Source: Hyphomicrobiales bacterium
GTDB taxonomy: Bacteria; Pseudomonadota; Alphaproteobacteria; Rhizobiales; JAJFHB01
Length of the DNA stretch: 32,707 bases
Direction: 5' to 3'
NCBI GenBank assembly: GCA_021775615.1
Contig: JAJFHL010000203.1
Span: 1-32,707, forward strand
Each line of letters opens with the position of its first letter. Position 1 is the first letter of the stretch. This document shows positions 1 to 32,707 of this stretch, piece by piece. A program made the position numbers and the translations under genes. The notes below the pieces were generated by a model, which did not search any database, was not told where the DNA came from, and saw nothing but the letters and a program-made list of their open reading frames with translations.

Positions 1-1369
1 GATCCCTGTCGAAAATCAGGTGCGTGAACTTGACGCGAAGCTGCTGCTTGCCTGTTTCGCGGCGGATCGGGGACACCCCTCGTACATAGGCTACAAGGGC
101 GCCATCGACGGGCACATCAATTCTTTTCCGCGCGGCATCTACTTTGCGAAGTCGGTCACCAGGCGCAGCGTCAAGATCCTGCGGATCGCGCATATGCTCG
201 GCCACAGCAATGTGGCCTGGGATGAGGAGGCGGTGGTTCACTACCCGCCTGAGATCTATTACAAGCGCCGGCTCAGCGCCGATGCGCTTGAGGAAACCGA
301 TCAGCTGCTGGCGTGGGGCCAGGACAACAAGACCCTGTTCGAGGACTACGACGGATTTCCGGGAACACCGGTCAAGGTTGTCGGCAATCCGCGCATCGAT
401 CTGCTGCGCCCCGAGTTCCAGGCGTTTTACGATGACGAGGTGAGCGCCATCCGCGAACGGTTTGGCGACTATATTCTCTTCAACACGAATTTCGGCAGCG
501 TCAACGGCTATTACCCCGAGCTGAATGTCTGTTATGAGAAGGCAGGCGCACCGGGCGGCCTCGAGCTTGGCCGCAGCGCCATCGGCCTGTCGCGGGACTA
601 TGCGCTGGCGATGTTCGAGTTCCGCAAGAACAACTTCGAGACGATGAAAGACCTTGTCTCCGACGTTGCCCGGACCTTCCCCGACAAAACGATTGTGGTG
701 CGCCCGCACCCATCGGAAAACCGTGACGTCTGGCGCGAGCATGTTGCGGTGTTCGACAATGTGGAGGTCAATGCGGAGGGCAATGTGGTGCCGTGGCTTC
801 TCGCGGCTTCAGTGCTCATTCACAATGCCTGCACGACGGCGATCGAATCCTACATCCTGGGCCGCCCGGCTATCGCCTTCGTGCCGAAGGCCGGCGCCGA
901 TGTTTATGGCTCGGATCTGCCGAATGTCATGAGCCATATCGCAACCACGCCACAAGACGCCATCGATCTGATCGGACAGGCCACCAATGGGGCCGGTCTG
1001 CCGGCGCGTGACGCCGACAGATCGAAGGTTCTCGGCGAGTTTCTCGAAGCCCTTGAAGGGCCGTTTGCCGCCGAACGCATTGTCGGCTCCATTGACGATG
1101 CCCCCACCCCGCCGGCCCCGGCGTTGTTTGACAAGGCGCTAGGCGACTTTCAAGCCCGCAACAGGCGCTTCAACAAGTGGCTTCAAACCCGCAACGACAG
1201 CGGGCGCTACGGACTTGCCTTCAAACGGCAACGCTTTCCCGACCTTTCGCCGGCGGTCCTCAAAACCAAGGCGGACCGGCTGTGCCGACTTGCCGGGCTG
1301 GAAAAACCGGTCCAGATATCCGAAATACGCACCGACATCTTTAAGGTGACGCCGGGCGCAGGCAACTGA
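1..1369 (+). CDS. Surface carbohydrate biosynthesis protein, 5' end cut by window edge
   Basis: The reading frame is open from base 2 (I-P-V-E-N-Q-V-R-E-L-D) and matches residues 7 onward of the paralogue at 1602, so the true start lies just left of the window; the GTG at 20 is internal. About 455 residues are visible. The conserved block RPHPSENRDVW begins at 701 and is followed by a segment with HNACTTAIESYILGRP, the arrangement seen in surface-polysaccharide proteins that resemble CDP-glycerol glycerophosphotransferases and other GT-B-like enzymes. I infer a cytoplasmic role in making or modifying a capsule or O-antigen sugar; the substrate cannot be read. No signal peptide or membrane segment is visible. 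It is followed by a close tandem copy and then a methyltransferase on the same strand, which supports a surface-glycan locus extending left of the window. Confidence 0.75.
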   Translation, partial: IPVENQVRELDAKLLLACFAADRGHPSYIGYKGAIDGHINSFPRGIYFAKSVTRRSVKILRIAHMLGHSNVAWDEEAVVHYPPEIYYKRRLSADALEETDQLLAWGQDNKTLFEDYDGFPGTPVKVVGNPRIDLLRPEFQAFYDDEVSAIRERFGDYILFNTNFGSVNGYYPELNVCYEKAGAPGGLELGRSAIGLSRDYALAMFEFRKNNFETMKDLVSDVARTFPDKTIVVRPHPSENRDVWREHVAVFDNVEVNAEGNVVPWLLAASVLIHNACTTAIESYILGRPAIAFVPKAGADVYGSDLPNVMSHIATTPQDAIDLIGQATNGAGLPARDADRSKVLGEFLEALEGPFAAERIVGSIDDAPTPPAPALFDKALGDFQARNRRFNKWLQTRNDSGRYGLAFKRQRFPDLSPAVLKTKADRLCRLAGLEKPVQISEIRTDIFKVTPGAGN

Positions 1370-1481
1370 TCGCGCTCCGGTCTTTCCCTGACCTCTCCAT
1401 GCCGCTTGTCTTTGAATCGGCCACGCGGTAACAAACGGCACATTCACGAGAGCGCGATCGCCCTCTATCTTACTGACAGCC

Positions 1482-1529
1482 GATCAGGCTTATCGATTCT
1501 GATTGTGTAAATCAAAATCGGGCCTGATC
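1482..1529. promoter_or_regulatory. 48-bp nested inverted repeat upstream of the second surface-carbohydrate gene
   Basis: Three nested complementary arms can be read. GATCAGGC (1482-1489) pairs with GCCTGATC (1522-1529), CGATT (1494-1498) with AATCG (1516-1520), and TGATT (1500-1504) with AATCA (1510-1514), leaving a GTGTA loop. The structure is broken only by TTAT opposite G and by one C/A mismatch. It lies in the 232-bp spacer (1370-1601) between the two paralogues, 72 bp before the chosen start. No T-tract follows, so it is not a standard terminator. It may be an operator or an RNA leader hairpin. No other gene is apparent in the spacer. Confidence 0.5.
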
Positions 1530-1601
1530 TGGAGCATACAGTTGCCCTATGCGGAGACCGATCGAAGCCGCTGGTTTGGGAACAGAATTATCAGAGGGAC
1601 G

Positions 1602-2981
1602 ATGTCACGGCCCCCGCTGCTGATACCAATCGAAAATCAGGTGCGCGAGTTGGACGCGAAGCTGCTGCTTGCGGCCCATGCGGTGTCGCGGGGCCATGAG
1701 TGCTACATCGGCTGGAAGGGGTCCATCGATGGCCGGCTCAACGAATTTCCGCGCGGCATCTACTTCTCCAAGTCCCTGACGTCGCGGAATGTCAAAGTGC
1801 TGCGGATTTCGCAGCATCTCGGGCACAGCGTCGTCGCCTGGGACGAAGAGGCGCTGGTGCATTATCCCGCGGACATCTACTACGCGCGGCGGCTCGATCA
1901 GACAGCGCTTGAGCTGACCGACCATGTCTACGCATGGGGAGAAGACAACAAGGAACTGTTTGAAGGACACCCGGATTATCCCGGCACGCCCATGTCGGTT
2001 GTCGGCAATCCGCGAACCGACCTCCTGCGGCCGGAATTGCGTTCGTTCTTCGATGACGCCGTGCGGACCATCAAGGACCAGTATGGCGACTTCATCCTGA
2101 TCAACACGAATTTCGGGACAATCAACGGCTATTATCCAGAAATGAACGTCTGCTACCCAAAGGCGAACGCCCCGGATGAGCTGACGCTTGGCCGCGGCGC
2201 GGCAGGGTTTCCGGAAGACTTCGCAATGGATCTGTTCAATTTCCGGGTGCGTGTGCTGGACGCCATCAAGCATCTGGTGCCGAAAATTGCCGAGGCATTT
2301 CCGGACCGTACCATCGTTCTGCGCCCCCACCCGGCCGAAAACCGCGACATGTGGCGGGAGCACCTTGCCGCCTACGACAACATTCATGTGGTGGCGGAAG
2401 GCAACGTCGTCCCCTGGCTGATGGCCTGTGACGTGCTCGTGCACAATGGCTGCACGACGGCGGTCGAGGCATACATTCTCGGCCGCCCTGTGGTCGCGTA
2501 TGTTCCGTTTGCCGGGGGTGAGGATTTTGCCACCGAACCGCCCCACAAACTGAGTAGTGTGTGTGCCAGCGTGGATGATGTGATTGCTCAGGTGTCGGGG
2601 ATCGTGACCGGACGCGGGCATGCGGTGCACGACACCGCACGCGATGAAATTCTGCATCATTTCGTGGCGTCTCTTGAGGGAGATCTGGCCACCAAGCTGA
2701 TTATCGACTCCGTCGAACAGGACATTTCGCCCAGACGGGTCGGCGCCGCACGGCGTCTGTGGGGCAGCGCCTTCGCGCTTGGCCGCCGCATCGTCCGGCA
2801 GCTCAGGATGTCGGATGGCCAGGGCCGCTACAGCATCGGCTTCAAGCAGCAGCGATTTCCCGATGTCACCCAGGACCTGATGCAACGCAAGCTTGACAGC
2901 CTCGGCGCGCTGACGGGCTCGCAAAGTGCCATAAACGTGAACCAGATCGAGACCGATCTGTTCCGCCTCTCGCCGGGCTAG
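1602..2981 (+). CDS. Surface carbohydrate biosynthesis protein (tandem paralogue)
   Basis: This 459-residue protein is a close paralogue of the gene to its left over its whole length, with the same RPHPAENRDMW block (coding from about 2322) and HNGCTTAVEAYILGRP segment. An in-frame TTG lies further upstream at 1503. I chose the ATG at 1602 because AGAGGGAC directly precedes it and because homology to the neighbour begins at LIPIENQVREL just after it. The family is annotated in many bacteria as surface carbohydrate biosynthesis proteins with a GT-B or CDP-glycerol-transferase-like fold; the exact reaction is unknown. The protein looks cytoplasmic. A 48-bp inverted repeat in the preceding spacer suggests separate control from the first copy. 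Tandem duplication with divergence suggests different acceptors or successive units of one surface glycan. Confidence 0.75.
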   Translation: MSRPPLLIPIENQVRELDAKLLLAAHAVSRGHECYIGWKGSIDGRLNEFPRGIYFSKSLTSRNVKVLRISQHLGHSVVAWDEEALVHYPADIYYARRLDQTALELTDHVYAWGEDNKELFEGHPDYPGTPMSVVGNPRTDLLRPELRSFFDDAVRTIKDQYGDFILINTNFGTINGYYPEMNVCYPKANAPDELTLGRGAAGFPEDFAMDLFNFRVRVLDAIKHLVPKIAEAFPDRTIVLRPHPAENRDMWREHLAAYDNIHVVAEGNVVPWLMACDVLVHNGCTTAVEAYILGRPVVAYVPFAGGEDFATEPPHKLSSVCASVDDVIAQVSGIVTGRGHAVHDTARDEILHHFVASLEGDLATKLIIDSVEQDISPRRVGAARRLWGSAFALGRRIVRQLRMSDGQGRYSIGFKQQRFPDVTQDLMQRKLDSLGALTGSQSAINVNQIETDLFRLSPG

Positions 2982-3065
2982 TTCGAAGTGCGTCCGAAAA
3001 CCGCTTTGCGTCAACCATGGTCCGCCCGCTAATGTTGGAGCTGCAATTGCCAAGCCCGGACACGT

Positions 3066-4067
3066 ATGACCGACATAGCTGAAACACCCGACACCGTTGC
3101 CTCGCGCAAGACCGCCGCTGTCAGCAAATGCGATCTTTGCGGACATGAGGAGCAGCACGCGCTGGCCGCTCCCTCCCCGGCACGCTGCCGGATTGTCATG
3201 TGCGGGCATTGCGGATTGTTCTACGCATCCCCTTCGCTTGCACCGGACCTGCTGGACAAGTTCTACGACGAGGAGTTCGAGGGCGATGCGGGCACCAACA
3301 AACGCCTCAAGGGCGGCGGTATCGAACCGCGCAAGGTGAACATTGAAGAGCGTATCGCCCGAACCTGGGCAATGCCGCTCATACAGAGCCACGTCGACGT
3401 TCGCGGCAAAAGCGTTCTCGATGTCAGGTGCCGGTCCGGCTCGCTGGCCGCCGCTCTTACCGAAGCCGGGGCACAGGTCACCGCGATCGACCCGCTGGAG
3501 CCGAACGTGCGCTATGCGGAGAAACGCAATGTCATCGGAGATGTGCGGTTCATCCCGATCGAAAACTTCGAGCGCATGGACGTGTTCGAAGATGCTCAGT
3601 TCGACGTGATCACCGCCCTGTCAATTCATCTGCTGTCGCACTCACCCTCGCCGAACAGACTTCTGCATCGCCTGCGCGCCTTGCTGAAGCCTGGCGGCTA
3701 TCTGTTCCTCGACGAGAAGGATGTGTTCCATCCGGTGCGGGCAACCGGCGAGACGGTGTTCGACAGCGGACCGGCGCATTTCTTCCACTTCACCACCGAC
3801 AGCATGCGCAATTACTTTGAAGCTTGCGGGCTGGAGATACTGGAATGCGGCATCGACCCGAAACGCAAAAAGTCGACGCGGCACATAAGATCGGTGGTGC
3901 GCAGGCCGGCCAACGCATCGAACGGCTCGGGCACGCGACCGCAGGCCTGCGACCGGGACAAGGTCATAGCGGCCCTTGAACAGGCCGAACACAAGTTGAT
4001 GCGCAACAACGGATTCAATAAGTTCATGAAGAGTGCGCGGCGCACTGCCCGCAAGATCTGGAACTAG
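3066..4067 (+). CDS. Class I SAM-dependent methyltransferase with N-terminal zinc-finger-like module
   Basis: The protein has 333 residues. Residues 22-49 hold a Cys cluster (C22, C25, C41, C46, C49) like the zinc-binding start of sugar or ketide C-methyltransferases. A Rossmann-type methyltransferase domain covers roughly residues 110-275. Motif I reads LDVRCRSGS (118-126), so two of the usual glycines of the D-x-G-x-G-x-G loop are arginines (R121, R123). Motif II (AIDP, 140-143) and a post-motif LKPGGYLFLDEK strand are intact. The position after two surface-carbohydrate genes suggests methylation of a surface sugar or of its precursor. The changed SAM loop leaves open weak SAM binding, a different ligand or loss of activity. 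The region around 3900-4000 is a basic, probably flexible tail. No strong Shine-Dalgarno sequence precedes the ATG. Confidence 0.75.
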   Translation: MTDIAETPDTVASRKTAAVSKCDLCGHEEQHALAAPSPARCRIVMCGHCGLFYASPSLAPDLLDKFYDEEFEGDAGTNKRLKGGGIEPRKVNIEERIARTWAMPLIQSHVDVRGKSVLDVRCRSGSLAAALTEAGAQVTAIDPLEPNVRYAEKRNVIGDVRFIPIENFERMDVFEDAQFDVITALSIHLLSHSPSPNRLLHRLRALLKPGGYLFLDEKDVFHPVRATGETVFDSGPAHFFHFTTDSMRNYFEACGLEILECGIDPKRKKSTRHIRSVVRRPANASNGSGTRPQACDRDKVIAALEQAEHKLMRNNGFNKFMKSARRTARKIWN

Positions 4068-4107
4068 CGTAGTATGAGGGCCCTCGCGGCCACGGAAAGG
4101 TGACACC

Positions 4108-4953
4108 ATGTCCAGTGTATTCAAAGCTGCCTGTGTTCAAAATTGCGCCGTTCCGGATGTCGACGCGAACCTCAAAGTGACGCGGCGCCTGACCCGGGAC
4201 GCGGCAGCGGCAGGCGCATCGCTGATCTGCCTGCCGGAGTACTTCTCCGGGCTTGAGACCGATGGCTCAAAAGTTCATCCAGCCGCCTTCCCCGAGGCCT
4301 CGCATCCGGTGATACCGGCATTTGCCGAAGACGCCAGGGAGCTGGGCGTTTGGGTGCTGCTTGGATCGCTCGGCGTCACGACACAGGATGGACGGATCAA
4401 CAACCGCGGCTACCTGATCGACCCGACGGGGCGGGTCTGCGCACGCTATGACAAGATCCACATGTTCGATGTGGATCTTGGAGAAGGCAAGGTTTACCGC
4501 GAGTCGGCAACCATTGCACCTGGTGACCAGGCGGTTGTGGCCCAGACCCCATGGGGCGGGCTCGGGCTCTCAATCTGCTACGACCTGCGATTTGCCGCCC
4601 TCTACCGCTCCTTGGCCAAGGCCGGCGCAAGCATGCTCGCGGTTCCCGCCGCCTTCACCAAAATGACCGGTGAGGCCCATTGGCACGTGCTCAACCGGGC
4701 GCGCGCCATCGAGAACGGTTGTTTCGTGATTGCGCCGTGCCAATACGGAACTCTCGACGGTGGCTCCGAGGCGTTCGGCCATTCTCTGATTATCGACCCC
4801 TGGGGCCGGGTGCTGGCCGATGGCGGCGACGATGAGGGCTTCATCGTGGCGGACATCGATATCGCGGAAGTGGAAAAGGCGCGCAGCCGTATCCCGGCCC
4901 TCACCCATGACCGGCCATTTACCCTGGTCGAGCCGGCGCAGGCCGCCGAATAG
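4108..4953 (+). CDS. Carbon-nitrogen hydrolase (nitrilase superfamily), Nit-like amidase
   Basis: The 281-residue protein has the nitrilase-superfamily triad: E44 in LPEYFSG, K116 in ARYDKIHMFDVDL and C157 in SICYDLRFAALYR. Length and motifs match the Nit1/Nit2 branch, whose members hydrolyse omega-amides such as deaminated glutathione or 2-oxoglutaramate. The DKIHMFDVDL stretch is typical of this branch. I infer a cytoplasmic amide-repair or amidase enzyme and not a true nitrilase. The start is supported by GGAAAGGTG ahead of the ATG. It is followed after 14 bp by a small DOPA-dioxygenase-family gene, so the two are probably co-transcribed. The substrate cannot be determined from sequence. 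Confidence 0.85.
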   Translation: MSSVFKAACVQNCAVPDVDANLKVTRRLTRDAAAAGASLICLPEYFSGLETDGSKVHPAAFPEASHPVIPAFAEDARELGVWVLLGSLGVTTQDGRINNRGYLIDPTGRVCARYDKIHMFDVDLGEGKVYRESATIAPGDQAVVAQTPWGGLGLSICYDLRFAALYRSLAKAGASMLAVPAAFTKMTGEAHWHVLNRARAIENGCFVIAPCQYGTLDGGSEAFGHSLIIDPWGRVLADGGDDEGFIVADIDIAEVEKARSRIPALTHDRPFTLVEPAQAAE

Positions 4954-4967
4954 GCACGGGCCGGCAG

Positions 4968-5309
4968 ATGGCAAACGACACTGCGTCGATCCACGGCTTC
5001 CACGCCCACGTCTATTTTGACGAGGCGACTGCCGACCAGGCCCGCGCGCTGTGCGAAGCGGCACGCGACCGGTTCGGAGTGGAGATGGGCCGAATGCATC
5101 TCAAACCGGTTGGCCCGCACCCGCGCTGGAGCTGCCAGCTGGCGTTTGGGCCGACGGTGTTCGGCGACATCATGCCCTGGCTGGCGCTCAACCGGAACGG
5201 ACTGATCGTGTTCGCCCATGCAGAAACCGGTGATGACCTCACCGATCATACCGAATATGCGATCTGGATGGGCGGGATGCTGGAACTGGACCTGACCGCC
5301 TTGTCGTGA
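4968..5309 (+). CDS. DOPA 4,5-dioxygenase family protein
   Basis: This small protein of 113 residues matches the DOPA 4,5-dioxygenase family of non-haem iron proteins in length and motifs: FHAHVYFD near the start, a central MHLKPVGPHPRWSCQLAF, and FAHAETGDDLTDHTEYAIWMG near the end. The histidines in these three blocks are the likely metal or substrate ligands. Plant and fungal members cleave the ring of DOPA; bacterial members have mostly unknown substrates, so I assign only the family. It follows the nitrilase-like gene by 14 bp and ends 3 bp before the convergent stop of the FMN protein. The nearby aromatic-catabolism genes make an aromatic substrate plausible, but it lies several kilobases from them. 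Confidence 0.8.
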   Translation: MANDTASIHGFHAHVYFDEATADQARALCEAARDRFGVEMGRMHLKPVGPHPRWSCQLAFGPTVFGDIMPWLALNRNGLIVFAHAETGDDLTDHTEYAIWMGGMLELDLTALS

Positions 5310-5312
5310 ACT

Positions 5313-6833
5313 TCACGCGGACTCGCGGTATTCAGGCAATGTTTCCTGCTCTGGATAAAGCTCATCAAGCGGCGCCGACCGGCCGTTCGGCTGCACGATG
5401 CGGACATGGTAGCGTTGCAGTTCGCGTGGATGGGTGACACCGCACGAATGCGCGATCAGACCCACTCCATAGCGGATCTTCTTGACGAAATTACTGACCC
5501 TTACCGCTTTGTCCGCAGGGTCGAGGCCGCGCTGCAGGCGCGGGTCGTGGGTCGTGATGCCCGTTGGGCACGTATTCTTGTTGCATTTCATCGCCTGGAT
5601 ACAGCCGAGCGCGAACATGAACCCGCGCGCTGAGTTGACAAAGTCCGCACCCGCGCAATAGGCCCATGCAACCTCCGCCGGCGTGATCAGCTTGCCCGAC
5701 GCAATGATGCGGATGCGGTCCTTCAGTCCGTGCCGGTGAACGATATCGACCACCATGGGCAGGGCTTCCTTGATCGGTAGACCAACATTGTCCATCAACG
5801 GCATCGGGGCGGCGCCGGTTCCGCCGTCTCCCGAATCGATCGTGATGAAGTCCGGCGCCTGCTCGAGACCGCGAGCGCGGATGTGTTCGCACATGGTCTC
5901 CAGCCAGCCATAGGCGCCAACCACGGATTTAAAGCCGGTCGGTTTGCCGGTCACGTCACGAATGTGATTGATCATGTCGAGCAGGTCGGAGATGTTTTCG
6001 ATCTCCGGGTGACCATTGGGCGATATTGAATCCCTGCCCGCCGGTATGCCTCGGATGCGGCCGATCTCTTCGGTCACCTTGGTGCCCGGCAAGATCCCGC
6101 CCTTGCCCGGCTTCGCTCCCTGAGACAGCTTCAGCTCGATCATCCGAACCTGTTCATGGGCGGCGGCGGCGCGGAGCTTCTCATCATCGAGCCCGCCATG
6201 GTCATCGCGCGCGCCATATTTCGCGGTGCCGATCTGGAAGACCACGTCGCAACCGCCCTCGAGATGATGCTCCGAGATGCCCCCCTCGCCCGTGTTGAGC
6301 CAGCACCCGGCCAGCGCCGCCCCTTTCGACAGAGCCCGAACCGCGGGCTTCGACAGAGAGCCATAGCTCATCGCCGAGATGTTGATGATCGATTGCGCCT
6401 CGTAGGGCTTGCGCGCATACGGTCCGATCACCAGCGGCGGCGCCTCCGTGGCGTCCTCATCCAATGTGGGAAACGGGCAATTGACGAAGATCGCGGTGCC
6501 GACCGGACTGAGGTTGCGGGTCGATCCGAACGCCACCGTGTTGTCGGTCCCGTCCGACGAACGGTAGACCCATTCGCGTTCTGCCCGGTTGAACGGCATT
6601 TCTTCACGGTCCATTGCGAAGAAATACTGTCGGAAGAACTCGCCCAGCCTGGAGAACAGATACCGGAAGCGCCCGATGACCGGGTAATTCTTGCGGATCG
6701 CATCTTCGTTCTGGCTCACATCGAGCACGAACAGGACCACGCCGGCGAGTGATATGATGCCGATGACGGCGACGAACAGAACCGCCAGAACACCGAGGCT
6801 CTGCATGGTAAATGTGGTGAACCAATCCATCAA
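5313..6833 (-). CDS. Membrane-anchored FMN-binding glutamate-synthase-like protein
   Basis: The 506-residue protein has an N-terminal hydrophobic helix (about residues 12-37) followed by a glutamate-synthase FMN/Fe-S barrel domain. Visible motifs are TGEGGIS (181-187), KPGKGGILPG (241-250), DSGDGGTGAAP (333-343) and a Cys cluster C411, C417, C422 that would hold a 3Fe-4S cluster. The glutaminase domain of GltB is absent. Proteins of this stand-alone family are annotated as FMN-binding glutamate synthase family; their reaction is mostly unknown and may be a redox step at the inner membrane. The start is ambiguous: TTG at 6833 has GGAGG eight bases upstream, and ATG at 6830 follows at once. It is convergent with the preceding gene and divergent from the next, so it stands alone. 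Confidence 0.85.
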   Translation of the reverse strand: MMDWFTTFTMQSLGVLAVLFVAVIGIISLAGVVLFVLDVSQNEDAIRKNYPVIGRFRYLFSRLGEFFRQYFFAMDREEMPFNRAEREWVYRSSDGTDNTVAFGSTRNLSPVGTAIFVNCPFPTLDEDATEAPPLVIGPYARKPYEAQSIINISAMSYGSLSKPAVRALSKGAALAGCWLNTGEGGISEHHLEGGCDVVFQIGTAKYGARDDHGGLDDEKLRAAAAHEQVRMIELKLSQGAKPGKGGILPGTKVTEEIGRIRGIPAGRDSISPNGHPEIENISDLLDMINHIRDVTGKPTGFKSVVGAYGWLETMCEHIRARGLEQAPDFITIDSGDGGTGAAPMPLMDNVGLPIKEALPMVVDIVHRHGLKDRIRIIASGKLITPAEVAWAYCAGADFVNSARGFMFALGCIQAMKCNKNTCPTGITTHDPRLQRGLDPADKAVRVSNFVKKIRYGVGLIAHSCGVTHPRELQRYHVRIVQPNGRSAPLDELYPEQETLPEYRESA

Positions 6834-7106
6834 ATCGCGTGCCTCCGGATCGTCGCGCTAAGGCGTGTTAACCATAAAACAAGGCTTTGTCGACCGGAAC
6901 AAGGCAGTCACAAATGGCGCACTATTTGCGCCACGGTCTGCGCAATTCATGAGAGTACTTTTGATTACTGGCATTTTTCGGGAACGAAGCAGGACGTCAC
7001 ATTCCTTCCCCAATTTGCGCCCAATGCCGCCGCCATATCTTCCAATTTGCCCCGCAATCGGGCCGCAAAATTTTCCAGATTGCGGTGGAGTATGCCGTAA
7101 CTCTTA
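6834..7106. other. Divergent intergenic region with a 7-bp-arm palindrome
   Basis: These 273 bases separate the divergent FMN protein and the Ala/Pro-rich membrane protein. No ORF with coding character was seen. The region is less GC-rich than its flanks. It contains TGGCGCA-CTATT-TGCGCCA (6915-6933), a perfect inverted repeat with 7-base arms and a 5-base centre that could be an operator. GGAGG on the minus strand (6842-6846) is the likely ribosome-binding site of the FMN gene. I could not assign convincing -35/-10 pairs. Confidence 0.4.
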
Positions 7107-8687
7107 TTGACAAAAAACGAATCATTTAGCAGGCGAGCGGTGAAAAATCTCAAATGGCATGCGGACCAACTCAATAAAATCAGCAACAACATGAAGCGCC
7201 CCCGAGGCGCGAATGAGATGGGCGCATCTGACGACAGAACCCCGACCGAAATCATAAAGCGGTCAAGGCCCAATCAACTTCTCAGGAAGCTGCGCAATGC
7301 GCAGCGGCACAGGGAAGCGCAGATCGCCCGGCCGCAAGGGTCCGCCGGCAATGTGCGAGCCTTGGAACAGCCAGATGCACTGGCCGTATCGCAATGGCCA
7401 AGGCGCGGCGTCCTTCTGGCCCTTGTGCCGCTTTCCATTGTCGGCATGGTGGCCCTTTTCGTTATGGGCTTCGTCGGCAGCCGGGAAGTCGTGAGTTTCC
7501 TGGTCGGCCGTGAGTATGTCCCGACAACATTGCAGGGTTCGGAGCAGGACGCTGCGGAACAGCTGGCGCTGACAGAGCCCCGCACGCCAGGCGTCGCACG
7601 GCGCCTGACCGCATCCGAAGCGGTGCCGGATACGACCGCCGCTCCAGCGAGTGAGCCGGTGGCAGAGCAGCCGCCGGCGCCTGTCGCCGAAACCGAGACC
7701 TCGGTCGAAACACCGCCGGCCGCTGCCGAAGAGACCGAGATCCCGGCCGAGGCACCGCCGGCCGCCGCCGCAGAGACCGCAACCGATGCGCCCGAGATCA
7801 TGGTTGCCGAAACAGAGACCGCATCCGTGCAGCCGCCTGCGGCCGCCATCGAAGATGAAACCGCGCCTCTCCCCCTGGACGGCCTGGTTCCCCCATCACA
7901 GGACGCGGATGTTCCGCCGGCCCTGCCGGAAGACGCAGCGCCTGTCGAGCAGGTCGTCGTCGAACCCGCAGCAACGGTGTTGCCACCACAAAACGTTACC
8001 ACGCCTATCGAACAGTCGAAGCCGGTCGTTAAGACCGTGACAGCCCGTGTTGAGGCTGAGGCCGTGAGCGCCCCTGAGAGCGATGAAGCCAAGAGCACGG
8101 TTGTAGCGGCCTCCGACACGCCCGCACTTGAAACCGTGACGGAAATCACCGCCGCCACCTCCGTTGAAGAAGAAGAAGAGCCCCTGATGCGGCGCGACAA
8201 TGACGATTTGTCGGAAGACCTCCAGAAGCGTGAGACCGCTCCGGTCGTAACGAACACTGTTCCTGAAACCGCACCCGAGACACCTGATGCAGCCAAACCG
8301 ATAGTGGTCGCCACCGCGGTGGACGTCGCACCAACGCAGGATACTGCCGCTCCGGCAGACACCGCCGAAGCAGCCGATTTGACCGACACGGCGGCGGCCG
8401 GGCGCTTCATCGGAGAAGGTCACAGCCTTATGGCCGCGGGTGACATCGTGCAGGCGCGCCAGTTGTTTACGCGCAGCCTTGCCACCGGATCCGCAGAAGC
8501 GGCTCTGGCGCTTGGCCGCTCGTTCGATCCAAAGCACATCGCCGCTATCAATAACGCGAATGCCGCGGGCGATCCGGTCACCGCGCGCAAGTGGTACGAG
8601 GAATGGTATCGCCGTTCCGTCGAACAGGGATCAATCTCACCAAAAGTCCGACTGGAGAGACTGTTGCAGGCAATGAGCCTGAACTGA
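7107..8687 (+). CDS. Single-pass membrane protein with long Ala/Pro/Glu/Thr-rich linker and TPR/Sel1-like C-terminus
   Basis: Counted from the TTG at 7107, the product has 526 residues. A basic cytoplasmic N-terminus (1-100) leads to one transmembrane helix (about 101-124). Residues about 145-430 are a low-complexity linker rich in A, P, E, T and V with repeated ETE...PPAAA segments. The last 95 residues form helices of a TPR/Sel1-like type (IGEGHSLMAAGDIVQARQLF and RKWYEEWYRRS). The order suggests an inner-membrane anchor with a periplasm-spanning linker and an envelope-facing interaction domain, similar in plan to TolA-like or SPOR-linked proteins, but I do not recognise the family. The start is uncertain: GTG at 7140 and ATG at 7191 are in frame and would keep the helix. 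The last codons are partly repeated downstream by a 25-bp duplication. Confidence 0.65.
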   Translation: MTKNESFSRRAVKNLKWHADQLNKISNNMKRPRGANEMGASDDRTPTEIIKRSRPNQLLRKLRNAQRHREAQIARPQGSAGNVRALEQPDALAVSQWPRRGVLLALVPLSIVGMVALFVMGFVGSREVVSFLVGREYVPTTLQGSEQDAAEQLALTEPRTPGVARRLTASEAVPDTTAAPASEPVAEQPPAPVAETETSVETPPAAAEETEIPAEAPPAAAAETATDAPEIMVAETETASVQPPAAAIEDETAPLPLDGLVPPSQDADVPPALPEDAAPVEQVVVEPAATVLPPQNVTTPIEQSKPVVKTVTARVEAEAVSAPESDEAKSTVVAASDTPALETVTEITAATSVEEEEEPLMRRDNDDLSEDLQKRETAPVVTNTVPETAPETPDAAKPIVVATAVDVAPTQDTAAPADTAEAADLTDTAAAGRFIGEGHSLMAAGDIVQARQLFTRSLATGSAEAALALGRSFDPKHIAAINNANAAGDPVTARKWYEEWYRRSVEQGSISPKVRLERLLQAMSLN

Positions 8688-8713
8688 CTTGCAGGCGTTG
8701 AGCCTGAACTGAC
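8664..8713 (+). repeat. 25-bp tandem duplication over a gene's 3' end
   Basis: Two adjacent 25-base units (8664-8688 and 8689-8713), both starting TTGCAGGC and ending TGAGCCTGAACTGAC, differ only at two central bases (AA versus GT). The first copy encodes the end of the membrane protein and its TGA stop; the second lies in the spacer. This looks like a recent local slippage duplication. Confidence 0.85.
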
Positions 8714-8819
8714 TGCTGACACGATCACGGGGGCTCGTGACGTAGGGACTGCCCTCGCCCAATCTATATGCGGCCTCGGAGATTTAGGGATCTCGTGACG
8801 AGGCAGAGGGACGAATTCA

Positions 8820-9941
8820 ATGAAATTGCTATCCATCAGACACGGGCTGGGGCTCGCCGTGATCACCCTGCTATGGGCATTCGCTGCCCCGGGCGCCCAG
8901 GCGCTCACATGCGGAGAAAAATACACGGTTCGGGACGGTGACACCCTGAATGCGCTCGCTCTGGAGGCCTACGGGCTGGCCAACAAGTGGACGCTGATTT
9001 TCTATGCCAACCAGAAACAGTTCGGAAACGGCCCCATCCTGGAGGCGGGCAAACAACTCAACATTCCCTGCCTCAGAGCAAAGGAAGACGTGTCGATCGA
9101 GCCGGCCGGCGCGAACGCCCGCGTAAATCTCGATACGCCCGATGCCCGCCAAATCGAAGTGTCGCGCATCAAGGGTGACATGCAGCTTCTCACCGCCGGC
9201 GACTATCAGCCTTTTACCGACCGGGCTCTGCCGGCCGGCGGCATGATCACAGAGATCGTCAACACCGCTCTCGGCACCTTGAATGCGGAGGCTCAGGGTC
9301 CGGGCTACCAGATATCCTGGGTCAACGACTGGTCATCGCATCTCAATCCGCTTCTGGTGTCGAAGACCTTCGACATGGGCTTCCCGTGGTTCAAGCCGAA
9401 TTGCGAGGAATATGACCAGTTGGACCAGCCGGCGCGTTTCCGGTGCGACAAGTTCTTCTTCTCCAAGCCGGTTTTCGAGATTCTGGTTCTGTTCTTCGCC
9501 AAGAACGACAGCCGGTTTCAGTTCACCAAGGATGCCGACGTCATCGGCGCAAGGCTGTGCCGGCCGACCGGATACTTCACCTTCGACCTCGACAAGAAGG
9601 GGCGCAACTGGGTGAAGGAGGAAAAAGTCATCCTGATCCGGCCGCAGACGGTGGAGGAGTGCTTCCAGATGCTGTCGCGCGGCGAAGTTGACGCTGTGAC
9701 GCTCAACGAATTCACCGGGCGTGCGGCGGTCAAGAAGCTCAACATGGATGCCCGGATCCGGGTGATAGAACGGCCGGTCTCGCTGCTCAATCTCCACGTC
9801 ATCATCGCCAAGACCCACCCGCGGGCGCGCACCTACCTGCACTACATCAACAGTTCGCTCACCTATCTGCGTGACTCCGGCATGTACGAGCAGATCGTCG
9901 ACAAGCATCTGTCGCGGTTCTGGGGCAGTCAGGGCGGCTGA
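8820..9941 (+). CDS. Exported LysM plus family-3 solute-binding protein (copy 1)
   Basis: The 373-residue protein starts with a signal peptide (hydrophobic 11-24, probable cleavage after AQA at 28). A LysM domain follows (about 35-84: YTVRDGDTLNALALEAYG ... NIPCL), then a bacterial solute-binding-protein family 3 domain (about 105-370). LysM modules bind peptidoglycan, and family-3 domains bind amino acids or similar solutes and usually serve an ABC importer. The fusion suggests a wall-tethered periplasmic binding protein or sensor. Conserved Cys residues flank the LysM domain and occur in the binding domain, in CEEYDQL, RCDKFFF, LCRPTGYF and ECFQML. AGAGGG precedes the ATG. A paralogue follows directly; no permease gene lies next to it on this strand, so a transport role is not supported by context. 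Confidence 0.8.
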   Translation: MKLLSIRHGLGLAVITLLWAFAAPGAQALTCGEKYTVRDGDTLNALALEAYGLANKWTLIFYANQKQFGNGPILEAGKQLNIPCLRAKEDVSIEPAGANARVNLDTPDARQIEVSRIKGDMQLLTAGDYQPFTDRALPAGGMITEIVNTALGTLNAEAQGPGYQISWVNDWSSHLNPLLVSKTFDMGFPWFKPNCEEYDQLDQPARFRCDKFFFSKPVFEILVLFFAKNDSRFQFTKDADVIGARLCRPTGYFTFDLDKKGRNWVKEEKVILIRPQTVEECFQMLSRGEVDAVTLNEFTGRAAVKKLNMDARIRVIERPVSLLNLHVIIAKTHPRARTYLHYINSSLTYLRDSGMYEQIVDKHLSRFWGSQGG

Positions 9942-10072
9942 TGCGTGGCCGGCATATCAAACAGTCAAGTGGTTTCAGGGGAAACCGGAAGAGCTCTTCG
10001 AACCGGGGACAATGTTCGAAGAATGCTTCTCTTCACAATGAGTTCAGTGATCAACAAAGAGGGTTCGACATC
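9942..10072 (+). promoter_or_regulatory. Spacer with stacked palindromes before LysM/SBP copy 2
   Basis: The 131-bp spacer between the two LysM/SBP genes carries GGTTTC-AGGG-GAAACC (9971-9986), the perfect 12-base palindrome GAAGAGCTCTTC (9988-9999), and two TTCGAA sites 18 bases apart (9997-10002 and 10015-10020). AGAGGG just before the ATG at 10073 is the likely ribosome-binding site. The hairpins could be a leader structure or operator sites. No T-tract terminator is seen, so read-through from copy 1 is possible. Confidence 0.4.
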
Positions 10073-11164
10073 ATGCGGTTCGGTTCAGCAATAGCAATAG
10101 CGGCAAGTCTGTTCGCTTTTTCCGTGTCTTCGGCGCAGGCACAATCCTGCGGGTCTCAATACACGGTCGCCTCCGGCGATACGTTGTCGAAGATTTCCTA
10201 CAGGGCCTATAACAGCGGCCAGAGGTGGTCGCTCATCTACTACGCCAACCAGACCGAGATCGGACAGGATCCTTCGATGATCCATCCCGGTCAGGTGTAC
10301 CGGATTCCCTGCCCCGACGATGCTGACATTCAGCCCGCGTCGGCCAATATATCCGCAACGCCGCAGCAGCCGCGCGCCGTCGTGCAGCAGACCGGCGGCA
10401 TCACGCTGGTGACGGCTGACGATTATCGGCCCTTCACCGACCGGGCCCTGCCGCAAGGCGGGCTGATCACCGATATCGTGCGCACCGCGCTGACCAAGGA
10501 CATCGGCGGCGACGATGCAAAGGCGATCAACATCTCATGGGTCAATGACTGGTCGGCGCACCTTAATCCGCTGCTCTCCAGGCACGCCTTCGACATGGGC
10601 TTCCCGTGGTTCCGGCCCAATTGCGAACAATACAACGACCTGGACGATCCGGCGAAGTTCCGCTGCGACACGTTCCATTTCTCCGAGCCGGTCTTCGAAA
10701 TCCTGGTTCTGTTCTTCGCCCGCCGGGACGCCGGTTTCCAGTTCACCTCGGACGATCAGATCATCGGCAAGCGACTGTGCCGGCCGGCAGGCTACTTCAC
10801 CTTCGACCTCGACAAGGACGGCCGCAACTGGGTGAAGGACGAGAAAGTCACGCTGCTGCGCCCGCAGACCGTCGACGAGTGCTTCGAGATGCTGCAGCGC
10901 GGCGAAGTTGACGCGGTGGCGCTCAACGAATTCACCGGACGTGAAGCGGTCAACAAACTGCAGATGGCGAACCAGGTGGTTGCGATCGAAAAGCCGGTAT
11001 CCGTGCTCAACCTGCATGTGGTCATTGCCAAGACGCATCCGCGTGCAAAGGCGCTTCTGACCCATGTCAACCGCGCCCTGAAAGATATCAAGGGTTCGGG
11101 CAAGTATGGCGAGATTATCGACCGCCACCTGTCGGCCTTCTGGAAAGCCCAGGAATCCAGCTGA
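10073..11164 (+). CDS. Exported LysM plus family-3 solute-binding protein (copy 2)
   Basis: An in-frame start exists at 9941, but I chose the ATG at 10073. It has AGAGGG upstream and opens a clear signal peptide (MRFGSAIAIAASLFAFSVSS, cleavage after AQA at residue 23). The 363-residue product matches copy 1 nearly end to end: LysM at about 30-80 (YTVASGDTLSKISYRAY ... YRIPCPDD), then a family-3 solute-binding domain from about residue 110. Shared segments include YRPFTDRALP, SWVNDWSAHLNPLL, FDMGFPWF and LCRPAGYFTFDLDKDGRNW. The cysteines of copy 1 are kept. A region rich in Q, P and A (about 85-107) links the domains. The gene ends at a strong terminator, so the pair forms the end of a plus-strand unit. 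Likely location is the periplasm, bound to peptidoglycan; the ligand is unknown. Confidence 0.8.
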   Translation: MRFGSAIAIAASLFAFSVSSAQAQSCGSQYTVASGDTLSKISYRAYNSGQRWSLIYYANQTEIGQDPSMIHPGQVYRIPCPDDADIQPASANISATPQQPRAVVQQTGGITLVTADDYRPFTDRALPQGGLITDIVRTALTKDIGGDDAKAINISWVNDWSAHLNPLLSRHAFDMGFPWFRPNCEQYNDLDDPAKFRCDTFHFSEPVFEILVLFFARRDAGFQFTSDDQIIGKRLCRPAGYFTFDLDKDGRNWVKDEKVTLLRPQTVDECFEMLQRGEVDAVALNEFTGREAVNKLQMANQVVAIEKPVSVLNLHVVIAKTHPRAKALLTHVNRALKDIKGSGKYGEIIDRHLSAFWKAQESS

Positions 11165-11184
11165 CATCTCAGTTGTTCGAGAGT

Positions 11185-11225
11185 GCGGCGCCCCGGGTCC
11201 GGTATCCGGGGCGCCGCTTTCTTTT
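11185..11225 (+). terminator. Rho-independent terminator after LysM/SBP copy 2
   Basis: A perfect 12-bp stem (GCGGCGCCCCGG at 11185-11196 with CCGGGGCGCCGC at 11206-11217) encloses a 9-base loop and is followed by TTTCTTTT (11218-11225). The T-tract is on the plus strand only, so it ends the LysM/SBP unit and not the convergent livF unit. Confidence 0.9.
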
Positions 11226-11244
11226 GACAGGCGCTTTTGCCGGA

Positions 11245-11946
11245 TCAAACGCCCAGATAGCGCTCCTGGACCTTCGTGTCTTCGGCAAGCTCGGCCGAGG
11301 AACCCGACCAGACCACCCTGCCCTTTTCGATCACATAATGCCGGTCAGCAAGCCTGGTCAGGTCGGCGATGTTCTTGTCGACCACCAGAATGGACAGGCC
11401 TTCCGCCTTGAGCTGCGACAGGCAGGTCCAGATTTCCTGGCGGATCAGAGGGGCAAGGCCCTCGGTCGCCTCGTCCAGAATGAGCAGTTGCGGGTTGGTC
11501 ATCAGCGCGCGTCCGATCGCCAGCATCTGCTGCTCGCCGCCGGACAGAAGATTGCCCATGCTGGAGCGCCGGCTGGCGAGCTCGGGAAACATCGCGAACA
11601 CGCGCTCCAGCGTCCACGGATTGGCATGGCCATGGCGGTCGGCCGCGGTGGCGACCAGGTTTTCCCAGACAGTGAGGTTCGGAAAGATCTGGCGGCCTTC
11701 GGGCACCAGGCCGAGACCCAGCTTGGCAATCTTGTAGGACGGCAGCGCGGTGATGGTTTCACCGTTGAAAACGATCTCACCTGATTGCGCGCGTTTGATC
11801 CCCATGAGCGTGTTGAGCGTCGTCGTCTTGCCCATGCCGTTGCGCCCAAGCAGGGTCACCACCTCGCCGTCATTGACATCGAGACCCATGCCGAACAGCA
11901 CCTGGCTTGCGCCGTAAAAGGATTCGATGGCCTGCACCTTCAGCAT
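11245..11946 (-). CDS. livF: Branched-chain-type ABC transporter ATPase, LivF-like
   Basis: This 233-residue ABC ATPase has Walker A GRNGMGKTT, the signature LSGGEQQMLAIGRAL and Walker B LLILDEATEG, and the length and EGRQIFPNLTVWENL segment of LivF. It would pair with the LivG-like ATPase upstream, from which it is separated by one base. LivF/LivG energise import through LivH/LivM. Because the genes lie downstream of gentisate-pathway genes on the same strand, the transported solute may be an aromatic acid and not an amino acid; this is inference from position only. It is the last gene of the minus-strand unit and converges on the terminator of the LysM/SBP genes. No binding-protein (LivK) gene accompanies the set. 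Confidence 0.88.
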   Translation of the reverse strand: MLKVQAIESFYGASQVLFGMGLDVNDGEVVTLLGRNGMGKTTTLNTLMGIKRAQSGEIVFNGETITALPSYKIAKLGLGLVPEGRQIFPNLTVWENLVATAADRHGHANPWTLERVFAMFPELASRRSSMGNLLSGGEQQMLAIGRALMTNPQLLILDEATEGLAPLIRQEIWTCLSQLKAEGLSILVVDKNIADLTRLADRHYVIEKGRVVWSGSSAELAEDTKVQERYLGV

Positions 11947-11947
11947 G

Positions 11948-12697
11948 TCAGGCCTCGTCGCCCAGATAGGCGCGGCGAACCGCCTCGTCGCTGCGGATGT
12001 CCTGGGGCGCGCCCGAGGCGATCACCCGGCCATAGACCAGCACCGTCACCTGGTCGGCAAGGGCAAAAACCGCGTCCATGTCATGCTCCACCAGCAACAT
12101 GGTTTTCTCGCCCTTGAGACCTTTCAGGGTTTCGACCATGGTGGCGGACTCCTCCGGACCCATGCCCGCCATCGGCTCATCGAGCAGCAACAGGTCGGGC
12201 TCTGTGGCAAGGGCCATGGCGATTTCGAGCTGGCGGCGCTCACCATGCGACATGTCGCTGGCCGGATCGTTGGCTCTGTCCTGAAGGCCAACCTGTTCGA
12301 GCGTCGCGAAAGCCGGTTTGACGATCTCGGGATCCTGGCTGACAGGTTTCCAGAACCGGAACGAGTGCCCGCGATGTCCCTGCACCGCAAGGGCGACGTT
12401 CTGCAGAACGGTCATGTCGAGGAACACACTGGTGATCTGGAACGACCGGGCAAGGCCGAGATGCGATCTGCGGTAGGGCGCCACATGGGTGATGTCGCGG
12501 CCCTTGAACCGGATCATCCCTTCGTCGGGCGTCAGATCGCCCGACAGCTGCGAAATCAACGTGGTCTTGCCGGCGCCATTCGGACCGATGACCGCGTGGG
12601 TCTGCAATGGCGCAACAGAAAGCTCCACGTTATCGGTGGCGCATACACCGCCGAAACTCTTCCGCAGGTTGGTGACGTGGAGAACCGGTTCAGTCAC
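11948..12697 (-). CDS. livG: Branched-chain-type ABC transporter ATPase, LivG-like
   Basis: Walker A is GPNGAGKTT, Walker B is LLLLDEPMAG, and the signature reads MSHGERRQLEIAMAL, a variant of LSGGQ with histidine in place of the first glycine. The 249-residue length fits LivG. An in-frame start at 12742 exists, but I chose the GTG at 12697 because the protein then begins MTEPVLHVTNLRKSFGG, where family homology starts. This start overlaps the last 8 bases of the LivM gene, which suggests translational coupling. It works with LivF as the ATPase pair of a LivHMGF importer at the inner membrane. Confidence 0.87.
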   Translation of the reverse strand: MTEPVLHVTNLRKSFGGVCATDNVELSVAPLQTHAVIGPNGAGKTTLISQLSGDLTPDEGMIRFKGRDITHVAPYRRSHLGLARSFQITSVFLDMTVLQNVALAVQGHRGHSFRFWKPVSQDPEIVKPAFATLEQVGLQDRANDPASDMSHGERRQLEIAMALATEPDLLLLDEPMAGMGPEESATMVETLKGLKGEKTMLLVEHDMDAVFALADQVTVLVYGRVIASGAPQDIRSDEAVRRAYLGDEA

Positions 12698-13745
12698 GGC
12701 GGCGCCTCTCGATGCTTTTGAGAATGCCGTCGATGCCACCACGGGCGAACAGCACGGTCAGGATGAGCAGCAAGCCAAAGATGAGCCGCCAGTGTTTTGA
12801 AAAGTCCTTGATGCCCTGGCCTAGCTCGGAAAACCCGAGGTCTCCAAAAGCGCCGCCGAGCAACTGGATCAGATGCGGCAGCTGGTCTTCGAGCTGGAGA
12901 AACGCGAGCGCCCCCAGGACCGGGCCGAACAGGCTGCCCGATCCACCAACAATCACCATGAACATGAGCTCTCCGGAACGGGTCCAGTCCATCATTTCCG
13001 GTGAAATGAAGTTGGTGTAGTTGCCCAGAAGCGCACCCGCATAGCCGCACATCACACCGGATATCACATAGCAGGTGAGCCGGTAGGCATAGGTGTTGTA
13101 GCCGACGGCGCGCATCCGCTGTTCATTGCTGCGCGAGCCGCGGATCGCCATGCCGAAACGCGAGTGGACGATGCGGTGGACGATGTAGATGGCAGCCAGC
13201 AGAGACACGAAGCAGACGTAGTAAAGCGTCACACCGTCTTCGATATCGACCACAGGAAACTCGCTGCGGTAGTCGATGGTGAGGCCGTCATCGGCGCCAT
13301 ACTCATCGAGACTGACAAAGAAGAAATACACCATCTGCGAGAACGCCATGGTGATCATGATGAAGTAGACGCCCTTGGTGCGCAGACACAACGCACCGGT
13401 GATCAGCGCGAACAGGCCGCAGACAACGATGGTCAGGGGAAAATGCAGGAACCCGCTGGTGTAGTCGTAATAGGCCGGGATGCCGACGCAATAAGCGCCG
13501 AGACCGATATAGGCCGCATGGCCGAAACTGATCATGCCGCCATACCCCAGAATGAGGTTGAGGCTGACCGCGGCTATGGAGAGGCACACCAGGCGCGTGG
13601 CAAGATCGAGATAGAAGCCCTGGCCGAGCACATGCGCCGTGTAGGGTCCGACCGCGAGGAACGCCAGAACCGCGATCATGACCCAGCCGCGCAGGCCAAT
13701 GGCGCCGATCGGCAGTATCCGGTTTGTCTTGGCTTCGACTGACAT
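12690..13745 (-). CDS. livM: Branched-chain-type ABC transporter permease, LivM-like
   Basis: The 351-residue, strongly hydrophobic protein has repeated membrane helices and the LivM hallmark block (SLNLILGYGGMISFGHAAYI), with GMAIRGSRSNEQRMRAVGYN as the cytoplasmic coupling loop for the ATPase. It forms the translocation pore with LivH. The ATG start lies 20 bases after the LivH stop, and its own stop overlaps the LivG start. The C-terminal tail is basic (SIERRRRD). The substrate is not apparent; context suggests an aromatic carboxylate or related compound used by the upstream genes. Confidence 0.88.
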   Translation of the reverse strand: MSVEAKTNRILPIGAIGLRGWVMIAVLAFLAVGPYTAHVLGQGFYLDLATRLVCLSIAAVSLNLILGYGGMISFGHAAYIGLGAYCVGIPAYYDYTSGFLHFPLTIVVCGLFALITGALCLRTKGVYFIMITMAFSQMVYFFFVSLDEYGADDGLTIDYRSEFPVVDIEDGVTLYYVCFVSLLAAIYIVHRIVHSRFGMAIRGSRSNEQRMRAVGYNTYAYRLTCYVISGVMCGYAGALLGNYTNFISPEMMDWTRSGELMFMVIVGGSGSLFGPVLGALAFLQLEDQLPHLIQLLGGAFGDLGFSELGQGIKDFSKHWRLIFGLLLILTVLFARGGIDGILKSIERRRRD

Positions 13746-13765
13746 GATGAGGACCGGCCCTGTCT

Positions 13766-14689
13766 CTAACGCACTTTGGGCGGGAACAGGCCCTGCGGCT
13801 TGAACACCAGCACCATCGCCATCAGGATGTAGATCAGCATGGCGGAAATCGCCGGAGCCGATGTTTCGGCTGCTTCATCACCGAGGAACAATTTGAAGAA
13901 ATCGTCGAGGTAAGACCGCCCCAGCGTATCGATCAGGCCGATGATGATGGCGGCCACGAAGGCGCCCTTCATGGAGCCGATGCCGCCGACGATGATCACC
14001 ACGAAGGCGGTGATGATGATGTCGTTGCCCATGCCGATGCTGGCGTTGGTGATCGGTGCGATCAGCATGCCGGCGAACCCGGCAAGCCCGGCCCCAATTG
14101 CAAAGACAAGCGTGAAAAGGGTCTTGATATCGATACCGAGCGCACCAACCATGGTCCGGTTGGAGGCGCCGGCCCGGATCAGCATGCCGAGCCGGGTGTG
14201 GCTGACGACGTAGTAGAGCGCGCAGGCGATTGCCAGCCCGGCGCCGACGATGACGAGACGGTAGCTCGGCAGAATGACCCCCGGCAGCAACTCGACCTGG
14301 CCCTGCAGCCAATGCGGCAGGGGCACGGAGATGCCCTCGGGGCTCCAGATGATGTGGGTCAGTTCGTCGAAGATCAGGATCAGGCCGAAAGTCGCCAGCA
14401 CATGATCGAGATGGTTCCGCGGATAGAGGTTTCGAACCGCGATAACTTCGGTCAGGACACCAACAGCAACGACGATGGGAACCGCCAGAAGGACGCCGAG
14501 AATGAAGGAATCGAGCGCCAGGACCAGGGACGCACTGACGAAAGCGCCGACCATATAGAACGAGCCGTGCGCCAGATTGACGAAATCCATGATGCCGAAA
14601 ACCAGCGTCAACCCGGAGGCAAGCAGAAACAACAGCACGCCCAACTGCAGGCCGTTCATGAGCTGCGTCACTAAAAGAGCTGTGTCCAT
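13766..14689 (-). CDS. livH: Branched-chain-type ABC transporter permease, LivH-like
   Basis: This multi-spanning permease of about 307 residues has the LivH hallmark (GLTLVFGIMDFVNLAHGSFY) near its N-terminus and the coupling-loop segment RLGMLIRAGASNRTMVGALG. I chose the ATG at 14689; an in-frame GTG at 14695 adds two residues. It is the first of four transporter genes in LivH-M-G-F order and follows the FAH-family gene by about 129 bases on the same strand. That spacer shows no gene. A TATAGG box occurs in it on the minus strand, but without a good -35 partner, so a separate promoter is possible but not shown. Confidence 0.88.
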   Translation of the reverse strand: MDTALLVTQLMNGLQLGVLLFLLASGLTLVFGIMDFVNLAHGSFYMVGAFVSASLVLALDSFILGVLLAVPIVVAVGVLTEVIAVRNLYPRNHLDHVLATFGLILIFDELTHIIWSPEGISVPLPHWLQGQVELLPGVILPSYRLVIVGAGLAIACALYYVVSHTRLGMLIRAGASNRTMVGALGIDIKTLFTLVFAIGAGLAGFAGMLIAPITNASIGMGNDIIITAFVVIIVGGIGSMKGAFVAAIIIGLIDTLGRSYLDDFFKLFLGDEAAETSAPAISAMLIYILMAMVLVFKPQGLFPPKVR

Positions 14690-14818
14690 CCCCACCCGGA
14701 CCCTATATGCCCCACCGTTTTGTATTGTTTTGCGGCGGGCTTAGCACATCTCGAAGAGGCTGAGAACCGCACGAGCGCAGAAAGGGTAGCCCTTCCCGAA
14801 ACCAGCAAAAAATCTCCA

Positions 14819-15517
14819 TTACGCCTCCGGCGAACCAATGGTTATGTCGAGATCGGTAAGCCCCTGCACGTGGCCGAGAAGCCGATCGCCCGGCTTGGCC
14901 GGGCCGACGCCCGCGGGCGTTCCGGTGTAGATAAGATCGCCCTCCTCCAGCCGATAGAGGCCGGACAGATGTTCAATCACTTCGGCCACCGACCAGATGA
15001 GATCGGCAACGTCGCCGTCCTGTTTGGTCTCGCCGTTAACCTCAAGCCAGATCCGCCCCTTGTCGATGTGGCCGACATCTTCGACCAGGTGGATTATGCT
15101 CAAGGGCGCCGACTGCACGACGTTCTTGCCGATGTCCCACGGGCGGCCCATTTCCTTGGCCGTCGCCTGCAGGTCGCGGCGCGTCATGTCGAGACCGACC
15201 GCGTAACCGACAATGTGGTCGAGCGCATCGGAGGCGGAAATCCGGATGCCCGGCTTGCCGACAACGGCCACCAGCTCAATCTCCCAGTGATAGTCGTCGG
15301 TCGCCATCGGGTAAGGGATGGTGCTGCCCGTCGGCACCACCGTCTCGCTCCATTTGGTAAAGAAGAACGGCGGTTCGCGATCGGGATCCTTGCCCATTTC
15401 TCTGGCATGGGCCGCGTAGTTGCGGCCGACACAGAACACCCGGCGCACCGGTATCGCCGTGTCGTGGCCGGCGACGCTCGCAATCACCGGATCCTGGGCA
15501 TGAAACATCAAATGCAT
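14819..15517 (-). CDS. Fumarylacetoacetate-hydrolase family protein, probable fumarylpyruvate hydrolase
   Basis: The 232-residue protein has the FAH-family core: VFCVGRNYAAHAREMGK, a metal-ligand pair in WEIELVAVVGK and GYAVGLDMTRRDLQ, and the closing TGTPAGVGPAKPGD. Length and sequence fit single-domain fumarylpyruvate hydrolases of the gentisate pathway (NagK-type), which split fumarylpyruvate into fumarate and pyruvate. The adjacent gentisate 1,2-dioxygenase, only 25 bases upstream in the same direction, supports this. AGGGGTG precedes the ATG. Some relatives act on maleylpyruvate or on other diketo acids. Because no maleylpyruvate isomerase is visible here, direct cleavage of the cis isomer is an alternative. 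Confidence 0.82.
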   Translation of the reverse strand: MHLMFHAQDPVIASVAGHDTAIPVRRVFCVGRNYAAHAREMGKDPDREPPFFFTKWSETVVPTGSTIPYPMATDDYHWEIELVAVVGKPGIRISASDALDHIVGYAVGLDMTRRDLQATAKEMGRPWDIGKNVVQSAPLSIIHLVEDVGHIDKGRIWLEVNGETKQDGDVADLIWSVAEVIEHLSGLYRLEEGDLIYTGTPAGVGPAKPGDRLLGHVQGLTDLDITIGSPEA

Positions 15518-15542
15518 AAATCACCCCTTGTGCGTTGTAAGG

Positions 15543-16610
15543 TCAGTGCCGCGCTTCGCGCCACAGATTGAGTTTTTCCTGAACCGCCTTGTCGGAGAAG
15601 CTGAAGAGCACGAGCTCGTCAGACGCCTCGAAACGGCATGTTGCCCAGGCCGGCACGACGAATATGTCGTCTTCCGCCAGGGCGAATTCCTGATCATCGA
15701 TCCAGGCCGTGCCGGCACCCTCGCAGACCACATAGATTGCGCCGTCGGTGGACTGGACCCGTTTTGTCGTCATGCCTTGAGGCACGAGTTGCGCGAAAGC
15801 GGAAATGGTCGCCATGACGGAACCGGCCGTGGCCGGATTGATGAATTCCATACGGACGCCGAAATGCGGGTCCGGCTCGCTTGCGGCCGCGGTGGCTGCC
15901 AGGCTCGCACGCCACTCGCTGAAGGGGTAGTGGAACAGCGGCTGCGGCCCTTCGGTGACCGCGGCGGTGGTGTCCGCCACCGGCCGCAGGTTGCGGCCGT
16001 AGCGCGCGATCGTGTCGCCGGCGGGCCTGATCTCGGCCTGTACGTTGGCGCCGTCGCCCGAGCCCATGCCTTCGGCGAAGCTGGCGTCCAGCGCCTGAAT
16101 GAGCGGAATATCGAGACCGTCGAGCCAAATCATCGGCTCGCCGGTCCGGTTGCCGTGGTCGTGCCAGTAAAGGCTGGGGGTGAGCACCAGGTCGAAACGC
16201 TGCATCACCGCCCTCTCGCCATTGACGGCGGTGAAGGCGCCCGAGCCCTGCATGACGAAGCGCAGAGCCGACTGGGTGTGGCGGTGCACCGGGGCGGCCT
16301 CACCGGGCAGGATCAGTTGCAGGCCGGCATAAAGGGTGCGGGTGATGCGCGACTGGCCCGGCATTGCCGGATTTTCGAGGATGAGCACCCGGCGTTCCGC
16401 CTCTTCCGCGGTGATCAGGTCCCCGGCCCGCAGGAGATAGTCCCTGGCCGGCCCGTAGGCCCACTTTGCCGGCACCGCCGGCGTGGTCGGCTCGGGCGTC
16501 ACCAGACCGTGCAGCACTTCCCACAGGGGCGCGAGATTATGGGGCTTGAGCTCTTCATAGAAACTCCGCCGCTGCGCCTCGATCTCATTGCTGAGGGTTT
16601 TCGCAGTCAT
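15543..16610 (-). CDS. Gentisate 1,2-dioxygenase (bicupin)
   Basis: The 355-residue bicupin matches gentisate 1,2-dioxygenases in length and motifs. The iron-binding first cupin carries PVHRHTQSALRFVMQG and a later YWHDHGN; the second cupin spans roughly residues 230-350. The enzyme opens gentisate with O2 to maleylpyruvate in the cytoplasm. The ATG at 16610 was chosen over an in-frame TTG five codons upstream because GGAGG lies eight bases ahead of it. It sits between a salicylyl-CoA-hydroxylase-like gene and an FAH hydrolase, an order that spells out ring hydroxylation, ring cleavage and hydrolysis. Related bicupins act on 1-hydroxy-2-naphthoate or salicylate, so the exact substrate rests partly on context. 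Confidence 0.85.
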   Translation of the reverse strand: MTAKTLSNEIEAQRRSFYEELKPHNLAPLWEVLHGLVTPEPTTPAVPAKWAYGPARDYLLRAGDLITAEEAERRVLILENPAMPGQSRITRTLYAGLQLILPGEAAPVHRHTQSALRFVMQGSGAFTAVNGERAVMQRFDLVLTPSLYWHDHGNRTGEPMIWLDGLDIPLIQALDASFAEGMGSGDGANVQAEIRPAGDTIARYGRNLRPVADTTAAVTEGPQPLFHYPFSEWRASLAATAAASEPDPHFGVRMEFINPATAGSVMATISAFAQLVPQGMTTKRVQSTDGAIYVVCEGAGTAWIDDQEFALAEDDIFVVPAWATCRFEASDELVLFSFSDKAVQEKLNLWREARH

Positions 16611-16697
16611 CCTCTCATCCTCCAACCAGTGGTGGCCATGGACGCACGATCAGCGAGGTACACCGCGCTTTTCGTACACCCCATTGAGTTCGCGTCT

Positions 16698-17834
16698 TCA
16701 TCGGCCTGCCACTTGTCTTGCCTGATAGCCGGCCATGAATTTTGGTGCAAGCCGCGCCAGCCGGTCATCACTCAGGCGGCCGCTGCGCCGGGCATAGCTG
16801 ATGGCGAACTCCCATGGCTCAAGCGCCATATGCTCGGCGAACCGTTCATACCACGACGCGCTTTCGTTTGCCGCCGCGACGAGCTTTTCGACAACCGGGC
16901 GGCGGCGCGCCTCGTAGACCTCAAGGGCGGCCGAAACGTCATCGGTACAATCGACCAGCGCGGCGGCAAGTGCGATGGCATCCTCCATGGCAAGCCGGGT
17001 GCCGGATCCGATCGAGAAATGAGCAGTGCGCAGGGCATCTCCCAAAAGCACCTGGTTGCCGACCCACCAGCGCCGGTTCCAGATCTTCGGGAAATTGCGC
17101 CAGGCCGATTTGTTGGAAATCAGCGGGTGCCCATCAAGCTCATGGGCAAAGACCCGGGCGCAGTAGGCCATCGTCTCGGCCTCATTCATGCCGGCCATCC
17201 CGGCACGCTGCCAGGTCTCGTTGTCGGTTTCGACAATGAAGGTGCTGCGGCCGGGCGCATAGCGGTAGTGGTGGGCGTTGAAACTGCCGTGATCGTTCCG
17301 GCGAAAAGCGTGGCTCAGGGTGTCAAAACGCCTGGTCGTGCCGTACCAGATGAACTTGTTGGTGAGCGTCGAAACCGTCGTTCCGAATTCGGCTTCGTGC
17401 CCGGCCCGCACGATCGAGTTCACTCCGTCGGCGCCAACGATCAGATCGGCCTGCCCGAGGTCATCGACCGAAGCGACAACGGTTTCAAACTCCGCCGCAA
17501 GACCAACCGAAAGCAGACGTTCCTGCAGCAGCTTGAGCAACTCCAGGCGGCCGATGGCGGCAAAGCCGATACCGTCCAGCGAGATGCGCTCGCCGCCGTG
17601 GTCCAGGGTCAGGTCGTCCCAGATCTCCATATGCGGCGTGATGTGATCGAAGGTTTCGGGATCGTCCTCGCGCAAAAACTCAAGCGCGCGGTCGGAGAAC
17701 ACAACCCCGAATCCGAAGGTGGCGTCCGCGCTGTTCTGCTCGACAATGCGTATCTCCGCATCGGGGCGCGCGCGTTTCAGCAGATAGGCAAAATAAAGAC
17801 CCGCAGGCCCTGCTCCAACCACCACGCAGCGCAT
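16698..17834 (-). CDS. Stand-alone FAD monooxygenase of the salicylyl-CoA 5-hydroxylase / 2-aminobenzoyl-CoA monooxygenase type
   Basis: This 378-residue flavoprotein has the FAD-binding GAGPAGLYF at the N-terminus, ADLIVGADGVNSIVR in the middle and [18 protein letters not shown] near residue 270. It is clearly homologous to residues 1-380 of the fused hydroxylase/reductase at 23863-26154 (shared segments include FGFGVVFSD, NKFIW and STFIVET.NETW) but has no OYE domain. Known relatives hydroxylate salicylyl-CoA at C5 to gentisyl-CoA. Adjacent gentisate dioxygenase and a divergent thioesterase make that the best assignment. AGAGGG lies seven bases before the ATG at 17834; a TTG one codon earlier is the alternative. 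It probably begins the minus-strand unit that runs through the Liv transporter genes. Confidence 0.8.
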   Translation of the reverse strand: MRCVVVGAGPAGLYFAYLLKRARPDAEIRIVEQNSADATFGFGVVFSDRALEFLREDDPETFDHITPHMEIWDDLTLDHGGERISLDGIGFAAIGRLELLKLLQERLLSVGLAAEFETVVASVDDLGQADLIVGADGVNSIVRAGHEAEFGTTVSTLTNKFIWYGTTRRFDTLSHAFRRNDHGSFNAHHYRYAPGRSTFIVETDNETWQRAGMAGMNEAETMAYCARVFAHELDGHPLISNKSAWRNFPKIWNRRWWVGNQVLLGDALRTAHFSIGSGTRLAMEDAIALAAALVDCTDDVSAALEVYEARRRPVVEKLVAAANESASWYERFAEHMALEPWEFAISYARRSGRLSDDRLARLAPKFMAGYQARQVAGR

Positions 17835-18023
17835 CAACCGGCCCTCTTCATCATGGCGCTCAGGTCAAGCAGGCCTGTCTTAAACAGTGCAGCTTCGCCC
17901 GGCACACGGCCCTCAAATCGCCTCCCGGGCACACCCGGTACACGCTCTTTCCGCAGATCAGGTTGCGAAGCGCCCGAGTTGGCCGCATAAGACCGGGCAA
18001 TCAATATCGAAGAGCACTGCACC
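17835..18023. promoter_or_regulatory. Divergent promoter region between hydroxylase and thioesterase
   Basis: These 189 bases separate the divergent FAD hydroxylase (minus) and thioesterase (plus) genes and must hold both promoters. A short inverted repeat CCGGG-CACA-CCCGG (around 17926-17939) is visible. I could not assign confident -35/-10 boxes or a regulator site, and no regulator gene lies next to this region. Confidence 0.35.
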
Positions 18024-18473
18024 ATGAAGTCAAGCTCCCCCGAACAGGGAAACAGCACGGTCATTGCGAACCGTGCCTTTACCGTCGAATGGGGCGAGTG
18101 CGATCCCCTGGGCATCATCTTCTACCCGACGTACTTTCGCTGGATCGATGCGTCCTCCCATGTGCTGTTCGGCCTCGTCGGACATGATATGCGCTCGCTG
18201 AGGGCCACCTTCGGGCTCGAGGGGCCGGTCATCGTCGATGCCGGCGCCAGGTTCATGCGGCCTGTCTCCTACGGCGACGAGATCGAAGCATCCGCATGGG
18301 TCGGCGTGTGGAACGAGAAGACGTTTCGGGTCGAACACCGGTTCGCCTGCGGCGGCGAACCGGTCTGTTCGGGCCATGAACTGCGCGCCTGGGCAATGCC
18401 CGACGAGGCCAGCCCAACCGGCATAAAGGCGGCGGCGATTCCCGATGCGTTCAAGAGCCTGTTCCAAAACTAG
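18024..18473 (+). CDS. Hot-dog acyl-CoA thioesterase (4-hydroxybenzoyl-CoA thioesterase type)
   Basis: The 149-residue hot-dog protein carries the 4-HBT active-site block VEWGECDPLGIIFYPTYF, with D27 in the position of the catalytic aspartate, then ARFMRPVSYGDEIEASAWV and EHRFACGGE. The family hydrolyses aromatic or fatty acyl-CoA thioesters. It is divergent from the salicylyl-CoA-hydroxylase-like gene and next to gentisate genes, so I infer gentisyl-CoA hydrolysis to gentisate. It could also serve as a general release valve for aryl-CoA from the neighbouring operon. Its stop overlaps the convergent stop of the Rid-family gene by a few bases. GAAGAG before the ATG is a weak ribosome-binding site. 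Confidence 0.83.
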   Translation: MKSSSPEQGNSTVIANRAFTVEWGECDPLGIIFYPTYFRWIDASSHVLFGLVGHDMRSLRATFGLEGPVIVDAGARFMRPVSYGDEIEASAWVGVWNEKTFRVEHRFACGGEPVCSGHELRAWAMPDEASPTGIKAAAIPDAFKSLFQN

Positions 18474-18877
18474 AACACCGCCGTCGATTCAATCTCGACC
18501 TTGGCCCTGTCCTCCACCAGCGCAGAGACCTCGACAACCGCCATGGCCGGGAAATTGGTGCCCAGAATGTCCTTGTAGGTCTGGCCGACCCCCTGCAGAT
18601 TGGCGAGATACTCCTTCTTGTCGGTGACGTACCAGGTCATGCGCACGAGATGTTCGGGACCGGCTCCCGCTTCCTCGAGCAGCGCACGCGTATTGCGCAG
18701 CGTCTGGGCGAACTGATCGACGAAGTCGTCGCTAACGAAACGGCCTTCCGGATCCATCCCCACCTGGCCGGCGACGAACACCATCCGGCCCTCGGCCGCC
18801 ATGGCATGAGAATACCCCTTCGGCCGCGGCCAGCCTTCGGGAAGAACCGGGCTGGGAAGTGTCTCTCTATCAGTCAT
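18470..18877 (-). CDS. RidA/YjgF-family protein lacking the catalytic arginine
   Basis: This 135-residue protein has the Rid fold signatures (VFVAGQVGMDPEG, VRMTWYVTD and FPAMAVVEVSALVEDRAKVEIE). In enamine/imine deaminases of the RidA group the last block reads FPARS, with the arginine binding the substrate carboxylate. Here that residue is M112. It therefore resembles Rid subfamilies without proven imine-deaminase activity. It is the last gene of the anthranilate/salicylyl-CoA-type operon, where an aminocyclohexene-carboxyl-CoA intermediate would have its carboxylate masked by CoA. I infer a role in handling a nitrogen-bearing or enol intermediate. AGAGAGAGGC precedes the ATG. Confidence 0.8.
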   Translation of the reverse strand: MTDRETLPSPVLPEGWPRPKGYSHAMAAEGRMVFVAGQVGMDPEGRFVSDDFVDQFAQTLRNTRALLEEAGAGPEHLVRMTWYVTDKKEYLANLQGVGQTYKDILGTNFPAMAVVEVSALVEDRAKVEIESTAVF

Positions 18878-18917
18878 AAAGCCTCTCTCTTGATGAATTT
18901 GCCGATGCGCAACTCGT

Positions 18918-20528
18918 TCAATCGATATCGCGCAGCTTGAAACGCTGCAGTTTGCCGGTCTGGGTACGCGGCAGCTTTTCCAGGAAAGTGATTTCGCGCG
19001 GATATTTATAGGGTGCGACCGTCCGCTTCACATGGTCCTGCAGGACCTGCGCCATTTCCGCCGTGTCGTCGGGCACGTCGTTCAGAACCACATAGGCTTT
19101 GACGATGTGGCCTCGGTCCGGATCCGGCTTGCCGATGACGCCGCATTCGGAAACCGCATCGTGGGTGAGCAGGGCGTTTTCGACCTCGGGGCCGGAAATG
19201 TTGTAGCCCGACGATATGATCATGTCGTCGGAGCGCGCCTGGTACCAGAAGTAGCCGTCCTCATCCTGGATCATGGTGTCGCCGGTGAGGTTCCAGCCGT
19301 TGCAGACATACTCGCGCTGCCGGTCGTCGGCCAGATAACGGCATCCGGTCGGCCCTTTCACTGCCAGTCTGCCGGGTGTGCCGCGCGGCGCTTCCACACC
19401 CCCCTCATCGAGGATGCAGGCGCTGTAGCCCGGCACCGGCAGCCCGGTGGCGCCGACCCGGATCTGATCGCCGGCGGACGTGATGAAGACATGCAGCAGT
19501 TCGGTCGCGCCCAGCCCGTCTATGAGGCTCAGCCCCAACTGATCGCGCACAGCTTCGAATGTCGCCTTGGGCAAATGCTCGCCGGCGGACACACCTTTCT
19601 TCAGCGACGTCAGATCGAACTGATCCGCCTTCGCCAGCATGGCGCGGTAGGCGGTCGGCGCGGTGAAACAGATTGTGGCGCGGTGCGTCTCGATGGCCGC
19701 CAGCAGCGCCTCCGGCGGCGCGGCCTCAAGAAGCAGTGTCGCGGCGCCTGCATGCATCGGGAACAGCGCCAGACCGCCCAGCCCGAAGGTGAAGGCCAGT
19801 GGCGGGCTGCCGCAGAAGACGTCGTCCGGTTCGGGTTGCAGCACCTGGGCCGAGAACCCATCGCAGATCGCAAGCATGTCGCGGTGGAAATGCATGGTGC
19901 CTTTCGGAGTGCCGGTTGTTCCCGATGTGAAGGCGATCAGGCAGAGGTCATCGGCGGCGCTGTCGAATGGCTCGAAGGATGCCGGTTTGTCCGCCATCAG
20001 CGCTTCCAGTGATCCTTCACCGCTGGAATTGAACCAGCCGACCTGTTTCAGCACCGCAGTGCTCTCCAGTGTGCGGGCCATCTCTTCGCTGAGGCGCTCA
20101 TCGCACAGCGCCAGTGCGATCTGCGCTTTCTCGGCAATGATGGAAAGTTCCTTGGCGCGCAGGAGCGGCATGGTGCCGACGGCAATGCCGCCGGCCTTGA
20201 TCACCGCCATATAGGCAATGACCATCATCGGATTGTTGGCGGAACGCAGCAGCACACGGTTTCCCGGGATAACGCCGAAATCATCGACCAGCACATGGGC
20301 CAGCCGGTTCACCTGTTCGGCCACCTGGGCATAGGTCAATGTCGTTTCGGGCGTCATCAGGGCAACGCGATCACCCTTCCCTTCCTCCACCCAGCGATCG
20401 ACGAAGCGGGTGACGCAGTTGAGCCGGTCGGGATAGTGATAGGCGGCATGCGACAGGTCGATCTCGGGCCACTGCTCGCGCGGCGGCAGGTTGTCTTTGG
20501 CAAATGTATCGTTCAGCGGCTTCGACAT
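18918..20528 (-). CDS. Aryl-CoA ligase of the benzoate/2-aminobenzoate-CoA ligase type
   Basis: This 536-residue AMP-forming ligase has the P-loop-like AFTSGTTGTPKGTMHFHRD (about 199-217), the hinge and CoA-side block SSGYNISGPEVENALL, and the C-terminal catalytic lysine in PRTQTGKLQRFKLRD (K526). Sequence style and length match benzoate-CoA and 2-aminobenzoate-CoA ligases. It would activate anthranilate or a related ortho-substituted benzoate with ATP and CoA in the cytoplasm, supplying both the fused hydroxylase of its own operon and, possibly, the stand-alone hydroxylase next door. It starts 7 bases after the stop of the acyl-CoA dehydrogenase and is followed after 40 bases by the Rid protein. 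Confidence 0.85.
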   Translation of the reverse strand: MSKPLNDTFAKDNLPPREQWPEIDLSHAAYHYPDRLNCVTRFVDRWVEEGKGDRVALMTPETTLTYAQVAEQVNRLAHVLVDDFGVIPGNRVLLRSANNPMMVIAYMAVIKAGGIAVGTMPLLRAKELSIIAEKAQIALALCDERLSEEMARTLESTAVLKQVGWFNSSGEGSLEALMADKPASFEPFDSAADDLCLIAFTSGTTGTPKGTMHFHRDMLAICDGFSAQVLQPEPDDVFCGSPPLAFTFGLGGLALFPMHAGAATLLLEAAPPEALLAAIETHRATICFTAPTAYRAMLAKADQFDLTSLKKGVSAGEHLPKATFEAVRDQLGLSLIDGLGATELLHVFITSAGDQIRVGATGLPVPGYSACILDEGGVEAPRGTPGRLAVKGPTGCRYLADDRQREYVCNGWNLTGDTMIQDEDGYFWYQARSDDMIISSGYNISGPEVENALLTHDAVSECGVIGKPDPDRGHIVKAYVVLNDVPDDTAEMAQVLQDHVKRTVAPYKYPREITFLEKLPRTQTGKLQRFKLRDID

Positions 20529-20535
20529 GTCGCCC

Positions 20536-21714
20536 TCACCCGATTTCGCCCAAGCGGTTGTCGAGGGTCTGGCGCGCGATGATCAGCTGTTGCACCTCAC
20601 TTGCGCCCTCGTAAATGCGCAGCGCCCGGATGTCGCGGTAGAGCTCTTCGACCTTGACCCCCTTCTTGACGCCAAGCCCGCCATGCAACTGGACCGCCTC
20701 GTCGATCACCTTCTGGGCGGTTTCGGTGGCGAAGAGCTTGGCCATCGAGGCTTCGCGGGTGACGCGCTCGGCGCCCTGGTCCTTGGCCCAGGCGGCGCGG
20801 TAGATCAGCAACGCCGCCGCATCGATGCCCAGCGCCATATCGGCGATCTTGGCCTGGGGAATCTGCAGGTCGGCAAGCGCGGCATTGCCGATCATGCGCG
20901 AGCGCGCGTGATCGACGGCTTCGTCGAGGGCGCGCCGGGCAAAGCCGAGCGCGGCGGCGCCGACAGTGGAGCGGAACACATCAAGGGTCGCCATGGCGAT
21001 CTTGAAGCCCTGGCCCTCCTCGCCGAGAAGATTGTCCAGCGGCACCCGGCAGTCTTCGAAAGCGAGCCGAGCCAACGGATGCGGGGCAATGACGTCAAGC
21101 CGTTCAGCGACGGCCAGGCCCGGGGTGTCGGCCGGCACGACGATGGCCGACAGGCCGCGCGTCCCGGGCGCATCGCTGGTGCGGGCGAAGACAACATAGC
21201 GGTCGGCGATGCCGCCGTTCGATATCCAGGTCTTCTCGCCGTTGAGAACGAATTCACCGCCCTCCTCGCGGGCTGTGAGTTCGATTGCCGCGGCATCGGA
21301 CCCGGCTTTCGGCTCAGTCAGGGCAAAGGCGGCCAACGCCTCACCCTTGGCAACCGGCGGCAGCAGAGCGGACATCTGCTCCTTCGAGCCGAACAGGCAT
21401 ATGGGGCCTGATCCGAGCCCCTGCATGGCGAAGGCGAAATCGGCAAGGGCATGATGCCGCGCGAGGGTTTCGCGTATGATGCACAATGACCGGACATCAA
21501 GCTGGTTGCGGGCGCCGCCATAGGGCGCGATCACCGAATGGCGCAGAAAGCCGGCAGCACCCAGCTCGCGGACCAGGGCACGGCACGCATCGTCTTCGCT
21601 GCCGGAGTGGGCGAGATCGTCCACATGGGCCGACGCCCAGGCATCGATGGCCGAGGCCAGCTCACGGTGACGGGGTTCGAAGAACGGCCAGTCGAGGAAG
21701 CTGCGGTCCGGCAT
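20536..21714 (-). CDS. Acyl-CoA dehydrogenase
   Basis: The 392-residue protein is a standard acyl-CoA dehydrogenase: [34 protein letters not shown], and the catalytic glutamate E369 in [41 protein letters not shown] is the FAD-contact region. In this operon it would oxidise a saturated cyclic or open-chain CoA thioester formed after ring reduction, or serve the first step of beta-oxidation of the product. Its ATG abuts the stop of the crotonase gene with no intervening base, and its stop is 7 bases from the ligase start. Its acyl-chain preference cannot be read. Confidence 0.87.
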
Positions 21715-22527
21715 CTAGTTGCCCTCGAACTCTGGTTCGCGTTTCTCCGCGAAAGCCTCGAAGGCACGGGTGAAGTCCCCGGTGGCCATGCAGACCGCCT
21801 GGGCACGGGCTTCCGCCTCTATCGCCTCGTCGATGCTCATGTCCCATTCTTCATGCAGCATGCGCTTGGTGATGCCGTGCGCGAACGAGGGGCCCGTCGC
21901 CAGGATTTCTGCCATGGCACGGGCTTCGCCCAAAACATCTTCGGAAGAGCACAGGCGGTTGTAAAAACCCCAGCGTTCCGCCTCCTCGCCTTTCATTACG
22001 CGTCCGGAATAAAGCAGTTCGGCAGCGCGGCCGTGGCCGATAATGCGCGGCAGCATCGCGCAGGCGCCCATATCGCATCCGGCCAGGCCAACCCGCACGA
22101 ACAGGAACGCCACCTTGGAGTTCGCGGTGCCATATCTGAGGTCTGACCCCATGGCGAGGCAGGCGCCGGCGCCGACACAGATGCCGTCGATGGCAGCGAC
22201 AATCGGCTGCGGGCAGGCCCGCATGGCCTTGACCACCGCCCCGGTCATGCGGGTGAATTTCAGAAGATCCGGCATCGCCATTTTTGTCAGCGGCTCGATG
22301 ATCTCGAACACGTCTCCGCCGGCGCAGAAGTTGCCGTCCGCTCCGGTGAGTACGATGGACTTGATATCGGGGTCGTGGCGCAAGGCCTCGAAGGTGTCGC
22401 GCAGTTCGGCGTAGGACTCGAATGTCAGCGGATTCTTCTTCTCCGGCCGGTCGATGGTGATCTGCGCCACGGCGCCGTCCACCTGCCAGCGAAAGTGCTC
22501 CGCCTTGTAATCCGTCATTCTTGTCAT
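21715..22527 (-). CDS. Enoyl-CoA hydratase/crotonase-family protein lacking both hydratase glutamates
   Basis: The 270-residue crotonase has the oxyanion-hole segments [10 protein letters not shown] and [16 protein letters not shown]. The two glutamates of true enoyl-CoA hydratases (E144 and E164 of rat crotonase) are replaced here by C123 (GAGAC) and R145 (FLFVRVGL). An aspartate, D152 in [12 protein letters not shown], sits at or next to the place where MenB/BadI-type and 4-chlorobenzoyl-CoA-dehalogenase-type crotonases carry a functional aspartate. It is therefore probably not a simple hydratase; ring opening of a beta-keto cyclic CoA is a fitting alternative. I chose the ATG at 22527, with AAGGGG eight bases upstream; a GTG at 22530 and an ATG at 22518 are other options. 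Confidence 0.82.
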
Positions 22528-22565
22528 CACTGCATCCCCTTAATGCGTGTCCCTACGGCGTGCCC

Positions 22566-23081
22566 CTACTGTGCACTCTTGGCGGCGCCGGGCATCTTCA
22601 AGACCGTGTCCTTCAGGGCGCCCAGCTGGCCCGTCAATTGTTCCTGTTCGTGCTCATCGAGCCCCGACATGAGCTCGCGGATCCATTCTTCATGGACTTC
22701 CGCCATGGTCTCGAATGCGGCACGGCCCTTCTCGCTGAGCCCGATGACCCGGGAACGGCGGTCGCTTGGATGCGCAATGCGCTCTACCAGGCCTTCGCGC
22801 GCCAGACGGTCGGTGAGACCGGTGATGTTGCCGCCGGTCACCATCAGGTTCTTGCCGAGCTGGCTCATGGTCATGGCGCGCTCGGGACTGCGATAGAGTT
22901 GCGCCATGAAGTCAAACTTGGCGAGCGACATGTCGAAACGGGCGCGCAGCCGGCGGCCGATTTCCGCTTCAATCAGAGTCACACAGGAGAACAACCTCAA
23001 CCAAAGTCTCACACTGGCCTTGGCGCCGGATCCGGCATCCTCGTAGTCGTGGATCGCAGCCGAAGTATCTGGGTTTTGCAT
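22566..23081 (-). CDS. MarR-family transcriptional regulator
   Basis: The 171-residue protein has a MarR winged helix-turn-helix: MTMSQLGKNLMVTGGNITGL as recognition region and the wing AHPSDRRSRVIGLSEKG, between N- and C-terminal dimerisation helices. The ATG at 23081 shares its A with the stop of the SDR gene (TGATG), so the two are translationally coupled; a longer in-frame start upstream is rejected. MarR proteins in aromatic operons usually repress and are released by an aryl-CoA or free acid. The likely target is the divergent region 26155-26320, where an inverted repeat overlaps a predicted promoter. Lying inside the operon it would regulate itself. Confidence 0.87.
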   Translation of the reverse strand: MQNPDTSAAIHDYEDAGSGAKASVRLWLRLFSCVTLIEAEIGRRLRARFDMSLAKFDFMAQLYRSPERAMTMSQLGKNLMVTGGNITGLTDRLAREGLVERIAHPSDRRSRVIGLSEKGRAAFETMAEVHEEWIRELMSGLDEHEQEQLTGQLGALKDTVLKMPGAAKSAQ

Positions 23082-23863
23082 CACATCACCTCGCCACCGG
23101 AAACGGAAATAGCCTGGCCGGTCACGCTGCGCGCGGCCTCGCTGCACAGCCAGACCGCGGTCTGCGCCACATCATTTGGTTCGATCAATCGTCCCTGCGG
23201 ATTCACTGCGGCAAGCTGCGCACGGGCCTCGTCTTCGCTCAAGCCCGTGGCCCGGGTGATCTTTTCCACCGAGGCCGCCAGCAGGTCGGTTTCGGTGAAG
23301 CCGGGACAGATGGCATTGACGGTTGCGCCCGAGCCGGCAAGCTCCAGGGCCAGCGCCCGGGTCAGGCCCAGGACGCCATGCTTGGCGGCGCAGTAGGCGG
23401 AAACATAGGCATAGCCTTTCAACGAGGCGGTACTGGCAATATTGACGATGCGGCCGGATCTGGCGGCCGTGATGTCGCCGAGCACGGCCTGGATCATGTT
23501 GTAGGTCCCGGTCAGGTTGACCGCGAGCATGTGGTCCCAGAGGTCGCTGCCGGTTGCCTTGAACGGCGCGCTCTCGGCGGCGCCCGCATTGTTCACGAGC
23601 ACCTCGATGGCGCCATGCTCGGACCTCAGGGCTTCAACCGCGTCATTGATCGTTACGGGGTCGGTCACATCGGCAACGAACAGGCCTCCTGCAAGCCCCA
23701 GCCGATTATGGGTCTCTTCAAGGGTCGCCCGGGTACGGCCAATCACCGAGACCCGCATCCCCTGATCGCTCAGGGCGGCGGCCACGGCGGCTCCAATGCC
23801 GCGCGCGCCTCCGGTGACCAGGGCGTGGCGGCGATCGAGGACCGTGACATTCGAGGCCGCCAT
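23081..23863 (-). CDS. Short-chain dehydrogenase/reductase
   Basis: This 260-residue SDR has the Rossmann motif TGGARGIGA (17-25), NNAG (91-94), S144 and the catalytic Y157-x-x-x-K161 (SAYCAAKHG). It should oxidise or reduce a hydroxyl or keto group with NAD(P). In the operon it would act on a hydroxy- or oxo-cyclohexene-carboxyl-CoA or on the open-chain 3-hydroxyacyl-CoA. The ATG at 23863 shares one base with the stop of the fused hydroxylase gene (TGATG), and its own stop shares one base with the MarR start. This tight overlap marks a single translationally coupled block. Confidence 0.87.
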   Translation of the reverse strand: MAASNVTVLDRRHALVTGGARGIGAAVAAALSDQGMRVSVIGRTRATLEETHNRLGLAGGLFVADVTDPVTINDAVEALRSEHGAIEVLVNNAGAAESAPFKATGSDLWDHMLAVNLTGTYNMIQAVLGDITAARSGRIVNIASTASLKGYAYVSAYCAAKHGVLGLTRALALELAGSGATVNAICPGFTETDLLAASVEKITRATGLSEDEARAQLAAVNPQGRLIEPNDVAQTAVWLCSEAARSVTGQAISVSGGEVM

Positions 23864-26154
23864 CACGCTTTCACCGCCATGTCTTCGGACCGCTCAAGAT
23901 TGCGGCGATACTGATCGCGCCCAGGCCAGTATTGTTTGGGCCAGGACACGTCGGCATAGCCAAGCCGTGCGGCGGCGTGCTGGGTCCAGCGCGGATTCGC
24001 AAGATGCGGCCTTGCAAGCGCAACGAGATCGGCGCGGCCGGCGGCGAGGATCGAATTGACATGGTCGGGCTCAAAGATGTTGCCGACCGCCATGGTCGCA
24101 ATTCCGGCCTCGTTTCGGATCCGGTCCGACATCGGCGTCTGGAACATGCGGCCATAGACCGGATTGGCGTCCGGCGTGGTCTGGCCGGCGGAAACATCCA
24201 TCAGATCGATGCCGCGTTCCTTGAGGCGCCCGGCGATCTCGATCGCCTCTTCCGGCGGCAAACCGTCCGGATGCCAGTCGGTCGAGGAGATGCGCACCGA
24301 CATCGGCGCGTTGTCGGGCCAGGCGGCGCGCATGGCATCGGCCACTTCGAGCGGGAACCGCAGGCGGTTTTCCAGTTCTCCGCCATACTCGTCGTTGCGC
24401 CTGTTGGTGAGCGGCGAAATGAAGGATGAGAGAAGATAGCCATGGGCGGCGTGCAGTTCGACCATATCGAAACCGCACCCGGCGGCGCGGGCCGTGGCGG
24501 CGGCGAAATCGGCCACCACCTTGTCCATGTCTTCGCGGGACGCCTGGTGCGGCACCTGATTGTGGGCGCGCCAGGGAATTGCGGACGGAGCCAGAACCTC
24601 CCAGTTGCCCTGCTCGAGCGGCTCATCCATGCCTTCCCAGCCGACGCGGGTCGACCCTTTGCGGCCGGAATGGCCGAGCTGCAGGCAGATCTTGGCGTTC
24701 GAGCCGGAATGGACGAAGTCGACAATGCGGCGCCATCGCTCGGTATGCTCGTCGTTCCACAGGCCGGTGCAGCCCGGCGTGATCCGGCCTTCCGGTGAAA
24801 CGCAGGTCATTTCGGTGAAAATCAGGCCGGCGCCGCCGAGCGCGAAGCCGCCGAGATGCACCATATGGAAGTCCGCCGGAGTGCCGTCCTGCGCCGAGTA
24901 GGTGGCCATGGGCGAGACCACGACGCGGTTTTCAAGCTCCATACCGCGCAGGCGGAACGGCGCGAACATCGGCGGAACGGGATCATTGCGTTCGCCGCCG
25001 TTGGCGCTCGCGCAAAACCAGCTTTCCACGGAACCGAGATAGTCGGGATCACGCAGGCGCAGGTTCTCATGGCTGACCCTCTGGCTGCGGGTCAGCAGGG
25101 AATAGGCAAACTGTTCCGGTTCGAAGCCGGCATAGCGCTGGACGTTTTCGAACCACTCGGTCGAGTTGCGCGCCGCCGACTGCAGCCGCAACACTTCGAT
25201 CTGGCGCTCCGCCTGGTAGGCCTCGAGCACCTCAGCAATCGGCTGTGACGTGCCCTTGAAGAGGCGCGACAGGGAAATCGCGTCTTCCAGCGCAAGCTTG
25301 GTGCCCGAGCCGATGGAGAAATGCGCCGAGTGGGCGGCGTCGCCCATCAGCACGATGTTGTCCTTGATCCAGGTCTCGTTGAGGACGCGGGGGAAGTTGA
25401 TCCAGACGTTCGAGCCGCGCAGGTGACGGGCATTGGACATCAGAGCGTGGCCGCCAAGGTGGTCGGCGAAAAGCTCCTCGCAGAAGGCGATGCCGTCGTC
25501 CGCCGACATGTCGCCGAGGCCAGCCGCTTCCCAGGTCTCGTTGGTGGTCTCGACAATGAAGGTCGAAGTATCAGCGTTGAATTTATAGGCGTGAACCTGA
25601 AACCAGCCCCACTCGGTCTCCTTGAAGACGAAGGTGAAGGCATCGAACAGCTGATGCGTGCCGAGCCAGATGAACTTGTTCGAGCGCATCTCGATGTCGG
25701 GCTTGAAGTGATCGGCAAAGCGGGTCCGGATCTGGGAGTTGAGGCCGTCGGCGGCGATCACCAGATCGGCGTCGCACAGCGCGTCGATGTCCTCGATGTT
25801 GGTCTCGTAGTGGAGATCGACGCCAAGCTTTGCGGCGCGGCGCTGCAGGATGTTGAGGAGGTGCTTGCGCTCGATGCCGGAAAACCCATGACCGCCGGAG
25901 CGGATCGTCTCGCCCTTGAAGTGAACGTCTATATCGTCCCAGTGGGCGAAGGACCGGTGGATCTCTTCCGCCGTCAGACGGTCCGCTTGAGCCAGATTCT
26001 CCAGGGTCTCATCGGAAAACACCACGCCCCAGCCGAACGTGTCGTCGGGCCCGTTGCGTTCATAGACTGTGATGTCGTGCGACCGGTCCTGCAACTTCAT
26101 GAGGACCGAGAAATACAGACCGGCGGGACCACCTCCGATGCAATTGATCTTCAT
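23863..26154 (-). CDS. Fused FAD monooxygenase / OYE-type reductase (2-aminobenzoyl-CoA monooxygenase/reductase or salicylyl-CoA 5-hydroxylase type)
   Basis: The 763-residue bifunctional flavoprotein has an FAD monooxygenase half (residues 1-380: [10 protein letters not shown] at 6-15, [33 protein letters not shown] near 268-285). The second half is Old-Yellow-Enzyme-like (about 395-763: [61 protein letters not shown]). This architecture is known from 2-aminobenzoyl-CoA monooxygenase/reductase, which hydroxylates and then reduces the ring of anthraniloyl-CoA, and database names also use salicylyl-CoA 5-hydroxylase/oxidoreductase. It is the first gene of its operon, followed by SDR, MarR, crotonase, acyl-CoA dehydrogenase, ligase and Rid. 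The ribosome-binding site is weak (TTGGA close to the ATG). Confidence 0.9.
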
Positions 26155-26210
26155 TCCAATGGGCCACCGTGGTTCGGGACTGCGGGGATGTACGCCGGAC
26201 TTGATGCAAC

Positions 26211-26240
26211 TAGTTTAGTTCTCAATAGTTTACTTGTAAA
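26211..26240 (-). promoter_or_regulatory. Predicted sigma70 promoter and candidate MarR operator upstream of the anthranilate/salicylyl-CoA-type operon
   Basis: On the minus strand TTTACA (26240-26235) and TAAACT (26217-26212) are separated by 17 bases, a fair -35/-10 pair about 50 bases before the ATG at 26154. The inverted repeat TTTAC-TT-GTAAA (26229-26240) covers the -35 box. TAGTTTA is repeated directly at 26211-26217 (over the -10 box) and 26226-26232, and AACTAGTT (26208-26215) is a perfect 8-base palindrome. This island is AT-rich in a GC-rich region. Such an arrangement fits repression by the MarR protein of the operon. The divergent plus-strand operon starts 80 bases away and may share the control. 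Confidence 0.5.
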
Positions 26241-26320
26241 TCAGTATCGCCATGCGGTAACCTCGTTGCCAAAGCACAAGCGTGATGGCACGCTAAAAAT
26301 GGGGCAATGAGGAGGTGGTT

Positions 26321-27352
26321 GTGGATGCTGAAGCTGTAAAGCAGCTGGCGCGTGATCTCGGCGCAGACCTCGTCGGCATCGCCAGCGCCAAGACCCTCAA
26401 CGCCTTCCCGCCGGACCCGCTGTGGCCGCAAACGCCCGACCGAATTTCCGAAAGCTGCAAAAGCGTCATTGTCATCGTGAGCCGGATACCGGTCGCCGCC
26501 TTCCGCGCCAAGTCGGGCGTCGCGGTCCAGTACATGGACATGATGGTGCTTCGGCGCATGGACAAGATCGCCTACCGCCTCGCCCAGGCGCTTGAGCGCG
26601 AAGGCCATCCAGCCTTCGTGACCGCCGCCCAGGAAACCGACTGGGACTTTAAACGCGCAAGCTATGGACGCCTCTCGACCCGACATCTGGGGATCGAGGC
26701 GGGGCTCGGCACCTTCGGGCTGGAAGTCAATATCCTGACACCGGAATTCGGCCCCAGGATCTATCTCACCGGTGTCCTCACCGATCTTGAGCTCGAGCCG
26801 GATCAAATCATGACCGAGCAGGTCTGTATCGGGGAATCGTGTTCGCGCTGCCTTTATTCCTGCCCGACCGATGCGGTGAGGCATTTCGGCATCGACAAGC
26901 GCAATTGCGCCAAGGAGGCCCAGGAATTCGGCTTCATGACGTCTCTGCCCGTCTGGGACAGGTTCATCGACGGTGATGCGGAAACCCGCAAGGACCTCAT
27001 CAGGTCGCGCGACATCTACGGCTTCTGGCAGGGCCTGCTGCGGGTTGTCGGCTCCTTCGGCGACTGCCCGCGCTGCCTCGCGGTGTGCCCGGTGGGGAAC
27101 GACTACCACGCCTATCTCGCCGACCACCAAAAAGTCATTCCAGAAAAGACCGACGAAAAAGTCGCCAAGGCCAAGGGCTTCAAGCAGGCCCGAAAAGAGG
27201 GCGACGACGTTTCCGGGCTGAACGACTGGAACATGCGATGGGTCGGGCCCGAAGGCTACAAGGGCATCGTCGCGCGCCAGTTGCAGGAATTCAAGGCGAA
27301 GCAGCGCCAGCGTGAGGAACGCCGAACGCCGACATCGGAGAACGCGGAGTAA
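26321..27352 (+). CDS. Two-cluster 4Fe-4S protein related to QueG/reductive dehalogenases (copy 1)
   Basis: The 343-residue protein has an N-terminal domain with the block IEAGLGTFGLEVNILTPEFG and VLTDLELEPD, which is shared by epoxyqueuosine reductase (QueG) and reductive-dehalogenase relatives. Two cysteine motifs follow: C169-x4-C-x2-C-x3-CP and C249-x2-C-x3-CP, enough for two 4Fe-4S clusters. Founding families are cobalamin enzymes, but no cobalamin ligand can be assigned by eye. The GTG at 26321 was chosen because GAGGAGG ends five bases upstream; a GTG at 26315 overlaps that site. No twin-arginine signal is present, so it is cytoplasmic, unlike respiratory dehalogenases. It overlaps the next, paralogous gene by one base (TAATG). 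Confidence 0.75.
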   Translation: MDAEAVKQLARDLGADLVGIASAKTLNAFPPDPLWPQTPDRISESCKSVIVIVSRIPVAAFRAKSGVAVQYMDMMVLRRMDKIAYRLAQALEREGHPAFVTAAQETDWDFKRASYGRLSTRHLGIEAGLGTFGLEVNILTPEFGPRIYLTGVLTDLELEPDQIMTEQVCIGESCSRCLYSCPTDAVRHFGIDKRNCAKEAQEFGFMTSLPVWDRFIDGDAETRKDLIRSRDIYGFWQGLLRVVGSFGDCPRCLAVCPVGNDYHAYLADHQKVIPEKTDEKVAKAKGFKQARKEGDDVSGLNDWNMRWVGPEGYKGIVARQLQEFKAKQRQREERRTPTSENAE

Positions 27353-28353
27353 TGGTTCAGGTTTTTCAGGCGCCGGTGAGCGCCGACGACGTCAAGGCGA
27401 AAGCGGCCTCGCTCGGTATCGACCTCGTCGGTATTGCCGACGGCAAGGTGATGGATGCGCATCCACCGGACCCGGCCAATCCGCTGCGCCCGTGCGACAT
27501 TTCAGATTATGACGCGGATCGGGTCATCGTTCTGGGAAAGCGCCACAATATCGGTTCGACGCGTCTCACCCGGTGGGACGAGCGCCACAAATACTACAAT
27601 GACGAACTCAACATCACGATGCTCGAGGAAGCCTCGCTCGAGCTGGTGCTGTGGCTCGAGGACCGCGGCTATCCGGGGCTCATAATTCCTCCGACCCATG
27701 TCGACCCATGGACCTATCAGGGCGAGCCCGACGCGCCGCTCGGAACCATCCTCTCCCTCACCCATGCCGCCGTCGAAGCCGGCCTCGGCACGCTCGGCCT
27801 CAACCAACAGCTGCTGACGCCTGAGTTCGGACCGCGGGTTGTGCTCTCGGCGGTGCTGTCCTCGGTGCCGGTCGAACCGGACACAAAGCGCGACGAGACA
27901 CTCTGCCTTGGCCCCGCCTGCGGGCGCTGCCTGCTGGCCTGCCCCGGCGACGTCATCGGTCATTGGGACCGCGATTGGCAGGCCTGCAACCGCCACCGCT
28001 CGCCGCACGGCTTCCAGGCTCTGACCGAACATGTCGAACGGATGATCGACGAGCCGGACAACGAAAAGAAGAAAGAGATGCTGCGCTCGCCCGAGCAGTT
28101 CTCTCTGTGGCAGAGCATCCTGCGCGGCGCCGGCGTGGTGACCGGCTGCAGGCGATGCCAGGATGTCTGCCCGATCGGCGAGGACTACGCGCGGCTGGCC
28201 GACGCGGTCGACGACATCGCCGAGGCGAACGACGAAAAGCGCTCCCGGCTCGCGGCCATGATCGAGGCGGAAGGTGCGGGCGCGCTTCCGGCAAGCTATG
28301 ATGCCGCCGGCCGCTGGATCGGCGCCCTGCAAGTGCAACCAAACGAGGACTGA
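27352..28353 (+). CDS. Two-cluster 4Fe-4S protein related to QueG/reductive dehalogenases (copy 2)
   Basis: The 333-residue protein is a diverged paralogue of the gene before it. Its start shares one base with the previous stop (TAATG), so equal synthesis and a two-subunit enzyme are plausible. It keeps VEAGLGTLGLNQQLLTPEFG and the Cys motifs C185-x4-C-x2-C-x3-CP and C266-x2-C-x3-CP, and the W-Q-x2-L/I-L-R segment before the second cluster. It differs in the N-terminal half, with a His/Asp-rich segment (KRHNIGSTRLTRWDERHKYY and PPTHVDPWTYQGEPD) absent from copy 1. This may mark the substrate or cofactor side. No signal peptide is seen. It is followed after 2 bases by a CoA-ligase gene. Confidence 0.75.
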   Translation: MVQVFQAPVSADDVKAKAASLGIDLVGIADGKVMDAHPPDPANPLRPCDISDYDADRVIVLGKRHNIGSTRLTRWDERHKYYNDELNITMLEEASLELVLWLEDRGYPGLIIPPTHVDPWTYQGEPDAPLGTILSLTHAAVEAGLGTLGLNQQLLTPEFGPRVVLSAVLSSVPVEPDTKRDETLCLGPACGRCLLACPGDVIGHWDRDWQACNRHRSPHGFQALTEHVERMIDEPDNEKKKEMLRSPEQFSLWQSILRGAGVVTGCRRCQDVCPIGEDYARLADAVDDIAEANDEKRSRLAAMIEAEGAGALPASYDAAGRWIGALQVQPNED

Positions 28354-28355
28354 CC

Positions 28356-29648
28356 ATGGTGCTGCCCCTGCCCAAGTCGCGCGAGGCGCTGGCCGAGCTG
28401 CAAAGCGAGCGCAAGCGGCGCGCGGTCGAGCATGCAAGGCGGGCGCCGTTCTTCAAGGGCAAGCTCGATCACATCAATCTCGACAGGCTCGACGACATGG
28501 ACGAGTGGCGCAAGATCCCGCTGCTCGAGAAGGATGCGCTCCGGGCGATACCGAATGACCGGTTTTTCGAGCAGTTCTGCATTGCGCCGCAATCGGAGAT
28601 CTCGGAATTCTGGCGCTCCGGCGGGTCGACCGGCAAGCCGCTGTTCTATCCGCGGACTTTTGAAGACATCGCCTATGCCACGGAGGCCTTCCGGCGCTCT
28701 TTCGAGATGGTCGGAGCCGGTGCCGACGACATTGCCCACAACTCGTTTCCGCTGGGTATTCACCCTGCCGGTCACATGTGGGCGCGCACCGCGGAGAAGA
28801 TGAAGATCGCCGTCAACTGGGCAGGGTCCGGCACCGGCACCCCATCTACGATCCAGTTGCAGCTCCTGGGACTGATGCGGCCGACCATCTGGATGGGCAT
28901 GCCGGGCTATGGCCTGCATCTCGCCAATCTGGCGGAGACGCAGGGGATCGACCTTGCGGGCTCAACCGTCGAGAAGATCATGACGTCGGCCGAACCGCTT
29001 TCAGCGGTCAAACGTGAGAAGCTGGAACGCACCTGGGGCGCCGAGGTGTTCGACAGTTTCGGCATGACCGAGTGTTCACTGATGGGCTGCGAGTCGACAG
29101 ACCACGAAGGCCAGGTGCTCTATACGGATTTCGCCTTCATCGAGGTGATCGATGAAGAGACCCACGAACCGCTCGGGCCCGACGAAGAGGGCCTGCTGGT
29201 GGTCACCACACTCTTCACCAACAACGCCACGCCGTTCCTGCGCTGGAGTTCGGGCGACATCGTCTCGTGGCGCTGGCCCGAACTGACCGACGATCCCTAT
29301 TCGGTGTTCCCCCTGGTCCGGCACGCTCACCGCACCGCCGGCTTCTTCAAGGTGCGCGGCGTCAACATCGCCCATGAGGAATTCGAGGACATGATGCTTG
29401 CGCGCGACGACGTCGCCGAGTTCAAATGCGAAGCTGTGAACGACGGCGGCGCCGACGCCCTGCGCCTGTCGGTCGAGTTCAAACAGGGCATCGAAGCGTC
29501 CGAGGCTTCGGCCGCCATAACCGAGCAGGTTAAATCGACCTTCGAGGTGACCCCTGACATCACCATGCCGGAGCGCGGCACTCTCGGCGCAGAATACGAG
29601 AAGATGATCAAGACCAACCGGTTCTACGACCGTCGGTCGGAAACATAG
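28356..29648 (+). CDS. PaaK-like adenylate-forming ligase (phenylacetate-CoA ligase family)
   Basis: The 430-residue protein fits the phenylacetate-CoA ligase (PaaK) branch in size. The phosphate-binding loop is SGGSTGKP (88-95), the adenine-side block is FDSFGMTECSLMG (near 229-241), and FLRWSSGDIVSW and VRGVNIAHEEFEDMML mark the hinge and C-terminal domain. It should activate an aryl or arylalkyl carboxylate as acyl-AMP and then as CoA thioester. The ATG is 2 bases after the stop of the second Fe-S protein, so its substrate is probably the substrate or product of those proteins. This is a different ligase family from the one at 18918-20528, which argues for a separate pathway. Confidence 0.8.
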   Translation: MVLPLPKSREALAELQSERKRRAVEHARRAPFFKGKLDHINLDRLDDMDEWRKIPLLEKDALRAIPNDRFFEQFCIAPQSEISEFWRSGGSTGKPLFYPRTFEDIAYATEAFRRSFEMVGAGADDIAHNSFPLGIHPAGHMWARTAEKMKIAVNWAGSGTGTPSTIQLQLLGLMRPTIWMGMPGYGLHLANLAETQGIDLAGSTVEKIMTSAEPLSAVKREKLERTWGAEVFDSFGMTECSLMGCESTDHEGQVLYTDFAFIEVIDEETHEPLGPDEEGLLVVTTLFTNNATPFLRWSSGDIVSWRWPELTDDPYSVFPLVRHAHRTAGFFKVRGVNIAHEEFEDMMLARDDVAEFKCEAVNDGGADALRLSVEFKQGIEASEASAAITEQVKSTFEVTPDITMPERGTLGAEYEKMIKTNRFYDRRSET

Positions 29649-29660
29649 GGAGGATATGCC

Positions 29661-30110
29661 ATGAGCGATATGACACTCGGCATCACACCCGCCGGAGCGG
29701 GCGAAGGCGGCGAGGTCTGGAACATCCTGGGTCAGACCTATTATCTCAAGTCGAACACGCCGAGCAGCTTCTCGTTCGAGACCTTCTTCCCGCCGGGCAC
29801 CTATGTGCCGCCGCACATTCATCCAAAGCAGGACGAGTTCATCTATGTGCTCGATGGAACCTTCGACCTGTTCCTCGATGGCGAAGACGGCAAGGCTTCG
29901 ACCGGCGATCTCGTTCGCATGCCGCGCGGCATCGCCCATGGCATCTTCAACAAATCGGATGATCCGGTGAAGGCCCTGTTCTGGGTCTCGCCGGCAGGCT
30001 CCCTGCTCGATCTGTTCCGGGCGATCCATGATCTGACCGATCCGCAGGAGGTGGTGCGCCTTTCCGCCCTGCACGACGTTGACTTTCTGCCGCCTCCGCC
30101 CGACGCCTGA
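29661..30110 (+). CDS. Single-domain cupin protein
   Basis: This 149-residue cupin has both motifs complete: PPHIHPKQDEFIYVLDG (H-x-H, E and G of motif 1) and GDLVRMPRGIAHGIFN (P-x-G, H and N of motif 2), so a metal site of three His and one Glu is likely. Single cupins of this length include dioxygenases, isomerases and binding proteins; the function here is unknown. GGGAGGATATGCC before the ATG gives a good ribosome-binding site, and it is 12 bases from the ligase stop. The operon context suggests a ring-modifying or isomerising step on the ligase's product or substrate. Confidence 0.78.
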   Translation: MSDMTLGITPAGAGEGGEVWNILGQTYYLKSNTPSSFSFETFFPPGTYVPPHIHPKQDEFIYVLDGTFDLFLDGEDGKASTGDLVRMPRGIAHGIFNKSDDPVKALFWVSPAGSLLDLFRAIHDLTDPQEVVRLSALHDVDFLPPPPDA

Positions 30111-30137
30111 GCGGCCCGCCACAAGCAAGGACATCCA

Positions 30138-31250
30138 ATGGCAACCAACGGCAAACCGCCTTTCCGGGCCGATCATGTGGGTTCTCTGCTGCGTCCGCAG
30201 TCGGTGCTCGATGCACGGGCGCAGCGTAAACGCGGCGAGATCAGCGCCGAAGATCTGCGTGAGGTCGAGGACGCGGCCATCGCCGACATTATCGCGAAGC
30301 AGGAAGAGACCGGTCTCGAAGCCATCACCGACGGCGAGTTCCGCCGCGAAATGTTCCATGTGGATTTCCTGCAGAACCTGAACGGCGTTGCCGTCACCGG
30401 CGGGCTGGCGGTGAAATTCCGCAGCAATGAAGGCGAACGCGAGTTCGCACCGCCGAAACTGGAAGTGGTCGGGCGGATCGAGCGGACCCGGGAAATCGCC
30501 GTATCAGATTTCGCGTTTCTGAAGGGCAAGGTCGGCAAGACGCCGAAACTCTGCATCCCCTCGCCCACCATGCTGCACTTCCGCACCGGGCGCAAAGGCA
30601 TCTCCAAGGACGTTTACCCGGATATCGAGGACTTCTTCTCCGATCTCGCCCGGGCCTACCGCGAAGAGATCGCCGCACTCGGCAAGGCGGGCTGCACCTA
30701 CCTGCAGCTCGACGACACCAACCTCGCCTATCTCTGCGATCCGGCGATGCGCGAACGCACCAGGGCCATGGGCGAGGATCCCGACAAACTGCCGAAGCTC
30801 TACGCCCGCATCATCAACGACGCCATCGCTTCGAGGCCGGATACGATGACCGTGTGCATTCATCTGTGCCGCGGCAACTTCCGCAGTTCGTGGGTCGCAG
30901 AGGGCGGCTATGAGCCGGTGGCGGAGGTGCTGCTCAACGAGCTCGATATAGACGGTTATTTCCTTGAGTATGACGACGAGCGTTCCGGCGACTTCGCACC
31001 TCTGCGCTTTACGCCTAAGGGCAAGATGGTGGTGCTTGGGCTGGTGACGTCTAAGCTGCCGGAGCTTGAAGCCAAGGACGATCTCAAGCAGCGCATCGAG
31101 GAGGCCGCGCAATATGTCGACGGCGACCAGTTGGCGCTGAGCCCGCAATGCGGCTTTTCAAGCACGGTGCACGGCAACGAACTGACCGAGGCGGACGAGA
31201 TGGCCAAGCTGCGACTGGTGGTCGAGACGGCCAGGGAGGTCTGGGGATAG
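30138..31250 (+). CDS. Short MetE-like zinc enzyme (cobalamin-independent methionine synthase C-terminal family)
   Basis: The 370-residue protein matches only the catalytic barrel of MetE and lacks its N-terminal half. All zinc ligands are conserved: H242 and C244 (CIHLCRGN), E277 (YFLEYDDERSGDF) and C338 (ALSPQCGFSST). The front strand DHVGSLLRP and YLQLDDTNLAYLCD are family hallmarks. Relatives of this size include archaeal-type methionine synthases that take methyl from a corrinoid and epoxyalkane:coenzyme M transferases, so the general reaction is alkyl transfer to a zinc-activated thiol. Being last in an operon of Fe-S proteins, ligase and cupin suggests a catabolic demethylation or thiol-transfer step and not housekeeping methionine synthesis. 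It is followed by palindromic repeats. Confidence 0.82.
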   Translation: MATNGKPPFRADHVGSLLRPQSVLDARAQRKRGEISAEDLREVEDAAIADIIAKQEETGLEAITDGEFRREMFHVDFLQNLNGVAVTGGLAVKFRSNEGEREFAPPKLEVVGRIERTREIAVSDFAFLKGKVGKTPKLCIPSPTMLHFRTGRKGISKDVYPDIEDFFSDLARAYREEIAALGKAGCTYLQLDDTNLAYLCDPAMRERTRAMGEDPDKLPKLYARIINDAIASRPDTMTVCIHLCRGNFRSSWVAEGGYEPVAEVLLNELDIDGYFLEYDDERSGDFAPLRFTPKGKMVVLGLVTSKLPELEAKDDLKQRIEEAAQYVDGDQLALSPQCGFSSTVHGNELTEADEMAKLRLVVETAREVWG

Positions 31251-31259
31251 GTTACACCT

Positions 31260-31345
31260 CGTCATTCCCGCGAAGGCGGGAATTCGTTGCGTTTCACGCC
31301 GCCATGCCAATCGCCTCCTGGATTCCCGCTTTCGCGGGAATGACG
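31260..31345. repeat. Paired intergenic palindromic repeats (GTCATTCCCGC type)
   Basis: Two copies in inverted orientation. CGTCATTCCCGC begins the left copy at 31260, and GCGGGAATGACG ends the right copy at 31345. Each copy is itself a hairpin with 7-bp arms TTCCCGC/GCGGGAA (31265-31282, loop GAAG; 31323-31340, loop TTTC). Together they can form a larger stem. Such elements are common between genes in proteobacteria. There is no T-tract, but the hairpins could stabilise or end the upstream transcript. Confidence 0.85.
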
Positions 31346-31376
31346 GAGAGAAAATGCGGTTGTTGCGCTCCGTACC

Positions 31377-31550
31377 CGTCATTCCGGCCAAGTGACGGCG
31401 AAGCCGGAACGCAGAGCCGGGACCCAGCGCGAAAAGCGCCGAAGGCACATTCATTTTCGCTGCCGGTGCAGCAAGCCACCCCTGGATCCCGGATAGAGCG
31501 CTGTGCCAGCGAAATCAGAGATTTCGGGCAAAGCGGCTTCCGGGATGACG
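31377..31550. repeat. Second inverted-repeat-bounded intergenic element
   Basis: The 174-bp element begins CGTCATTCCGG (31377-31387) and ends CCGGGATGACG (31540-31550), inverted termini differing by one base. It contains GAAATC-AGA-GATTTC (31511-31525) and further GC-rich complementary stretches. It resembles the CGTCATCCCGG...GGGATCC elements scattered in alphaproteobacterial genomes. No protein-coding content was found in 31251-31578. Confidence 0.75.
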
Positions 31551-31578
31551 ATGGGGAGGTTTGGACTATCGGCGCCAC

Positions 31579-32707
31579 CTACCGGTTCACGTCATCCTGC
31601 GTGAATCCGGCGAGCTGCGAATATCCCGCGACGATCGAGGCAAGCTCCTCCTGGCTCGCCACGTCCTCGAGCTTGTCGAAGCCGTCCGGCGCGCGCTGGG
31701 TGACGACGTCGATCACCCGTTCCGGCCCGCCCTGGCGGTTGGTGGCGACGATCTCCGCGGTCACCGGCTGGCGTTCCGCCTCATAGGCCTTGAGGGCGTC
31801 TTCGACATCGTCCGCATTAGTCAGAAGGTCGGCGAGACAGCGGGCGTCGAGCACCGCCTGGGACGCGCCATTGGAGCCGACGGGATACATCGGATGCGCC
31901 GCGTCGCCCATCAGCGTGATCCGGCCGAAGCTCCAGGTGGGAATCGGGTCGCGGTCGCACATGGGATACTCGTAGAACGTCTCGGTGCCACGGATCAAAG
32001 CGGCCGGATCAAGCAGGTCGAACGAGAACACATTCTCGACGAAGGGCAGAACCTCATCGAGGGCGCCTTCCCTGCTCCAGTCCTCACGCCTGGGCGGCGG
32101 GCCCGACCCGTCGCCGAGCTTGGCGCCGACGGCCCAGTTCATCAGCACCTTGGCCGGATCCGCCGTGTCGTTGGAGATGGGATAGAGCACGAGCTTTGCC
32201 TCCATGCCGCCGGCGATCACCATGGACCGGCCGTCGAGGAACGGCGCCCACTCCGTGGCGCCGCGCCACAACATCACCCCGTTCCATTTCGGCGGCCCCT
32301 CTTCGGGATAAAACTTGGCGCGGATGATGGAATGGATGCCGTCCGCGGCGATGATCAGGTCGCCGTCCCGGGTGTCCGTGCGCTCGGAGCCGTCATTGGC
32401 GGCGAAGTGGGCGGTGGCCTTGCCGCCGTCCTGGGTAACATCGATGCATTCGTGGCCGGTGTGGATGTTGGCATCGCCGATACGCTCGCGCACCGCCTCG
32501 TAGAGCACGCCCTGAAGGCGGCCGCGGTGGATCGAGAATTGCGGCACATCATAGCCCGCATCGACACCGCGCGGCTCGCGCCAGATCTCCTGACCAAGCC
32601 GGTTGGTGTAGATCAGCTCATGGGTGCGGATGCCGACCTTGTCGAGAGCCTCAAGCAGCCCGAGATCGGCCAGTTCCTTGATGGCATGCGGCAGGGTGTT
32701 GATGCCG
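31579..32707 (-). CDS. FAD-dependent monooxygenase, 5' end cut by right window edge
   Basis: The frame is open to the right edge (GINTLPHAIKELADLGLLEA is encoded at 32706-32647), so the true start lies outside; the GTG at 32547 is internal. About 375 residues are visible. The segment GLLEALDKVG and the core DGDLIIAADGIHSIIR and ITLMGDAAHPMYPVGSNGAS are those of class A flavoprotein hydroxylases of the PhzS / 3-hydroxybenzoate / salicylate-hydroxylase-like group. The N-terminal FAD dinucleotide motif is missing only because of the window edge. It converges on the MetE-like operon across the repeat region. It is not closely related to the two CoA-type hydroxylases elsewhere in the window. The substrate is probably aromatic but cannot be fixed. 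Confidence 0.83.
   Translation of the reverse strand, partial: GINTLPHAIKELADLGLLEALDKVGIRTHELIYTNRLGQEIWREPRGVDAGYDVPQFSIHRGRLQGVLYEAVRERIGDANIHTGHECIDVTQDGGKATAHFAANDGSERTDTRDGDLIIAADGIHSIIRAKFYPEEGPPKWNGVMLWRGATEWAPFLDGRSMVIAGGMEAKLVLYPISNDTADPAKVLMNWAVGAKLGDGSGPPPRREDWSREGALDEVLPFVENVFSFDLLDPAALIRGTETFYEYPMCDRDPIPTWSFGRITLMGDAAHPMYPVGSNGASQAVLDARCLADLLTNADDVEDALKAYEAERQPVTAEIVATNRQGGPERVIDVVTQRAPDGFDKLEDVASQEELASIVAGYSQLAGFTQDDVNR

Follow-up and report, generated by a model that had tools for sequence, protein, structure and literature searches.

Paired Fe-S proteins tied to a CoA ligase beside a 2-aminobenzoyl-CoA pathway: a candidate module for reductive removal of a group from aromatic acids

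What do two small Fe-S proteins related to reductive dehalogenases (RDases) and QueG do when they are encoded together with a CoA ligase in a catabolic setting? The question is raised by a 32,707-nucleotide stretch of DNA, analyzed whole and here called the window, from a Hyphomicrobiales bacterium (GCA_021775615.1, contig JAJFHL010000203.1, positions 1–32,707, forward strand). Five co-directional open reading frames on its plus strand lie close together: FeS1 (26321..27352, 343 aa), an RDase/QueG-type protein with two [4Fe-4S] clusters, recognized by its reading frame, invariant cysteines, and profile matches; its partner FeS2 (27352..28353, 333 aa), which is 38% identical to it; a PaaK-like, AMP-forming aryl-CoA ligase (28356..29648); a mono-cupin (29661..30110); and a MetE-like zinc enzyme (30138..31250). 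The GTG start of FeS1 at 26321 is preceded, on inspection, by AGGAGG, the FeS1/FeS2 junction is a TAATG overlap, and the gaps of −1, 2, 12, and 27 bases reported in a first-pass annotation were all confirmed. FeS1 is separated from a divergent operon by 166 bp (26155..26320), a region that, from its coordinates, is probably a shared control region for both; a promoter and terminator scan gave matches not above chance, including in this intergenic region.

The extent of the unit was assessed by comparing about 30 loci. Wherever both genes occur (31 loci), FeS1 and FeS2 were neighbors, with overlaps or gaps mostly below 25 bases, and within the main (PaaK) subfamily almost every locus has the PaaK gene following 3′ of FeS2, the exceptions being L033 and L040, where the contig ends, and L058, for which no PaaK match was recovered. 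At least three types of CoA ligase are linked to the module (PaaK, benzoate-CoA-ligase-like, and FadD-like), and in G003 a 25%-identical Fe-S pair stands divergent to an AMP ligase. The five-gene operon that had been proposed is present in full in the window, and its PaaK-cupin-MetE tail is repeated whole in a sister species (L115, 78–87% identity), but beyond close relatives only FeS1-FeS2-ligase is kept. Because conservation is limited to these three genes, we regard the five-gene operon as real locally and not as the functional core. Among cultured strains, Amorphus coralli DSM 19760 carries the core module. Searching a plasmid collection with FeS1 at 1e-20 returned no match, an even draw of genomes from the phylum yielded no additional module carriers, and literature on QueG with PaaK, on RDases with anthranilate, and on YxjG/YxjH contained no account of an FeS1-FeS2-PaaK module that we could find.

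The third core gene and the two accessory genes were characterized individually. The ligase scores 138 bits against the PaaK profile TIGR02155 (cut-off 646) and is thus PaaK-like, likely with a different substrate. The cupin retains both metal-binding cupin motifs and is found beside the module only in L032/L046 and L115, which are close relatives. The last gene does encode, as first described, a lone MetE barrel with all zinc ligands: the 370-aa protein exceeds the PRK06520 cut-off (NF005085; 464 vs. 313 bits), keeps the ligand positions HxC 242–244, E 277, and C 338, consists of the catalytic domain without the N-terminal folate-binding domain of the folate-dependent methionine synthase MetE, and has 1ypx as its closest solved relative. 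MetH is present in the genome, so the MetE-like enzyme is not needed for methionine. According to the first-pass annotation in its full version, the module would carry out demethoxylation or demethylation, with the Fe-S pair releasing an alkyl group that the MetE-like enzyme hands to a thiol. The intact zinc ligands agree with this, and the gene recurs near ACMR (the 2-aminobenzoyl-CoA monooxygenase/reductase discussed below), PaaK, or gentisate dioxygenase in G067, G023, and G001, but as a loose associate: nearly all other module copies have no adjoining MetE or cupin gene, sister genomes place MetE elsewhere, and in G067 and G023 it groups with the other genes while the Fe-S pair is absent. 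A separate corrinoid methyl-carrier protein was not seen in the window operon either. Alkyl transfer to a thiol as part of the unit is therefore not supported, and the full demethoxylation scheme appears highly improbable.

The Fe-S proteins themselves are distant relatives of QueG and the RDases, with profile scores far under the curated cut-offs. FeS1 and FeS2 reach 56.7 and 45.0 bits, respectively, against the QueG profile TIGR00276 (cut-off 200), and 40.6 and 31.4 bits against the reductive dehalogenase profile TIGR02486 (cut-off 160); in profile comparisons FeS1 matched QueG at 9e-13 and RDases at 3e-11 to 7e-9. Eight cysteines of FeS1 (C169, C174, C177, C181, C196, C249, C252, and C256) are invariant in 29/29 homologues, and FeS2 has eight that are invariant in 28/28, giving each protein the two-[4Fe-4S], eight-cysteine signature of the class-III cobalamin superfamily. 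FeS2 is predicted to adopt the RDase/QueG (class-III cobalamin) fold, its AlphaFold model (pLDDT 84.9) matching NpRdhA, PceA, and QueG with Z 17–18 over 204–231 residues, followed by MMACHC with Z 9.7. The FeS1 model is of low confidence (pLDDT 57.5), and its weaker Foldseek matches are still RDase/QueG. A nitroreductase-like cobalamin-binding fold with a ferredoxin-type domain is thus indicated for FeS2 by structure prediction and for FeS1 by its profile and these weaker matches. The earlier view of paired, cytoplasmic proteins of the cobalamin-reductase type is supported by the adjacency of the genes across loci and the predicted fold of FeS2, and the pair is not an ordinary QueG, the genome's true QueG being encoded elsewhere (442.7 bits, cut-off 200).

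Active-site columns were then compared with those of the two known enzyme types. In FeS1 the column of NpRdhA K488 and PceA R305 is occupied by Y or N, in FeS2 by I, M, V, or L, and the NpRdhA Y426 column, which was set by spacing and is less sure than the Lys column, holds Tyr in neither protein; both thus lack the dehalogenase dyad of Tyr426 with Lys488 (NpRdhA) or Arg305 (PceA). At the catalytic Asp134 of QueG, which we take to be in B. subtilis numbering and placed via the alignment, FeS1 has S/T and FeS2 mostly P/T. With both the dyad and Asp134 missing, known enzymes give no guide to the chemistry, and the pair may even have lost cobalamin. Catabolic RDases dehalogenate free halophenols, and one reading of the pair is that it strips a halogen from halo-anthraniloyl-CoA or halo-benzoyl-CoA. 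The predicted fold of FeS2 is that of an RDase, in L064 the genes for FeS2 and an acyl-CoA dehydrogenase flank a true RDH (185 bits, cut-off 160), and L059 carries a HAD-II haloacid-dehalogenase-like gene together with kynureninase; halogen genes are confined to these two loci, however, and the Tyr/Lys dyad that NpRdhA requires (PMC7565698) is substituted in both Fe-S proteins, which leaves such dehalogenation rather unlikely. The loss of both sets of active-site residues would also suit a non-catalytic pair that serves another enzyme (the RDH where present, ACMR elsewhere) by passing electrons to it or repairing its cofactor, in the manner of MMACHC/MMADHC, both of which the fold resembles, and in L064 the RDH is indeed the next gene. 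We judge this decidedly unlikely, given that the approximately 30 loci share no client enzyme besides the CoA ligase and that ACMR, a flavoprotein, is present without such a pair in 58 genomes of the class.

The operon divergent from the module, which went unmentioned in the first description, is the 2-aminobenzoyl-CoA (abm) pathway of anthranilate degradation. Its first gene (23863..26154, minus strand) encodes the bifunctional monooxygenase/reductase ACMR, with 1305 bits against NF006101 (cut-off 1078), a family that NCBI names salicylyl-CoA 5-hydroxylase/oxidoreductase. The remainder (18470..23866, minus strand) encodes an SDR, MarR, enoyl-CoA hydratase, acyl-CoA dehydrogenase, aryl-CoA ligase, and RidA, so that the linked ligase and beta-oxidation genes are in place, and the same set surrounds ACMR in many genomes; the operon continues (11245..17837, minus strand) with a flavin monooxygenase, gentisate 1,2-dioxygenase (492 bits, cut-off 442), an FAH-family hydrolase, and a LivHMGF transporter. 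ACMR was found in 28/29 module-bearing genomes (18/18 plus 10/11 further, in a sample where L034 repeats G020) compared with 58/361 module-negative genomes of the class (Fisher p 2e-8; about 1e-4 counted by family), and 10/68 ACMR-bearing class genomes sampled carry the module. Phenylacetyl-CoA epoxidase PaaA, used as a control, was present in 0/10 module-positive genomes and 47/372 overall, by which a general "aromatic degrader" account of the association was rejected. ACMR is divergent to the module in the window and in G001, and most module copies do not adjoin it. By their placement, RidA, kynureninase, and transporter genes link the module to the abm pathway: RidA is the first gene of the module operon in L061, kynureninase lies 3′ of PaaK in L059 and inside an abm operon in L093, and the same SBP/Liv family is found beside either the module or abm.

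BoxB is enriched as well (27/29 module genomes vs. 63/330; among ACMR-positive genomes, 8/9 with the module vs. 23/49). A CoA-dependent aromatic lifestyle thus remains a partial confounder despite the PaaA control, part of the ACMR signal may derive from it, and the entry point may be benzoyl-CoA instead of anthraniloyl-CoA. The same enrichment would agree with the pair doing under aerobic conditions the work of 2-aminobenzoyl-CoA reductase (deaminating), for which we know of no gene, and converting anthraniloyl-CoA or salicylyl-CoA to benzoyl-CoA for the box pathway. Such a reaction has precedent in the reductive deamination of 2-aminobenzoyl-CoA by Azoarcus evansii under anoxic conditions (PMC4539516). 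Box genes, however, were sought and found in none of the module loci examined, the ACMR link is tighter (8/8 BoxB-positive genomes with the module vs. 23/54), and PaaK would be redundant because in most module genomes the abm operon already includes a ligase of its own; reductive deamination or dehydroxylation of this kind is thus an unlikely explanation.

The reading we favor, and to which we assign roughly an even chance, is that FeS1-FeS2-PaaK forms a catabolic module in which an aryl acid is converted to its CoA thioester and reductively relieved of a group before abm or benzoyl-CoA catabolism. Paired, cytoplasmic proteins with a cobalamin-reductase fold, distinct from QueG and accompanied by a CoA ligase, fit reductive group removal from an aryl-CoA; this part of the original proposal stands, although simple dehalogenation is weakened by the missing dyad. 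An aminobenzoate-type aromatic acid would be taken up, often via the linked Liv ABC transporter, and PaaK would convert it to the putative aryl-CoA substrate. In the cytoplasm, FeS1 and FeS2 would combine into a heteromer of the RDase/QueG (class-III cobalamin) fold with cobalamin as its putative cofactor. The four [4Fe-4S] clusters of this heteromer would deliver low-potential electrons for the reductive loss of a substituent, possibly a halogen, hydroxyl, or amino group, and the product would enter the adjoining 2-aminobenzoyl-CoA (ACMR/abm) pathway or benzoyl-CoA catabolism. A bolder version is possible but on balance doubtful: the pair would be the first class-III cobalamin enzyme built as a heteromer, and CoA thioesters would be a new class of substrate for the fold. 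It would then reduce aryl-CoAs aerobically with B12 at a new active site, and other ligase-linked pairs, serving different acids, would belong to the same larger family.

In either form, the module looks like an apparently undescribed step that removes a group from an aromatic acid before a known pathway takes over. To our knowledge, the class-III cobalamin fold has so far been assigned just two functions, the removal of halogens and the reduction of epoxyqueuosine. A paired, ligase-tied branch widespread in aerobic Alpha- and Betaproteobacteria would, if the proposal is true, add a third, and would reveal how these bacteria reduce activated aromatic acids ahead of oxygenation. The genes of the pair may also be candidates for enzymes that deaminate aryl-CoAs reductively or dehalogenate them at the ortho position. 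Direct testing is feasible, as this small, conserved module is carried by the cultured A. coralli DSM 19760.

Several known systems offer comparison. With the catabolic RDases (NpRdhA; PceA stands for the respiratory type), the Fe-S pair shares the nitroreductase-like cobalamin-binding fold, two [4Fe-4S] clusters, a cytoplasmic location, and a GLGxxG...TPEFGPR motif; unlike RDases, it comprises two reading frames of 333–343 aa with neither a TAT signal nor a fused reductase, lacks the Tyr/Lys(Arg) dyad, and is tied to a CoA ligase. QueG has the class-III cobalamin fold, eight cluster cysteines, and solubility in common with the pair, which differs in scoring only 45–57 bits (cut-off 200), in the replacement of Asp134, in its catabolic context, and in coexisting with a true QueG. 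The MetE-like protein resembles the core-MetE family (MesA-D; PRK06520; 1ypx) as a lone barrel with zinc ligands, whereas here its gene is accessory to the module and MetH is present. Anaerobic 2-aminobenzoyl-CoA reductase (deaminating) resembles the pair in the reaction proposed here, the reductive loss of a ring substituent from an aminobenzoyl-CoA, whereas the context of the module is aerobic. Finally, the divergent operon shares an ACMR-type enzyme, a ligase, and beta-oxidation genes with the abm pathway of Azoarcus evansii; the Fe-S/PaaK module comes in addition to that pathway and is carried by a minority of the ACMR-bearing genomes of the class.

The five co-directional open reading frames proposed in the first-pass annotation, encoding FeS1 (26321..27352, +), FeS2 (27352..28353, +), a PaaK-like CoA ligase (28356..29648, +), a cupin (29661..30110, +), and a MetE-like protein (30138..31250, +), were confirmed with gaps of -1, 2, 12, and 27 bases, and their names agree with family scans, if only distantly for the Fe-S pair. 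FeS1 starts at a GTG (26321) preceded by AGGAGG, and its homologs begin at the same residue. A REP-like 24-nt inverted repeat (96% complementary) occupies 31260-31345, between MetE and a convergent flavin monooxygenase gene.

Comparison of homologs from Hyphomicrobiales, Rhodospirillales, and Betaproteobacteria narrowed the conserved unit from the suggested five genes to three, FeS1-FeS2-CoA ligase (the module); the cupin is confined to the closest relatives, and MetE lies outside the module in other loci. FeS1 and FeS2 are neighbors in 31/31 loci with both, mostly overlapping or ≤25 bases apart; L052 is an exception, its gap being 479 bases when measured from the FeS2 end as listed. PaaK comes after FeS2 in nearly all loci of the main subfamily (FeS1 67–88% identical); contig ends truncate L033 and L040, and L058 yielded no PaaK match. 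The Fe-S pair of paralogous subfamilies (FeS1 53–66%) is accompanied by other CoA ligases; the linked ligase is of the benzoate-CoA-ligase type in L053 and L055, and a FadD-type ligase plus acyl-CoA dehydrogenase occurs in L063, L064, and L066. A very distant pair (~25% identical) in genome G003 (C28; L120:2076-3886, +) also lies divergent to an AMP ligase, so ligase-linked pairs form a broader family. Immediately 5' of FeS1, a transglutaminase-like gene is found in five loci (L052, L054, L057, L058, and L059) and a DsbA-like gene in four Rhodospirillales loci (L038:9488-9997; L036, L037, and L039). In a congeneric sister species, the PaaK-cupin-MetE order recurs (78–87% identity) on another contig (L115), and FeS1-FeS2 adjoins the gene for 2-aminobenzoyl-CoA monooxygenase/reductase (ACMR; L033/L051).

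MetE, which keeps its zinc ligands, is accessory to the module. It is probably part of the wider aromatic region, since it turns up again close to PaaK', ACMR, or gentisate dioxygenase in G067, G001, and G023, and next to the flavin monooxygenase in G003. At L117:7262-11883, a MetE-like gene precedes gentisate 1,2-dioxygenase and FAH hydrolase genes, adjoined by kynureninase and Liv genes. MetH was found in the window's genome, G020, and G023 (core methionine synthase families: PMC7857596).

The divergent abm operon encodes ACMR (NF006101, 1305 bits), SDR, MarR, enoyl-CoA hydratase, acyl-CoA dehydrogenase, aryl-CoA ligase, and RidA, then flavin monooxygenase, gentisate dioxygenase, FAH hydrolase, and LivHMGF; its genes are those of the aerobic 2-aminobenzoyl-CoA route described for Azoarcus evansii (PMC4539516). 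Because NCBI names ACMR salicylyl-CoA 5-hydroxylase, salicylate may be an alternative substrate. The position of the RidA-family enamine/imine deaminase (18470-18877, -) fits enamine nitrogen removal from the ACMR product. RidA is also the first gene of the module operon in L061, and kynureninase, whose product is anthranilate, follows PaaK in L059 and lies within an abm operon in L093. The Liv transporter and the binding proteins of its family neighbor the module in several genomes and, in genomes lacking it, abm; a PaaK homolog is divergent from ACMR in L087 and also in L095, where a MarR gene intervenes. No module locus examined contains box genes.

ACMR was present in 18/18 module genomes and in 10 of 11 further genomes reached via loci (omitting L034, a repeat of G020), the sole exception being G801, a metagenome-assembled genome with partial matches only. 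In the class sample, ACMR occurred in 10/10 module genomes versus 58/361 others (Fisher p 2e-8; about 1e-4 by family) and the control PaaA in 0/10 versus 47/372 overall. BoxB, the benzoyl-CoA (box) marker, is likewise frequent with the module (27/29 versus 63/330), and these statistics are what points to deamination or dehydroxylation to benzoyl-CoA, a reaction we consider improbable. ACMR and BoxB are also correlated without the module (odds ratio 6.8), and conditional tests favor ACMR (8/8 versus 23/54, p 0.002) over BoxB (8/9 versus 23/49, p 0.02) as the module's associate. Apart from the by-family figure, all these co-occurrence counts take no account of phylogeny.

FeS1 and FeS2 share 38% identity, their profiles align end to end, and both contain eight invariant cysteines (CX4CX2CX3C ... 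C ... CX2CX3C). Profile searches against solved structures returned only QueG and reductive dehalogenases (RDases). The FeS2 model (pLDDT 84.9) matches NpRdhA, PceA, and QueG (Z 17–18 over 204–231 residues), followed by the B12 protein MMACHC (Z 9.7); the FeS1 model is poor, and its Foldseek matches are the same enzymes. The predicted fold is that of class-III cobalamin enzymes (PMC7585037). Another RDase-like Fe-S protein of this genome (C182; L118:806-1789, +; 119 bits, below the 160 cut-off) lies away from the module.

Genes, pairing, predicted fold, cluster ligands, and association underlie a reading that we regard as evenly poised: PaaK would convert an aminobenzoate-type acid to its thioester, a putative FeS1/FeS2 heteromer would reductively strip a group at a cobalamin site, and the product would pass to ACMR or, with lower probability, to the box pathway. 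Halide as the leaving group seems doubtful; a true RDase inside the L064 operon (6862-8130, -; G253:C92; 185 bits, cut-off 160), ordered FeS1-FeS2-RDase-acyl-CoA dehydrogenase-ligase, and an HAD-II gene in L059 provide context for dehalogenation, but the pair itself lacks the catalytic dyad. Dehalogenation and deamination are two possible leaving-group choices of the thioester reading, so these confidences overlap and do not sum to one. A relay role for the pair is possible but unlikely.

No published description of the module was found in the open-access literature; the superfamily is known, but this branch and its setting are new. FeS2 has its fold in common with the RDases NpRdhA and PceA, but their dyad residues are missing from the pair: in the NpRdhA K488/PceA R305 column, FeS1 has Y or N and FeS2 has I, M, V, or L, and neither protein has Tyr at the position assigned to Y426 from spacing. 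The fold is likewise common to QueG, but Asp134 is replaced by S/T or is variable, and a true QueG (442.7 bits) is encoded separately, upholding the earlier view that these are not ordinary epoxyqueuosine reductases. Together with separate invariant polar sets (K111, Y115, and H122 in FeS1; H79, K80, D84, E85, H116, D118, and H138 in FeS2), the missing residues of known chemistry argue that the two subunits have diverged and that both depart from the standard RDase and QueG types.
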